61,059 nt of DNA from Deltaproteobacteria bacterium RIFOXYD12_FULL_57_12 (GTDB taxonomy: Bacteria; Desulfobacterota; Desulfobulbia; Desulfobulbales; BM004), in assembly GCA_001799275.1 (NCBI GenBank), contig MGTE01000042.1:64199-125257 (forward strand), given 5' to 3'. Every line of letters begins with the position of its first letter. Within the stretch, counting starts at the first letter, position 1. The notes under the pieces were generated by a model. It searched no databases. It was not told the DNA's origin and saw nothing but the letters and a program-made list of their open reading frames with translations. This document shows positions 1-61,059 of the stretch, in pieces. Position numbers and translations under genes: made by a program.

Positions 1-898
1 CGTCCTCTGTTTCACGGTCGAGCAGGTCACGCATGTCCGAACTGGTCTCGGACACGCCGAGCAGCCCGGACCGGGAATTGACCATCTCATTGAATCCTTT
101 GGCATCGAGGCCCTCGGTGCGGGCCAGATACCAAGGCAGTCCGGGATCGAGATCACCGGAGCGAGTACTCATCATCACCCCGGCGGTTGGGGTAAAACCC
201 ATGCTGGTGTCCACTGGTTTGCCGTCGCGCACCGCGGCCAGGCTGGCGCCATTGCCGAGGTGGGCGAGGATGATCCTCCCTTGGGCCGCTTCCGGACCGG
301 CCAGGCGGGCCAGTTCTTCCATGAGAAACGCATAAGACAAGCCGTGAAACCCGTACCGCCGCACACCCTGAGCCTCATAGCGGCGCGGGATCGGCAACAG
401 CCGGGCGACGCGCGGCAGATCATGGTGAAAAGCCGTGTCGAAACAAGCCACTTGGGGCAGGTTGGGAAATCGCCGCTGCAAGGCCTCGATCAACAGGATT
501 TCCGCCGGCAGATGCTCGGGATCAAGGGGACTGAGCCGGTGCAGCTCCTCAACCATTGACCCGGTGATGCGCTGCGGCCTGCTGTATTTGGGCCCGCCAT
601 GCACCACCCGATGCCCCACCGCGGCCAACGCCTCTTGCCCGTGGCGTTCCTCGAGCCAATCCATCAGAGCGCCCACCGCCACCGGGTGATCCGGCGCCGG
701 CACTTTCCGCGAAAAGTTGTCCTCCGGGTCTAGGCCTTTAACTCGCAGAGAGGCCTCTGGCGAGCCAATCCGCGCCAGCGCTCCCTGCATAACCCGCCGG
801 GGCGGATCATCAGCCACAAACAGCGCGAACTTGATGCTCGACGAGCCGCCATTGATCGTCAGGATGCGTGGATCAGCCGTTTTCAAGGATGACTCCAT
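1..898 (-). CDS. ackA: Acetate kinase, C-terminus cut off by window edge
   Basis: Acetate kinase interconverts acetyl phosphate + ADP and acetate + ATP in the cytoplasm. I read an uninterrupted frame from the ATG at 898 to base 1, about 299 residues against roughly 400 for the family, so the C-terminal quarter lies outside the window. Visible family signatures are the N-terminal phosphate-binding segment LTINGGSSSIKFAL, GHRVVHGG, the FDTAFH segment, YGFHGLSY and LAHLGNGASLAA. It starts 12 bp after the glgP stop and is probably the last visible gene of the same transcript. Next to phosphoglucomutase and glucan phosphorylase it suggests ATP formation from stored glucan; a phosphoketolase or phosphotransacetylase just beyond base 1 would fit, but that is inference. 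Confidence 0.93.
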   Translation of the reverse strand, partial: MESSLKTADPRILTINGGSSSIKFALFVADDPPRRVMQGALARIGSPEASLRVKGLDPEDNFSRKVPAPDHPVAVGALMDWLEERHGQEALAAVGHRVVHGGPKYSRPQRITGSMVEELHRLSPLDPEHLPAEILLIEALQRRFPNLPQVACFDTAFHHDLPRVARLLPIPRRYEAQGVRRYGFHGLSYAFLMEELARLAGPEAAQGRIILAHLGNGASLAAVRDGKPVDTSMGFTPTAGVMMSTRSGDLDPGLPWYLARTEGLDAKGFNEMVNSRSGLLGVSETSSDMRDLLDRETED

Positions 899-910
899 CG
901 TCGCATCAGA

Positions 911-3454
911 TCACCGCTGCCAGAGGATTCGTGCCTCTTCCAGTGGGATTGCAACACCGTCGTAGCGCGGGATCACGCGCGCCGTATAGTCCGACGCCGG
1001 GCGGGCTCCGGGCACGCTGGCGTTATAGGCGTAGCCGTTGATTGCCCCCATCAGTTGTCGCACCTGTTTCATCTCTACCCGCTCCGGCGCGGCGCCGTCC
1101 ACGCCGTCAGCATAAAGTTCGACTCGCACCGATTCCGGGTCAAGGTCATCGAGATACATTTGCACCTCGAACAGATGCTGCTCGTCATGGGTTTCAATCC
1201 TCACTTCTCCGAAGCGCAGCGCGGGCCATTTTTGCTCCAGCGCTTGGCGCCACTCAACCATGGCCACGCCGATAGCGCCTTTATCGGCGGCTCGTGCCAG
1301 GTATGCCGAAGCCGCCGGGAGATACTGTTGCTCGGTGTATTCGTGGACCGCGCGGTTGGCGCAAAAACGCGGCGTTAATCGCGCCATGCTTTCGCGCATC
1401 CGGTTCACCCAGGCGACCGGAATGCCTTGTTCGTCACGAGTATAGAACTCCGGGATCACCTCGCGTTCGAGCAGGTCATAGAGGGTTTCAGCCTCGATAG
1501 CGTCCCAGGCTGGATCGTTGTCATGCTCCAGGCCATCCCCCAACGCCCACCCTATGTCCGGGGCGTAGGCCTCGGCCCACCAGCCGTCCAATTCCGAGAG
1601 ATTGAGGCCGCCATTGACCAGTACCTTCATGCCGCTGGTTCCACACGCCTCCCAGGGCCGCCGGGGCGTGTTGATCCAGACATCGACTCCCTGCACCAGG
1701 GACTCGCTCAAGAGCATGTTGTAGTCACCGAGGAAGATCACATGGCGGCGGGCTTCGGGCCGCTGGATGAACTCCATCCATTGCCGGATGAGGGCCTGCC
1801 CCGACAGGTCGGAGGGATGGGCCTTGCCCGCCATGATGAGCTGCACCGGGCGTTGAGGATTCGTTAACAGGCGCAGCAGTCGCTCCGGATCGTGCAGCAG
1901 CAGATTGGGTCGTTTGTAGGTGGCGAAGCGACGCGCAAAGCCCAAGGTCAATACGTTGGGATCGAAAAAATGGCCCGCCTCCGCCACCATTTCGGGCGAG
2001 GCGCCTGCAGCGGCCAGCTGCCTGGACAAACGATCGCGCACGTAGGTCACAAAAGACTGACTGGCGGCGATGCGAAATTGCCAGAGCCTGGTGTCAGAGA
2101 CGCGTCGCATGTCCTGTTCCAGGGTAGCCGTTGTCCCAAGCCAGCGGTCCTTGCCGCAGGCCTCCGTCCAGAGATCGTCCGCTGCCGCGGAGTCCCAGGT
2201 CGGCATGTGGACGCCGTTCGTGACGTGACCGATGGGCACCTCCGCCACCGGCCAGCGCGGAAAGAGCGGCTCAAAAAGGTGCCGGCTCACCTGCCCGTGC
2301 AGGCGGCTGACGCCATTGACCGCGCCGCTGCCGCGAATTGCCAGATAGGCCATGTTGAAATTCTCCGAAGGGTCATCCGGGTTCCGGCGGCCCAGGGCCA
2401 ACAGGTCGCGGAGCGTGAGGCCGATCTTTTCGGCATAGCCACCGAGGTATTGTTCGATGAGGGGTGGCGCGAACCGATCAAAGCCGTCGGCCACCGCCGT
2501 GTGCGTGGTAAACAGGTTGCCTGCTCGCGTGACAGCCAGGGCCACGTCAAAAGGCCGGCCACTTTCCTCCATGAAATTCCGGGCGCGTTCCAGCACGGCG
2601 AAGGCCGCATGGCCTTCGTTGAGGTGACAGACTTCCGGCTCGATGCCGAGGGCGCGGAGCAGACGCCACCCGCCGAGCCCGAGCACCAGTTCCTGTTTCA
2701 GTCGCAACTCTGGCCCGCCCCCGTACAGCTCGCTGGTAATGCCGCGATGCGCGGGGTAATTCGCCACGTCATTACTGTCCAGCAAGTACAGATGCACACG
2801 ACCGACCCGAACCTGCCAGGCGCGTAGCCAGACCGAGTAACCAGGGAACGCAATCTCCAGACGTAACCACTCCCCATTTGGTTTACGCAACGGGGTGATC
2901 GGCAATTGCCCCGGGTCGTTGTACGGGTAAAGGGCTTGCTGGGCGCCATTCTGGTCGATGACCTGGCGAAAATAGCCCTGCTGGTAGAGCAGCCCCACGC
3001 CGACCACGGGCACGCCCAGATCGCTGGCCGCCTTGAGCTGATCGCCGGCCACATTGCCCAGCCCTCCGGAATAAATCGGCAGGGCTTCGCTCAACATGAA
3101 TTCCATGCTGAAATAGGCGACACAGCGCAGCGGAGATTGCGGGTAGGTTTGCTGAAACCACGCGGGCGCCGCCGCCGCCTGCTTCTTGGACTGCGCCAGG
3201 TCATCTATCTTCTTGCGGAAGGCCGGATCGGCAAGGGCGCGCCGGATCTTCTCCCGGGAGACCGTCTGCAGAACATCGCATGGGTGATGGGTCAGGTCCC
3301 ACAGGACCGGGTCCAACTGCCGCCACACTTCGTCGGTGGCATGATTCCATGACCAGTGCATATCCAGGGCCAGTTCGACCAGGGAATCGAATCCTTCGAC
3401 GTCCGCGGGGAGAAGACTGTATATGGGATGACTGACAGGTGTTTGTTTGCTCAT
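911..3454 (-). CDS. glgP: Alpha-glucan (glycogen) phosphorylase, GT35, DUF3417-containing type
   Basis: Releases glucose 1-phosphate from alpha-1,4-glucan by phosphorolysis with pyridoxal phosphate. At 847 residues it belongs to the bacterial/archaeal phosphorylase branch with an N-terminal DUF3417 segment (DMHWSWNHATDEVWRQLDP, about residues 31-49). Further support: YSGGLGNVAGD (about 128-138), CHLNEGHAAF (about 276-285), FARRFATYKRP (about 506-516) and EACGTSGMK with the expected PLP lysine at 610. Its start ATG overlaps the pgm stop by 4 bp (ATGA), so the two are translationally coupled: the product, glucose 1-phosphate, is the substrate of the upstream-encoded mutase. Length and motifs look intact. 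Confidence 0.95.
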   Translation of the reverse strand: MSKQTPVSHPIYSLLPADVEGFDSLVELALDMHWSWNHATDEVWRQLDPVLWDLTHHPCDVLQTVSREKIRRALADPAFRKKIDDLAQSKKQAAAAPAWFQQTYPQSPLRCVAYFSMEFMLSEALPIYSGGLGNVAGDQLKAASDLGVPVVGVGLLYQQGYFRQVIDQNGAQQALYPYNDPGQLPITPLRKPNGEWLRLEIAFPGYSVWLRAWQVRVGRVHLYLLDSNDVANYPAHRGITSELYGGGPELRLKQELVLGLGGWRLLRALGIEPEVCHLNEGHAAFAVLERARNFMEESGRPFDVALAVTRAGNLFTTHTAVADGFDRFAPPLIEQYLGGYAEKIGLTLRDLLALGRRNPDDPSENFNMAYLAIRGSGAVNGVSRLHGQVSRHLFEPLFPRWPVAEVPIGHVTNGVHMPTWDSAAADDLWTEACGKDRWLGTTATLEQDMRRVSDTRLWQFRIAASQSFVTYVRDRLSRQLAAAGASPEMVAEAGHFFDPNVLTLGFARRFATYKRPNLLLHDPERLLRLLTNPQRPVQLIMAGKAHPSDLSGQALIRQWMEFIQRPEARRHVIFLGDYNMLLSESLVQGVDVWINTPRRPWEACGTSGMKVLVNGGLNLSELDGWWAEAYAPDIGWALGDGLEHDNDPAWDAIEAETLYDLLEREVIPEFYTRDEQGIPVAWVNRMRESMARLTPRFCANRAVHEYTEQQYLPAASAYLARAADKGAIGVAMVEWRQALEQKWPALRFGEVRIETHDEQHLFEVQMYLDDLDPESVRVELYADGVDGAAPERVEMKQVRQLMGAINGYAYNASVPGARPASDYTARVIPRYDGVAIPLEEARILWQR

Positions 3455-5145
3455 GGCTTTTCCCGCGGTTTTGGCTTGGACGGAATTCCTGGCTGCCGTG
3501 GCGCCGCGGCCAGAGTATCGTTGACAATCGCCTGGGCTTCCTCCTGGATGCGGTGCAAATGCTCAACTCCCCGGAAGCTCTCCGCATAGATCTTGTAGAT
3601 ATCCTCGGTCCCGGACGGTCGCGCCGCGAACCAGCCGTTCTCGGCAACCACCTTCAAGCCGCCGATGGGCGCGTTGTTGCCCGGGGCGCGGGTGAGGATG
3701 GCCTGGATTTTTTCGCCTGCCAGTTCAGTGAGCGTAACCTGTTCGGGTGAAAGTTTCGCCAACAGCTTCTTCTGCTCCGGGTTGGCCGGCGCCTCGATGC
3801 GGTCGTAAAGCGGTTCTCCGAATTCGCGCGTGAGTTCCCGGTAGAGCTCGCCGGGATCGCGGCCCATCCGGGCGGTGATCTCTGCCGCGAGCAAAGCCGG
3901 GATAATACCATCTTTGTCCGTCGTCCAGACGCTGCCATCCAGACGAGTAAAGGCGGCCCCGGCACTTTCTTCGCCACCAAAGCCAAGCGAACCATCGAGC
4001 AGGCCATCGACAAACCATTTGAAGCCAACCGGCACCTCATAGAGTTTGCGGCCAAGCTTGGCGGTGACGCGATCAATCATCCGGCTGCTCGCCACCGTCT
4101 TGCCGACCGCTGCTTCCTTGCGCCATTGCGGCCGGTGTTGGAAGAGGTAGAAGATGGCGACGGAGAGGTAATGGTTGGGCGGCAGCAATCCCATGCTGCG
4201 GGTGACGATTCCGTGCCGGTCATGGTCGGTATCGCAGGCGAAGGAAAGGTCAAAGCGGTCCTTCATCCCTATCAATCGTTGCATCGCATAGGGTGAAGAT
4301 GGGTCCATCCGTATCTGACCATCCCAATCCATTGTCATGAAACGAAAGGTCGGATCGACGGCCTCGTTGACAACAGTGAGGTTCAAGCCGTAGCGTTCGG
4401 CAATCGGCTGCCAATAGTGGACCCCGGCGCCGCCGAGCGGATCGACTCCCAGGTTGAGCTTCGCGCCGCGAATGGCGTCCAGATCGAGCACATTGGCGAG
4501 ATCAGCAATGTACGTATTGAGATAATCGTGCTGGTGGGTGGTGGAGGCGCGAAGCGCTTTCTCGAAAGAAAGCCTTTTCACACCGAGAAGGCCATTTTCG
4601 AGAAACTCGTTGGCCTTCGCCTCGATCCAGCAGGTGATAACGGCTTCCGCAGGCCCGCCGTTCGGGGGATTGTATTTGAACCCGCCATCATGGGGCGGAT
4701 TGTGTGACGGCGTGATGACGATGCCATCGGCAAGCCCGGTCGTGCGGCCGCGGTTGTAGGTAAGAATCGCATGGGAAACGACAGGGGTCGGGGTATATTC
4801 GTCCGCTGCCGCGATCATGACTTCCACCCCGTTTGCCGCCAGCACCTCAAGCGCGCTGGCATGCGCCGGCACGGAAAGGGCATGGGTGTCCATGCCGAGA
4901 AACAGCGGGCCATCGATTTTCTGCTGCTCACGGTACAGGCAAATGGCCTGACTGATGGCGAGGATATGCCGTTCATTGAAGGCCTTTTCGAAGGAGGAAC
5001 CTCGATGCCCCGAGGTGCCGAAGGCAACCTGCTGGCCCGGCACTGAAGGGTCGGGCGTCTCGGTATAATAGGCAGTGACGAGTCTGGGTACGTTCACCAG
5101 CATCGGTGCCTCGGCCGGCTTTCCTGCAACAGGACTTATTGTCAT
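3451..5145 (-). CDS. pgm: Phosphoglucomutase (alpha-D-glucose-specific)
   Basis: Interconverts glucose 1-phosphate and glucose 6-phosphate. The protein carries FGTSGHRGS near the N-terminus, the phosphoserine loop TPSHNPPHDGG, the metal-binding CDTDHDRHG segment and the sugar-binding GGEESAGA loop, all typical of the E. coli Pgm type. I chose the ATG at 5145 because the product then begins MTISPVAGKPAE, aligning with known Pgm N-termini. An in-frame ATG at 5181 would add 12 residues, and neither start has a strong Shine-Dalgarno sequence. It is co-directional with trkA (about 60 bp upstream of the chosen start) and overlaps glgP by 4 bp. Confidence 0.94.
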   Translation of the reverse strand: MTISPVAGKPAEAPMLVNVPRLVTAYYTETPDPSVPGQQVAFGTSGHRGSSFEKAFNERHILAISQAICLYREQQKIDGPLFLGMDTHALSVPAHASALEVLAANGVEVMIAAADEYTPTPVVSHAILTYNRGRTTGLADGIVITPSHNPPHDGGFKYNPPNGGPAEAVITCWIEAKANEFLENGLLGVKRLSFEKALRASTTHQHDYLNTYIADLANVLDLDAIRGAKLNLGVDPLGGAGVHYWQPIAERYGLNLTVVNEAVDPTFRFMTMDWDGQIRMDPSSPYAMQRLIGMKDRFDLSFACDTDHDRHGIVTRSMGLLPPNHYLSVAIFYLFQHRPQWRKEAAVGKTVASSRMIDRVTAKLGRKLYEVPVGFKWFVDGLLDGSLGFGGEESAGAAFTRLDGSVWTTDKDGIIPALLAAEITARMGRDPGELYRELTREFGEPLYDRIEAPANPEQKKLLAKLSPEQVTLTELAGEKIQAILTRAPGNNAPIGGLKVVAENGWFAARPSGTEDIYKIYAESFRGVEHLHRIQEEAQAIVNDTLAAAPRQPGIPSKPKPREKP

Positions 5146-5203
5146 GGCTTTCTCAATCAGTAAGTTCACCCCGCGCATCATTCATGCTGGCATGGCCAAC
5201 CAT

Positions 5204-5896
5204 CTAAGCGTTCTTCTTTGCGCCCGCATTCGCCGGCTCTTCCGGCGCTTGTTTCGGCTGCCAACGTTCCTGCAACGCGGGCATGTTTTTGCTGTGCGTG
5301 AGGATCACCACCTCGTCACCCAGGCGGAATGTTGTTTCTTCATCGGCATGTGCAAACTTGCCATCCCGGTAATAGCAGATGACCCTGGCGCCGGCGGGCA
5401 ATTTCATATCCCTGGCCGCGACCGCGTCCTCCTCTTTTACAATCAAGGTAAAAAAGCGGGCCTCGTCCTTGATGATCGTGGAAAGCTCGACGTTTTCGCC
5501 GCCCCTGACCATGTCTTCCAGATAACGACTGATGGTGCGGGAGGGGATAATCGTGTCCTTCAGCCCCAGTTCATGGCAGATGCCCTCGAACTGCGGATCG
5601 CCGATGCTCGTCACGATGCGGCTGAAACCGAGGGTTCGGCCGACCAGACTGGCAATGACGTTCGCCTGGTCGTTGTCGGCAAGACAAAACAGGAAATCGG
5701 TCTGCCCGGGATTGACTTCGCGCAAAATGTTCGGCTGGCTGCCATCGCCCAGCAGGAAGCTGCAGTCCATCTCTTCGGACAATGCATCGATCCTGGCCTT
5801 GTCAGTCTCGATGATGACGACATCATGATTCTTTTTGATGAGCGCCCTGGCTGTTTCAATACTCACTTTTCCGGCTCCGACAAAAACAATTCTCAT
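5204..5896 (-). CDS. trkA: TrkA/KtrA-like potassium uptake regulatory subunit
   Basis: Cytoplasmic RCK-type gating subunit of a Trk/Ktr potassium transporter. At about 230 residues it is the half-size form with one Rossmann RCK_N domain (begins MRIVFVGAGKVS; nucleotide-binding strand end IIETD; LLGDGS; FCLADNDQ) followed by a TrkA_C-type domain (LPAGARVICYYRDGK, LGDEVVILTH). The glycine motif reads GAGKVS, so the third glycine of GxGxxG is replaced by serine. The ATG at 5896 was chosen over 5923 because GGAGGG lies 4 bp upstream and the Rossmann fold starts there. It overlaps the trkH stop by 4 bp. Confidence 0.9.
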   Translation of the reverse strand: MRIVFVGAGKVSIETARALIKKNHDVVIIETDKARIDALSEEMDCSFLLGDGSQPNILREVNPGQTDFLFCLADNDQANVIASLVGRTLGFSRIVTSIGDPQFEGICHELGLKDTIIPSRTISRYLEDMVRGGENVELSTIIKDEARFFTLIVKEEDAVAARDMKLPAGARVICYYRDGKFAHADEETTFRLGDEVVILTHSKNMPALQERWQPKQAPEEPANAGAKKNA

Positions 5897-7359
5897 GTTC
5901 CCTCCATTCTTCTGCCAAACCACGTCCCTGGATAGAGCACCACCAGCCAGGCGATGATTTCAAGTCTTCCCGCCAGCATGTCAATACACAAAATCCCCTT
6001 GAGCAGGGCGGGCAACGTTGCACTGGTCAGCCCGACGGAAAGCCCCGCCGTTGCCGTTGCCGACACCACTTCGAACAAGGAGTCGAGGGAACTGTACCCC
6101 ATTGCCACAAACGGCAGCCAGGACAGCGCGATGACGGCAACGAACAGCAAGATGAGCAGCAGGGCCGCGTGGATTTCTTCGCCCTGCAGGCGGCGGCCGG
6201 CCAGCCGGGGCTCGATGACGGCGTGTTTCGGCAGGCAGCTCCGCAGCAGGATCAGCCGCAGCACGCTCGCTGCGATCAACAATCGCAACAACTTGAAGCC
6301 GCCGGCGGTCGATCCGGTGCCGCCGCCCACCAGCATCGAAAAAATCAGGATCAGCTTCGAACCCGGATCAAGCTGCCCGCACGGCATCGAGGCAAAACCC
6401 GCGGTGCTCTGCGCGGATACGGCGAGCAGGGGCGCGTGATGGAGGACCTGGGGCCACGCCATGCCGGCGTTCAGTCGCATGGCAACTCCCACCGCCAGGG
6501 CAACGACCAGGGCAGCGATGACCACGGCCTGGATCTGCAGAAAGTCCACGGCAACGCGCCGCTTCTCCTTGAACATTCGGTACCAGAAGGTCAGCGGTAT
6601 CGCACCGGCGAGGCAGAGCAAGGTAATCCACACCTGGGCGGGCCAGTCTAACGTCGCGAGGCTGCCGTCATGCGGGGCAAAGCTCCCGGTTGAGACCGCC
6701 GCAAACGTGTACAGCACCGCCTCGAAAAAACCAACCCCCACCGCCAGGGAACCAATGATACCCAGGGCGGTCAATACGCCATAGACTTTCAGGACTTGCC
6801 GCGCATGGGCCCGGGTGCCGCCGACCAGATCGTCGCTTTCGGTATCGGTGACAGCCAGGCCCTTCGCCACCAGACCCTGTTGCATCACGAGCGCCAGTGA
6901 AAATACCACAATGCCCAGCCCCCCGTACCACTGCATCCAGGCCCGGGCGAAAAGAAAGGTCGGCGGCACGCCAGCAAGCGTTGCCTTCGTGGATAGGCCC
7001 GTGGTCGTCACACCGGAGACGGCTTCGAAGAGGGCATCAAGAAAGCCCAACCCCGAGGCCATCATCGGGTAGGACATCACCAGCGGCGTGAAGAGAAACA
7101 TCAGCGCCACCAGCACCATGCCTTCATTGGCCTGCACCCCGGCAGGAGCCCGCAGCCGGGCCAGGCCGGCCCCCAAGGCGGCGAGCCCGCCGGTCACCAT
7201 GCCATACCGCAGGCTGATAGAGGTGTCGCCAAAGATCACCGACATCGCCAACGGCACCAGGGTCAGTGCGGCGAGCACCAGGCACAGTTGTCCGAAATAC
7301 TTGCAGACCACACGGAACCGGACAGCGTACCTGAGTTCGGCTGCCTGTTTAGCCACCAA
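5893..7359 (-). CDS. trkH: TrkH/KtrB-like potassium uptake channel subunit
   Basis: Integral membrane K+ translocating subunit of 488 residues with many hydrophobic segments. The four degenerate selectivity-filter loops of the TrkH/KtrB superfamily can be seen: SGVTTTGLS, AAVSTGSFAP, QSTAGFASMP and ATATAGLSVG. Its start overlaps the end of atpG by 11 bp and its stop overlaps trkA, so ATPase and K+ uptake genes are translationally chained. Because a Trk system uses the electrochemical gradient, its fusion to an ion-pumping ATPase operon suggests the pump energises K+ uptake; that is inference from context. Confidence 0.93.
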   Translation of the reverse strand: MVAKQAAELRYAVRFRVVCKYFGQLCLVLAALTLVPLAMSVIFGDTSISLRYGMVTGGLAALGAGLARLRAPAGVQANEGMVLVALMFLFTPLVMSYPMMASGLGFLDALFEAVSGVTTTGLSTKATLAGVPPTFLFARAWMQWYGGLGIVVFSLALVMQQGLVAKGLAVTDTESDDLVGGTRAHARQVLKVYGVLTALGIIGSLAVGVGFFEAVLYTFAAVSTGSFAPHDGSLATLDWPAQVWITLLCLAGAIPLTFWYRMFKEKRRVAVDFLQIQAVVIAALVVALAVGVAMRLNAGMAWPQVLHHAPLLAVSAQSTAGFASMPCGQLDPGSKLILIFSMLVGGGTGSTAGGFKLLRLLIAASVLRLILLRSCLPKHAVIEPRLAGRRLQGEEIHAALLLILLFVAVIALSWLPFVAMGYSSLDSLFEVVSATATAGLSVGLTSATLPALLKGILCIDMLAGRLEIIAWLVVLYPGTWFGRRMEGT

Positions 7360-8395
7360 CGGCCTCCTTCACGCTCAACGATTCGTACCCGGCAATGACC
7401 TCGAACAATTCTTCATCAATGGTGCTCTGCCGCAGGCGATGGAAGGTCCGGTTCAGGTCCTCCAGCAGTTCGTCGATGTTTTTCTCGGCGCGCTGCATTG
7501 CCGCCAGACGGCTGGCGTTCTCGCTGGCCAGCGACTCGGCGCAGGCCTTGAACAGAGAAACAAAAAGATATTCGCGGATGAGTGCCTGCAGGGTCGCTTC
7601 GCCATCCACCAGGATCTCGGGCAGGTTACTGGTTGGCCAGCGGACTTCGGTGAATTCGCGGCGCCATTTTTCGTCAAGCGGCAGCAACCGCTGACTGACG
7701 GGCTCATAAATCGAACCGGACATGGGGCGGTTGTGAAAAAGGAAAACCTGTCCGACCTCGCCCTTTTGTTGAGGCCCTTCGAACTCGGTGAGGATCCGAC
7801 CGATGAGCGGCGTGATAGCGGTAACCGAATTCGGCACCGCGAACACGCCCTGCGGCGGAAGACCAGCATCCTGCAGGCGCGAGTGAAGACGCTCGCCAAC
7901 CGCCCATATTTTTTTCTCTCCCGGCAGGGCGCCAAGTGCATCCACGGTGAAATCGGTCAGCTCCTCATTGAATTTGCCGACCAGGCCCTGGTCCGAACCG
8001 AAAACAACGGCGCCAACCGTTTTTTTCCCCATTCGTTCCTGCCCCTCCGGGTCGACGGCCAGGGATGGCCTAGTGCCGGGCGAGCCAGGGATGGCGGAAG
8101 CCCGGTCGACGGCCAGGGATGGCCTAGTGCCGGGCGAGCCATGGAGGGCGGAAGCCCGGCCGACGGCCAGGGATGGCCTAGTGCCGGGCGAGCCAGGGAG
8201 GGCTGAAGCCCTGTCTTGCCGGAAGAAGGCAGCTAAGCCCAATTGCACAGTGCGATGGTAATCCGCCAGGGAGCGTACCGCGTTCTCATACTGGCCAATA
8301 TTTGACGCGGCCAGGGCCTTCATGGTCCGGACCACGGATCCGAGTTTTCCAGCGCCATCCATCTTGCGGCGTAAATTTCCCAGCGTCTCGCTCAT
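7349..8395 (-). CDS. atpG: N-ATPase gamma subunit with three in-frame repeat insertions
   Basis: Central-stalk subunit of the F1 sector. The N-terminal helix ([14 protein letters not shown]...[13 protein letters not shown]), the middle [14 protein letters not shown] and the C-terminal helix ([21 protein letters not shown]) are standard. At 348 residues it is about 54 longer than expected; the excess is exactly three 18-residue units ([15 protein letters not shown] and variants, about residues 64-117) encoded by a 54-bp DNA repeat at 8051-8212. Without them the protein is about 294 residues, a normal gamma length. The insertions lie between the N-terminal helix and the Rossmann-like domain, probably in a surface loop. 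It overlaps the atpA stop by 4 bp. Confidence 0.93.
8051..8212 (-). repeat. 54-bp palindromic element, three tandem in-frame copies within atpG
   Basis: Units at 8051-8104, 8105-8158 and 8159-8212 follow each other with an exact 54-bp period and differ at only a few bases. Each contains two potential stems: GGCCA/TGGCC around GGGA, and GCCGGGC...GCCCGGC around an 18-base loop. A length of 54 = 18 codons keeps the host frame, and several of the six frames across the unit are open. A fourth copy lies in atpA at 9547-9600. I saw no copies elsewhere in the window. Confidence 0.93.
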
Positions 8396-9993
8396 GGTTC
8401 TTTTTGAGAGCCTGCTTGAAATGGCTTCAGTGCCTTGCCGGCGACCTGCAGAACTGCGTCGCGGTCCTCATCCGTCAACTTGTCGGCCGATATAAAACGG
8501 CGGCGAACTTCCTCGGGAATTGCAGCGGCGGCTGCGCGCAGGGCTCCTTCGGCGTCAGGCATCCTGTCGAGGGGTACGGGGTCCAGAAGCCCGGCGAGCA
8601 AGGCCAGCAGCACGGTGATTTGCTCTGGCACGGATACCGGGGCGAATTCCGGCTGTTTAAGACAGGCGCGGATGCGCTGCCCATGGGAGATGATTTTGCG
8701 GGTATGTTCGTCAAGCCGGGCCCCGAACCGGGCAAAGGTTTCCAACTCCTCGAACTGTGCGTAATCAAGTTTGAGGGTCCCGGCCACGGCGCGGTATGCA
8801 GCCAGTTGCGCCTTGCCGCCGACTCGCGAAACCGATTTGCCGACATCAACGGCGGGCAGGACACCCAGCTCGAACAAAGTCGGCGAGAGATAAATCTGCC
8901 CGTCGGTAATGGAAATGAGATTGGTTGGAATGTAGGCGGCGATATTCTGTGCCTCGGTCTCGATGATCGGCAGCGCGGTGAGCGAGCCGCCGCCAAGTTC
9001 GGCGCGCAAATGCGTTGCCCGCTCCAGGAGCCGCGAATGGATGTAGAAGATGTCGCCGGGAAAGGCTTCGCGGCCAGGGGGGCGACGCAGCAGCAGGGAG
9101 AGTTCGCGGTAGGATCGGGCGTGGTGGGTGAGATCGTCATAAACGATGAGCACGTCGCGGCCCTGCTCCATGAAAAACTCGGCAATGCTGGTAGCGACGT
9201 ACGGCGCGATATAGGTGAGGCCCGGCGGATCGTTGCCCTCGGTGACAACGACGATGGTGTACTCCATGGCGCCTTTTTCGCCCAGATCGGCAACAACCTT
9301 GGCCACGGCCGAGGCCCGCTGGCCGATGGCGCAATAGACGCAAACCATGTTCCGGTCGCGCTGGTTCAGGATGGTGTCGATGGCAATGGCGGTCTTGCCG
9401 GTTTGCCGGTCGCCGAGAATCAACTCGCGTTGGCCGCGGCCGATGGGAATCAGCGCATCGATGACTTTGATCCCGGTCTGCAGCGGCATGGTGACCGGCG
9501 CGCGGTCCATGATGGGCGTTGCATCCCGTTCGATGGGCAAACGCTGGGCGACGGCCAGGGATGGCCTAGTGCCGGGCGAGCCAGGGAGGGCGGAAGTCCG
9601 GCCGTAGGCCACCGGGCCGTTGTCATCGAGCGGCCGACCGAGCGGGTCGATGACGCGCCCCAGCAAGCCATCGCCCACGGCCACATCCATGACCCGGCCC
9701 GTACGTTCAACTTCATCTCCCGTGTGCAGGTGCTGGTATTCGCCCAGCAGCACGACGCCGATATCGTCCTCATCAATATTGAAGGCGATGCCGAGCACCT
9801 CGCCGGGGAACTTCACCAGCTCCTCGAAGCCCACGCCGGGCAGACCGGCAACCCTGGCAATGCCGGTGGAGACGGTCATGATGGCGCCCACCTCCCGCGG
9901 CCGCAGTTGGGGCGTGAAGGCTTCCCGCGCCTGATGTATTCCGGCAAAGGCGCGGTCGAAAACATTTCGGAGGTCCTCTGGTTGCATGTTCAT
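8392..9993 (-). CDS. atpA: N-ATPase alpha subunit with one in-frame repeat insertion
   Basis: Non-catalytic nucleotide-binding subunit of F1. Visible features: beta-barrel start [19 protein letters not shown], Walker [41 protein letters not shown], and a C-terminal helical domain. A copy of the 54-bp element (9547-9600) adds 18 residues just before the nucleotide-binding domain; without it the length (about 515) is normal. I use the ATG at 9993 ([10 protein letters not shown]). An extension to 10062 would translate part of an upstream repeat hairpin and is unlikely; the ATG at 9987 is an alternative. No strong Shine-Dalgarno is visible. Confidence 0.93.
9547..9600 (-). repeat. 54-bp palindromic element, single copy within atpA
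   Basis: Same unit as the triplet in atpG (GATGGCCTAGTGCCGGGCGA core on the plus strand), in the same orientation and the same reading frame, encoding [15 protein letters not shown] in alpha. It interrupts the segment between the beta-barrel and the nucleotide-binding domain. Confidence 0.92.
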
Positions 9994-10050
9994 TGGTCGT
10001 AACTCAATGCCGTTAACGTAAGGTCTGTGAGGTGTTAAAAGAGAATATCG

Positions 10051-10121
10051 AATGTCGAACAAGGAATGTCGAATTTCGAAGTTTTTTTACTTCTACGGTT
10101 CGAAATTCCTTGTTCGACATT
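10051..10121. repeat. Long inverted repeat between atpF and atpA
   Basis: A perfect 17-bp inverted repeat (AATGTCGAACAAGGAAT at 10051-10067 and its complement at 10105-10121), with inner arms TTTCGAA/TTCGAAA at 10074-10080 and 10099-10105, lies in the roughly 190-bp gap between the atpF stop and the atpA start. In RNA it would form a long stem within the operon transcript. The AT-rich, repeated GTCGAA/FDIRYSL-type composition resembles mobile intergenic repeats rather than a terminator (no U-tract). Confidence 0.8.
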
Positions 10122-10184
10122 CTGCGGTTCGTTTTTCGCAATGGCTAGTTACCTGAGTGGTTACCATTGGCTCTTGGCTACAGT

Positions 10185-10949
10185 TTATCTTTCCCTTTCA
10201 GCAAGCAGCCCGTCGACGCCATGTTTCAGCGATACCAGATAATCCGCGATGCTCCACGCCAGCTTGTGTCCATTCGTGGTCAGCTCGATGCCGGCGATCA
10301 GGTCTGGCGAGGTCTCGAAACGGATCGGCGTTTCCAGGTCCAGAGTTTCCCGGATCGCATCTTCAACCGCGGCACTTTGCGTTGAAGAGAGCTCAAAGGT
10401 GGTGCGAACGGTCACGGGGCTCACCGACGCCTTGAGTCCCGTGGTCAGCAGTGCCTTTTCCGCCGCGGCCAATTCGCTTAACCGGCGGACAAAGACGGCA
10501 ACCATGCGCTCTTCCAGATTCGCCCCGGCGAGATCCGTCAGCGTCTTGCGGGCGATGGCAAATACCTCCTGCCGGGTCCGGCGGCTGATCTCCTGCCATA
10601 AGTTATGCTCATCATTTCGAAGCGTTTCCTGCCGTTTGGCAAGCAAGGCCGCGGCGGCCTGGCGCGCTTCGTCGAGGAGTTTTTCTCGTTCGGCCTGTGC
10701 CTCGTCCGTTGCTTTGCTGAAGAGCGCCTTACGTTGTTGGTCAAACTCCTCGTTTTTGTGTTGAAATTCGTTGCGTTCCTGCAGGGCTTCGGCCTTTTTC
10801 GCGTCGGCGTCCGCCAGTTCCGTGGCGATGCGCTTTTCCCGCGCGTCGATGGCGTTGAGAATCGGTTTGTACAGGAAGCGTTTCAGCAACCAAACCAGAA
10901 TGAGAAAGTTGAGGGCCTGGGCTCCGACCGTGAACCAATCGATGAGCAT
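10185..10949 (-). CDS. atpF: N-ATPase long b subunit (b with delta-like C-terminus)
   Basis: Peripheral stalk subunit of 254 residues, much longer than a normal b (about 160). One N-terminal membrane span (ALNFLILVWLLKRFLYKPI) is followed by a long charged coiled coil (about residues 35-150) and a C-terminal part that resembles delta (SVSPVTVRTTFELSSTQ, IAGIELTTNGHKLAWSI). N-type ATPase operons lack a separate delta gene, and none is present here, so the stretched b presumably replaces it. It starts 4 bp after the atpE stop. Confidence 0.9.
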   Translation of the reverse strand: MLIDWFTVGAQALNFLILVWLLKRFLYKPILNAIDAREKRIATELADADAKKAEALQERNEFQHKNEEFDQQRKALFSKATDEAQAEREKLLDEARQAAAALLAKRQETLRNDEHNLWQEISRRTRQEVFAIARKTLTDLAGANLEERMVAVFVRRLSELAAAEKALLTTGLKASVSPVTVRTTFELSSTQSAAVEDAIRETLDLETPIRFETSPDLIAGIELTTNGHKLAWSIADYLVSLKHGVDGLLAERER

Positions 10950-10953
10950 GATT

Positions 10954-11235
10954 TTACTTCCCCGCCGCCTGGGCGATGACGTGGTTCCAGAACGGGTTGG
11001 CGAAGATGAGAATCATCGACACGACAAAGCAGTAGATGGCCGTGGACTCGATCATTGCCAGCCCCACGAACAGCGTCCGGGTGATGGTGGCGGAGGCATC
11101 GGGCTGCTGGGCCAGCGAACTCAGCGCCGTCGCCACTGCCTTCCCTTCCGCCAGCGCCGGCCCCATGGTGCCGAAACCGGTGGTGATGCCGGCGATAACA
11201 ATTGATGCCACCGCGATAACTGTCATGCTATCCAT
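10954..11235 (-). CDS. atpE: N-ATPase c subunit, two-carboxylate ion site
   Basis: Rotor-ring proteolipid of 93 residues: two membrane helices joined by the polar loop AQQPDA. The essential carboxylate is Glu63 in AMIESTAIY; a second carboxylate, Glu30, lies in the first helix (GPALAEGKAV). The Q at the Na+-ligand position of classical Na+ F-ATPases is proline here, while ESTAIY is retained. Two-carboxylate c subunits occur in N-ATPases, and one such ring has been reported as H+-specific, so the coupling ion cannot be settled from sequence. The ATG at 11235 has AAGGAG 6 bp upstream; an upstream in-frame codon at 11277 would begin inside the hairpin and is rejected. Confidence 0.94.
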   Translation of the reverse strand: MDSMTVIAVASIVIAGITTGFGTMGPALAEGKAVATALSSLAQQPDASATITRTLFVGLAMIESTAIYCFVVSMILIFANPFWNHVIAQAAGK

Positions 11236-11260
11236 AGGAACTCCTTTTGTTAGGTTGTTT

Positions 11261-11299
11261 AGTCTGTAGCGCCGCACGCCGCGCGCGGCGCTACAGACT
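11261..11299 (-). promoter_or_regulatory. Strong hairpin between atpB and atpE
   Basis: A perfect 15-bp inverted repeat (AGTCTGTAGCGCCGC at 11261-11275 and its complement at 11285-11299, 9-base loop) overlaps the atpB stop codon and ends about 25 bp before the atpE start. As no U-tract follows, it is more likely an RNA processing or stability element than a terminator. The c subunit must be made in large excess over a, so a stabilising hairpin at this point makes sense, but this is inference. Confidence 0.75.
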
Positions 11300-11993
11300 A
11301 TCCATCTGAGTCCGGCTCAGGCCTGGGCGTTTTAACGCGCGCTGCGGCCGCGATGTAAACCGCAGCCAGAATACTGAAGATGTAGGCCTGCACCATGCCG
11401 GTGAGCAGACCGAGCATCGCCATGACGATCGGAAAAAGGAAAGGGGTGATGGTGAGCAGGATGCCGATGATCATCGTCCCGCTCATCATGTTGCCGAACA
11501 GTCGTACCGCCAACGCCAGCGTCCGTGAGATTTCGCTGATGATATTAAACGGCAGCATGATGAAGGTCGGCTCCATATAGGACTTGAAGTAGCTGCCAAC
11601 GCCCTGCTCCTCGATGCCGAAGAGCGGCACGGCCACAAACACGCACAGGGCGAGGGCCGCCGTGGTCGAGAGCGAGCCGGTCGGCGGCTCGTAACCGGGA
11701 ATAACGGTGCTGAGGCTGGCGCTGGCGACAAACAGGAAGAGGGTGCCCAGAAAACCGAGATATTTCCGTGGCTGAGGCAAACCAACTTCTTCAATTTGCT
11801 TTTCGATGCCGGTGACGACAATTTCCAGCAGGTTCTGCCAGCGGGAACGGTTCAGGTCCCGGGAAAGTTTGTGCGTGATGCGTATTGAACCGGCAGTCAG
11901 CACCAGCATCAGTCCCCAGGTGAACACGACCGTGGCGTTCAGTTTAATAAAACCGTGTTGCCAGAAGATGATCTCGTCGGGACTAAGCCGCAT
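11298..11993 (-). CDS. atpB: N-ATPase a subunit
   Basis: Stator half-channel subunit of Fo, 231 residues with several membrane helices. The conserved arginine helix is visible as SRTLALAVRLFGNMMSG, and the last helix as GLLTGMVQAYIFSILAAVYI. The ATG at 11993 (MRLSPDEIIFW) has AGAGG about 7 bp upstream; the same frame is open for another 100 codons upstream but that stretch is the antisense-like reading of atpR and has no a-subunit character. It overlaps the end of atpR by 11 bp. Confidence 0.92.
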   Translation of the reverse strand: MRLSPDEIIFWQHGFIKLNATVVFTWGLMLVLTAGSIRITHKLSRDLNRSRWQNLLEIVVTGIEKQIEEVGLPQPRKYLGFLGTLFLFVASASLSTVIPGYEPPTGSLSTTAALALCVFVAVPLFGIEEQGVGSYFKSYMEPTFIMLPFNIISEISRTLALAVRLFGNMMSGTMIIGILLTITPFLFPIVMAMLGLLTGMVQAYIFSILAAVYIAAAARVKTPRPEPDSDG

Positions 11994-12297
11994 GGCCGAC
12001 CTCTTTCGCTTGCGGGTTCCGGTGTTCGGCCGGCGGGCCGAAAAGTCGGGTGACGATCTGGCGGGCCATGGCAAATCCAAGCAGGCATAGCAGCAACCGC
12101 TGCCAATGTCCATTGGCGATAACATAAAATCCGGCCAGGGCAAGAATCGTTCGCAACAGCAGACTGCCGAAGAACCAGCGGGCCGGCTGCTGTGACGACA
12201 GGCCCTTCCGGACTGTCCACCAGAGGCCGCCGAAGAACATTGCACCGAGCAGTCCTCCCGCCAACCATGCCAGCACCAGGGGTATTGTTTCATGCAT
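11983..12297 (-). CDS. atpR: N-ATPase accessory subunit AtpR
   Basis: Small membrane protein of 104 residues with three hydrophobic segments (IPLVLAWLAGGLLGAMFFGG; FGSLLLRTILALAGFYVI; RLLLCLLGFAMARQIV). AtpR is a hallmark of N-type ATPase operons, encoded between atpQ and atpB as here; a role with AtpQ in c-ring assembly or ion supply has been proposed. The ATG at 12297 is preceded by AGGAGG and overlaps the atpQ stop region by 8 bp, while a longer frame to 12453 is only a shadow of atpQ. Confidence 0.87.
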   Translation of the reverse strand: MHETIPLVLAWLAGGLLGAMFFGGLWWTVRKGLSSQQPARWFFGSLLLRTILALAGFYVIANGHWQRLLLCLLGFAMARQIVTRLFGPPAEHRNPQAKEVGHAA

Positions 12298-12614
12298 CGT
12301 TATCCTCCTGTTCATCGCGCATTGCCTTGTCTTCCTTATCCACCCAGTGCCAGGCATTGAAACAGCCGATGGCGAGCCCGGCCACCAGAAGCGCCAGGGT
12401 CCAGGAGTGGTTGCCCGGATGGTGCTTGTCCAGCCAGAGGCCAAGTGCCGCACCGAGCAGCGTCGGAATCGCCACCGACCAGCCGATAAGCCCCATCATG
12501 CCGAGGCCGAACCAGACACCCGCCGAGGAATTGCGCCGCGCCTTGAGTTTGCGCGCCGCCTTGGCACCTACCTGGTGGCCGAACGTGGTCCGGCCTTTCG
12601 TGGTTTTTGGCGTT

Positions 12615-12622
<8 letters not shown>
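12290..12622 (-). CDS. atpQ: N-ATPase accessory subunit AtpQ (AtpI/AtpZ-like)
   Basis: A 110-residue protein with a basic N-terminus (KAARKLKARRN) and two membrane helices (FGLGMMGLIGWSVAIPTLLG; WTLALLVAGLAIGCFNAWHW), of the F0F1-ATPase accessory AtpI/AtpZ type. Position directly after atpC and before atpR matches the N-ATPase order D-C-Q-R-B-E-F-A-G. It overlaps atpC by 8 bp and atpR by 8 bp. Confidence 0.88.
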
Positions 12623-14466
<1,844 letters not shown>

Positions 14467-14485
14467 TCATCCACCGCTACCAGAA

Positions 14486-14833
14486 TTATGATTTCAGATC
14501 CTTTTTCAGCCGGTCGAATTCGTCTTTGTTGATTTCGCCTTCGGAGTCGGTTTTTGATTTCTCGTAAAAAATTATTGCACCTGGTTCCTCAAGAAGGCTC
14601 ATCGCCCCCCGCAGCACCTTGAACCCATCGGACTTGCAATGGATTTCAAAGTCCTTTCGGGTCTCCCATTCTTCAAGCAGGCAGAGGATATTGTCATCCC
14701 CTGTGCCCTGAAAGAAATCACAACGCCCGCAGCCCGTTTCCGTCCTGATGGGGCCGAGCAGCGAGGTAATCGTCTGGGACAGTTCCTTCCTTTTCATGGA
14801 CGGAACCTTCATATGCATAATGACCAGGATCAT
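14486..14833 (-). CDS. ABM-fold monooxygenase-like protein (YgiN type)
   Basis: Small cytoplasmic ferredoxin-like-fold protein (115 residues) of the antibiotic-biosynthesis-monooxygenase superfamily. Typical elements are the first strand MILVIMHMKVPSMKRKEL, the TSLLGPIRTETGCGRCDFF segment, CLLEEWETRKDFEIHCKS and a C-terminal helix extension rich in lysine. Cys residues at CGRC are unusual. It is the first gene downstream of a sigma-54 promoter whose predicted start (about 14836) leaves only 3 bases before this ATG; translation could be leaderless or begin at 14812 or 14797 (the last has GAAGG upstream). Substrate unknown. Confidence 0.75.
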   Translation of the reverse strand: MILVIMHMKVPSMKRKELSQTITSLLGPIRTETGCGRCDFFQGTGDDNILCLLEEWETRKDFEIHCKSDGFKVLRGAMSLLEEPGAIIFYEKSKTDSEGEINKDEFDRLKKDLKS

Positions 14834-14846
14834 AGGAAGAAAGCGA

Positions 14847-14862
14847 AGCAAGTGGTGTGCCG
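14847..14862 (-). promoter_or_regulatory. Sigma-54 promoter upstream of the ABM/N-ATPase run
   Basis: Read on the minus strand, CGGCACACCACTTGCT matches the -24/-12 consensus TGGCAC-N5-TTGCW with the invariant GG (14861-14860) and GC (14849-14848) at the correct 10-bp spacing; only the first T differs in the core. The predicted start point is about 14836. A 35-bp dyad lies 100-135 bp upstream, where enhancer-binding proteins act. Confidence 0.8.
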
Positions 14863-14962
14863 AAAACCAAAAAAAGACAAAAACTTGTTGGATAATAGAC
14901 TGTTAATAAAGTATGGAGTGAAGCGGTGAGAGTAGAAAGGAAGGCTGACAGGAGCTATCAGG

Positions 14963-14997
14963 CCTCAATATGTGGTGGACCCTCATGATATTGAGGG
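14963..14997. promoter_or_regulatory. Upstream activator dyad, copy 1
   Basis: A 35-bp sequence with arms CCTCAATAT and ATATTGAGG around a conserved core GGTGGACCCTCA. It is 30/35 identical to the copy at 19779-19813, and its left edge lies 103 bp from the promoter GG, against 104 bp for the other copy. It sits about 18 bp after the CheB-CheR stop, but no U-tract follows, so an operator is a better reading than a terminator. Confidence 0.75.
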
Positions 14998-15014
14998 ATG
15001 GGTGTTTTGAAAAA

Positions 15015-17729
15015 TTATTCTGCTTTCCGGCGGGCGGCATTCCTGGGCGCCGGGCGCCGTTTTCGTGCTCGATGTTCAAGGGCCGCATTCAATGTATTGA
15101 TTGCCGCCTCGGTTTTCTTGAGCGCGGTAATATCGTCAAAGGTGATCACCACCCCGTCGATCACATTGTTCACCGTGCGATAGGGCCGAATCCGCATTCG
15201 GTAGAAGGCGCCGTCCTTACTCCGCACCTCCTTTTCCTTTGTTCCAAGGTTCTGCAGCACGTCGAACGCATCCTCCGTCAGGTCCGTGTCAATCAAGGCG
15301 GTCGCAAAATGTTTGATGGGGCGGCCCGAATCGGTGGCTGACAAGGGGATGATCTCCACGGCTTTTGGCGTGAACCTTCTGACGCATAGTTCGAGATTGA
15401 GGAAAATAGTGGCGATCTGGGTACTGTCCAGCAGATTTTTCATGTCATCATTGGTCGTGGACCACTCGTCGATGCGGCTCTGCAACTCAGCATTGACCGT
15501 GGCGGCTTCCTCGTTCAGGGATTGCAGTTCCTCCTTGGAGGTTTCCAACTCTTCATTGGTGCTCTGCAACTCCTCGTTGGCGGATTGCAACTCTTCGTTG
15601 GAGGTTTCCAGCTCTTCGATGGTGAGTTGCAGACTTTCCCTGGAGCGCCGCAACTCCTGTTCGAGCCTCTCGACGTCGGTGTTCTTTGGCCGCGCCATTG
15701 TCTTTTTTGTGGCCTTGTTCCTGCTGGCGGGCGGCTCGTTTTCCTTAAAAATGACCATCATCAGGCCGCGCAAGGCTCTGGGCTCCAGAATCGGTTTCAC
15801 GGTCAAATCAATGGAGATATGGCTGTCGTTGTGCTCGATGGCTACCCTTTTACGAACACATTCCTGCTGGTTGGTCACGACTTCGCGGATTGCGGCTGCC
15901 AGGTCCATCTTGAGTCCCGGCCGCGCCATCTCCAGGATATTGACGCTGACTTTTCCGCTGGCCGGTTCCAGGTACCTGCCGGTGCGGCCATGCAGATAGA
16001 TGATGTTGTTCGTCTCGTCGATAACAACACAGGGAGGGGCGTCGACCTGTCTGAGAATCGATTCAACCAACTGGAAGGCGCTCAGCTCTTCCGCCCTTCT
16101 GATCGATTCGGGCTGAACCGGTCGCGCGTGCGCCGCCATTGCGGGAGCCGGGGGAAATTTTACCCCAGGCTGGGCGGCAGTCGGCCCGATGTTACGCCGG
16201 TAAATTTTCCATTTCTTGTCCAGCCTGACAAAGAGTTCATGGCCCTGGCCGATGGACTCCGAGGAGCCGAGAAAAAGAATGCCATCCGGCTTCAGACTAT
16301 AGTGGAAAACAGGTATGAGCCTCTTCTGCAATTCCGGGCCGAGGTAAATCATGAGATTACGGCAGCTGAGCAGGTCGAGCTTGGTAAACGGCGGGTCCCT
16401 GATAACACTCTGTACGGCAAAAACCAGCATTTCGCGGATCGATTTGTTAACCCGGTACTGATTATCCTCCTTGGAGAACCAGCGTTTCAGGCGTGCCGCG
16501 CTTACATCCCCGGCGATGCTGGCCGGAAAGATTCCGGTTCGAGCCGCATTGACGGCATTCTCGTCAATATCGGTGCTGAATATCTGAACGTTGATGTTGC
16601 GATTCAGATCCTCCATGACCTCCTGGAGGAGGATGGCAATGGAATAGGCCTCCTCGCCGCTGCTGCAGCCGGCAACCCAGACGCGCATGGTATAGCCGTC
16701 CGCCTTACCTGCCAGCAGTTCGGGCATGATTTTTTCTCGGAGTACCTCAAAAGCCTTGGCGTCGCGGAAAAAATTGGTCACCCCGATCAGCAGTTCCTGG
16801 AAGAGGATGTCGAGTTCAACCTCGCTTTTCTGGAGATAGAGGACATAATCCTCTACCGTATCGATCTGATGGACGTGCATTCTCCTTTCGATGCGCCGCA
16901 GGATCGTGTTTTTTTTGTAGAGGGAAAAATCGTGCCCGGTACGGGTACGCAGGAGGATACAGATTTTCTGCAGATTGTCGGGCATTCTCCCGTCATCGGC
17001 CAGCACCGTTGCCGTGGTTGGCTGGACCACGTGTCGGAGGTATTTGATCAGTTGTCCCGGCATTTCGGCGGGCGGCAGGATATAATCGGCAACTCCCGTG
17101 GCAATGGCGTTTCTCGGCATGCCGTCATACTTGGCGGATTGCTCGTCCTGTACCATCACCATGCCGGCCTCGCCCTTGATAGCTTTGACCCCCAGGGTGC
17201 CGTCGCTGCCGGTGCCGGAGAGAATGATAGCCACCGCATTTGGTCCCTGGTCCCGGGCCAGGGACCGGAGAAAGCGGTCAATCGGCAGATTGGCGCCGCG
17301 GGGCCGGCGCAACTCCATGAGCTGCAAGGTGCTGTTCAGGAGGGCGAGATCCTGATTGGGCGGGACGACATACACCGTGTTCGGTTCCAGCCGCATGCCG
17401 TCCTTGATCTGCAGGACCTGCATCCTGGTGCGCTTCTGGATCAGTTCGGGCATGATACTGATATGGGTTGGATCGAGATGAGGGACCAGAATAAAGGCAA
17501 GGCCCGCGTCAGCCGGCATGGCGGTAAAAAATGCCTCAAAGGCCTCCAGGCCGCCGGCCGAGGCGCCTATGCCGATAATCGGCAGTGTCGTCCGGGGCCG
17601 GGAGGTGCCTTCGGCATCGGGCGGCAGGGCCTTGGCTCCGGCTGTATCTTTCCGGGGCGCCGCCTTCCTTGTCCCGGCAGCCGTCCCGGAGGTATCGGTC
17701 TTGATTTTTTTCTCTTTTCTGGTGGTCAT
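15015..17729 (-). CDS. CheB-CheR-PAS fusion signalling protein
   Basis: A 904-residue cytoplasmic protein. Domains: CheB-type methylesterase (about 48-230; catalytic Ser57 in GIGASAGGLEA, His84 in PHLDP, Asp176 in SGTGSDGT), CheR-type methyltransferase (about 245-500; SAM segment VWVAGCSSGEEAYSIAI, FRD and CRNLMIYL motifs), a PAS-like linker, a heptad-rich coiled coil (repeated EELQS/NEEL, about 680-750), and a C-terminal PAS domain ending VVITFDDITALKKTE. It lacks the C-terminal kinase of longer relatives. Its start overlaps the PAS histidine kinase stop by 4 bp, so both are likely partners expressed from the sigma-54 promoter at 19662-19677. There are no chemoreceptors nearby, so a non-chemotaxis role is likely. 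Confidence 0.92.
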   Translation of the reverse strand: MTTRKEKKIKTDTSGTAAGTRKAAPRKDTAGAKALPPDAEGTSRPRTTLPIIGIGASAGGLEAFEAFFTAMPADAGLAFILVPHLDPTHISIMPELIQKRTRMQVLQIKDGMRLEPNTVYVVPPNQDLALLNSTLQLMELRRPRGANLPIDRFLRSLARDQGPNAVAIILSGTGSDGTLGVKAIKGEAGMVMVQDEQSAKYDGMPRNAIATGVADYILPPAEMPGQLIKYLRHVVQPTTATVLADDGRMPDNLQKICILLRTRTGHDFSLYKKNTILRRIERRMHVHQIDTVEDYVLYLQKSEVELDILFQELLIGVTNFFRDAKAFEVLREKIMPELLAGKADGYTMRVWVAGCSSGEEAYSIAILLQEVMEDLNRNINVQIFSTDIDENAVNAARTGIFPASIAGDVSAARLKRWFSKEDNQYRVNKSIREMLVFAVQSVIRDPPFTKLDLLSCRNLMIYLGPELQKRLIPVFHYSLKPDGILFLGSSESIGQGHELFVRLDKKWKIYRRNIGPTAAQPGVKFPPAPAMAAHARPVQPESIRRAEELSAFQLVESILRQVDAPPCVVIDETNNIIYLHGRTGRYLEPASGKVSVNILEMARPGLKMDLAAAIREVVTNQQECVRKRVAIEHNDSHISIDLTVKPILEPRALRGLMMVIFKENEPPASRNKATKKTMARPKNTDVERLEQELRRSRESLQLTIEELETSNEELQSANEELQSTNEELETSKEELQSLNEEAATVNAELQSRIDEWSTTNDDMKNLLDSTQIATIFLNLELCVRRFTPKAVEIIPLSATDSGRPIKHFATALIDTDLTEDAFDVLQNLGTKEKEVRSKDGAFYRMRIRPYRTVNNVIDGVVITFDDITALKKTEAAINTLNAALEHRARKRRPAPRNAARRKAE

Positions 17730-19432
17730 GGTTCAACTCCGGCAACTATTTTCCCAAGGGACTTTTTAAAATCTTTCTCTCGATACGGCTTCTGGAGTGC
17801 ATCAAGAAAACCATGCTCACGGTACTGCAACATAACCGGATCATTTGCATAGCCGCTGGCCACAATGGCTCTCACCCCCGGGTCGAGTTTCTTCAGACGC
17901 TTGATGGTTTCCGCACCCCCCAGACCTCCCTTGATGGTTAGATCAAGAATAACAGCTCCAAACGGCAAACCTGCTTGTTGGGCCTGCTTAAATTTTTGTA
18001 TGGCTTCTTCTCCGTCGCCTGCCGTCTCGACTTCATAGCCCGCTCCTTCGAGCATACGGCCGGCCAGTTCTCTGAGCATCCGCTCATCGTCCATGACCAG
18101 GATTTTTGTATTGGCAAGAAGGGACAGCCGAGGCTTCTCGTCATGCGTAACCACCGGCTTATCACTTGCCGGCAGACAGATTGTAAGCGTCGTGCCGCTG
18201 TCCGGCCGGGAGGCGACATCAATGGACCCGCCATGTTTCTTGATTATGGAATGGGCAATCGTCAGGCCCAGGCCCAGGCCTTTTTTCGGCCCCGGCTGTT
18301 TTGTTGAAAAATATGGATCAAATACCCGGGTAAGAATATCTTCCGGTATGCTTCCCCCTTGGTCGGTGATTGAAACCCTAATATACCTCGCATCCCGGCC
18401 GGCCGGAATTTTCCGGATTTTTCCAGAAACCGGCTCGACATTTTCAGCGCCAATCCGCACCACGCCTCCTTGCGGCATGGCCTCCTTGGCGTTGGTGAGC
18501 ACATTGCCGACAGCCAGGATCATCTGCCCGGCATCAACCTCGACAGGCCACAAACCGGCCGGCAGAGAATATTCCGGCTTCACATTGGAGCCGGCAAGAG
18601 AGAGACTCGCCGCGTCGGCAAGTAATGCCTCCAGGGAGGAGATTTTTTTTACTGGTCCGCCGCCTGATGAGAAGGTCAGAAACTTTTTTGCCAGGTCCGC
18701 GGCACTGAGACACGCATCTTTCGCAATCCGCAGTCTTTCGGAAACAGACAGGCCGGACGACATATCTTTCTCGGCCAGCTCAATATTCCCCATGATCACC
18801 GCGAGAAGGTTGTTGAAGTCATGGGCAATGCCGCCGGCCAACTGAGCCGTTGCTTCAAGCTTTTCAACATTGAGGATTTCAGCTTCCAGCCGCTTTGTTT
18901 CCGTGATGTCCTGCAGGGCTATACGTACGCGGATACCGTTGGTATCATTTTGTGCCATGGGAACACATTCCAGCCTGGCCCAGAACCAATTGCCATCCTT
19001 TCTCCGAATCCGCAGTTCGCACACCTTCCGGCTCTTCAGATCAATAAGTTCTCTGAAGTGTTTGTAGCAGATGTCCTGATCCTCAGGGACTATGAAGTTT
19101 GAGAAGGGTTGGTCGAAGAGCGTATTCCTTGCCGCGCCCAGCAGGTCGGCCAGGGTCAGATTGACTTCCACGATCAGATTCGTATCACTTACCGTGAGAT
19201 AGCCGACCGGCGCAAAATCATAGAGATCGACATACCGGTCGCGGGTGTCCACGAGTTCTTGCTGAACTTGGCGAAGTTCCTCGTTCTGCACTTCCAGTTC
19301 GATCTGGTGGGTACGGAGTTCATGAACCACCCGCCGGAGTTCCGTGTCGGAATCCTTTCTCGATGAGGATATCTCGGAGTCAATCCTCTCTTCCGCTTTC
19401 TTGCGTAAGTCATCAAGCTGCCGTTTGTCCAT
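17726..19432 (-). CDS. PAS histidine kinase with C-terminal receiver
   Basis: A 568-residue soluble hybrid kinase. An N-terminal coiled coil (ELEVQNEELRQVQQELVDTRD) precedes one PAS domain (about 65-185), then the phospho-acceptor box LAGGIAHDFNNLLAV, a HATPase domain (N box NVLTNAKEAMP, G boxes GLGLGLTIAHS) and a receiver (about 450-565) with acceptor Asp in VILDLTIKGG. No membrane segments, so it senses an internal cue. About 220 bp upstream lies a sigma-54 promoter. It is co-transcribed with the CheB-CheR protein (4-bp overlap). Confidence 0.92.
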   Translation of the reverse strand: MDKRQLDDLRKKAEERIDSEISSSRKDSDTELRRVVHELRTHQIELEVQNEELRQVQQELVDTRDRYVDLYDFAPVGYLTVSDTNLIVEVNLTLADLLGAARNTLFDQPFSNFIVPEDQDICYKHFRELIDLKSRKVCELRIRRKDGNWFWARLECVPMAQNDTNGIRVRIALQDITETKRLEAEILNVEKLEATAQLAGGIAHDFNNLLAVIMGNIELAEKDMSSGLSVSERLRIAKDACLSAADLAKKFLTFSSGGGPVKKISSLEALLADAASLSLAGSNVKPEYSLPAGLWPVEVDAGQMILAVGNVLTNAKEAMPQGGVVRIGAENVEPVSGKIRKIPAGRDARYIRVSITDQGGSIPEDILTRVFDPYFSTKQPGPKKGLGLGLTIAHSIIKKHGGSIDVASRPDSGTTLTICLPASDKPVVTHDEKPRLSLLANTKILVMDDERMLRELAGRMLEGAGYEVETAGDGEEAIQKFKQAQQAGLPFGAVILDLTIKGGLGGAETIKRLKKLDPGVRAIVASGYANDPVMLQYREHGFLDALQKPYREKDFKKSLGKIVAGVEP

Positions 19433-19661
19433 AATTTCCAGCCTACACTTTTATTTCATAAGAATACATATGGCTTTCGACAAAAGAGCATGCTGGCCGG
19501 AACGGGTTCGATGAACGAATCCATGTGGCTATACGGCATGCTGTTCCCGGAACGCACTCCTGCCCGCATCCCTGATCAATTTAGTACCTTAGAAATAATA
19601 TTCTGCGCGTTTTTGGCAGAAAATTATTTCGTGAAGGTACTTATCCCGTTTATCGGGGTTA

Positions 19662-19677
19662 GGCAAAAGGCATGCCA
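19662..19677 (-). promoter_or_regulatory. Sigma-54 promoter upstream of the PAS kinase operon
   Basis: On the minus strand, TGGCATGCCTTTTGCC has invariant GG (19676-19675) and GC (19664-19663) with the required 10-bp spacing and one mismatch in the -24 box. The predicted start is about 19651, giving a leader of about 220 bases before the ATG at 19432. The remaining 19433-19835 stretch holds only this promoter and the upstream dyad. Confidence 0.8.
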
Positions 19678-19778
19678 ACGAATATAAAAACGGGCCGGAA
19701 TTTTGATGAAGCCTTTAAAAGCACTGCAATGAGAGAAAGCGGAGAAATCAGGAAAGGGGGATGAGGGAAGCGGTTTAA

Positions 19779-19813
19779 CCTCAACATACGGTGGACCCTC
19801 ACAATATTGAGGG
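19779..19813. promoter_or_regulatory. Upstream activator dyad, copy 2
   Basis: 35-bp partner of the site at 14963-14997: arms CCTCAACAT/ATATTGAGG and the same core GGTGGACCCTCA. It lies 104 bp upstream of the promoter GG and about 23 bp downstream of the enhancer-binding protein gene, the obvious candidate for the protein that binds it. Confidence 0.75.
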
Positions 19814-19835
19814 CAGAAGAAAGGGCAACCGGGGA

Positions 19836-21299
19836 TTAATCCGAAGAGCTGCTCGCCGGGCGCTCTATCCCGAGTTTCTTCATTCTTGCCCGCAGGGTGC
19901 TGGGATGCAGACCCAGGATTCTGGCAGCTCCATCCTTGCCCTCAATGCGCCACTCGGTTTCCGAGAGTGCCTTCATGATGAGATTCCGCTCCATCTCTTT
20001 CAAGGTTCCTCCGTCGGAAGAAAAGGAGGGCGATGGGATACAGAGGTTTTCCGCGAGTTGCAATCCCGGGCCGGGGCAGAGAATCACGGCCCGTTCGATG
20101 ATGCTTTCCAGTTCCCTGACGTTCCCGGGCCACGGATACATCTGCAATGCCTGCATCGTCTCCTTTGGGATGGACGTAATCTGTTTTCCCATTTTCCGGC
20201 TATATCGTTCCACAAAGGCCTGGACCATGAGCGGGATGTCTTCTGTCCGCTGCCGCAATGGCGGGACCGTGATGGGAAAGACGTTCAACCGATAGTAAAG
20301 ATCCTTCCGGAATCTGCCGTGCAGGATTTCCTCTTCGAGGTTCCGGTTGGTCGTTGCCACAATGCGGACATCGACATTGATGGTCTTTGACGAACCCAAC
20401 CGCTCAAACGTGCCATGCTGGATCACCCGGAGCAGCTTGGCCTGCATTTCAAGCGGCAGTTCTCCTATTTCGTCCAGGCACAGGGTTGAGCCGTCAGCAA
20501 TCTCGAACCGGCCTATCTGGCGGGTCTCGGCCCCGGTAAAAGCCCCTTTTTCGCGGCCGAATAATTCGCTCTCCAGCAAATTGGGGGGGAGGGCGGCGCA
20601 GTTGACGGTAATCAGCGGTCGTTCCTTGCGGGGACTCAAGTTGTGGATGGCGGCGGCAATCAGTTCCTTGCCCGTGCCGGTCTCGCCGAGGAGAAGGACC
20701 GTCGCATTGGTCGGCGCAACCTGCTCGGCTCGATAGAGAACATACTTGATACCATCGCTTTGCCCGATGATGTTGTCGAACTTATGTTTCTTTTTGATCT
20801 CCTGGTGAAAGTATATACTCCCGATCAGCAGACGGTCTTTCAGGGTTTTGATTTCCTCCAGGGCCTTGAGAAGGGCTGACTCTGTCTGCCGATGTTCTTC
20901 AATCTTTTTCTCCAGTTGTTCACTGACCATCCTTGGGGAGGCCCGGCGCTCCAATGCGCGTCGTTCCATGCCGTTGGGCGGCGCTTGCTGCGAAGTCGCC
21001 GCCATAAGTTTCCGTCTGGTGATATCGCGGATGTTACACTGAATCACCTTGTGATCATTGACCAGAAAGACCGTACTGATAACTTCCACGGCGATTACCC
21101 GGCCGTTTTTTGTCTCCAGCGGCAAATCATCGTAGCGGACATACCCTTTGTTCTGCAGTTTTTCAAATTCGGCTTTTGACGCCTCAATATCTTTGAAGCA
21201 GCCGTTTTCCCGTGGTTTTTTTCCTGATAACTCGTTATGGGAATACCCGGAATGTTTTGAGAAATCGACCGGGGCCAGAATCTTGCGGATTTCATGCAT
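19836..21299 (-). CDS. Sigma-54 enhancer-binding regulator with truncated Usp/PAS N-terminus
   Basis: A 487-residue transcription activator. The AAA+ domain (about 175-410) has Walker A GETGTGKE (205-212), the sigma-54 contact loop GAFTGA (252-257), Walker [11 protein letters not shown] and the arginine-finger region [14 protein letters not shown]; the C-terminus carries a Fis-type helix-turn-helix ([21 protein letters not shown]). The front end is odd: residues 1-17 ([17 protein letters not shown]) look like the start of a universal stress protein, and residues 18-97 look like only the second half of a PAS domain ([11 protein letters not shown] ... [10 protein letters not shown]). It appears to be a gene fusion made by deletion, so signal sensing may be altered. 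A coiled coil (about 125-160) links to AAA+. Confidence 0.92.
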
Positions 21300-21388
21300 G
21301 ACCTTGCCTCCTGTTTTTGTCGGACAAACTCTTAGGAGCTGTCACAGAATAGCCTTTGCAATTCTCCTTGCCATGATATATTGCTGGC

Positions 21389-21700
21389 ATGGAGAATAAA
21401 CTGATCGCCAAACTATTCAAACTGCTGGCTCCACTGCTGGATGAGAGGCAACTTCAGCTTTGTGTGGCGGCCGTGGCGATGGTTATTGGGCGTGGAGGCG
21501 TCTCTTTGACGTCCCAAGCAACTGGGGCTGGGGTTTCGCGGCCGACCATAACAATAGGACGCAAAGGGCTTCTTGAGCAGAACGCCAACCCTTTGTCAAA
21601 TTATTTCTCTACTGCCAAGCCCCAATACGGTCGGCGCGGGTTCCGGTATCTCGGGGTCGCACTCTTCCACTTTTTATTTCCTCCCCCTTTTTGTTGTTGA
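21389..21700 (+). pseudogene. ISAzo13-type transposase N-terminal remnant
   Basis: The first about 65 codons resemble the N-terminus of ISAzo13-family transposases (LLAPLLDERQLQLCVAAVAM, GRGGVSLTSQATGAGVSRPTIT, GRKGL); after that the reading loses similarity and ends in low-complexity hydrophobics. No DDE catalytic domain follows, so this is a dead fragment. The adjoining stretch 21701-21867 holds nothing I recognise. The remnant sits exactly upstream of the chimeric enhancer-binding gene and may mark the rearrangement that made it. Confidence 0.6.
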
Positions 21701-21867
21701 TTGGTTGCCGTACCCAGAGGATCGCAAAGAAAAACGATTTTGCAAGGTAACAAGCAAGAGTAATGCCATTCGCGCATTAATAACCGGACTGGAAATTCTA
21801 AACAGTCAACTTGCATGCGGATAGAAGCGAGTTCACCTCATCTGTCACCCCTCATTACCTGGGGTTA

Positions 21868-22437
21868 TTAAGATAAGAAATACGCTATTATTCCTTGTCG
21901 CTGTCCGGTCGGCATCCGGTCCAGCAGCTCGAAATTTAATTCGCCGCCATCCTGGAGGGTGACCCCCACCTCTGGCAGGACCGTCTCAACTGATTTAAGG
22001 AACATATTATTGAGCCGGATCGTTTCATCATCGAACCAGTTGAGGGCGTCGGTTCCATAAAGGAGTTGCCGTATGGTTTTTTTCAGGTTGATGGGTTTCA
22101 GGAGAGCAAGCCAACCGCTGCCATATGGAGAAATATTGACTAATAACGGTTCCATAGATAGGTTGCTGTTGATTTTGATGACATTGCCTTCAACTGGGGC
22201 GATCAGCGAGATGGTCTTTCTCCTGCTCTTCACCCTTATCCCGTGGCCTCCGTCTAGCTGGTCACCCTTCCCCGGCAGGGATATTTCCTCAATCCTGCCG
22301 AGCAGCTTCTGGCCCAGATCATCGATGCCGATCCTGATATAGGCATTTTCCTCCACCAGCGCCCAAGTGTGGCCATGATGGTAGAACAAGAAAGGGGAGT
22401 ACTGGCAGCCGCGCATGGTCATCTGTGTACCGTTCAT
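21868..22437 (-). CDS. Glycine-cleavage H-protein-like domain protein
   Basis: A 189-residue protein with a GcvH/lipoyl-type fold: HHGHTWALVEENAYIRIGI, FA/LGQKLLGRIEEISLPGKG and SLIAPVEGNVIKIN are recognisable. The residue aligned with the lipoyl lysine is not clear: the motif reads KSRRKTISLIAP, which puts arginine at the usual position and lysine one residue later. A C-terminal extension (about 110-189) is not part of GcvH. No glycine-cleavage genes lie nearby, and the neighbours are signalling proteins, so a glycine-cleavage role is unlikely. ATG with AGGAGG 8 bp upstream. Confidence 0.7.
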   Translation of the reverse strand: MNGTQMTMRGCQYSPFLFYHHGHTWALVEENAYIRIGIDDLGQKLLGRIEEISLPGKGDQLDGGHGIRVKSRRKTISLIAPVEGNVIKINSNLSMEPLLVNISPYGSGWLALLKPINLKKTIRQLLYGTDALNWFDDETIRLNNMFLKSVETVLPEVGVTLQDGGELNFELLDRMPTGQRQGIIAYFLS

Positions 22438-22522
22438 TTCGTGTCCTCCTGTTTACCGTTCAATTCGACTCCCCCCGCATGACAAAATCAAAGGCGCATT
22501 GGCTGCAAGCAACATCCTCGAA

Positions 22523-23734
22523 TTAGTGAACCATCTGCGCCTGTTGACAGCCGAATGCCGGTCTGTGCTCTCTTGGAAATCCGGAGGTTATTTCGACACG
22601 CGGCAGATACCCGGTTTTCTGCGCATTGCATCTGTCCGGGAGGGTAAAGACAAAATGGGACGCGTTGTTTTTATACTTGTACCAGATGCGTCCTCCGTGC
22701 AGATGGATGATCCTTTTTGTGAGGTAAAGGCCGAGTCCCATGCCGGTGTCTCCCTGGGGATTTGGCGTCGGCAGCTTGGATTTGTTGAACAGCGTTTCTG
22801 GTCTGTCATGAAAAAATGTCAGACCGCTGTTGAATACACTGACTCGGTAATGGTCGCCCAGTCTGACAAGATCGTACCCTATCGTGCAACCCTTGGTGCC
22901 ATGCCCGATTGCATTCTTGAACAGATTCCTGAACGCCGCCTTCAGCCAGACCCGGTCGCCGGTGATTTTGGTGATCGATGATGCCAGGTCGGCCGAGATG
23001 AAGTTGTCGATCTCCACCCCCTTCTTCTTGATGTCCATGTGGAGCTCGCTCAGGACCGGGGCGATGATATCCGATAGCAGGTCAAGGGATTCCTGGCGGA
23101 ACACGATTTCTCCGTCATTCAGCCGGAATTTTGCGTAGAACTCTTCGCTCATGCCGGTCAGCTTGTTGCAGTATGCGAGCAGGGCATAATGAGCCATGGC
23201 CACATCCTCGTCCATATCCCCGTAGCGGCCCTCAATCAGTCGATTGAGCATCATCGTCATGCAGACCGTCGCGGTTCTGATGTCGTGGAAGGCAGTCATG
23301 AACAGATCGGCGTGGGGTCCCCGCGTCTCAGGGTTGCTGGCCTGGGGCTTGTCAGGAGCGGCTGGCCGTTTATCAGGGAACAGTTTGTTGACACAGCGGG
23401 TTAATTCTTTCGGGGTGAAGGGTTTCAGCAGGCAATCGTCAACGCCGGCCCGGAACATCTCAATAACGTCGCTCGCATCGGCATCGACGAAGGTAACAAC
23501 GAATTTGATTCGCGGGTGTAATTTTCTGGCCTTGGCAAAGACGGAGATGGTATCGGGCCTTAACAGGTACGCATCGCAGACAACCAGATCGATTCTGCCG
23601 CCGGCCAACATTGCGAGGGCCGTGGCGCTGTCGGACGCCGTGCAGACCAGGAATCCCAGGGCTTTCAGGGCCGGCATGTGAACTTGGTCGCGCAGAGGGT
23701 CGGTATCAACCAGAAGAATTGTGTGTCGTAGCAT
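22523..23734 (-). CDS. Receiver-histidine kinase fusion protein
   Basis: A 403-residue soluble protein with an N-terminal receiver domain (about 1-120; acidic pocket VDTDP, acceptor Asp in LVVCDAYLL, Lys in LLKPFTP) followed by a kinase core: acceptor His in MTAFHDIRTATV, N box RNLFKNAIGHGTKG and G box GMGLGLYLTKRIIHLHGGRI. The receiver-first layout suggests it takes phosphate from another kinase. AAGGAG stands 9 bp before the ATG. It lies between a GcvH-like gene and a stand-alone receiver gene. Confidence 0.88.
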   Translation of the reverse strand: MLRHTILLVDTDPLRDQVHMPALKALGFLVCTASDSATALAMLAGGRIDLVVCDAYLLRPDTISVFAKARKLHPRIKFVVTFVDADASDVIEMFRAGVDDCLLKPFTPKELTRCVNKLFPDKRPAAPDKPQASNPETRGPHADLFMTAFHDIRTATVCMTMMLNRLIEGRYGDMDEDVAMAHYALLAYCNKLTGMSEEFYAKFRLNDGEIVFRQESLDLLSDIIAPVLSELHMDIKKKGVEIDNFISADLASSITKITGDRVWLKAAFRNLFKNAIGHGTKGCTIGYDLVRLGDHYRVSVFNSGLTFFHDRPETLFNKSKLPTPNPQGDTGMGLGLYLTKRIIHLHGGRIWYKYKNNASHFVFTLPDRCNAQKTGYLPRVEITSGFPREHRPAFGCQQAQMVH

Positions 23735-23901
23735 GGCGCCACTCCTTGTCCGGGTGCATCCAGGGCTGCGGCCCTGAAGAAGGGTTCTTGATGTGTTTTC
23801 TTACATGTTTGAAAACTCCTTACGAATGGCTGCAAAACATTTTTGAACAGCCGACTGGCGAAGCACCTTATGGGTGCGTTACGCCTCTCGGGTGTAAACC
23901 G

Positions 23902-23932
23902 CCGGCCGATAATCAGTTTGTCCGGCCGGCCA
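23902..23932 (-). terminator. GC-rich hairpin at the end of the receiver gene
   Basis: Arms GCCGGCCG and CGGCCGGC flank the stop codon of the receiver gene at 23913. Only a short GGTTT follows on the minus strand, so termination is uncertain; it may simply be an RNA-stabilising hairpin. The 23735-23901 gap shows no gene and no riboswitch that I can identify. Confidence 0.35.
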
Positions 23933-24284
23933 GGCACCTGTTCAGGCTTTTTTCAAGATCATGAAAGGAATACGGTTTTGGCAGGTACACATCCACAATG
24001 GGCTGCCGGTCGCCGGCCGCAGCGTGCGTGAGTTTGTCGGTAAAGATTATTATCCTGGTCCCGGCGTTCAGTGCCTTTGCCTCATGGGCAATCGCATGGC
24101 ACTCCTGCCGGGTCACCCGCGGGTCAATAATCAACAGATCAAAAATGAATTTGCGCAGTGAGGCACGGGCCTCTTCACAATCGACCGCTACCGTGACCTG
24201 GTGGCCCATGGCCTTGAGCGCCAGCCCGATTGCATGGCGGGTTGCGAGATCATCTTCAATGAGCAGGATTTCCGCTTTCGCCAT
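23913..24284 (-). CDS. Stand-alone receiver domain response regulator
   Basis: Single receiver domain of 123 residues: acidic pocket LLIEDDLATRH, acceptor Asp in LLIIDPRV, Thr/Lys positions in IIIFTDKLTH and YLPKPYSFHDLE. No output domain, so it probably relays phosphate or acts by protein contact (CheY/Spo0F manner). I chose the ATG at 24284, preceded by AAGGG; an in-frame GTG at 24353 overlaps the stop of the SAP-like gene upstream and would add 23 residues. It is likely co-transcribed with that gene. Confidence 0.85.
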   Translation of the reverse strand: MAKAEILLIEDDLATRHAIGLALKAMGHQVTVAVDCEEARASLRKFIFDLLIIDPRVTRQECHAIAHEAKALNAGTRIIIFTDKLTHAAAGDRQPIVDVYLPKPYSFHDLEKSLNRCLAGRTN

Positions 24285-24349
24285 GGGTGCCCTTTTCGAA
24301 TTCGCTTTGGGCCGGAGGTATTCCCCGCCTGTTTCGGTGACTCTGTTTT

Positions 24350-24547
24350 TCACTGGGTCGTCGCCGGTCGCGCCAGGCAGTCATTCTGCCAGCAACACTG
24401 CTGCTGGTCACAGAAGTTTTGCGCTGTCTGAAAACAGGGCGAATTGCCTTCCTGTGTCTGAATGGCCCGGATCATCTCGGTCTTGTTGCTCCTGCCGGGC
24501 TGCAGGCCAAGTTCCCTTGCCTTTTTCTTGATCTCTTTCATCAGCAT
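24350..24547 (-). CDS. SAP-like mini-protein with C-terminal cysteines
   Basis: A 65-residue protein: an N-terminal SAP/Rho-N-like helical motif (MKEIKKKARELGLQPGRSNK TEMIRAI, written here with a break) followed by a cysteine-rich tail (CFQTAQNFCDQQQCCWQNDC). Small SAP-cysteine proteins of this kind recur in deltaproteobacterial genomes without known function; SAP motifs usually bind nucleic acids and the cysteines could bind metal. The ATG at 24547 has GGGAGG 6 bp upstream. It sits about 105 bp downstream of a dyad that also occurs upstream of the NarL-type gene. Confidence 0.75.
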   Translation of the reverse strand: MLMKEIKKKARELGLQPGRSNKTEMIRAIQTQEGNSPCFQTAQNFCDQQQCCWQNDCLARPATTQ

Positions 24548-24651
24548 TACAGGCCTCCCTCTGATGCCTTGTTGTTTTTGTCCATGGACCATAACGGCAC
24601 GATTCTGATAATAGAACAATTAGCACGGTTGGCGAAAAAAGCCATGGGGAG

Positions 24652-24673
24652 TACCCCTGATTGTCAGGGGGTA
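24652..24673. promoter_or_regulatory. NarL-type dyad upstream of the SAP/receiver operon
   Basis: Dyad CCCCTGA-TTG-TCAGGGG flanked by TA on both sides, giving TACCCCT and AGGGGGTA ends like NarL-family heptamers. It lies 105-126 bp upstream of the ATG at 24547. A related dyad precedes the NarL-family gene itself at a similar distance. Confidence 0.5.
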
Positions 24674-24772
24674 ATACTAAGGATTCGCTGAGGAGAAAAC
24701 GGTTACCGGAGTAAGGGGAGCAGCCGGGCTTTTACGAGTTCGTCAATGGATTGCCTCGCTGTGACCGGCCGA

Positions 24773-25447
24773 TCAGTCGGCCGTCCACAACTCAGGGTCG
24801 ATCACCCCGATTTTTATGGCGTATCGCATCATGGCCAAGGGATCGTTCATGCCGAGTTTTTTGCTGATGTTTGCGCGGTGTTTTTCTACTGTCTTCGGGC
24901 TCAGATACAGCATCTCGGCAATCCGCCGCGTGGAGTTTCCCTCCACAACCAGGCGGAAGATCTGCTGTTCCCGGTCGCTGAGCAGGTTGTACCTGGCATT
25001 GTCGGACGGGGCGGCGCTGCCTTTCTCAAGATATTTCCTGATGACCTCATGGTTGATTTCCGGGCTGAGATAAAATTTGTTGCAGGCCGCGGCCCGGACC
25101 GCCTTGATTACTTCCGCGCCGGAGGCGGTTTTCAGCATGTAGCCGAGCACACCGGCGGAAAGGGCCTGATACACATAGGCCTCCTTGAGAAACATGGACA
25201 GGATGACGATCTGGACGCGCGGCTCCGCCTCCTTCAGGAGTCGGACCACCTCCAGGCCGTTGAGCACCGGCATGGCGATGTCCAGGAGGAGCACGTCCGG
25301 TTTCAGTCTCTTGGCGATCTCCAGAGCCCGTTGGCCATCTTCCGCCTCACCGATCACCTCCAGATCCGACTGGTTGTTAAGAAGTTCCTTTAGTCCCTCC
25401 CGGACCACCGCATGATCGTCAGCAATGACTATCCTGATTTTCTCCAT
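24773..25447 (-). CDS. NarL/FixJ-family response regulator
   Basis: A 224-residue DNA-binding regulator: receiver (about 1-120; DDHAVVREGL, acceptor Asp in VLLLDIAMP, Lys in YMLKTASGAE) and LuxR-type helix-turn-helix (about 155-215; LSDREQQIFRLVVEGNSTRR, LSPKTVEKHRANISKKLG). The cognate kinase is probably the HisKA_3-type protein encoded 146 bp upstream, as such kinases pair with NarL regulators. A NarL-like dyad 104-123 bp upstream of its ATG suggests autoregulation. Confidence 0.93.
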   Translation of the reverse strand: MEKIRIVIADDHAVVREGLKELLNNQSDLEVIGEAEDGQRALEIAKRLKPDVLLLDIAMPVLNGLEVVRLLKEAEPRVQIVILSMFLKEAYVYQALSAGVLGYMLKTASGAEVIKAVRAAACNKFYLSPEINHEVIRKYLEKGSAAPSDNARYNLLSDREQQIFRLVVEGNSTRRIAEMLYLSPKTVEKHRANISKKLGMNDPLAMMRYAIKIGVIDPELWTAD

Positions 25448-25550
25448 TTTTTTCTTAGTCCCTTATACGCTGATTGTTAACAGTTTATTGTTAAAAAACG
25501 TTAGGCTAACGCACACAGGACATTCAGGTATTCATGGTGTTAAGGGACTT

Positions 25551-25570
25551 ACACCCCTCAAGGGGGTACT
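25551..25570. promoter_or_regulatory. NarL-type dyad upstream of the NarL-family gene
   Basis: ACACCCCTCAAGGGGGTACT contains CCCCT-CA-AGGGG, the 7-2-7 layout known for NarL sites. It lies about 104-123 bp before the regulator's ATG and 24 bp after the kinase stop. Half-sites match the other dyad at 24652-24673 but the spacing between halves differs by 5 bp. Confidence 0.45.
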
Positions 25571-25593
25571 GAAAAGAGTCCAGCTCCGCTGGG

Positions 25594-27855
25594 TTATGAC
25601 ACGGGCAGTTCCGCCCTGAGCAAAGTGCCCCTGCCCGGTCGTGAACGGATGGTGAGCGTGCCGCCGACCGAGGCAGTTCTTTCCTGCATGCCATACAGAC
25701 CGATTCCCTGGTCATCGGCGGTCGGAGGATCGAAGGTCTTTGTCGTCCTGAAGCCGGCCCCGTCATCGCTTACAGTCAGAATGACGTTCGGATGGCTGAA
25801 GGTTAAGAGTACTTTGACACTTTTTGGGTTTGCATGTTTGGCGATATTGTTTAAAGCCTCCTGGAAAACCCTGAAGAGCACGATCTCGATGTCCGGGGTA
25901 ATGGGTTTCCAGACGCCGTTTATTTTCAGGCTGGTCTCGATGGCAGGATGGTGGACCATAAATTCGTTGAGGGACCATTCGATCGTCGGCAACAGGCCGA
26001 GATGATCCAGCATGTCGGGCCGCAGTTTTGAAGAAATGTTCTGAACCGTTTCTCCCAGGCGTTCGATCAGGCCATTTACCTTGTTCACTTTTACCCGCAG
26101 ATCGCCGGCCTCATCGGGGAGGGCGTCACGGATGGCTTCGATGCTGTAGCGGAGGGTTAACAGGGACTGGCCGAATTCGTCATGCAGATCGCGGGCGATT
26201 CTCTTCCGCTCTTCCTCCGCCACCTGATTGACCCGCTTGGAGAGATGCGTCACCTGCTCTTCAAATTTTTTCAGCCTGGTGACATCCCGGTGGATGCAGT
26301 AGTTGATCGTCCGGTCGCCGATGGTCGTGGTGATCCCCTGGCATTCCATATGGTTTTCCCGGCCATCAGGGCGGTGCCAGGAGTATGACCCCGAACAGGC
26401 AGGGTAGGCGCCATCCTCCTGCTCCTGCTGGTCGCCGTAGGCATCATGGCCGGGCTGATAGAGTTCGCGGATGTCCGGCTGGGCGATCAGTTCTTCCCGG
26501 CTGCGACCGGCGAGTCTGGCATAGGTTTCGTTGCAGTTGACAATCCGGCGGGCCATGTTGCCGTCTTCTCGAACATACTGCTCGTTGATGCAGATTCCGT
26601 AGACACTGGTGTCGTACACCGCCTGATAGCGTTTTTCCGTCTCCTGCAGTTTTTCACTGGTTATCTTATGCTCGGTGATGTCTTCGACAATGCCGGTGAG
26701 GCGGTAAACTTCGCCGTTCTGTTCATGGATTGGGAAGGCCCGGGTCCGGAGCCAGCGGATTGAGCTGTCGGGAAGAATAATTCGGTAATCGGTTTCCCAG
26801 CCTTGTTTCGGGTTTTTTTCCTGGAGGGCGGTCATCTTGGCCCGATCGTCGGGGTGGACTGCCGCCAGCCAGGATTTTGGGTCGGCATAGAGGCTGGCAC
26901 GGGGCTTCTGCCAGATTGTTTCATAGCTGGGGCTGATGTAGACCATCTTATCCTGCCGGATGTCGCGAATCCACAAGACGTCTTTGATGTTTTCCGCGAT
27001 CTGCCGGAATTGTTCCTCGCTTTCCTTCAGCGCGGTTTCGAACTGGTGCCGGACGCTGATGTCTTTCCCATAGATGGCCAGTTGGATCACTTCCTTTCGG
27101 AAATTCATGATCGGGAAGATGGAGTTTTCAAAGTATGAATCGGTTCGCTCATCATGAAAAAAAACAGGTTGCCTGGACTGAATGCACTGGCTGACTTGTT
27201 GCCGCCACGCCGCGGTCAGGTTCGGCGGCAGCAGGGTGAAGAGATTGTTGCCGGCCAGTTTCTCGTTCTTGGCGAACAGCTGTTCCGCTGTTTTGTTGCA
27301 GGCGAGAATGGTGCCCTGCGTGTCCAGCAGCAGGGATGCGTCCTGCGGCGCATCGAGGAGAGCCCGCGCCCTTTCCTCGCTGTCGTACAGCCGGCTGATC
27401 GCCTCGCGCAGCTCGGCGTTGACTGCCACGAGACTACGGTTCTTCTGGGCAAGCTCGTGCAGCAGCGTATTGTTATTCTGGATGAGCTGGAAATGTCCCA
27501 GGGCCTGTTTGAGGATGAAACGGACCGTATTGATCTGCCAGGGCTTGACAATGTACTGATATATCTTTCCCCGGTTGATAGCGTCCAGGATGATTTTTTC
27601 GTCCGAATAGGCGGAGAGTATGATGCGAACGGGATCAGGGTGGGTAATGAGGATTTCTTCGAGGAGTTCGATGCCGGTCATTTCCGGCATGTACTGGTCG
27701 GTGACCACGACGGCGATTTCTTCCCCGCGCCCGCGCGCGAAATATTGCAGGGCCTCGCGCCCGGAACGTGCCGTAATGACGTCAAACTCATCGGAGAAGA
27801 CATCCTTGAAGAGTTCGATGCTGGAGTCTTCGTCGTCGACATATAAGACTTTCAT
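25594..27855 (-). CDS. Receiver-PAS histidine kinase, HisKA_3 type
   Basis: A 753-residue soluble sensor kinase. Order: receiver (about 1-125; VLYVDDEDSS, acceptor in VVVTDQYMPEMTG), coiled coil, three PAS domains (about 165-290, 295-420, 430-560; the second ends VEDITEHK and the third DVTRLKKFE), HisKA_3 with acceptor His in RKRIARDLHDEFGQ, and HATPase (FQEALNNIAKHA; GIGLYGMQERTASVGG). The ATG at 27855 has GGAGGG 8 bp upstream and starts the receiver exactly; the longer frame to 28125 is not supported. It replaces the ribosome-hibernation gene often found after rpoN. Confidence 0.92.
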   Translation of the reverse strand: MKVLYVDDEDSSIELFKDVFSDEFDVITARSGREALQYFARGRGEEIAVVVTDQYMPEMTGIELLEEILITHPDPVRIILSAYSDEKIILDAINRGKIYQYIVKPWQINTVRFILKQALGHFQLIQNNNTLLHELAQKNRSLVAVNAELREAISRLYDSEERARALLDAPQDASLLLDTQGTILACNKTAEQLFAKNEKLAGNNLFTLLPPNLTAAWRQQVSQCIQSRQPVFFHDERTDSYFENSIFPIMNFRKEVIQLAIYGKDISVRHQFETALKESEEQFRQIAENIKDVLWIRDIRQDKMVYISPSYETIWQKPRASLYADPKSWLAAVHPDDRAKMTALQEKNPKQGWETDYRIILPDSSIRWLRTRAFPIHEQNGEVYRLTGIVEDITEHKITSEKLQETEKRYQAVYDTSVYGICINEQYVREDGNMARRIVNCNETYARLAGRSREELIAQPDIRELYQPGHDAYGDQQEQEDGAYPACSGSYSWHRPDGRENHMECQGITTTIGDRTINYCIHRDVTRLKKFEEQVTHLSKRVNQVAEEERKRIARDLHDEFGQSLLTLRYSIEAIRDALPDEAGDLRVKVNKVNGLIERLGETVQNISSKLRPDMLDHLGLLPTIEWSLNEFMVHHPAIETSLKINGVWKPITPDIEIVLFRVFQEALNNIAKHANPKSVKVLLTFSHPNVILTVSDDGAGFRTTKTFDPPTADDQGIGLYGMQERTASVGGTLTIRSRPGRGTLLRAELPVS

Positions 27856-28012
27856 CTTCCGAACCCTCCGCGTCAACTTCGCTTGGCCACCATCCTGTTG
27901 CGGAGTCGGCAACTCGGAAGAACCCTCGAGGATGGTGTGACGGGAAAAACCAGAGACTGTCTGCGCCCTTGTGCAACGGCCGCGGTGATTGGCCAAGCCG
28001 GCGACGGGGCGC

Positions 28013-29467
28013 TCAGACCCTCGGCTTTCTGCGCAGCTTGACTGGCAGGATGCCGAGCTGTTCCCGGTACTTGGCCACGGTGCGCCGGGCGACTTTAATG
28101 TTCTCTTCGGCGAATTGCTTGGCAATGGTGTTGTCGGTCAGTGGTTTCACCGGGTTTTCGTTTTTGATCATGTTGCGGATGCGGTCCCGGATGCTTTCGG
28201 AGGCCACGGAGTCGCCGCCCTTGGTGGAGGCGATGGCGGTGCTGAAGAAGTACTTCAGCTCGTAAATGCCCTGAGGAGTATGGACGTACTTGTTGGTGGT
28301 CACCCGGCTGACCGTTGATTCGTGCATGCCGATGTCCTCGGCCACGTCGCGCAGCACCAGCGGTCTGAGATGGGCAACGCCTTTTTCAAAAAATTCCTGC
28401 TGGAATTTCAGGAGGCTTTCAACCACTTTGTAGATCGTCCGCTGGCGTTGCTGGACGCTTTTAATCAGCCAGGCGGCATCCTTGAGTTTATCCTTGATAT
28501 AGCTCTTGGCCTCCGGAGTCATTCCCTCGTCACTGTTCAGGATTTCCTGATACAGCGGCGAGATCTGCAGCCGCGGCAGCCCCTCGTCGTTGAGCACGAT
28601 GAGATAGTCGTCCCCCACCTTATGAACATAGACGTCAGGAACAATGTAATGGGTTTCATCGTCGGAATAGAGCCGGCCCGGGAAGGGATCCAGCCTGGTG
28701 ATGATGTCGATCGCCGCCTGAACGCTCTTGGCCGAGCGGCCGGTGGCCTTGGAAATGGCGGCGTAGTTTCTGTTTTCCAGATGGTTCAGGTGATCCCGGA
28801 TGATGATTTCAGGTAACTGGTCGGCAAGCTCCAGCTTTTTCAGCTGCAGGAGTAAAGATTCCCGGACGTCGCGTGCCGCAACCCCGGCCGGATCCATGTC
28901 CTGAATTACGCCAATCGCTATCTGCGCCGTTTCCGCGCTGCACCCGATTTCCTTGATAATATCCTCTGTCGTGGCTTCGAGAAATCCGTGCCGGTTCAGA
29001 TTGCCGATCACGAAGAAACCCGCCTTTTTTTCTTCCTCGGTGAGGTTGGCATGGGCGAGTTGCCACTGGAGATGGGACTGAAGGTTGGGCTTTTTTGCGA
29101 CAAAATCGAGGCGGGTGGCCCGGTTCGGATCCGGCGTCTCCCGTGAAAAGGAGAAGCCGGGGTCATACTGGTTTGCGTAGTCGTCCCAGTTGATTTCCTG
29201 CATGGGCACCGGCGTTTCCATGGAAATCTCGCTCGGCCTTTCCGACTCCTTGAATTCTTCCTCGTTCGGCGGCAGGCTGTCCGGGCTGGTGAGCGTATCC
29301 GGGTCGGTGGTCAGTTCATCGAGCAGGGGGTTCTGTTCGATCTCCTGCCGCAGGGTCTGGGCGAGTTCCAGCCTGGAAAGCTGGAGCAACTTGATCGCCT
29401 GCTGCAGCTGCGGGGTCATGAGCAGCTGTTGCGTCAGTTTGAGCTGTTGCCGGAGTGCCAGTACCAT
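28013..29467 (-). CDS. rpoN: RNA polymerase sigma-54 factor
   Basis: Sigma-54, 484 residues. Region I is glutamine/leucine rich (LRQQLKLTQQLLMTPQLQQA), followed by an acidic region II, the core-binding region, the helix-turn-helix (LRDVAEDIGMHESTVSRVT) and the RpoN box ARRTVAKYR (about 460-468), which recognises the -24 element. The full set of elements suggests a working factor. It lies 58 bp downstream of lptB, the common lptA-lptB-rpoN layout. It would be the sigma factor used by the two -24/-12 promoters found in this window. Confidence 0.97.
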   Translation of the reverse strand: MVLALRQQLKLTQQLLMTPQLQQAIKLLQLSRLELAQTLRQEIEQNPLLDELTTDPDTLTSPDSLPPNEEEFKESERPSEISMETPVPMQEINWDDYANQYDPGFSFSRETPDPNRATRLDFVAKKPNLQSHLQWQLAHANLTEEEKKAGFFVIGNLNRHGFLEATTEDIIKEIGCSAETAQIAIGVIQDMDPAGVAARDVRESLLLQLKKLELADQLPEIIIRDHLNHLENRNYAAISKATGRSAKSVQAAIDIITRLDPFPGRLYSDDETHYIVPDVYVHKVGDDYLIVLNDEGLPRLQISPLYQEILNSDEGMTPEAKSYIKDKLKDAAWLIKSVQQRQRTIYKVVESLLKFQQEFFEKGVAHLRPLVLRDVAEDIGMHESTVSRVTTNKYVHTPQGIYELKYFFSTAIASTKGGDSVASESIRDRIRNMIKNENPVKPLTDNTIAKQFAEENIKVARRTVAKYREQLGILPVKLRRKPRV

Positions 29468-29525
29468 CTGTCCTATTGCCTCGAGTCCGTTGCCCTGTGC
29501 AGGGTAGTGATTGTTTTGTTATATA

Positions 29526-30248
29526 TCACATGCTGAAGTTTTCGCCCAAATACATTTTCTTGGCCATTTCGTTTTGGACGATTTCCGCGGCTGAGCCGTG
29601 GATCAGAATGCGGCCGCTGTTGATGATATAGGCCGAATCGCAGACCGCCAGGGTCTCGCGGACATTGTGATCGGAAATGAGCACCCCCAGTCCCCTCTGG
29701 CGCAGCGCATGGATGATTTTCTGCAGATCCGCCACCGCCAGCGGATCGATGCCGGCAAAAGGTTCGTCGAGCAGGATGAAACGCGGCTCGGTGGCCAGGG
29801 CCCGCATGATTTCCAGGCGCCGCCGTTCGCCGCCCGACAGGGTATGGGCCTTGTGGCCGGCCAGATATTCGATCTTGAGATCATGCATGAGCCGTTCGAT
29901 GCGGCCGACAATCTCTTTCTTCGACAGACCTAACGGCTCCAGAATGATTTTGACGTTTTCTTCAACGGTGAGTTTTTTGAAGACGGAGGCCTCCTGGGCC
30001 AGATAGGAAATGCCCTGCCGGGCCCGTTTATGGATGGGCAGTGTCGTGATGTCGCGGCCGTCCAGCAGCACGACTCCGGCATCGGGCCGCACAAAGCCGG
30101 CAATGGTGTAGAATGAGGTGGTCTTGCCGGCGCCGTTGGGCCCGAGCAGGCCGACCACCATGCCATTTTCCACCCGCAGGCTGACGCCGTCCACCACCCG
30201 TCGCTGCCGGTACTGTTTGGCAATATCCCTGGTTTCCAGTAGCGCCAT
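29526..30248 (-). CDS. lptB: LPS export ABC transporter ATPase LptB
   Basis: Cytoplasmic ATPase (240 residues) that powers LPS extraction from the inner membrane with LptFGC. Walker A GPNGAGKTT, Q-loop region SYLAQEASVF, signature LSGGERRRLEI, Walker B FILLDEPFAGIDP and the H-loop ISDHNVRET are present. It starts immediately after the lptA stop and precedes rpoN. Presence of LptB/LptA indicates a diderm, LPS-bearing envelope. Confidence 0.97.
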   Translation of the reverse strand: MALLETRDIAKQYRQRRVVDGVSLRVENGMVVGLLGPNGAGKTTSFYTIAGFVRPDAGVVLLDGRDITTLPIHKRARQGISYLAQEASVFKKLTVEENVKIILEPLGLSKKEIVGRIERLMHDLKIEYLAGHKAHTLSGGERRRLEIMRALATEPRFILLDEPFAGIDPLAVADLQKIIHALRQRGLGVLISDHNVRETLAVCDSAYIINSGRILIHGSAAEIVQNEMAKKMYLGENFSM

Positions 30249-30812
30249 TTACTCCGCCGTCTGTTGGCCTTCTACCGGGCTGAGCGGGTTGCCGCCTTCG
30301 CCGGGATAGATAAAGGCCTTGACCCGTTCCGTGGTTTTCCCGTCGCTCTCCACCACGCTCTTGCCCTCGTCCAGATAAAGCACGATGGTGTCGCCGGTGA
30401 CCATGTTTTTCTCCTGCCAGGCCTTGGCCCTGCCGCTCAGGATAACCTTGCGCTCCAAGGCGTAGAATTCCATGGTGTCACTGGTGGAGACCAGGCCCTG
30501 TTTGACGATTTTGACATTGCCCCGAGCCATTATTTTTTTGATTTTTTGGGCCGTGTCGCCGGAGATTTGTTTGGCATCCTGCGCCTCGTAGTGGACTGTC
30601 ATTTCATCGGCATGGATGACAAGCTCTCCCTGTTTCGCCTCAACATGGCCGGTGAACAGGACGGTTTCCTGCTGCTGGCGGGATACCATGCGATCCGCCT
30701 CGACCAGAATGGGCGCCGCACCGGGGTTGGCCTGCGTCGCGGCGCAGGCCGGCCAGGCCAGGGCGAGGAGCAGCAGGAGCATGCAGAAAGGGTTGCGAAG
30801 CAATAACAGCAT
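30249..30812 (-). CDS. lptA: LPS transport periplasmic protein LptA
   Basis: Periplasmic bridge protein of the LPS export machine, 187 residues. A signal peptide (MLLLLRNPFCMLLLLLALA, cut near PACAATQ) precedes the OstA-like beta-jellyroll (ILVEADRMVSRQQQETVLFT, GHVEAKQGELVIHADEMTVHY, ARGNVKIVKQGLVSTSD). The ATG at 30812 was chosen because GAGGA lies 6 bp upstream and it yields a clean signal peptide; ATGs farther upstream have no ribosome site. No lptC gene lies directly upstream, where it often sits. Confidence 0.92.
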   Translation of the reverse strand: MLLLLRNPFCMLLLLLALAWPACAATQANPGAAPILVEADRMVSRQQQETVLFTGHVEAKQGELVIHADEMTVHYEAQDAKQISGDTAQKIKKIMARGNVKIVKQGLVSTSDTMEFYALERKVILSGRAKAWQEKNMVTGDTIVLYLDEGKSVVESDGKTTERVKAFIYPGEGGNPLSPVEGQQTAE

Positions 30813-31124
30813 TTTTTTCCTCATACAGGCAATCGTAACGAACAGATATTTTCTTGCTGCTGCGCCCGCGGCAGCAGGCATGGGTGCGCAAGTGCGGCGG
30901 AAACAAACGGTCGGCCGTCGGCGTAAGGAGCATACTTACTGTCGCGTCGATTGTAAAGTGTTCTCCTGGGGTAAGCGGGGTTGCTGCCGACAACGCTTGT
31001 TCATGGCTCCCGGGACGTCCCGCGCGCAAAGATCGCTTTACATCGGCCGGGGTTGTCATTAGAATATCGTTTTTCTTTAACCATCATGGCAACTAACCGG
31101 AACAGCTTGAGAAAAAGAGAAACC
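30813..31124. other. Divergent intergenic region between lptA and argB
   Basis: About 310 bp separating the minus-strand lptA-lptB-rpoN group from the plus-strand arginine operon; it must hold promoters in both directions. I see no clear ARG-box palindrome or riboswitch. TTTTTCTTTAACCATC precedes an alternative argB start at 31086. Confidence 0.5.
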
Positions 31125-32006
31125 ATGCGGAAAGGCATCGAAAAGGCCAAGATTCTGGTCGAATCCCTCCCCTATATCCGGGAATTCTACAACAAAACCG
31201 TGGTGATCAAATACGGTGGCCACGCCATGGTTGACGAGGCGCTCAAGAAGAGCTTTGCCCTGGACATCATCCTTATGAAGTATATCGGGCTCAACCCGGT
31301 GGTGGTACATGGCGGCGGCCCCCAGATCAACAAGGTGCTCGAACGGATGAATATCCAGCCGAGTTATGTGCAGGGTATGCGGGTGACCGACGGCGAAACC
31401 ATGGACGTGGTGGAGATGGTGCTGGTCGGCAAGGTCAACAAGGAGATCGTCGGCCTGATCAACCAACATGGCGGCAAGGCGGTCGGTCTCTCCGGCCGGG
31501 ACGGCGATCTGATCCGGGCCCGCAAGATGAAGGTGCGGAAGAGTTTGGCGGTCGATGCGCCGCCCGAACTCATCGATTTGGGCCGGGTCGGCGAGGTGGT
31601 GCAGGTCAACCCGGAGATTCTCCAGACCCTGGATGCCAAGGATTTTATCCCGGTGATCGCCCCGGTCGGCGTCGGCGAGGATGGTCAGTCCTACAATATC
31701 AACGCCGATCTGGTAGCCGGTGCTGTGGCCGCCCACCTCAAGGCCGCCAAGCTCGTGCTGCTCACCGACGTGGTCGGCGTGCTGGACCGGGAGGGCGGTC
31801 TGATCCCGTCGCTTTCCAGCTCCACGGCCACGGACCTTATTGCCGCCGGGGCCATTGCCGGCGGTATGATCCCCAAAGTCAGATGCTGCCAGGCGGCTTT
31901 AGCCGGCGGCGTCGGCAAAACCCATATTATCGACGGCCGGGTCGAACATGCCATCCTGCTTGAAATTTTCACCGACCAGGGAGTTGGCACGGAGATTGTG
32001 CCATGA
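31125..32006 (+). CDS. argB: Acetylglutamate kinase
   Basis: Phosphorylates N-acetylglutamate, second step of arginine synthesis. Family motifs: [54 protein letters not shown] and GGMIPKV. The C-terminal [20 protein letters not shown] is intact. The ATG at 31125 gives [18 protein letters not shown], matching the usual N-terminus (293 residues); an ATG at 31086 would add 13 residues. First gene of a plus-strand biosynthetic operon; its stop overlaps argD by 4 bp. Confidence 0.95.
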
Positions 32007-33208
32007 CCGGGGAGAGCACGGCCTGGATGGCGAGGAGCAACCAGGTGTTTATTGGAACCTACAGTCGATTTCCAGCGGTGATGGTCGAGGGGCGCGGTTG
32101 TGTTCTCCGGGACGTGGCCGGCCGGGAATATCTTGATTTTCTCGCCGGTATCGCGGTCTGCGCCCTGGGACATTGCCATCCGGCCGTGACCCGCGCCATC
32201 TGCGAGCAGGCGGGCAGGCTCGTCCATGTCTCCAACCTGTTTCATACCGTGCCGCAGACCGAGTTGGCCGAACTTCTGGTGGCCAACTCCTTTGCCGACC
32301 GGGTGTTCTTTGCCAACAGCGGCGCCGAGGCCAACGAGGCCGCCATTAAGCTGGCCAGGAAGTACAGCGCCGCCGGCCGCTATGAGATCATCTCGCTGGC
32401 CGGTTCCTTCCATGGCCGGACCCTGGCCACGGTGGCGGCCACCGGCCAGTCGAAGTTTCATCAGGGTTTTGAGCCGTTGCCGGCGGGTTTCCCGCATGCG
32501 CCGTTCGGCGACCTCGCTGCCCTGGAGTCCATGATCACCCCGCGGACCTGCGCCATTCTCTGCGAGCCGCTTCAGGGTGAAAGCGGGGTGCGTCCGCTGG
32601 TCCGCGAATACCTGGTCGGCATCCGCGAACTCTGCGACCGCTATGACCTGCTGCTCATTTTCGATGAGGTGCAGACCGGCATGGGCCGGACCGGGACGCT
32701 CTTTGCCTATGAACAGCAGGGCGTTGTCCCTGATATCCTGACCACGGCCAAGGCCCTGGCCAACGGCCTGCCCATCGGCGCCATGCTCACCTCTGAAAAG
32801 ATCGCCGCCGCCTTTACGCCCGGCTCCCATGCCTCGACCTTTGGCGGCAATCCGGTGGCCGCCGCCGCCGCGGTCGCCACTCTGCGGGTCCTGCTGGCTG
32901 ACGGTTTTCTGGCGGAGGTCGTTGCCAAGGGGAGCTATTTTGCCGAACAGCTCAACGCCCTGGCCGGCCGTCATCCGCGTTATGCGACCGGGGCTCGGGG
33001 CAGCGGCCTGCTCCAGGCGCTGATTCTGACCGAGGCCGGGATCAGCCGCGGCCAGGAGATGGTGAACCGCATGTTTGAGCAGGGGGTGCTGATCAACTTT
33101 GCAGGCAATGCCGTGCTGCGTTTCGTGCCGCCTCTGGTGGTGAGCCGGGCCGAGATCGATGCCTGCATTACCGCCCTTGACCGGATGCTGGGCGGATTGT
33201 CGGACTGA
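32003..33208 (+). CDS. argD: Acetylornithine aminotransferase
   Basis: PLP-dependent aminotransferase (401 residues) that forms N-acetylornithine and can also serve succinyl-DAP aminotransfer in some bacteria. Motifs: [54 protein letters not shown] and the PLP-lysine motif [14 protein letters not shown]. The start ATGA overlaps the argB stop. A 223-bp gap with short tandem CTCCTCACT units follows before argF. Confidence 0.95.
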
Positions 33209-33431
33209 GCAGTCGGCTGGCCTGGCGCGGAAAAATATAATTGAAAAAAACGCCTTTTTTTGTATAAATGCACGTTTTGGCTCGATGGGCCTGCTGTTTT
33301 TGCAGGTCAGGCTGCCGGGCATTGATTGATTCTTCATTTGACAACTTCGTGCGGATGTTTGAATTTTTTACTCCTCACTCCTCACTCCTTACTTTTCACT
33401 GCGGCCAGTGGCCGCACTATGAGATACGGTT

Positions 33432-34343
33432 ATGGCAAAAAACCTGTTGAGCCTGTGGGGTTGTACCCGGGAAGAGTTGATGGTTTATATCGACCGCGCT
33501 GTTGCCCTGAAGCAGGAGGCCGCCGCCGGCGTCCAGCATCGCCAGCTGGCCGGCAAGATCATTGCCCTGGTATTTGAAAAGCCGTCCACCCGGACCAGGG
33601 TTTCCTTTGAGGCGGCCATGTACGGCCTGGGCGGCCAGGTGATCTTCATGGCCGAGAAGGACTGCCAGCTGGCCCGGAGCGAACCGCTCCGCGACATGGC
33701 GCGCGTTATGTCGCGTTACGTGCACGGTTTGGTGGTGCGCACCTTTGGCCAGGCCGTGGTTGAGGAGTTGGCCAGATTTTCGACGATCCCGGTGATTAAT
33801 GCCCTGACCGATCTCCATCATCCCTGTCAGGTGCTGAGCGATATCATGACCGTTATCGAAAAGAAGGGGAAGCTGGACAACCTCAAGGTGGCCTGGATCG
33901 GCGACGGCAACAACATGGCCAACTCCTGGATTCAGGCTGCCGGCCGCTTGGGTTTTGCCTTAACCCTTGCCTGTCCGTCCGGCTATGCGCCTGATTCGGC
34001 CATCCTGGCCGCGGCCCGGGAACAGGCGGCCCGGCCCATTGTCCTGACCGAGGATCCTCAGGCCGCGGTCCGCGACGCCGACGTCATCAACACCGATGTC
34101 TGGGCCAGCATGGGCCAGGAGAATGAACAGGCGGCCCGGCTTCAGGTGTTTCGGTCGTATCAGGTCAATGCGGCTTTGCTCCGGCTGGCAAAGCCGGAGG
34201 CCATCGTGCTCCACTGCCTGCCGGCGCATCGTGGCGAGGAGATTTCCGAGGAGGTGCTGGAAGGTTTCCAGTGCGTGGCCTTTGACCAGGCAGAGAACAA
34301 AATGCATATCCACAAGGCGATTTTGGAAAAACATCTTGCATGA
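33432..34343 (+). CDS. argF: Ornithine carbamoyltransferase
   Basis: Joins ornithine and carbamoyl phosphate into citrulline. 303 residues with the carbamoyl-phosphate motif KPSTRTRVSFE, HGLVVRTF, NALTDLHHPCQVLSD, and the ornithine-side HCLPAHRGEE loop. Length and motifs are those of the anabolic enzyme. It sits 69 bp upstream of argG. Confidence 0.96.
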   Translation: MAKNLLSLWGCTREELMVYIDRAVALKQEAAAGVQHRQLAGKIIALVFEKPSTRTRVSFEAAMYGLGGQVIFMAEKDCQLARSEPLRDMARVMSRYVHGLVVRTFGQAVVEELARFSTIPVINALTDLHHPCQVLSDIMTVIEKKGKLDNLKVAWIGDGNNMANSWIQAAGRLGFALTLACPSGYAPDSAILAAAREQAARPIVLTEDPQAAVRDADVINTDVWASMGQENEQAARLQVFRSYQVNAALLRLAKPEAIVLHCLPAHRGEEISEEVLEGFQCVAFDQAENKMHIHKAILEKHLA

Positions 34344-34412
34344 CAGGACCGGCGGGCGGTTGATTTCTGCCTCTGGTTGCTGTCTGGCTTTCATAAGAAA
34401 CGGAGTTGATGC

Positions 34413-35612
34413 ATGGCAGGAGTAAAAAAAATTGTTCTGGCATATTCCGGGGGGCTTGACACCTCGGTGATTCTCAAGTGGCTGCAGGAGCGCTATCAGT
34501 GTCCGGTGGTGGCCTTTGCCGCCGATCTCGGCCAGCGGGAAGACTGGGCGGCGGTCCGCGCCAAGGGACTGGCCACCGGTGCGGAAGAGGTGGTGATCTC
34601 CGACCTTAAAGAGACCTTTGTCAGGGAGTATATTTTTCCGGCGTTCCGGGCCAACGCCATCTATGAGGGGTCTTATCTGCTCGGCACCTCCCTGGCCCGG
34701 CCGCTCATCGCCCAGGAGCAGGTGCGGGTGGCCGTGGAAAAAGGCGCCGACGCGGTAAGCCATGGCGCCACCGGCAAGGGCAATGACCAGGTCCGTTTCG
34801 AGCTCACCTACATGGCCCTCAACCCCAGGCTGACCATCATCGCCCCCTGGCGGATCTGGGACCTTAATTCGCGGACCAGGCTGATTGCCTATGCCAAGGA
34901 GCACAACATCCCGGTGCCGGTCACCAAGGAGAAACCCTACAGCTCGGACGAGAATCTGCTGCACATCAGCTTTGAGGGCGGCATCCTGGAGGACCCCTGG
35001 CAGGAGCCGGACGACTCCATGTTCGAGCTGACCTGCTCGCCGGAAAAGGCGCCGGATCGGCCCACTTACATCGAGATCGAATTCCGGCAGGGCAATCCGG
35101 TGGCGATCAATGGCGCGGCTTTGGAGCCCGGCGCGCTGTTTGCCGAATTGAACCGCCTGGGCGGCGAGAATGGCATCGGTCGGCTAGACATGGTGGAGAA
35201 TCGCTTCGTGGGCATGAAATCACGCGGTGTTTACGAGACCCCGGGCGGCACGATTCTGCGGGCCGCCCACCGCGACTTGGAGACGATCACCATGGACCGC
35301 GAGGTTCTGCGGATTCGGGACAGCCTGGTGCCGCGTTATTCGGAGCTGATCTACAACGGCTTCTGGTTCGCGCCCGAGATGCGGTTGCTGCAGAAGACCA
35401 TGGACGAGACCCAGCAGACGGTCAGCGGTGTTGTCCGGCTCAAGCTCTATAAAGGGAACTGTCTGCCGGTGGGCCGCCGTTCCGACCAGTCTTTGTACCA
35501 CGAGAGTTTCGCCACCTTTGAGGCGGATGAGGTATACAACCAGGCGGACGCCGGCGGTTTTATCCGGCTGAATGCCCTGCGGCTCAGGATTCAGGCGCTG
35601 AAGGCGACATGA
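34413..35612 (+). CDS. argG: Argininosuccinate synthase
   Basis: Condenses citrulline and aspartate using ATP. 399 residues; N-terminal PP-loop [17 protein letters not shown], the middle segments [15 protein letters not shown] and APWRIWDL, and the substrate-binding region around YETPGG are present. It belongs to the short type-I length class. The stop overlaps the argH start by 4 bp. Confidence 0.96.
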
Positions 35613-37072
35613 AAACCCGAAAAAACTTACGGCCTGCCGGCGACACCCTAGGCGCGGCTCCTATAGCCAAGCCCTGGGGCGGGCGTTTTTCCGAAAAAAC
35701 CGCCGCCTCGGTGGAGGCGTTTACCGCCTCGATCCATTTTGACTGCCGACTCTTTCGGCAGGACATCGCCGGCAGCTGCGCCCATGCCCGGATGCTGGCC
35801 CGGCAGGGTTTGATCAGCGAGGCGGAGCGGGATCTGATCGTCAATGGACTTACGGCCATCGAGCAGGAGATAGCCGATGGTTGTTTCGTGTTTCGGCCGG
35901 AGCTCGAAGATATCCACATGAATATCGAAAAGGCCCTGGTCGAGCGGATCGGCCCGGCCGGCGAGAAGCTCCACACCGGCCGCAGCCGCAACGATCAGGT
36001 GGCCCTTGACCTGCGTCTTTACCTGCGGGAGGAGACCGGCCGGCTCGACGCGCTGCTCACTGATCTGCAGAAGGCCTTCGTTCGGCTGGGCCGGCGCTAT
36101 CTCGGAGCGGCGATGCCGGGCTATACCCATCTGCAGCGGGCTCAGCCTGTCCTGGTCACCCACCATCTCCTGGCCTATTACGAGATGTTCGGCCGCGATC
36201 GGGCGCGGCTCGCCGACGGCCTGCAACGAATTAACGTCATGCCGCTGGGCAGCGCGGCCCTGGCCGGCACCGGTTTACCCATCGATCGCGCCGCTGTGGC
36301 CCGCGATCTCGGCTTTCCGGCGATTACCGCCAACAGCATGGATGCGGTGGGCGACCGCGATTTCGTGGTCGAGTTCGTGGCGGCCTGCGCTCTTATCCAG
36401 GTCCACCTGAGCCGGCTGGCCGAGGAACTGGTGCTCTGGGCCAGCCAGGAATTCGGCTTTGTCGAGATTGCCGACCGGTTCTGCACCGGCAGCAGCATCA
36501 TGCCCCAGAAGAAGAATCCCGACATCCCGGAACTGATCCGCGGCAAGAGCGGCCGGGTGATCGGCAACCTGATGGCGCTGCTCACCCTGCTCAAGGGACT
36601 GCCGCTTACCTACAACCGGGATCTGCAGGAAGACAAGGAAGCGGTCTTCGACACGGTGGACACGGTCGGCCAGTGCCTGGCCCTGGCCGCCGAACTTTTG
36701 ACCGGCCTCTTCTTCCGGCTGGAAGTCCTGGACGCCGCGACCCGGGGCGGCTATATGACCGCCACCGATCTGGCCGATTATCTGGTCGTAAAGAAGCTGC
36801 CCTTCCGCTCCGCCCACGCGGTGGTCGGCAGAATCGTTGCCTTCTGCGTGGAGCAGGGCCGGGAGCTGACCGAGCTTGCACTTGACGAACTGCGGGTTTT
36901 CTCGCCCCTGATCGAGGCGGATGTGTTTGCGGTGCTGTCCGTGGCCGGCTCGATTGACAGCCGGCAATCATTGGGCGGCACCTCGGGGCAGACCGTGGCG
37001 CTAGCCCTTGCCCAGGCAGAGGCGGCCCTGGGACTGCAACCGGCGGCAGGCGTCGACAGGGGCGGATCATGA
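35609..37072 (+). CDS. argH: Argininosuccinate lyase
   Basis: Splits argininosuccinate into arginine and fumarate, the last step. 487 residues of the fumarase/aspartase superfamily: [11 protein letters not shown] start, [26 protein letters not shown], and the signature [12 protein letters not shown] with the catalytic serine loop. A slightly extended N-terminus ([15 protein letters not shown]) precedes the conserved part. The stop overlaps the next gene by 4 bp. Confidence 0.96.
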
Positions 37073-38145
37073 ATCGCGGCCGAAATTTTTTCCTGGGTGT
37101 CCTCGGCATCCTTTTTGTGCTGGCCATTGCCGGCTGCGGTCGGAAGAGTGTGCCGGTGCCGCCTCAGACCGTGCTGCCCGCCCCGATTCAGGATCTCGGC
37201 TATGTCCTGGACGAGAGAGGGGTGACCCTGAGCTGGTCCTATCCGGCGCGGCTGGAGAACGGTGACAAGCTCGCCGGGCTGGATAGTTTTGAAATTCTGC
37301 GGGCGGTGACGCCGGCCGCCGACTATTGCCCGGATTGTCCGATCCGCTTCGGTGAGCCGCTGACGATCACGGTTGATTCCCTGCCGTCCGACGCCACCAG
37401 GCCCGGCCGGCCGGTCGTCTACTCCGAGAGCCTTCTGCGGCCTGGCCATCGGTATTTTTTTACGGTGCGCTCCCGGGCCGGGGTCTGGCAGGCCAGCCGG
37501 GACTCCAACGTGGTTACCTTTGTCTGGGAGGTGCCCCCGCGGGCACCGACCGACCTGACGGTCATTGCCGGCGACGGCTCTCTCACCCTTGTCTGGCAGC
37601 CGCCGACCGCCCTGCTCGACGGCCGGCCGCTGCCGGAAGATATTGCCTATCGAGTTTATCGGGCCGGGGATGACGGGCGTTTCGCCGTCCTGCCGGGAGA
37701 CCCGGTTGCCGGGTCGCGATTCCGCGATGATACCGTGCAGAATAATAAAAAATACTCCTATAAGGTGCGGGCGATCCGCCGGCTTGGCGAGACGGTATTG
37801 GCTGGTGCCGCCAGTCAGGTGGAGACGGGCTCCCCCCGTGACCTGACGCCGCCGGCGCCGCCCCGGCATCTAATGGCGGTGGTGGTTGCCGATGGCGTCA
37901 GCCTTTCCTGGGAGCAACCGGGCGATTCCGATGTGGCTGGTTACCGGATTTATCGCAGCCAGTCCACCGCGGCCGCCGCGGTTCTGCTCGGCGAGATTGC
38001 GGCGCCGGCAGTGACCTTTCTGGATAAACAGCCGGCTGCCGGCGGGCCGTCCCGCTTTTATTCGGTAACCGCTTTTGACCGGGCCATGCCGGCCAACGAG
38101 AGCCAGCCGTCGAGGGAGGCGGTGGTGGAGGGGAACAGTCGCTGA
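37069..38145 (+). CDS. Predicted lipoprotein with fibronectin type III-like repeats
   Basis: 358 residues beginning with a lipoprotein signal (FFLGVLGILFVLAIAGCG; lipid on Cys25 by my count). The mature part contains three similar beta-sandwich modules of about 90-100 residues (PIQDLGYVLDERGVTLSWSY; APTDLTVIAGDGSLTLVWQ; PPRHLMAVVVADGVSLSWEQ), typical of fibronectin type III. It is encoded between argH and lysA, as in related deltaproteobacterial operons, with no known link to amino-acid synthesis. An outer-membrane or periplasmic anchor role is possible. Confidence 0.85.
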   Translation: MNRGRNFFLGVLGILFVLAIAGCGRKSVPVPPQTVLPAPIQDLGYVLDERGVTLSWSYPARLENGDKLAGLDSFEILRAVTPAADYCPDCPIRFGEPLTITVDSLPSDATRPGRPVVYSESLLRPGHRYFFTVRSRAGVWQASRDSNVVTFVWEVPPRAPTDLTVIAGDGSLTLVWQPPTALLDGRPLPEDIAYRVYRAGDDGRFAVLPGDPVAGSRFRDDTVQNNKKYSYKVRAIRRLGETVLAGAASQVETGSPRDLTPPAPPRHLMAVVVADGVSLSWEQPGDSDVAGYRIYRSQSTAAAAVLLGEIAAPAVTFLDKQPAAGGPSRFYSVTAFDRAMPANESQPSREAVVEGNSR

Positions 38146-38209
38146 GGTCAGGCGGTGTTCATTATTTTTTTGCGGCCCTTGCGGCCTTACAGGTTGAGAA
38201 ACAGAAGCC

Positions 38210-39475
38210 ATGCATCATTTTACATATAAGAACAATGTGCTACACTGTGAATCCGTGCCGTTGCCAATAATCGCCGAGGCGGTGGACACCCCTTTTTATC
38301 TGTACAGCAGTGCCACGCTGAGTCATCATTTCGAGACCTTTGACAGCAGCTTTGCCGGTCTGCCGCATCTGACCTGCTTCGCGGTCAAGGCCTGTTCGAA
38401 TCTGGCGGTGCTGCGGCTTTTTGCCCGCCTGGGCGGCGGCGCCGATATTGTTTCCGGCGGGGAGTTGTTCCGCTGCCTCAAGGCCGGTGTGGACCCGCGC
38501 CGCATCATCTATTCCGGCGTCGGCAAGACCCGGGAGGAGTTGCGTTACGGCCTGCTGTCCGGCATCCTGCTGTTCAATGTCGAATCCGTCCAGGAACTCG
38601 AACTCCTGCAGGAGGTGGCCGCCACGCTCGAAGTGAAGGCGCCGGTTTCCCTGCGGGTGAATCCGGATGTCGACCCCAGAACCCACGCCTATATCTCCAC
38701 CGGTCTGGCCAAGAACAAATTCGGCGTCCCGATTTCCGAGGCGGCGGCGGTGTACCGCCAGGCCCGGACCATGCCCAATCTCAAGATCATGGGGGTGAGC
38801 TGTCATATCGGCTCCCAGTTGACCGAAGTCTCACCCTTTCTTGAGTCGCTGCGGAAGCTGAAGGATTTTATGAAGCAACTGGCCAAGGCGGGGATCGCCA
38901 TTCGCTATCTGGATCTGGGCGGTGGCCTGGGTGTCCGCTATCAGGACGAGACGCCGCCGCATCCCCGGGAGTACGCCGAGGCCCTGAAACAGGAACTGGC
39001 CGGCCTCGATTGCACCTTGATCCTGGAGCCGGGCCGGGTTATTGTCTGCAACGCGGCGGTACTGGTCAGCCGGGTGCTTTATACCAAGCGGGGACGCAGC
39101 AAGAATTTCGTCATTGTTGACGCGGCGATGAACGACTTGGCCAGACCAAGTCTTTATGACGCCTTTCATGATATCCTGCCGGTCGATCAGGGCGCCGTGG
39201 CGGCCCGGGGCCGGGAAACGGCCGACGTGGTGGGGCCCATCTGTGAATCCGGCGATTTTCTGGCCAAGGGTCGTGACTTGCCGGTCTTTGAGTCCGGTGA
39301 CATGCTGGCGGTGATGAGCAGCGGCGCCTATGGCTTTTCCATGTCTTCCAACTACAACTCGCGGCCGCGGGTCGCCGAGGTTCTGGTGCAGGGGGAGGAG
39401 TTTTTCGTGATCCGCGACAGGGAGACCTATGACACTTTGATTCAGGGCGAGAATATTCCTGATTTTCTGAGGTAA
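38210..39475 (+). CDS. lysA: Diaminopimelate decarboxylase
   Basis: Last step of lysine synthesis, decarboxylating meso-DAP. 421 residues, alanine-racemase-like fold: PLP lysine in CFAVKACSN, GGGADIVSGGELFR, SLRVNPDVDPRTHAYISTG, SCHIGSQLT, DLGGGLGVRY, LEPGRVIV, and the substrate motif GPICESGDFLAK. Directly followed (2 bp) by dapF. Confidence 0.96.
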   Translation: MHHFTYKNNVLHCESVPLPIIAEAVDTPFYLYSSATLSHHFETFDSSFAGLPHLTCFAVKACSNLAVLRLFARLGGGADIVSGGELFRCLKAGVDPRRIIYSGVGKTREELRYGLLSGILLFNVESVQELELLQEVAATLEVKAPVSLRVNPDVDPRTHAYISTGLAKNKFGVPISEAAAVYRQARTMPNLKIMGVSCHIGSQLTEVSPFLESLRKLKDFMKQLAKAGIAIRYLDLGGGLGVRYQDETPPHPREYAEALKQELAGLDCTLILEPGRVIVCNAAVLVSRVLYTKRGRSKNFVIVDAAMNDLARPSLYDAFHDILPVDQGAVAARGRETADVVGPICESGDFLAKGRDLPVFESGDMLAVMSSGAYGFSMSSNYNSRPRVAEVLVQGEEFFVIRDRETYDTLIQGENIPDFLR

Positions 39476-39476
39476 A

Positions 39477-40418
39477 ATGAATCCTGCTTTCCCAATCCCA
39501 TTTAGCAAGATGAGCGGCTCGGGCAATGATTTTATCATCATTGACCACCGCCGCGGTTTTCTGGGGGGCGTTGACCTGCCATCCTTTGTCAGGGCGGTCT
39601 GCCGCCGGCGCTTTGCCGTGGGCGCCGACGGTTTAATCCTGATCGAGGATTCAGAGACGGCTGATTTCCGCTGGCAGTTTTTTAACGGCGACGGCAGCCG
39701 TGCCGAGATGTGCGGCAACGGCGCCCGCTGCGCGGCCCGCTATGCCTATCTGAAGAAGATCGCGCCGGCGGCCATGCGTTTTGAAACCGTGGCCGGGCTG
39801 ATCGAGGCACAGGTCATGGATGGCTCGGTAAAGATTAAAATGACGCAGCCCGACAGTGTCCTTCTGGGCCAGAAGTTGCTGCTGGCCGGAAAGGAGCGGG
39901 TATTTCACAGCATCAACACCGGGGTGCCGCATGCGGTGCATTTCGTAGCCGATGCCGGCGCGGTGCCAGTCGTCGACTGGGGCCGCCCCGTGCGCTTTCA
40001 CGAAAAGTTCCAGCCGGCCGGCACCAATGTGAATTTCGTCCAGGTCATGAGCCGGGACAGTCTGGCGGTGCGGACCTACGAGCGGGGGGTCGAGGCGGAA
40101 ACCATGGCCTGCGGCACCGGGGCGGCGGCGGCGGCGATTATCGGCGCCCTGCTCGGCCATGTGGCCCCGCCGGTGACGGTTGTCACCTCGGGCGGCGCGC
40201 GGCTTACCATCCATTTCGTGTTGAAGACCGGCCAGCATCCGGAAATCACCGAGGTATTCCTTGAAGGCCGCGCCAACGTCATCTACGAGGGGCAACTGGC
40301 CGCCGAATGCCTGCTGGATGTCGGCGTGCGTGAGCAGGAAGAAAAGAAGGGAGAGCAAAGCGGGCGGTGGCGAAAGTACCTGGCATTCGGCCACGCCTCG
40401 GCTGAGTTTACTGAATAA
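39477..40418 (+). CDS. dapF: Diaminopimelate epimerase
   Basis: Interconverts LL- and meso-DAP. 313 residues with the start FSKMSGSGNDFIIIDHR, the first active cysteine in EMCGNGARCAARY and the second in METMACGTGAAAAAI-like ETMACGTGAAAA. The C-terminal about 30 residues (QEEKKGEQSGRWRKYLAFGH) extend past the normal domain end. It lies between lysA and dapA. Confidence 0.95.
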   Translation: MNPAFPIPFSKMSGSGNDFIIIDHRRGFLGGVDLPSFVRAVCRRRFAVGADGLILIEDSETADFRWQFFNGDGSRAEMCGNGARCAARYAYLKKIAPAAMRFETVAGLIEAQVMDGSVKIKMTQPDSVLLGQKLLLAGKERVFHSINTGVPHAVHFVADAGAVPVVDWGRPVRFHEKFQPAGTNVNFVQVMSRDSLAVRTYERGVEAETMACGTGAAAAAIIGALLGHVAPPVTVVTSGGARLTIHFVLKTGQHPEITEVFLEGRANVIYEGQLAAECLLDVGVREQEEKKGEQSGRWRKYLAFGHASAEFTE

Positions 40419-40450
40419 CCGATTTGACAAAGCGGCGCAGGAGGAGAGTT

Positions 40451-41335
40451 ATGAGCAAGTTTCGTGGGGCCTTTGTGGCCATAGTCACCCCGTTTATCGA
40501 CGGGGCGGTTGACGAGCAGGGTCTGCAGGACCTTGTCGAGTTTCAGGTAGCAAGCGGCACGCATGGGATCGTCCCCTGCGGCACTACCGGTGAATCCGCC
40601 ACCTTAAACCATGAGGAACACCACCGGGTGGTGGAATTGACCATCAAGACGGTCAAGGGCCGGGTGCCGGTGCTGGCCGGCACTGGTTCCAACAGCACCA
40701 GCGAGTCCATCGAACTGACCCGGCATGCCAAGACGGCTGGCGCCGACGGCGCCCTGATGATCACGCCTTACTACAACCGGCCCTCCCAGGAGGGGCTTTA
40801 CCAGCATTTCAAGGCGGTGGCCGCCGCAGTGGATCTGCCGATCATCGTCTACAACGTGCCGAGCCGCACCGGCGTCAACATGCTGCCGGAGACCGTGGCC
40901 CGCTGCGCGGCGATCAACAATATCGTCGGCATCAAGGAAGCCACCGGCAACCTCAATCAGGTGAGCGAGGTGATCCGTCTCTGCCCGCCTGATTTCGCCG
41001 TGCTTTCCGGCGATGATTTCACCGCGCTGCCGACCGTGGCGGTGGGCGGCACCGGCGTCATCTCGGTAACCTCCAACGTCGCCCCCCAGGAAATGGCAAC
41101 CATGATGGATCTAGCTCTGGCCGGCGACTATGTTCAGGCCCGGGTTCTGCATTACAAGCTCTTTCCCCTGATGCAGGCCATGTTCTTCGACACCAACCCG
41201 GTGCCGGCCAAGGCGGCCTTGCAATTCATGCGCCGGATCAAATCCGGCGCGCCCCGGCTGCCGCTCTACGGCATGAACGACGCCACGGTAGCCAAACTGA
41301 AGAAGGCCCTGGCCGACTACGGCCTCATCGCCTGA
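40451..41335 (+). CDS. dapA: 4-hydroxy-tetrahydrodipicolinate synthase
   Basis: Condenses pyruvate and aspartate semialdehyde. 294 residues, TIM barrel: GAFVAIVTPF, GTTGESATLNHEEH, YYNRPSQEGLYQHF, the Tyr in IVYNVPSRTG, and the Schiff-base lysine in IVGIKEATGN. The ATG at 40451 follows GAGGAG by 6 bp. Confidence 0.96.
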   Translation: MSKFRGAFVAIVTPFIDGAVDEQGLQDLVEFQVASGTHGIVPCGTTGESATLNHEEHHRVVELTIKTVKGRVPVLAGTGSNSTSESIELTRHAKTAGADGALMITPYYNRPSQEGLYQHFKAVAAAVDLPIIVYNVPSRTGVNMLPETVARCAAINNIVGIKEATGNLNQVSEVIRLCPPDFAVLSGDDFTALPTVAVGGTGVISVTSNVAPQEMATMMDLALAGDYVQARVLHYKLFPLMQAMFFDTNPVPAKAALQFMRRIKSGAPRLPLYGMNDATVAKLKKALADYGLIA

Positions 41336-41436
41336 TTGTCGCAGAAATCGGGACGGAGCCGCAAAAAGTCCGGCAGCACAAGCAAAGGCTGCAACGCACA
41401 GTTGTATTTGCGACGTTATCTATCAAGGAGAACACC

Positions 41437-42246
41437 ATGAGCAAGGTACTTATCGCCGGGGCGGCTGGCCGCATGGGCCGCCGCATCGGGTACATGGTCC
41501 ACCAGCATCCCGATCTGCAGGTGGTGGGTGGGTTTGAAAAGGAAGACAGCCCGGTCCTGGGCAAGGATATGGGCGAGCTTGGCGGTTACGGTGCCATCGG
41601 CATTCCGGTTGTCGCCGGCTTGGGCGGCATCATCGCCGCGGGTGATGTGATCATCGATTTCACCTTTCATGAGGCCACTATGCAGATTGCCCGCCAGGCA
41701 GCACGAGCCGGCAAGGCCATGGTGATCGGCACCACCGGCCTTACCGCTGCCAACCTGGCCGAGCTCAAGGAACTGGCTGCGAATTTTCCCTGCGTGCAGT
41801 CGCCGAACATGGCGGTCGGCGTCAACGTGCTCTTCAAGGTGGCGGCCAAGGTCGCCGCCATTCTCGGCGACGGCTATGACATCGAAATCGTCGAGGCCCA
41901 TCATCGTATGAAAAAAGATGCCCCGAGCGGTACGGCATTGAAGCTCGGCGAGATGGTGGCTGCTGCGGTGCACCGCAATCTCGCCGAGGTCGGCGTCTAT
42001 GCCCGGCACGGCATGATCGGCGAGCGGACCGACAAGGAAATCGGTATCCAGACCATCCGGGCCGGCGATATCGTCGGCGAGCACACCGTCTACTATGCCG
42101 GGGCCGGTGAGCGGCTGGAGATCACGCATCGGGCCCACAGCCGTGACAACTTCGCGCGCGGCGCCGCCCTGGCCGCGGCCTGGGTCGTAAAGCAGCCTAA
42201 CGGGCTGTACAACATGTTTGATGTACTGGGACTGCAGGATATCTGA
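41437..42246 (+). CDS. dapB: 4-hydroxy-tetrahydrodipicolinate reductase
   Basis: NAD(P)H-dependent reductase of the DAP pathway, 269 residues. N-terminal dinucleotide motif IAGAAGRMGRRIG, the GTTGL segment, and the catalytic region EIVEAHHRMKKDAPSGTALK are intact. AAGGAG lies upstream of the ATG. A 101-bp gap separates it from dapA. Confidence 0.96.
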   Translation: MSKVLIAGAAGRMGRRIGYMVHQHPDLQVVGGFEKEDSPVLGKDMGELGGYGAIGIPVVAGLGGIIAAGDVIIDFTFHEATMQIARQAARAGKAMVIGTTGLTAANLAELKELAANFPCVQSPNMAVGVNVLFKVAAKVAAILGDGYDIEIVEAHHRMKKDAPSGTALKLGEMVAAAVHRNLAEVGVYARHGMIGERTDKEIGIQTIRAGDIVGEHTVYYAGAGERLEITHRAHSRDNFARGAALAAAWVVKQPNGLYNMFDVLGLQDI

Positions 42247-42296
42247 GCCGGCCGGTCTAGAACAACAATTTCAACGGAGAGAACACAGGGACTTTT

Positions 42297-43472
42297 ATGA
42301 TCAAGATTGAAAAAGCCGACCGGCTGAAACAGCTGCCTCCGTATCTGTTCGCGGAGCTGGACAGAAAAAAGGCTGAGGCCCGGGCGCGCGGCGTTGATGT
42401 CATCGACCTCGGGGTCGGTGACCCGGATTTGCCGACCCCCGACCATATCATCGCCAAGCTGACGGAAGCGGCCCGCCAGCCCCGCTACCACCGCTATCCC
42501 AGCTATACGGGCATGAACGATTTCCGGGAGGCGGTGAGCCGCTGGTATAAGAAACGGGCCAACGTCGAACTCGATCCCCTGCGGGAGGTCGTCTCCCTGA
42601 TCGGTTCCAAGGAGGGTATTGCCCATATTCCTTTGGCCTTTGTCAACCCGGGCGACGTGGTCCTGGTGCCGAGTCCGGCCTACCCGGTCTATGCCATTGC
42701 CACCATGTTCGCCGGCGGCATCCCGCACGAGATGCCGCTTCTGAAGGAAAACGGCTTTCTGCCTGATCTGGACGCCATCCCGGCCGCGGTTTTGGCCCGC
42801 GCCAAGATGATGTTTCTGAACTACCCAAACAACCCGACGGCGGCCACGGCCAGCCGGGAGTTTTTTGAACAGGTGGTCGCGTTCGCCGAGCGGCATCAGA
42901 TCATGGTTTGTCATGACTACGCCTATTCGGAGATGGGGTTCGATGGCTATGTGCCTCCCAGTTTTATGGAGATTGCCGGCGCCAAGGAGGTGGGCATCGA
43001 ATTTCACTCGCTCTCCAAGACCTACAACATGACCGGCTGGCGCATCGGCTTTGCGGTCGGCAACGCCCAGATCATCGGCGGCCTCGGCCAGATCAAGAGC
43101 AACATCGACTCCGGCATCTTCGAGGCGGTGCAGGTGGCGGGTATCGAGGCCCTGGAAGGGGACCAGAGCTGTATCTCCCGGATGTGCGAAATCTACACCG
43201 AGCGGCGGGACGTGCTGGTGGCCGGTTTAAAGCGGCTGGGGATTAAAGTGGCAGTGCCCAGAGCTACCTTCTATGTCTGGTTCGAGGCGCCGACCGGCCA
43301 TACTTCGGCCTCGTTTGCCGCTTTACTTCTGGAAAAGGCCGGCATCGTCGCCACCCCGGGCAACGGCTTTGGCGCGCCGGGCGAGGGCTATGTGCGGATG
43401 GCGCTTACCGTTTCCAAGGAGCGGCTCCAGGAGGCGGTGGAGCGGATCGCCGCCATCGGCATCGGCCGCTGA
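42297..43472 (+). CDS. dapL: LL-diaminopimelate aminotransferase
   Basis: Converts tetrahydrodipicolinate directly to LL-DAP with glutamate, bypassing the acylated intermediates. 391 residues, fold-type I PLP enzyme: [58 protein letters not shown], and the PLP lysine in [15 protein letters not shown]. The context with dapA-dapB-dapF-lysA and the absence of dapD/dapE here support this role. Confidence 0.92.
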
Positions 43473-43479
43473 AATTCGG

Positions 43480-44016
43480 ATGACACCGGTCTTCATCGGC
43501 CTCGGCTCGAATCTCGGCAACGGCTGCGAGAATCTGCGCGCCGCCTGGGCCGGGCTGGGCCGGCTGTCTGGCGTGCAACTGCTGCGGCTGTCGAGCCCGT
43601 ATCACACCGCGCCGGTGGGCATGGATTCGCCGCATTGGTTTACCAACGCGGTGGGCCTGCTGGAAACCGTTCTGCCGCCGCCAGAGCTGCTTGTCGCCCT
43701 GCTCGGCATCGAGGCAGCAGCCGGCCGGCAACGAACCGCCGCTGAGAGCGGCAAATATCAGGACCGGCCGCTTGATCTGGATATCCTGTTTTATGGCAAT
43801 CTGGTGCAGGCCGGTCCTGATCTTGTGCTGCCGCACCCAGAGATTGCCGGCCGGCTTTTTGTCCTGGCGCCGCTTGTTGAACTGGCGCCGGAGTTCGTGC
43901 ATCCGGTCCTGGGGTTGAGCGCGGCCCAACTCCTGGCCCGGTTAACAACGCTGTCCGGCGGAGAGGGTGTGCGCAAGATCGCCTGGCCCGGCGAGCCACC
44001 GGCCGGCCGCAAATAA
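43480..44016 (+). CDS. folK: Hydroxymethyl-dihydropterin pyrophosphokinase
   Basis: Folate pathway kinase transferring pyrophosphate from ATP to 6-hydroxymethyl-dihydropterin. 178 residues with FIGLGSNLGNGCENLRAA, SSPYHTAPVG, FTNAVGLLET and the signature DRPLDLDILFYG, followed by LPHPEIAGRLFVLAPL. The ATG at 43480 lies 7 bp after dapL; the longer frame upstream is a shadow of dapL. Confidence 0.95.
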   Translation: MTPVFIGLGSNLGNGCENLRAAWAGLGRLSGVQLLRLSSPYHTAPVGMDSPHWFTNAVGLLETVLPPPELLVALLGIEAAAGRQRTAAESGKYQDRPLDLDILFYGNLVQAGPDLVLPHPEIAGRLFVLAPLVELAPEFVHPVLGLSAAQLLARLTTLSGGEGVRKIAWPGEPPAGRK

Positions 44017-44092
44017 CAAGCCCGGATAAGGCCTTGTGTCCCTGCCTGCCGGGCCGCGCTTGCCGGTATGTGAGTTGGAGGAATATGGATTA

Positions 44093-44359
44093 ATGCCGGT
44101 TCGACTTATCATTCTTGTTTTTTTGTTGTATATTCTCTTTCGATTGCTGACGGGCGGCAAAAAGAGGGCGCCGCGCCCGGCCGACGAGCAGCGCGGTCCG
44201 GCCGGCCCGGCCCAGGATGTGCTGGTGGAGGACCCGGTCTGCCGGACCTACATCCCGCGCGGCCAGTCGGTGCAGCTCTTTCATGAGCACCAGATGTATT
44301 ATTTCTGCAGCCAGAAGTGCTGCCAAACATTTCTTACGAACAAGGAAGCAAAAAAATGA
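44093..44359 (+). CDS. Small membrane-anchored YHS-like protein
   Basis: 88 residues: one N-terminal membrane helix ([18 protein letters not shown]), a basic linker and a small cysteine domain ([29 protein letters not shown]) that looks like a YHS/TRASH-type metal-binding knuckle. A 3-codon frame ATG-GAT-TAA overlaps its start; GGAGG lies 11 bp upstream. The stop overlaps the transaldolase-like start by 4 bp. Function unknown. Confidence 0.75.
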
Positions 44360-45003
44360 AATTCTTCATCGACACAGCCAATACCGAAGAGATCGCCAAG
44401 GCCGCGGCCCTGGGCGTCCTCGACGGCGTCACCACCAACCCTTCACTGATCGCCAGGGAGAACAAGCCCTTTGAGGAACTGCTGCGCGAGATCTGTGAAC
44501 TGGTGGACGGTCCGGTCAGCGCCGAGGTGATCAGTCTGGACGCCGACGGCATGGTGACCGAGGGCCGGAAGCTGGCGGCCCTGCACCCCAACATCGTCAT
44601 CAAGGTACCCATGACCACGGAGGGGTTGAAGGCGGTGAAGACCTTTGCCGGCGAGGGGATCAAGACCAACGTCACCCTGGTCTTCTCGGCGACCCAGGCC
44701 CTGCTGGCGGCCAAGGCCGGCGCCACCTATGTGAGCCCATTTGTCGGGCGGCTGGATGACATCTCCGAAACCGGCATGGATCTGGTCAACAACATCATGA
44801 CCATCTATCGGAACTACGGGTATGAGACGGAAGTGATTGTCGCCAGCATTCGCAATCCCGTGCATGTGGTCGATGCCGCCTTAATTGGCGCCGACATCGC
44901 CACCATTCCTTACAAGGTCATCGAGCAGTTGAGCAAACACCCCCTGACCGATATCGGCATGGAAAAATTCCTGGCCGACTGGGAGAAGAGGAAAAAAGGC
45001 TGA
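44356..45003 (+). CDS. Transaldolase / fructose-6-phosphate aldolase family enzyme
   Basis: 215-residue short transaldolase: [41 protein letters not shown], the Schiff-base lysine in [30 protein letters not shown], and [12 protein letters not shown]. This length class contains both true transaldolases (TalC/MipB) and fructose-6-phosphate aldolases (FsaA/FsaB). Sequence alone does not separate them here; transaldolase activity in the pentose phosphate route is the more common assignment. Confidence 0.92.
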
Positions 45004-45023
45004 GAACTCCAAGGAAGAGGCGG

Positions 45024-45647
45024 ATGCGTTCTATCTTGAGATGTCTGTTGGTTGTCTGCCTGCTCGGCTTTGCCGGCCGGGCCGATGCCGGCGCTATTTA
45101 TAGCTTTGTGGATGCGGACGGCGTCCTGCATTTGACCAACGCCCCGGTGGATAAGCGCTTCAAGCCGCGGCAGTTTTCGACTGACGCACCGTCGGGCTTT
45201 GGCAGTTCGAGGGGCAGTTCGAGCGCTAGTTACGACTCGCTGATCCAGACCGCGGCCCGGCGCCATCAGGTTGATCCCCTGCTGATCAAGGCGGTGATCA
45301 AGGCGGAATCCAATTTCAACCCGGCCGCTCTGTCGGAAAAAGGGGCCATGGGGCTCATGCAGCTCATGCCGGATACGGCCAAGGATATGGCCGTGGTTTC
45401 GGCATTCGATCCGGCCGCCAACATCATGGGCGGCACCCGTTATCTGAAGAAGCTCATGGAGCTTTTTGCCGGCGATCTTGAGTTGGCCCTGGCCGCCTAC
45501 AATGCCGGCCCGGAACGGGTGCGGCAGGCCGGCGGCGTGCCGCTGATTCCGGAGACGATCACCTATGTGCAGCGGGTGATGCAGCATTATCGACGGTACA
45601 AAAGCAGCAGCGCGGCCAACGGGGTGTTGCTGACCGGCCGGGATTGA
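45024..45647 (+). CDS. Secreted lytic transglycosylase, DUF4124-SLT
   Basis: 207 residues with a signal peptide (LRCLLVVCLLGFAGRADAG), a short DUF4124-like segment (AIYSFVDADGVLHLTNAP), and an SLT domain (about 75-190): catalytic Glu in IKAVIKAESNFNP, SEKGAMGLMQLMP, GGTRYLKKLMELF and LALAAYNAGPERV. It cuts peptidoglycan glycan strands with 1,6-anhydro ring formation in the periplasm. Last gene of the plus-strand metabolic run. Confidence 0.93.
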   Translation: MRSILRCLLVVCLLGFAGRADAGAIYSFVDADGVLHLTNAPVDKRFKPRQFSTDAPSGFGSSRGSSSASYDSLIQTAARRHQVDPLLIKAVIKAESNFNPAALSEKGAMGLMQLMPDTAKDMAVVSAFDPAANIMGGTRYLKKLMELFAGDLELALAAYNAGPERVRQAGGVPLIPETITYVQRVMQHYRRYKSSSAANGVLLTGRD

Positions 45648-45717
45648 CGGGCAGACCGGCCCGGCTCGGCAGTTTTCTGGTGACAGCGCCTCCGCCCGGC
45701 GGGCCGCTTCTTTCCCC

Positions 45718-45747
45718 TTGACACTGTCGCGCCAATTACGGTAAGAA
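45718..45747 (+). promoter_or_regulatory. Candidate sigma-70 promoter of tRNA-Leu
   Basis: TTGACA (45718-45723) followed after 18 bp by a weak TAAGAA -10 box, ending 15 bp before the tRNA. The -35 is perfect but the -10 is poor. Confidence 0.4.
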
Positions 45748-45761
45748 GCCCATACCATCGC

Positions 45762-45848
45762 GCCGGAGTGGTGAAACTGGTAGACGCACGGGACTCAAAA
45801 TCCCGCGGGGGCAACTCCATGTCGGTTCGATTCCGACCTCCGGCACCA
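45762..45848 (+). tRNA. tRNA-Leu, anticodon CAA
   Basis: An 87-base class II tRNA with encoded CCA. Acceptor stem GCCGGAG/CTCCGGC (45762-45768 with 45838-45844), D-loop with GGTAGAC, anticodon stem CGGGA/TCCCG around loop CTCAAAA (anticodon CAA, codon UUG), a long variable arm and the T-arm GGTTCGATTCC. Such genes often serve as integration sites, and an accessory island starts just downstream. Confidence 0.96.
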
Positions 45849-45881
45849 GCGCATAATCCGCCAAAGTCCAAGGCGGTCCAG

Positions 45882-45915
45882 AAAGCCCCGAGAAATCGGG
45901 GCTTTTTCTTTTTCT
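45882..45915 (+). terminator. Rho-independent terminator after tRNA-Leu
   Basis: Perfect 10-bp stem AAAGCCCCGA/TCGGGGCTTT with a GAAA loop followed by TTTTTC-rich sequence. A textbook intrinsic terminator marking the end of the core segment. Confidence 0.93.
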
Positions 45916-46003
45916 GTTGTCCGGCAGCATCCAGCTTGATATTCCGAGATCTGGAGTTCTTGGGGGCCTTTTTGGGGGCTTGGAAAATCGCAGGCAATGA
46001 CAA

Positions 46004-46170
46004 CTAGTGTCCCGTTTGGTTAATTCTTTCTATTAATTGTTGGCCCTCGCGGCCCCTCGCCGCGTTGCCGAAAACTCGACATAGCGCTGCTATGCCTTCG
46101 TTTTGGCGCCTTGCGAGGAACCACGATGTCTCAACAATTTCCTGCAACAATTAACCGCACGGGACACTAG
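46004..46170. mobile_element. MITE-like hairpin element
   Basis: A 167-bp element with perfect 12-bp terminal inverted repeats (CTAGTGTCCCGT / ACGGGACACTAG), extended inward by GGTTAATT/AATTAACC after a 2-bp mismatch. The interior is itself an imperfect palindrome centred on CATAGC-GCT-GCTATG. There is no open reading frame, so any movement would need a transposase in trans. It lies 90 bp past the tRNA-Leu terminator. The remaining stretch 46171-46454 before hsdR shows nothing I recognise. Confidence 0.75.
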
Positions 46171-46454
46171 CCTGACTGTCTTGGGATTGTTGTATTCACG
46201 CTTGGCACCGATCACGCACCTTTTCCATTGCCCCGGTGCCGGCCCTGTGCTAAAGAAATCCAACCACCTGTTATTGACGTTTTTCTTACTGCCTTAGTTC
46301 TTGGCGGATAGGGGCGGGTCCGCTTTATTTCGTCAGGCTTCGCCCGTGCCCCCGTCACCACCACCAAGCCTGGCCCATGGCCTGGGCTACGCAATCAGTA
46401 TCAGGAGTTTCACAGAGTCGTTTGTCAAGACAGGCAACCAAATAGAAGTCATCA

Positions 46455-49253
46455 ATGACCTGCGAACAACACGCCAGAGAGAAAATAGACGAACTCCTAG
46501 AACAGGCCGGCTGGAAGGTCTTTGATGTCAAGGAGGCCAACATCCATGCAGGCCGTGGCGTTGCCATCCGTGAATTCCCTTTGAAATCGGGCCATGGTTT
46601 TGCCGACTATCTCCTCTATGTCGATGGCAAGGCCGCAGGCGTTATCGAAGCCAAAAAAACCGGCACCACCCTGACCGGGGTTGAGAGTCAGTCCGAGAAA
46701 TACGCCAAGGGCCTGCCCGATGGATTGCCGGCCTGGATTACGCCGCTGCCGTTCTGTTACGAATCCACTGGTGACGAGACCCGCTTCACCAACAACCTCG
46801 ATCCAGAACCCCGATCCCGGCAGGTCTTCGCCTTTCACAAACCGGATTACATCTTCGAGGAAGCAGAGAAGGCCAGTAGCCAAACCGGTGAGGCCGGCGC
46901 TAAATATCTCGATAAGTGGACCACCCTGCGGGGCCGCCTCCAACATATGCCCGAGCTTATCGAAGAGGGTTTCTGGCCCGCCCAGATCCAGGCGGTCAAA
47001 AATCTTGAAAAATCCCTGGCCAAGGACTGCCCCCGCTCACTCATCCAGATGGCCACCGGCAGCGGCAAAACCTTCACCGCCATCAGTATCATCTACCGGC
47101 TCATCAAGTTCGCCAAGGCCAAGCGCGTCCTCTTTCTAGTCGATCGCGGCAACCTGGGCAAGCAGACTTTAAAAGAGTTCCAGCAATACGTCTCACCCTA
47201 CAACAATTACAAGTTCAGCGAGGAGTTCATCGTCCAGCGCCTCACTTCAAACACCATTGATACCACGGCCCGGGTCTGTATTTCGACGATCCAGCGGCTC
47301 TACTCGATGCTTCGGGGCCAGGACCTGCCCGAAGAGGCCGAGGATCAATCACCCCAAGGGCTGGACAGCCTGTTCAAGGAAATCCCGCCCCTGGAATACA
47401 ACCCCAATATTGATATCTCCACCTTTGATTTCATCATCACCGATGAATGTCATCGTTCCATCTACAACCTCTGGCGGCAGGTGCTGGAGTATTTCGATGC
47501 CTTTCTTGTCGGCCTCACCGCCACCCCGTCCAAGCAGACCTTCGGCTTCTTCAACCGCAACCTGGTGATGGAATACGATCACGAACGGGCCGTGGCCGAT
47601 GGCGTCAACGTCAATTACGATGTCTACCGGATCAAGACCAAGATCACCGAAGCAGGCTCCAAGGTCGAATCCGGCTACTATATCGACAAGCGCGACCGCG
47701 AGACCCGCACCACCCGCTGGGAAAAGCTGGAAGAGGATTTCGAGTACGATCCCAACAAGCTCGACCGCGACGTGGTGGCCGTTGATCAGATCCGCACTAT
47801 TATAAAAACCTTTAAAGACAAGGTGCTGACCGAGATCTTCCCGGGCCGCGAATATGTGCCCAAAACCCTGATCTTTGCCAAGGATGACAGCCACGCCGAG
47901 GATATCGTCAAGATCATCCGCGAGGAGTTCGGCCGCGGCAACGATTTCGCCCAGAAGATCACCTACAAGACCACCGGCGCCACGCCCGAACAGCTGATCG
48001 CCTCCTTCCGCAACAGCTTCAATCCCCGCATCGCCGTCACCGTCGATATGATCGCCACCGGCACTGACATAAAACCGCTGGAAATCGTCATGTTCATGCG
48101 GGCCGTCCGCTCCCGCTCCTTCTTCGAGCAGATGAAGGGCCGCGGGGTGCGGATCATCAACAGCAACGATCTGCAGTCGGTCACCCCGGATGCCAAGGTC
48201 AAGGACCATTTCATCATTGTCGATTGCGTCGGGGTCTGCGAGATTGACAAGACCGATTCCCGGCCCATGGAGAGAAAGCCCACGGTCAGTCTCGAAAAAC
48301 TCCTGCAGGCGATCGCGCTTGGCAATACCGACCCGGATGTGATCTCATCGCTGGCCGCTCGGTTGGCCCGGATCGGCCGGCAGATTACGCCTGCGGATGA
48401 TCGTCAGGTGATCGAGTTTTCCAATGGTAAGACCATCGAACAGTTGACCACCGATTTGGTCACCGCCATCAAACCCGATAACCATATTGAAAGGGCCAAG
48501 CAGGATAACAACGGGGCCGAGCCCAGCGAAGAGCAGATCAATCAGGCCGCCACAAAACTGATTGTCGAGGCGACCAGGCCCCTCCATAATCCGGCGCTTC
48601 GCAACTTCCTGGTCGAGGTCAAGAAGAAGAACGAGCAGATCATCGATAACATCAGTGAAGATCAGGTGATCTCCGCCGAATTTTCCATCGAGGCCCTGGA
48701 AAGGGTCAAGGCGCTGGTTCAATCCTTCGAGAAGTTCCTGGCCGATAACCGCGACGAGATCACCGCCCTGCAGGTTCTGTACAGCAGGCCCTACAAGAGC
48801 CGCTTACGCTTTGAAGATATCAAGGAACTGGCCGGGCTCATCGAAAAACCGCCGCACCATTTCCGGGTTGACAACCTTTGGGACGCCTATGCCACTTTGG
48901 AGAAGGCCAAGGTCAAAGGCGCCAATGCCCCGCATATTTTAACCGATCTGGTTTCTCTGGTCCGGTTTGCCATGCATCAGGAGAATGAGTTGGTGCCGTT
49001 TCCGGAAAAGGTCGAGATCAACTTCAATGCCTGGCTCTCTCAGCAGGAGTCAGCCGGCAAGAAGTTCAGCGCAGAACAACGCCAATGGCTGGTGATGATC
49101 CGCGACCATATCGCCGCCAATCTTGGCATTGAAACCGATGATTTCGACTATGCGCCATTTACTCAGGAAGGCGGTTTGGGCCGAGTGCATCAACTCTTCG
49201 GGGAGGAGTTGGTTGTAATTATTGAACAACTCAATGAGGCTTTGGCGGCGTGA
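46455..49253 (+). CDS. hsdR: Type I restriction enzyme R subunit
   Basis: 932 residues. N-terminal PD-(D/E)xK nuclease (Asp51 ... Glu65-x-Lys67 in IEAKK), superfamily 2 helicase/translocase with Walker A MATGSGKT (about 199-206) and DECH at 330-333, GLTATPSKQTFGFFNRN, motif VI FFEQMKGRGVR, and an EcoEI-type C-terminal domain (about 800-932). It looks intact and could act with HsdM2S, but no hsdM gene lies in the window. The last part of this gene recurs twice downstream (50530-50772, 51826-52242). Confidence 0.95.
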   Translation: MTCEQHAREKIDELLEQAGWKVFDVKEANIHAGRGVAIREFPLKSGHGFADYLLYVDGKAAGVIEAKKTGTTLTGVESQSEKYAKGLPDGLPAWITPLPFCYESTGDETRFTNNLDPEPRSRQVFAFHKPDYIFEEAEKASSQTGEAGAKYLDKWTTLRGRLQHMPELIEEGFWPAQIQAVKNLEKSLAKDCPRSLIQMATGSGKTFTAISIIYRLIKFAKAKRVLFLVDRGNLGKQTLKEFQQYVSPYNNYKFSEEFIVQRLTSNTIDTTARVCISTIQRLYSMLRGQDLPEEAEDQSPQGLDSLFKEIPPLEYNPNIDISTFDFIITDECHRSIYNLWRQVLEYFDAFLVGLTATPSKQTFGFFNRNLVMEYDHERAVADGVNVNYDVYRIKTKITEAGSKVESGYYIDKRDRETRTTRWEKLEEDFEYDPNKLDRDVVAVDQIRTIIKTFKDKVLTEIFPGREYVPKTLIFAKDDSHAEDIVKIIREEFGRGNDFAQKITYKTTGATPEQLIASFRNSFNPRIAVTVDMIATGTDIKPLEIVMFMRAVRSRSFFEQMKGRGVRIINSNDLQSVTPDAKVKDHFIIVDCVGVCEIDKTDSRPMERKPTVSLEKLLQAIALGNTDPDVISSLAARLARIGRQITPADDRQVIEFSNGKTIEQLTTDLVTAIKPDNHIERAKQDNNGAEPSEEQINQAATKLIVEATRPLHNPALRNFLVEVKKKNEQIIDNISEDQVISAEFSIEALERVKALVQSFEKFLADNRDEITALQVLYSRPYKSRLRFEDIKELAGLIEKPPHHFRVDNLWDAYATLEKAKVKGANAPHILTDLVSLVRFAMHQENELVPFPEKVEINFNAWLSQQESAGKKFSAEQRQWLVMIRDHIAANLGIETDDFDYAPFTQEGGLGRVHQLFGEELVVIIEQLNEALAA

Positions 49254-49287
49254 TAAATTTGCAGGGTGAAATTTCGACCTCTTTTGA

Positions 49288-49337
49288 TTTGACATAACCC
49301 GCACGCTATGTCAAATTGATGCCATGCAATTGACATA
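49288..49337. promoter_or_regulatory. Operator-like TTGACATA repeats upstream of fic
   Basis: A perfect 9-bp dyad TTTGACATA/TATGTCAAA (49288-49296, 49307-49315) followed by a third TTGACATA at 49330. They lie 37-86 bp before the chosen fic start, where the gene's own helix-turn-helix product could bind. The TTGACA within them may also be a -35 box. Confidence 0.55.
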
Positions 49338-49373
49338 GCAATGAAGAAATGTCATTTCCAGAAGGGTCGTTAC

Positions 49374-50522
49374 ATGATGAGAAAAGATATAACCCAATTC
49401 CATTCCGGTGGTTTTGAACAACAGTACCAATACCGGAGCTTTTTGCCTGAACAGATCAATCTGGAATGGCAGATTTCCACCCCTGAGATCATCACTCTCC
49501 TGGATGACGCCAGCCGCCTGCTTGGTGAGCTGAATGCTTTTTCCCAGCTTATTCCCGATGTGGACTTTTTTATAAAAATGCATGTCACTAAGGAAGCCAC
49601 CACTTCCAGCCGCATAGAAGGCACCCGGACCAATATGGAAGAGGCCCTGGTGGATGAATTGGACCTTGATCCTGAAAAACGTGATGACTGGCAGGAGGTA
49701 CAAAACTATATCCAGGCCTTAAACGCTGCCATCAGCCAACTGCAGGCCTTGCCGCTTTCCAGCCGCCTGATCAAAGATACCCACCGCATCCTCCTGCAGA
49801 GTGTGCGCGGCAAACACAAACAGCCGGGAGAATTCCGCACCAGCCAGAATTGGATCGGCGTGAGTCTGAAAAACGCCACCTTTGTTCCGCCGCATCACGA
49901 ACATGTCCCGGAACTGATGAGCGACCTGGAAAAATTCATGCATAATGAAGATATCCATGTTCCCCATCTGGTCAAGATCGGCATCATTCATTATCAATTT
50001 GAAACCATTCATCCCTTTCTGGACGGCAATGGCCGTCTTGGGCGGCTGCTTATCGTTCTCTACCTGGTCGGCTTTGGGCTGCTTGCCAAACCGGCCCTCT
50101 ATCTCTCTTTTTTCTTTGAACAACATAAAGGTGATTATTACGATCATTTGACCGCTGTCCGCACCAACCATAACCTGCTTGATTGGCTTAGGTTTTTTTT
50201 GTATGGCGTGCGGGAGACGGCCAGACAATCCATCCAGGTCTTCAAAGAGATCATTGCTCTCAAGGAACGCATCGAACGTGAAATACTGCCGCGCTTCCAT
50301 GTCCGCCGACAAAAGAATGCCCAGGCCCTTATCCGGCATCTCTATGAGAATCCGGTGGTCAGCATCAAACAGGTAACGGCCTTGCTGAATGCGCAGCCCA
50401 ATACGGCAAGCAAATTGATCAGTGATTTCTGCGAACACGGTATTCTGCGCGAACTCACAGGCCGGAAACGCGACCGCCTGTTCATCTTCAACGACTATGT
50501 CCGCCTCTTTGTGGAAGGATAA
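49374..50522 (+). CDS. Fic family protein (likely AMP transferase), self-inhibited type, with C-terminal wHTH
   Basis: 382 residues. The Fic core motif HPFLDGNGRLGR (213-224) is complete. An N-terminal inhibitory helix SSRIEG (78-83; S/T-x3-E-G) marks class II Fic proteins, which restrain their own AMP-transfer activity. The C-terminus (about 310-375) looks like a winged helix (VVSIKQVTALLNAQPNTASKLI), suggesting DNA binding and autoregulation. I chose 49374 because GAAGGG precedes it; an ATG at 49341 lacks a ribosome site. It is wedged between hsdR and a copy of the hsdR 3' end. Confidence 0.9.
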   Translation: MMRKDITQFHSGGFEQQYQYRSFLPEQINLEWQISTPEIITLLDDASRLLGELNAFSQLIPDVDFFIKMHVTKEATTSSRIEGTRTNMEEALVDELDLDPEKRDDWQEVQNYIQALNAAISQLQALPLSSRLIKDTHRILLQSVRGKHKQPGEFRTSQNWIGVSLKNATFVPPHHEHVPELMSDLEKFMHNEDIHVPHLVKIGIIHYQFETIHPFLDGNGRLGRLLIVLYLVGFGLLAKPALYLSFFFEQHKGDYYDHLTAVRTNHNLLDWLRFFLYGVRETARQSIQVFKEIIALKERIEREILPRFHVRRQKNAQALIRHLYENPVVSIKQVTALLNAQPNTASKLISDFCEHGILRELTGRKRDRLFIFNDYVRLFVEG

Positions 50523-50529
50523 AGCAACA

Positions 50530-50772
50530 ATGTTTACCGATGAGCAGCGCCAGTGGCAGGGGATGATTCGCGACCACATCGCCGCCAATCTTGGCATTGA
50601 AACTGACGACATACAGGATGTATTAGTGTCGCGGGAGACAGGGATGTTGGGAGCGACCGATTTTGATTATGCGCCTTTCTCTCAGCAAGGTGGTTTAGGC
50701 AAGGTGCACCAGCTCTTTGGCGATGAGTTGAATCTGATAATTGAGCAATTGAATGAGGCGTTGGCAGCTTAA
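50530..50772 (+). pseudogene. Duplicated hsdR 3' end, copy 2
   Basis: 80 codons matching the HsdR C-terminus (FTDEQRQWQGMIRDHIAANL ... LGKVHQLFGDELNLIIEQLN, ending NEALAA). Relative to the full hsdR it carries a 17-codon in-frame insertion (50611-50661) shared with copy 3. It has an ATG by chance but no nuclease or motor domain, so it is a recombination scar or a source of a tail-only peptide. Confidence 0.88.
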
Positions 50773-50773
50773 G

Positions 50774-51762
50774 ATGCAGAATGCACACGGTGAAATAATT
50801 ATTTATCAGGCTGAAGATGGGCAAACCAAGCTCCAGGTGCATTTGGAGAAAGAATCGGTTTGGTTAACTCAAGCGCAGCTGACAGAGCTCTTTGACAGGA
50901 ATAAAAGAACTATTTCCGAGCACATCCGGAATGTCTTTAAGGAAGGCGAGTTGGTTGAGAACGCAGTTGTCCGGAAATTCCGGACAACTGCCAGTGACGG
51001 GAAATCCTATGACGTAATTTATTATAATCTCGATGTCATCATTTCAGTCGGCTATCGGGTAAAGTCACAACGCGGCACTCAGTTCCGGATCTGGGCAACC
51101 ACTGTACTGAAAGAGCATCTCATTAAGGGCTACACCGTTAGTGAGAGACGTCTGGCCGAGAAAGGTCTCTCCGAAATGGAACAGACTATCGCTCTTCTCA
51201 GCAACACCTTGGAAAGACGCGAGGTTCTCAGCGAAGAGGGCAAGGCCATACTGGAAGTGGTCAGCCGATACGCCAAGTCGTGGTCGTTGCTCCTCCAGTA
51301 TGATGAAGACCGGCTGGCGCTGCCAAAGAGCCGTCACCCTGCAAAGCAGTCCCTGGAATATGGCCAGACCAAACAATCTATCAAGGCACTTAAGGACGAT
51401 CTGTTGGCACGGGGCGAGGCCGCAGAACTGTTCGGCAGGAGCGGGATCATCATCTCCAGGGTATTCTCGGCAACCTCGACCAGACCTTCGATGGCCAGGA
51501 CCTTTATGCCAGCGTGGAAGAAAAGGCGGCCCACCTGCTTTACTTTGTCATCAAGGACCACCCATTCAGCGATGGCAACAAACGGATCGGCTTTTTCCTC
51601 TTCCTGGTTTTCCTGCAGGAGAACGATCTGCTGGAACAATCCGGCATTAATGACAACGGGCTGGTGGCCCTGGCCCTATTGATTGCCGAGAGCGATCCGA
51701 AGCAGAAGGACTTGTTGATTCGGCTGATTATGAATCTGCTGGCCCAAGGGGAAAAAGAATGA
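50774..51762 (+). pseudogene. RhuM-Doc fusion gene broken by a one-base deletion
   Basis: The N-terminal part (50774-about 51436) is a RhuM-type virulence/toxin protein (LTQAQLTELFDRNKRTISEH, VVRKFRTTASDGKSYDVIYY, GYRVKSQRGTQFRIWATTVL). The Doc/Fic-like C-terminal half (EEKAAHLLYFVIKDHPFSDG, NKRIGFFLFL) lies in another frame up to 51762. The switch is at about 51436, where restoring one C would give LFGQERDHHLQGILGN, the usual sequence. It is either a recent frameshift or a sequencing error; a programmed shift is less likely as no slippery site is obvious. Confidence 0.85.
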
Positions 51763-51765
51763 ACC

Positions 51766-52242
51766 ATGATTTCAACAATGCAGAAAACAGAACAAAAGCA
51801 AAAAGCGGACTTGACCCTTCTTCCTTTTTATGCGGCTCTGGAGAAGGCTAAGGTGGGGGCCAATGCCCCGCATATTTTGTCGGACCTGGTTTCCCCGGTC
51901 CGCTTTGCCATGTATCAGGAGAATGAACTGGTGCCGTTTCCGGAAAAGGTCGAGGTCAATTTCAAGGCCTGGCTCTCCCAGCAAGAGTCATTCGGCAAGA
52001 AGTTTACCGATGAACAGCGCCAATGGCTGGTGATGACCCGCGATCATATTGCCGCCAATCTTGGCATTGAGACTGACGACATACAGGATGTATTAGTGTC
52101 GCGGGAGACAGGGATGTCGGGAGAGACCGATTTCGACTATGTACCGTTCTCTCAGCAAGGTGGATTGGGCAAGGTTTACCAGCTCTTTGGTGATGAGTTG
52201 AATGTGATTATTGAAGAATTGAATGAGGCTTTGGCGGCATGA
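51766..52242 (+). pseudogene. Duplicated hsdR 3' end, copy 3
   Basis: From about 51826 the reading matches the HsdR C-terminal domain (YAALEKAKVGANAPHILSDL, VRFAMYQENELVPFPEKVEV, WLVMTRDHIAANLGIETDD, ending NEALAA) over about 138 residues. The first 20 codons are unrelated. It overlaps the hsdS start by 4 bp (ATGA), which probably preserves the ancestral hsdR-hsdS coupling. It contains the same 51-bp insertion (52081-52131) as copy 2. Confidence 0.87.
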
Positions 52243-53615
52243 ACAAAGTGGCATCACAAGCACCGCCAGAGCGAGCAACGGAGTGGTTTGATACCACACT
52301 TGCTGATCTTGTGGACTTTGAGATGGGGCAAGCGCCACCCGGCAATGAATGTAACAAAGAAGGAATGGGAGCCGTCTTTGTTAAAGCCGGTGAATTTGCA
52401 GACCTCTATCCGGTCCAGGTCGAGTGGACAACGAAGCCCTTAAAGTATGGTCGGAAGGGTGACGTTTTTATATGTGTCGTCGGGGCAACCGCTGGGAAAT
52501 TAAATCTTGGTATCGATTGCGCGATAGGACGAAGCGTGGCAGCAATACGACCGCGTGATGGTGTCGATACCAAATTCATCTATTACCAACTCATGCCTTG
52601 GGTTCTCAGGCTCCGTGCGGCCTCTTCTGGCTCTGCGCAAGGTGTTATTAGTAAGGCGCAACTAAAAGAGGTGCCTTTCAAAACGGCCCCCCTCAAACAA
52701 CAAAAACGCATCGTTGCGGAAATCGAAAAACAATTCTCCCGGCTTGATGAAGCCGTTGCCAACCTCAAGCGCGTCAAGGCCAACCTCAAACGCTACAAAG
52801 CCGCCGTCCTCAAAGCCGCTGTTGAAGGCCGCCTCGTCGAAACCGAAGCCGACTTCGCCCGCCGCGAAGGCCGTGATTACGAAACCGGCGCCCAACTCCT
52901 GCAACGCATCCTCGAAATCCGCCGCAGTCAGTGGAAAGGCAAGGGCAAGTACAAAGAACCAGCCGTGCCGGAAACCACCGACCTTCCCGAATTGCCGGAG
53001 GGGTGGGTGTGGGCGTCTGTCGAACAGGTTTCCTGCTTGGTCGAATACGGTTCGTCCTCGAAGACGAGCGCGGATTCAAATGGCGTTCCTATCCTTCGCA
53101 TGGGTAACATTGTTGGAGGTGAATTGGTGCTTGACGATCTTAAATTTCTACCGTCGACTCACCATGAGTTTCCAAAGCTGTTTCTGGAGCCTGGCGATTT
53201 GCTCTTCAACAGAACGAATAGCCCCGAATTGGTTGGCAAGACTGCCGTGTTTTCCGGTTCGCCGCAGAAATGTTCTTTCGCGTCATACCTTATTCGGGTT
53301 CGGCTTGTTGAAGAGGCTGCCCCGAGATTTCTCGCGGCTTACATCAATTCGTCGCATGGTCGGAACTGGGTGAAGTCCGTCGTGACGCAACAGGTAGGGC
53401 AGGCAAACGTGAATGGCACTAAGTTGCAAGCGCTGCATATCCCAGTTCCACCAGAAGCAGAACAACACCGCATCGTCAACGAAGTTGACCGCCGTCTCTC
53501 ACTGGTCCGTGAGATCGGCGTCCAAGTAGTAGTCAATCTCAAGCGTGCTGAGATTTTACGACAATCGATCCTCTCCTCGAATTTCTCAGGTTGCTCAATA
53601 CAGAAGGAGGCATGA
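52239..53615 (+). CDS. hsdS: Type I restriction specificity subunit S
   Basis: 458 residues with two target-recognition domains (about 15-150 and 250-400) separated and followed by the helical conserved regions (QKRIVAEIEKQFSRLDEAVA, NLKRVKANLKRYKAAVLKAA; EQHRIVNEVDRRLSLVREIG). This is the full two-TRD layout for a bipartite recognition site. Its partners would be HsdM and HsdR. The 1-bp gap and AAGGAGG at its end show that the next gene is translated with it. Confidence 0.94.
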   Translation: MNKVASQAPPERATEWFDTTLADLVDFEMGQAPPGNECNKEGMGAVFVKAGEFADLYPVQVEWTTKPLKYGRKGDVFICVVGATAGKLNLGIDCAIGRSVAAIRPRDGVDTKFIYYQLMPWVLRLRAASSGSAQGVISKAQLKEVPFKTAPLKQQKRIVAEIEKQFSRLDEAVANLKRVKANLKRYKAAVLKAAVEGRLVETEADFARREGRDYETGAQLLQRILEIRRSQWKGKGKYKEPAVPETTDLPELPEGWVWASVEQVSCLVEYGSSSKTSADSNGVPILRMGNIVGGELVLDDLKFLPSTHHEFPKLFLEPGDLLFNRTNSPELVGKTAVFSGSPQKCSFASYLIRVRLVEEAAPRFLAAYINSSHGRNWVKSVVTQQVGQANVNGTKLQALHIPVPPEAEQHRIVNEVDRRLSLVREIGVQVVVNLKRAEILRQSILSSNFSGCSIQKEA

Positions 53616-53616
53616 A

Positions 53617-54609
53617 ATGGCTATGCCATGTCCGGTATGCAAATCGGTACTAAAAGACTCACATACCGGCGATGGTAGGAATTTCTATGACTGCCAACGT
53701 TGTGGGCCATACTCGTTGTCATATACCACTGCGTCTATTCTGGAAGGGCAACTCAGTAAAACCAAGGATGCAGCCGCTAAAGTCAGCTATGCCCTCTATC
53801 GTATGACGAAACGGGAACAATGGGCGATGCTGGACAGCTACATGTTGAAGAACATTATCGAGAACACACAGCTGCCCAGGCCTCAAGAGCAGTTTGAGAA
53901 CTTGGTTTTGTGGTTGGGGGAAATGCAGTCAAGCATGGGCATTGCGGTTTCGATTGACGGCAGCACTATCTCGGCGTCTGGTGCCACTGATAAGTCAGCG
54001 GTTGACTTTCTTGCGGCCCAGGCAATTGAAGCTGGCTTTGTGGACGGCATTGCAACACGTGGGATCGAAGGTAATTATGCTACTCTTACCACCATCAAAC
54101 TAACCTTGAAAGGCTGGGGCTTGTTCGAGGAACTGCAGCGAGGCAAGGCCAGCGGGCGCAATGCTTTCATGGCCATGCAATTCGGCGATCCGGAACTGGA
54201 CAGGATTTTTTCAGACCATTTTAAGCCGGCAGTCAAAGCCACCGATTTTGACCTGAAACGTCTCGACGAAGGGCAGCCCGCAGGGTTAATCGACGACCGC
54301 CTGAGGGTTGAAATCCGGCAAAGCCGCTTTCTGATTGCCGATCTTACACACCATAACCGGGGCGCTTACTGGGAAGCCGGCTACGCTGAAGGTCTTGGAA
54401 AACCAGTAATTTATACCTGCCAAAAGGATGTTTTTGAGGCTAAGCCTAAAGGAAAGGGAAAAGGTAAGAATAAGGATCGAGGACCTCACTTCGACACCAA
54501 CCATCACCTGACGGTCGTCTGGGACCCGGATAATCTTCCCGAGGCTGTCGAGAAGCTGAAAGCAACGATCCGAGCAACCTTGCCTGAAGAAGCCAAACAG
54601 AGCGATTAG
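53617..54609 (+). CDS. Zinc-ribbon protein with nucleoside 2-deoxyribosyltransferase/TIR-like domain
   Basis: 330 residues. N-terminal zinc ribbon (Cys5, Cys8, Cys26, Cys29), a variable middle, then an NDT-like domain (about 184-325): FMAMQFGDPELDRIFSDHF, GLIDDRLRVEIRQSRFLIAD, LTHHNRG, and YWEAGYAEGLGKPVIYT, where Glu253 matches the catalytic glutamate of deoxyribosyltransferases, plus HFDTNHHLTVVW. Such domains cleave N-glycosidic bonds of nucleosides or nucleotides and are related to TIR NADases. The ATG is 1 bp past the hsdS stop with AAGGAGG 6 bp upstream, so it is co-expressed with the restriction genes. A defence effector role is inference. Confidence 0.75.
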   Translation: MAMPCPVCKSVLKDSHTGDGRNFYDCQRCGPYSLSYTTASILEGQLSKTKDAAAKVSYALYRMTKREQWAMLDSYMLKNIIENTQLPRPQEQFENLVLWLGEMQSSMGIAVSIDGSTISASGATDKSAVDFLAAQAIEAGFVDGIATRGIEGNYATLTTIKLTLKGWGLFEELQRGKASGRNAFMAMQFGDPELDRIFSDHFKPAVKATDFDLKRLDEGQPAGLIDDRLRVEIRQSRFLIADLTHHNRGAYWEAGYAEGLGKPVIYTCQKDVFEAKPKGKGKGKNKDRGPHFDTNHHLTVVWDPDNLPEAVEKLKATIRATLPEEAKQSD

Positions 54610-54695
54610 TCTTCTGGTTTGAAATACGCGAAATTTGTTAAGCCAAGGTTTGCTTTTACCCAAGTAATTAAACCACGTACCGATTTTCTGAGCCT

Positions 54696-55058
54696 ATGAC
54701 TGACAATCTGTGTGAGATGAACATTTATTGCGACGAGAGTCGCCACACCTCTGACCGGAGTGATGCCTTCATGGTCATTGGCGCGATTTCTTGCCCCCGT
54801 GAGCATAAACACGAAATAGTTCATCAAATCCATTGTCTGAAAAGGAAATTCGCCACCCAGGGGGAATTCGGTTGGAAACGGCTTTCGCCAAACAGGCGGG
54901 ATTTTTACTGGTCGCTGATCAAGTTGTTCAAGGATAATGAATTTATCTCTTTCCGGTGCATAGTCGTCGACAGAACCTGCCTCGACCATGAAAAGCACAA
55001 TATGGGCGATAAGGAGCTGGGTTTTTATAAGCTCTACTACCAGATGCTGGTCCATTAG
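54696..55058 (+). pseudogene. Truncated DUF3800 protein
   Basis: 120 residues matching the N-terminal half of DUF3800 proteins (MNIYCDESRHTSDRSDAFMV, IGAISCPREHKHEIVHQI, FRCIVVDRTCLDHEKHN, GFYKLYYQML). Full members have over 200 residues with an RNase H-like core. The stop codon TAG is the first three bases of a 30-bp repeat, so the repeat cut the gene; no C-terminal half follows. Confidence 0.72.
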
Positions 55059-55115
55059 GGGACAAAGGGGACGTTCCTCAGATTATAGGGGACAAAGGGG
55101 ACGTTCCTCAGATTA
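55056..55115. repeat. 30-bp perfect tandem repeat (2 copies), REP-like
   Basis: Two exact copies, 55056-55085 and 55086-55115, each containing GGGGACAAAGGGGACGTTCC. The GGGGAC-rich sequence resembles repeats associated with REP/RAYT transposases. It ends the DUF3800 reading frame. Confidence 0.85.
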
Positions 55116-55189
55116 TAAGTTTCGTGAAAGCAGTTGATCCGGGTAATGCTGGCTGATTGGGTTTAACAGGTAACACGCAGGAGTAACTG

Positions 55190-55330
55190 ATGTGCGGGCG
55201 ATTTGCCTTGACCAGTGAGTGGCAGAAGGTTGAAGAGCTGTTTCAGCTGAAGCAGAAGCTTGAGGTGCGGCCAAGATATAATATTGCGCCTTCGCGGCGT
55301 TGCGCGCCAAAAGGAGGTGCACAAGGATGA
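55190..55330 (+). pseudogene. SRAP (YedK/HMCES) N-terminal fragment
   Basis: 46 codons starting MCGRFALTSEWQKVEELFQL and continuing to RPRYNIAPSR, the unmistakable start of SOS-response-associated peptidases that crosslink to abasic sites through Cys2. Similarity ends at NIAPS, after which the frame runs into the start of the RhuM gene and stops. Total length should be over 200 residues, so only a scar is left. Confidence 0.78.
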
Positions 55331-56379
55331 GTAATAAAAAGAATCTATCGGGACCCAAGAAAAATGAGACCTCCATTATTCGCTCATCGGCAGCTGAATA
55401 CCTGACCTTTGTCGCTGCCAGCGGCACTGGCGGCGTCGAAGCGGTTTACGCCGATGAAAACATCTGGCTGACCCAGAAAATGATGGGGACTCTCTATGAT
55501 GTTGAAACCCACACCATCAACTATCACCTGAGAAAGGTGTTTGCCGACAGTGAGTTGCAAGAGGATTCAGTTATTCGAAATTTTCGAATAACTGCCGCAG
55601 ACGGAAAAAGTTACAACACCAAGCACTACAATCTCGCCGCGACCATAGCAGTCGGTTACAAGGTCAACTCAGAACGTGCCGTACAGTTCCGCAAATGGGC
55701 AACCACCAGCATCGAGGAGTTCACCATCAAGGGCTTTGTGATGGATGATGAGCGTCTGAAAAATGACGGTTCTCTCCTTGGAAAGAAATATTTTGAAGAA
55801 CAGTTGCAGCGCATACGGGAAATTCGCCTCTCCGAGCGCAAGTTCTACCAGAAAATCAACGACATCTACGCGACCTCCATTGATTATGACGTGACGGCCC
55901 AGGCCACCAAGCGCTTTTTCGCCACCGTACAGAACAAACTGCACTGGGCCATCCACGGCCAGACGGCGGCGGAAGTCATCTATAACCGAGCCGATGCCGG
56001 AAAGGACAACATGGGGCTGACCACCTAGAAGGACGCGCCGAGAGGAAAAATCCAGAAATTTGACGTCAACGTTGCCAAAAACTACCTGAGCGAAAGCGAA
56101 ATGGCGCAATTGCAGCGGCTGGTTTCCGCCTATCTGGATATTGCCGAAGATATGGCGCTGCGGCAGATCCCGATGGCCATGCAGGATTGGGAAACCCGCC
56201 TGAACCGCTTCATCGACGCTACAGACCGGAAAATTTTTCAGGACGCGGGGAAAGTGACGGCGGAGATCGCCAAGGCCCACGCCGAAAGTGAATTCGAGAA
56301 ATACCGCATCATCCAGGATCGGCTGTTTGAAAGCGACTTTGACCGGATGATCAAGCAGATTGAGGCCAGGAAGGGATGA
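55327..56379 (+). pseudogene. RhuM family gene with in-frame TAG
   Basis: RhuM-type protein (YADENIWLTQKMMGTLYDVE, VIRNFRITAADGKSYNTKHY, NSERAVQFRKWATTSIEEF, HWAIHGQTAAEVIYNRADA) read from the ATG at 55327 (AGGAGG upstream) to a TAG at 56026-56028. The same frame then continues with normal RhuM sequence (GKIQKFDVNVAKNYLSESEM ... MIKQIEARKG) to 56379. The TAG stands where relatives have tryptophan (GLTTW), so a single TGG-to-TAG change explains it. The N-terminal 233 residues could still be made. Confidence 0.87.
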
Positions 56380-56552
56380 GGGGGGCAAGGCATGACCGAT
56401 CCGTTGACTTCCTTGCTGCTGCTTACCTCTTCTGGATTTAAGCGCTATAAATTCACAGAAGGGAAAATACTTCACGGCGGTACAGGCGGGGATGGAGCGG
56501 AACCAGGTATGCAATCCAGAACGTACATCAGATTTATAAGTTTCCAGAAAAC

Positions 56553-56918
56553 ATGAATACACCCGAAGATATTTACCCCGATTTTCCCGAGTGGCCGGAA
56601 AGCTGGCACGGCATTGATGAAGATATCCCATATGGAGAAGATCTGCTGGCGGCGATGCGACCCTTTGTGATGCACCTGATTTCCCGGGGACTGAAGAAAA
56701 AGACCATCCGAAAGCACATGGGCTATCTCTGGCTGCTCGGTGGAGAGATCATCCGGTCCGTCAGTATGGATGATGAGTATGATGTCCCCCCTGTGGAAAA
56801 CCTCCAGCGGAATGTTGACGAGGAAGGCGGTCCCTACTGCCGGCATCTGGACTCGGAGGATGATATGCGATCTTATGACGCCACCTGCAGGAAGCTCCAC
56901 AAGTTTCTGAACTTATAG
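56553..56918 (+). CDS. Conserved small hypothetical protein
   Basis: 121 residues, acidic ends and a basic middle (ISRGLKKKTIRKHMGYLWLL). I do not recognise a named domain. The middle helix pair might be a DNA- or protein-binding three-helix unit. No clear ribosome site; sits between decayed toxin-like genes and a DUF6933 gene in the island. Confidence 0.6.
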   Translation: MNTPEDIYPDFPEWPESWHGIDEDIPYGEDLLAAMRPFVMHLISRGLKKKTIRKHMGYLWLLGGEIIRSVSMDDEYDVPPVENLQRNVDEEGGPYCRHLDSEDDMRSYDATCRKLHKFLNL

Positions 56919-57189
56919 GTGGTCGGCGGTTGGTTTAGCGATATTGGGTTGTCTGAAGACCTATTGAAATATGTTTTTTAAATAAGGCTCAAAACCGAGA
57001 TGATTTTATTGGATAGAGTCTAATTCCTGCGAAAAATAGAAGAATATCAGCCGGTTGCTATTTGAACTTTTCAGTTGAATAACGGCTCACTTTTCATATG
57101 TCGTTCATTAGGAATAGGTTGTGCAGGATGGCCAGCGGTTTGTGGGTTGGCCGGTAAATCTATCATCTATAAAGCCAGAAGAATCAGCC

Positions 57190-57693
57190 ATGATTATTCA
57201 CTGTTCCCGAAAACTTGCCGACAAACTGGCTGGCGTCTCCGAAACCCCTTTGACAGAAACCAGCCCGCTAGGCAGTTGGCACGGCCATCTTTTTACCATG
57301 GACCGGCGGCAGTGCGGGGTATTCTGCCATGATGCCAGCCGCTACGTCCTGTTTATCCCGGCCCTGCGCAAGGTTGATTTTGCCGACCTGGGCAAGTTGT
57401 TTCGCCCGCTGTACCTTGCCAGCCTGGCAGCCTTCGGCGCGGCGCCTAATCAGATCAGGAAAGCGGAGTTGGCCCTGGGGCCGCTCCGTTTCGACACCGC
57501 AATCGACCGCTCGGTGCAAGGAGCCATCCGCATTGTCCAGACCCAGGATCTTGAGTGGCTGGCGAGGGAGACTCCGGTGATCGACCTGGACCCGCTTGCC
57601 GTTTCCTGCAGGGTGAGTCACCGTCCTACCACAATCCACGGTAAATCGCTGTGGCCGGATCTGGTCATGCTTGAGGCCGTGGCGCAGTTATGA
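57190..57693 (+). CDS. DUF6933-like protein
   Basis: 167 residues beginning MIIHCSRKLADKLAG, then SWHGHLFTMDRRQCGVFCHD and RYVLFIPALRKVDFADLGKL, matching the DUF6933 pattern of small proteins with unknown role. The longer upstream frame to 57121 does not add similarity, so I chose the ATG at 57190. A 270-bp gap precedes it. Confidence 0.65.
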   Translation: MIIHCSRKLADKLAGVSETPLTETSPLGSWHGHLFTMDRRQCGVFCHDASRYVLFIPALRKVDFADLGKLFRPLYLASLAAFGAAPNQIRKAELALGPLRFDTAIDRSVQGAIRIVQTQDLEWLARETPVIDLDPLAVSCRVSHRPTTIHGKSLWPDLVMLEAVAQL

Positions 57694-58069
57694 TCTGGGC
57701 GGTTATGGGTGATAGCAAACTCAGTGATTAGCTGTTTGGTTTAAAAGAGGCCTGATTTGTTCAGGCAAGCTTGGCATTATTTAAAGAATTTAAACCTGCT
57801 GTTTTTCAAAGTGTCGGCTGCGCTTGGCAAGCATCACTATGTGGCAATCACCATGTATTGTTTCAATTAGCCGTCATCAAAGGTTTCAATTGTCCGACAC
57901 AAAAGTCTTCAATTGTCCGACGAAATAGATTATGGAGCGGTGCATGCGGGGGTGCATGCGGGGTCGGACCAAGGCAACTGACTGATTTAATAAATTAAAT
58001 ATATGAAAAATGAGCCATCTTTCGCCTTATAGGTGCCGTTTTAAGGGGCAAAAAAGGCTTTTAAGGAAA
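57694..58069. repeat. Non-coding stretch with short direct repeats
   Basis: No gene recognised. It holds two exact 14-bp copies of TTCAATTGTCCGAC (57885-57898, 57908-57921) and a 12-bp tandem duplication GGTGCATGCGGG (57939-57950, 57951-57962). These look like remnants of insertion or recombination events between island genes. Confidence 0.6.
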
Positions 58070-58804
58070 ATGGCCCAACAAAAACATTCTGCGGTCAAGC
58101 CGTGGATTTTCGCGTTATGCTTATTAAAGAATAGACCACTATCAACGCTGGAGCGGAAATTGGACATCAGACAAGTAGCAAACAAAGACAAATATGATCT
58201 GGCAGCCTCAAGTTACGATCTTATCGCCTATCTCATGAGCCTTGGTCAGGCTACCCGCCTTTACGAAGAGGTAGCAAATAGAGTCGACCTTCCCTCGGGG
58301 GGCACTTTGGTTGAACTGGGCTGCGGCCCCGCATCTGTCATTCCAAGCATATTGAAAAAAACCGATAAGTCGTCAGAAATAGTCGGCATCGACTTTTCTA
58401 GCAATATGATTGATATAGCCAACCGAAAGAAAGAAAATAACGGGTGGCGTAATGTCCGGTTTGAATGCATGGACATGTATGAATATTCTCCATCAAAAGG
58501 CACAGACACAGTGGTTTTCTGTCTCGCACTAACTGCGATGCCAGATTATGAAAAGGCGATAGAAAAGGCACTGTCAATTTTGAAGCCAGGGGGGCAACTT
58601 CTCATCATTGACTCGTTCCCCCTCCATACAAAATGGTACCATTCAATATCAAACCTTTACATTTATCTGAAATCAATGGTTGTGGGAGCCAAGCCTGTCG
58701 GTAAAATTATTAACTTAATAAGAGAAAAAACTGATCATTTTGAACACCAAGAAATGGTTCTTGGTGTTTACACGTTGATAGACACCAGAAAAAGGCAGGT
58801 ATAA
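58070..58804 (+). CDS. Class I SAM-dependent methyltransferase
   Basis: 244 residues. SAM motif I LVELGCGPASVIP, acidic motif II end IVGIDFSSNM, FECMDMYEY and post-motif GGQLLIIDSF indicate a Rossmann methyltransferase of the ubiquinone/menaquinone-methylase superfamily; the substrate cannot be told. Codon use is visibly AT-richer than the metabolic genes, a sign of transfer. I chose 58070 (AAGG upstream); an in-frame start at 58010 adds 20 basic residues. Confidence 0.82.
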   Translation: MAQQKHSAVKPWIFALCLLKNRPLSTLERKLDIRQVANKDKYDLAASSYDLIAYLMSLGQATRLYEEVANRVDLPSGGTLVELGCGPASVIPSILKKTDKSSEIVGIDFSSNMIDIANRKKENNGWRNVRFECMDMYEYSPSKGTDTVVFCLALTAMPDYEKAIEKALSILKPGGQLLIIDSFPLHTKWYHSISNLYIYLKSMVVGAKPVGKIINLIREKTDHFEHQEMVLGVYTLIDTRKRQV

Positions 58805-58811
58805 CCCAAAG

Positions 58812-58879
58812 TTTTTCAACCTGACCGCCGGGAGTTGTTGATTTCCAAACCAAGCTCAGTGGCGGCGGCAGGTTGAAAA
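58812..58879. repeat. Imperfect hairpin after the methyltransferase gene
   Basis: Left arm TTTTCAACCTGACCGCCG and right arm CGGCGGCAGGTTGAAAA pair with one bulged base around a loop of about 30 bases. It might terminate transcription or be a folded recombination site; it lacks the full R-box consensus of integron attC sites. Confidence 0.45.
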
Positions 58880-58958
58880 CGGCGTTCAACAGGAGTGGTA
58901 GCGGCGGCTCCGTGTCGCAAAAAACTCTTAATTTATTAGGCATCAAACTGAAGACCGC

Positions 58959-59819
58959 ATGAAAAACCCTAAGCGCCGCTCAAGCGATGACACAACAGAG
59001 AAACTGATCGACATCGAGTCCAAGGAACGACTAAGTTCCCAATCCATTGGTGCGATGTCGGACCAGCCGGGACTGCTGAAGGAGTATCTGGAGTCCTCAA
59101 TTTACAATACCTTCTCAGAGCTCATATTTCGTTTGACACACGAAATATACACTGAAGACAAGGCTGAGTCTTTGTGGAACGATATTGCTGCGCATAGAGA
59201 GGGCCTCAAAGGCAAGCTGGGTCGTGACGTTGGCATACTTGTGGCTGCGCTGGACTATCTTTCGAACATTTCTGGCGACATTCTGAATCCCAAGATTATA
59301 GATGATTCACGTATCGAAGCTGTTGCGGACAGGGCGACACGAGATTCGCTAACGGGTCTCTATCTGCGGGGCGTTTTTGATTTTTCGCTGGATCGGTTGA
59401 TCCGACAGCATATCAGCTCCAACCGATTTCTTTGCCTGGCCTTGGTAGATATTGACGACTTCAAGTCCGTGAATGATACGTATGGTCACCAAACGGGAGA
59501 TAAAGTGTTGCGCGACATCGGGGGACTGCTTCTGAAGAACACCCGTAAAGACGATTTCACTGCTCGTTACGGCGGAGAGGAACTTGCTATCATCTTTCCA
59601 CATACGTCGTTTGACGACGCATTTGCCCTGGCCGAAAGATTACGCGAGGACATTCGGCAGTACTTTTCAACTGATGGGCCACCAGTTACAGTGAGTATGG
59701 GTGTCTCCTGCATTGGCCAGCCCACCGTGACAAACATGCGGGAGTTGGTCAGGAGTGCTGACAGGGCACTATATAAGGCCAAAGCTTCTGGCAAGAATCG
59801 AGTGGAAGGAAGTGCCTAG
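58959..59819 (+). CDS. Diguanylate cyclase (GGDEF)
   Basis: 286 residues without membrane helices. The N-terminal about 125 residues show no named sensor domain. The GGDEF domain (about 128-284) has DRATRDSLTGLYLRG, LVDIDDFKSVNDTYGH, and the active site RYGGEEL. The inhibitory I-site RxxD (RKDD) lies 5 residues before it, so product inhibition by cyclic di-GMP is expected. A stand-alone enzyme at the end of the island; its target is unknown. Confidence 0.93.
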   Translation: MKNPKRRSSDDTTEKLIDIESKERLSSQSIGAMSDQPGLLKEYLESSIYNTFSELIFRLTHEIYTEDKAESLWNDIAAHREGLKGKLGRDVGILVAALDYLSNISGDILNPKIIDDSRIEAVADRATRDSLTGLYLRGVFDFSLDRLIRQHISSNRFLCLALVDIDDFKSVNDTYGHQTGDKVLRDIGGLLLKNTRKDDFTARYGGEELAIIFPHTSFDDAFALAERLREDIRQYFSTDGPPVTVSMGVSCIGQPTVTNMRELVRSADRALYKAKASGKNRVEGSA

Positions 59820-60137
59820 CGATGAAATTTATCAGACGCCTTTCCGCGACCGCTACAAGGCGCTGGTGATTGCCAACGAGCCGCCAAAAAAAATAAGAAA
59901 GAGGAAAAATATCTGAACATTCTTTGATATTCCGCACAGGGAAACTACATGAACTTGAGATGGCATGTAATGCGCTCAAGGACCAATAGTGAGGAAGAAG
60001 GATCAGGCTTGCGTAATCGCATAAAACAATAGTGCAACAATGCAAGTCTGGCCTGGTTTGCTGGTTCTGGTTCTCTCTGCAAACGACAATCAAATAACCT
60101 GAAGACCACTCAGTACCCTTTTAATGTGAGGTGCAAA
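59820..60137. other. Gap with a short orphan C-terminal-like reading
   Basis: From 59821 a short open stretch reads DEIYQTPFRDRYKALVIANE then PPKKIRKRKN and a stop near 59916. It looks like the tail of a lost gene, but I cannot name the family. The rest of the gap holds nothing I recognise. Confidence 0.4.
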
Positions 60138-61059
60138 ATGGTTAATAACACAGCGAAGTTCTTCCTCATTCCGTTTGTTGCAATCCAATTAATCCTTGTC
60201 GGTTGTAGTCCGATAAATCTCGGGAAGGTCATCTATATCCCGCCGTTGTGCGATTTTGACTGTCCGACGCCGAACGTTAACGGCGTGGTGGATCCCAGCG
60301 AGTACTACGGCGGGGCCAAAGTGCCCATGCAGGATTATGGCCTTGGCGGCCCAAACGGCGAGATGTACCTGGCGGTTAAATTTTCCCGGCTCCACATGGG
60401 CATCCGGGTGCCCAAGCCTGTTTTTGCCAATTCTGAGGACGGAGGAGGGAGCCTGACACTCTACCTGGACGCCCTACGGAAACACACCCTGGCGATAAAT
60501 CCCAATCCCAACGCCCTGCAGCCCCGCGATGAAGATCGGCGGTTGATCATCCGCTATAAATTGACGAGCCAGGGGATTCAATCGGGTTTGAGCCAGACAC
60601 AAGGGGCTCCCGGGTCCTGGATACCCGTAACAACGGAAGGCTGGGCAACAGACTATAAGCTCTCCATTCCTGGTGATGATCCGGATTTTCTTCATATCGA
60701 GGTTGGCGTTGAGATGAAAACAGCGGCCCAAACCGTCAGCGAACCCTTGGAAAGCGACATGGTGGGCCTTGGCGTGCTGCACAGCGGCGATGACGGCTCC
60801 TGGCAGGATTTGCCCAACGGCATGAACGCGGCGCCTGTTTCCGATTCGACAAAGACCTGGAAAACGCTCTATTTCCATATTCCCGACGGCATCCCGTTGA
60901 AGATGGCCACCTACAATATCGGCCAGATGGCGGACTGGATGATTGTCGGCGACGGCGGGGCAGGGGATATCGGGCCGGAAGGGGTGGTTTGGGACCCGAT
61001 GGATTCCGGGGAGTCTGAATTTGCTAGGTACATCTGGGATAAGGACGTTGTCTGCATCA
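60138..61059 (+). CDS. Predicted lipoprotein, cut by the right window edge
   Basis: An open frame of 307 codons that continues past the end. The N-terminus (FFLIPFVAIQLILVGCS) is a lipoprotein signal with the lipobox ending in Cys. The mature part has YGGAKVPMQDYGLGGPNGEM, a long beta-rich body with many Gly/Asp and no domain I can name. GAGGT stands before the ATG at 60138. Probably exported and anchored in a membrane. Confidence 0.75.
   Translation, partial: MVNNTAKFFLIPFVAIQLILVGCSPINLGKVIYIPPLCDFDCPTPNVNGVVDPSEYYGGAKVPMQDYGLGGPNGEMYLAVKFSRLHMGIRVPKPVFANSEDGGGSLTLYLDALRKHTLAINPNPNALQPRDEDRRLIIRYKLTSQGIQSGLSQTQGAPGSWIPVTTEGWATDYKLSIPGDDPDFLHIEVGVEMKTAAQTVSEPLESDMVGLGVLHSGDDGSWQDLPNGMNAAPVSDSTKTWKTLYFHIPDGIPLKMATYNIGQMADWMIVGDGGAGDIGPEGVVWDPMDSGESEFARYIWDKDVVCI

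Follow-up and report, generated by a model that had tools for sequence, protein, structure and literature searches.

Sigma-54-dependent regulons of the NtrC, NorR, FhlA, ZraR and PspF types share a −24/−12 promoter, activating sites about 100 bp upstream, and an activator that combines a GAFTGA-containing AAA+ domain with a Fis-type helix-turn-helix (HTH). The locus described here has the same design. The general stress regulons under RpoS in E. coli and sigma-B in Bacillus include CsbD, YtxH, DUF948, BON/OsmY-type and universal stress (Usp) products. The products found in this study overlap with these sets, but they are predicted to be driven by sigma-54 and an enhancer-binding protein (EBP) instead. 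The main text on the sigma-54 regulome of Desulfovibrio vulgaris reports 36 regulons, with motifs reconstructed for 33 EBPs, which are often encoded beside the promoters they control and most of whose sites are no farther away than about 100 nt; in one site that was tested, three half-sites are conserved, and individual EBPs are tied to K+ uptake and to stress of the general or the envelope kind (PMC4641369). According to the same text, the regulons mostly comprise 1–4 operons and the largest comprises 12, whereas at least nine promoters are found here. CsbD, RpoS and universal stress proteins go unmentioned in that main text, to which the comparison is confined, and a motif identical to the present one is conceivable among those reconstructed there (PMC4641369).

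The stretch of DNA analysed in this study (the window, 61,059 nt) belongs to Deltaproteobacteria bacterium RIFOXYD12_FULL_57_12 (GCA_001799275.1; 3.84 Mb in 126 contigs) and corresponds to positions 64199–125257 of contig MGTE01000042.1 (C42, 129 kb). A preliminary description of this DNA had placed two −24/−12 promoters on the minus strand, each preceded by a 35-bp dyad (14963–14997 and 19779–19813). Both promoter elements were confirmed and are the top two sigma-54-like elements of the window by consensus score. The dyads were found where they had been placed. The word "identical", used for them in its title, is an overstatement because they agree at only 30 of 35 positions. The distances of 103 and 104 bp given from dyad to promoter GG are within 1–2 nt of the 100 and 101 nt obtained here, where spacing is measured as the gap from the 34-bp dyad core to the first base of the 16-bp sigma-54 element. 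With up to 3 mismatches allowed, the dyad pattern has no occurrence in the window besides these two (sites A and B), and 100 dinucleotide shuffles yielded none. The pair is beyond chance expectation.

The pattern of the dyad arms was found at eight places in a search of the entire 3.84 Mb, and the reversed control gave none. A composite scan added a ninth, weaker site; its matrices were partly trained on the same sites that it recovers, and it gave no matches in 8 × 129 kb of Markov sequence. The genome thus contains at least nine sites, eight of which are on C42, all on the same strand and six of them outside the window, and one of which is on another contig. That two promoters share the site holds for A and B, but not as the full extent, as both are among at least nine target promoters. 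From the sequence comparisons below, we consider it probable that these sites serve as upstream activating sequences for a single, dedicated sigma-54 regulon under the EBP encoded next to site B, and probably also under its close copy.

Table 1. Coordinates of the sites, promoters and genes (window positions unless a contig is given).
Feature	Position	Strand	Remarks
Site A, putative upstream activating site	14963..14996	-	operator I CCTCAATATCATGAGG, operator II CCACCACATATTGAGG
Site B, putative upstream activating site	19779..19812	-	operator I CCTCAATATTGTGAGG, operator II CCACCGTATGTTGAGG; begins 23 nt past the EBP stop codon
Predicted sigma-54 promoter A	14847..14862	-	CGGCACACCACTTGCT; 100 nt after site A
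Predicted sigma-54 promoter B	19662..19677	-	TGGCATGCCTTTTGCC; 101 nt after site B
Arms-pattern sites	C42: 4641, 10179, 20872, 30589, 36662, 79161, 83977; C2:1866		79161 is site A; 83977 is site B
Ninth, weaker site	C42:62146		found by composite scan; matrices derived from all sites
ABM-domain protein, small	14486..14833	-	first gene of operon A; start uncertain (ATG 14833 or a later one)
N-type (alternate F1F0) ATPase: beta, epsilon, gene-1 protein, a, c, b, alpha, gamma	7349..14466	-	
TrkH and TrkA, cation (K+) uptake	5204..7359	-	
Phosphoglucomutase and alpha-glucan phosphorylase	911..5181	-	co-directional with operon A
Acetate kinase	C42:63867-65096		follows these two genes, just outside the window
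PAS - histidine kinase - receiver hybrid	17726..19432	-	first gene of operon B
CheB-CheR-PAS fusion	15015..17729	-	second gene of operon B; 67-78% identical in 7 relatives
EBP, 487 aa	19836..21299	-	truncated PAS-type N-terminus, sigma-54-interacting AAA+ with GAFTGA, Fis-type HTH
Second EBP copy (L162)	G000 C23:1-834		cut by the contig end; 93% identical over the C-terminal 278 aa
REC-AAA-Fis paralogue (L008)	C42:600-2156		at one edge of the EBP gene cluster, immediately after a REC-GGDEF gene
Third-best sigma-54-like element of the window	21753-21768	-	upstream of the EBP gene
rpoN (sigma-54)	28013..29467	-	6.7 kb from the EBP gene

The consensus across genomes is CCTCAATATATTGAGG-TT-CCACCAAATATTGAGG, also written CCTCAATATATTGAGG-TTCCACCAAATATTGAGG, and it lies mostly 98–99 nt upstream of the sigma-54 element in Desulfobacterota. 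The dyad sequence reported earlier stands, but its reading as a single 35-bp dyad does not, because the 34-bp site is better understood as a tandem pair of 16-bp palindromic operators with centres 18 bp apart. The upstream operator is near-perfect (mean 14.8/16), and the downstream one matches at 13.1/16 with a weaker left half. All half-sites are altered together in one distant genome (G248, CCTCCATATATGGAGG...ATATGGAGG), and such a concerted change is as expected of a protein operator. The spacer between site and promoter is also conserved and contains an A/T-rich block. Among the matches listed, IHF-like sequences (8 or 9 of 9 consensus positions) occur in 34 of 74 spacers versus about 11 in shuffles, roughly a threefold excess, and they start most often 25–26 nt before the promoter element. 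This is only suggestive of assistance by IHF at these promoters. A sister group of EBPs in four genomes (L195, L197, L198 and L199), which falls inside the EBP clade described below, has an altered recognition helix (GINASTLRARM), and the site after these EBPs is 2 bp longer between the operators.

A scan of the whole genome for the dyad relative to −24/−12 motifs, the check proposed with the preliminary description, agrees with it: all nine sites have a strong sigma-54 element 98–101 nt downstream. The core GG-N10-GC, near TGGCAC-N5-TTGC, is present in both window elements and at all nine sites. For all eight arms-pattern sites, an element scoring at least 19.3 is found at 99–101 nt on one strand only, and nothing comparable is found on the other strand. 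As the background of such elements on C42 is about 1e-4 per position, the chance probability per site is 6e-4, and that for eight of eight is about 2e-26 when the sites are taken as independent. The six strongest sigma-54 elements on C42 (at least 21 by the score used for this background estimate) all belong to a site.

The same spacing is found elsewhere. When the exact arms were searched for in 84,980 species genomes, at least 80 loci were obtained, mostly in Syntrophaceae, Smithellaceae and other Deltaproteobacteria; the matches in Bacteroidetes and Firmicutes, among those listed, are chance matches. For the public genomes, among the matches listed, 60 of 62 sites have their best sigma-54 element (score at least 18.5, either strand, within 250 nt) at 90–100 nt, including 48 with a distance of 98 or 99 nt, and the spacing peaks at 99 nt (36/74) and 98 nt (19/74). 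Again among the listed matches, an element at 94–103 nt accompanies 58 of 67 sites with the inner motif versus 0 of 13 arms-only matches that lack it (Fisher P=8e-8, computed for 58/9 vs 0/10). Three canonical sites (L055, L067 and L081) have no sigma-54 element where one is expected. Two spacings are unusual, namely 119 nt (L057 3717) and 90 nt (L054 2843), which differ from the usual 99 nt by roughly two extra helical turns and one missing turn, respectively.

The EBP matches Sigma54_activat (3.6e-71) and, at its C-terminus, the Fis-type HTH_8 (6.7e-9) of Pfam; Walker A, GAFTGA and Walker B are present in its AAA+ domain, and LDEIGE is found in the sequence. Its N-terminus has no Pfam match to a sensory domain; a Usp-like start is joined there to the latter portion of a PAS domain. 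The orthologues have longer N-termini (577–792 aa in total versus 487 aa). A deletion may have removed the sensor, or the region may be mis-assembled; signalling by this EBP may be altered because most of the PAS domain is lost relative to the orthologues. No activating site follows the stop codon of the second copy on contig C23. This copy and the REC-type paralogue could share the sites. The preliminary description had put rpoN about 7 kb away, in good agreement with its position in Table 1. A recognisable activating site was sought at the sigma-54-like element upstream of the EBP gene and was not found; there is therefore no support for the EBP regulating its own gene by way of this site.

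The earlier proposal that this EBP controls both promoters is well supported by three independent lines of comparison: adjacency, co-occurrence and a single clade. In 19 loci outside this genome, 10–34 nt separate the start of the site from the stop codon of a window-EBP orthologue that precedes it, and the orthologues placed directly before the same site are 60–80% identical to the window EBP. Among 243 genomes of the order, with sites called at up to 3 mismatches, the site is present in 10 of the 12 genomes with a full-length orthologue (this one included) versus 9 of the 231 others (P=3e-11). In the remaining two, G002 and G041, weaker sites adjoin the EBP or lie close to it, as found in a rescan applied only to genomes of the orthologue-bearing group. 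In a tree of 53 EBPs, all the site-adjacent proteins fall into one strongly supported clade of 36, and about 16 other EBPs of this genome fall outside it. Three site-bearing genomes (G008, G098 and G104) have no close EBP; their assemblies are fragmented.

The sites might instead be bound by another EBP, chiefly the REC-AAA-Fis paralogue, or by several EBPs that share a recognition helix, so that control would come from a two-component signal or from both inputs. The paralogue is 59% identical to the window EBP, its HTH is almost the same, and its gene belongs to the same cluster, with a site close by. Moreover, four site-bearing genomes without a full-length orthologue (G021, G047, G074 and G108) have the REC type only, and more distant EBPs of the wider clade adjoin a site in L096 and L101. 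However, REC-type relatives are found in many genomes of the order that lack the site, whereas the PAS-type orthologue predicts sites well, and adjacency to the site is overwhelmingly with PAS-type EBPs. We therefore regard this alternative as rather unlikely, though it deserves serious attention, and prefer control by the PAS-type EBP.

Two readings that require no activator were also weighed. Both window dyads are palindromic and have a stop codon no more than about 25 nt away, as would be the case for transcription terminators or mRNA hairpins of the upstream genes, with an incidental distance to the promoter. However, several copies of the site are not behind any stop codon, and the inner, non-palindromic part, which pairing would not need, is conserved as well. 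This reading was rejected as highly improbable because no T-run follows the dyads and the sigma-54 element keeps a constant distance of 98–101 nt in many genomes, among the matches listed. A dispersed, MITE-like repeat copied along with its promoter would account for the concentration of the nine copies on one contig and their common orientation there, but only site, promoter and distance have been retained, with divergence in the spacers and flanks, and the copies precede different genes and recur across families; such a repeat is scarcely credible.

If the sites are upstream activating sequences of the PAS-type EBP, the mechanism would be as follows. The EBP, and probably its C23 copy, would bind the two tandem 16-bp palindromic operators of each promoter, assemble on them and contact RNA polymerase-sigma-54 about 100 bp away by looping out DNA of almost constant length, possibly with help from bending of the conserved A/T-rich spacer. 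The AAA+ ATPase would then open the promoter, and operon B would return sensor kinases into the system. The set of EBP, histidine kinase and CheB/CheR genes is conserved side by side in 7 relatives.

The genes behind site A, from the ABM gene to the acetate kinase gene, are all co-directional and probably form one transcript. The alternate F1F0 subunits occur in one gene run, as in an N-type ATPase, with TIGR03305, TIGR03166, TIGR02230, TIGR03306, TIGR03322, TIGR03324 and TIGR03323 of NCBIfam above their cut-offs and the b subunit identified by Pfam. Compared with N-ATPase operons, this one is placed behind a sigma-54 promoter, with the ABM gene in front and the Trk and glucan-mobilising genes behind. 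The cellular functions of the N-ATPase are described as largely unexplored in one report (PMC5376962), and the proposed regulon would offer a route to its role. The other sites of the genome precede genes for DUF948, YtxH, CsbD, FtsH, a flavodiiron-like protein, Usp and phosphoketolase. From their gene families, these targets suggest a response to starvation or to salt or envelope stress. The small CsbD, YtxH, DUF948, Usp and ABM proteins, together with FtsH, would be the stress products; the N-type ATPase with Trk would serve Na+/K+ balance; and phosphorylase, phosphoglucomutase, phosphoketolase and acetate kinase would yield ATP from stored glucan. "Stress" is an interpretation because the downstream genes are mixed. 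We infer a clustered, patchily distributed regulon of a stress/energy type, and the gene mixture leaves room for other readings.

No RpoS was found above the curated cut-off in this genome, which is 90% complete (best match 247.7 versus 378.7 bits). If the proposed regulon is real, these anaerobes would run a broad stress response via sigma-54 and not via an alternative sigma-70-type factor, a route that needs an ATP-spending activator at every promoter, and about a dozen poorly understood small stress families would be tied to one activator. The operator is precise and testable, and the regulon would be common to many uncultured Syntrophaceae, Smithellaceae and other Desulfobacterota. The mechanism itself is an ordinary, textbook one. 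The regulon, the operator and the target set appear to be undescribed in the literature searched, where nothing matched the latter two: queries with the operator sequence gave only unrelated papers among those listed, a search for sigma-54 general stress in Deltaproteobacteria brought up D. vulgaris papers, and the available part of a 2025 sigma-54 survey contains no such regulon. The HTH clade of the window EBP was likewise not matched here to a characterised EBP.

The sites are found in a minority of genomes, namely 19 of 243 of the order (3 mismatches) and 12 of 217 of the phylum (2 mismatches), and cluster near the EBP in several relatives. The regulon is possibly portable. The window EBP is 78–79% identical to the EBPs of three genomes from other families (G020, G078 and G050), whose RpoN proteins are 55–61% identical, and 70–71% identical to that of G044 from the same family (RpoN 68%). 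As these identities disagree with simple vertical descent, transfer or old paralogy is suggested. The GC content of C42 shows no clear departure from that of the other contigs and thus gives no evidence for transfer, and a shallow look for integrase or base-composition evidence found none. The N-ATPase is laterally transferred according to the title of Dibrova et al. 2010 (PMC2881411, as cited in PMC11738941). A bolder and more doubtful proposal is a self-contained, horizontally moving stress-survival island of Desulfobacterota, with its own sigma-54 activator and operator, that replaces a response of the RpoS/sigma-B type and couples Na+/K+ balance to ATP from stored glucan via phosphoketolase and acetate kinase.

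Outside this genome, the proteins encoded most often downstream of the site are of the ABM (12 of the 98 scanned), BON (4), CsbD (4) and LTXXQ (3) families; transaldolase, acyl-CoA dehydrogenase and ice-binding-like proteins are also found there. In this genome, the first gene behind the site at C42:36662, followed by the phosphoketolase gene, encodes a 137-aa protein (L009 15614-16027 = C42:35614-36027) that has no Pfam or NCBIfam match and is 59–83% identical in four relatives.
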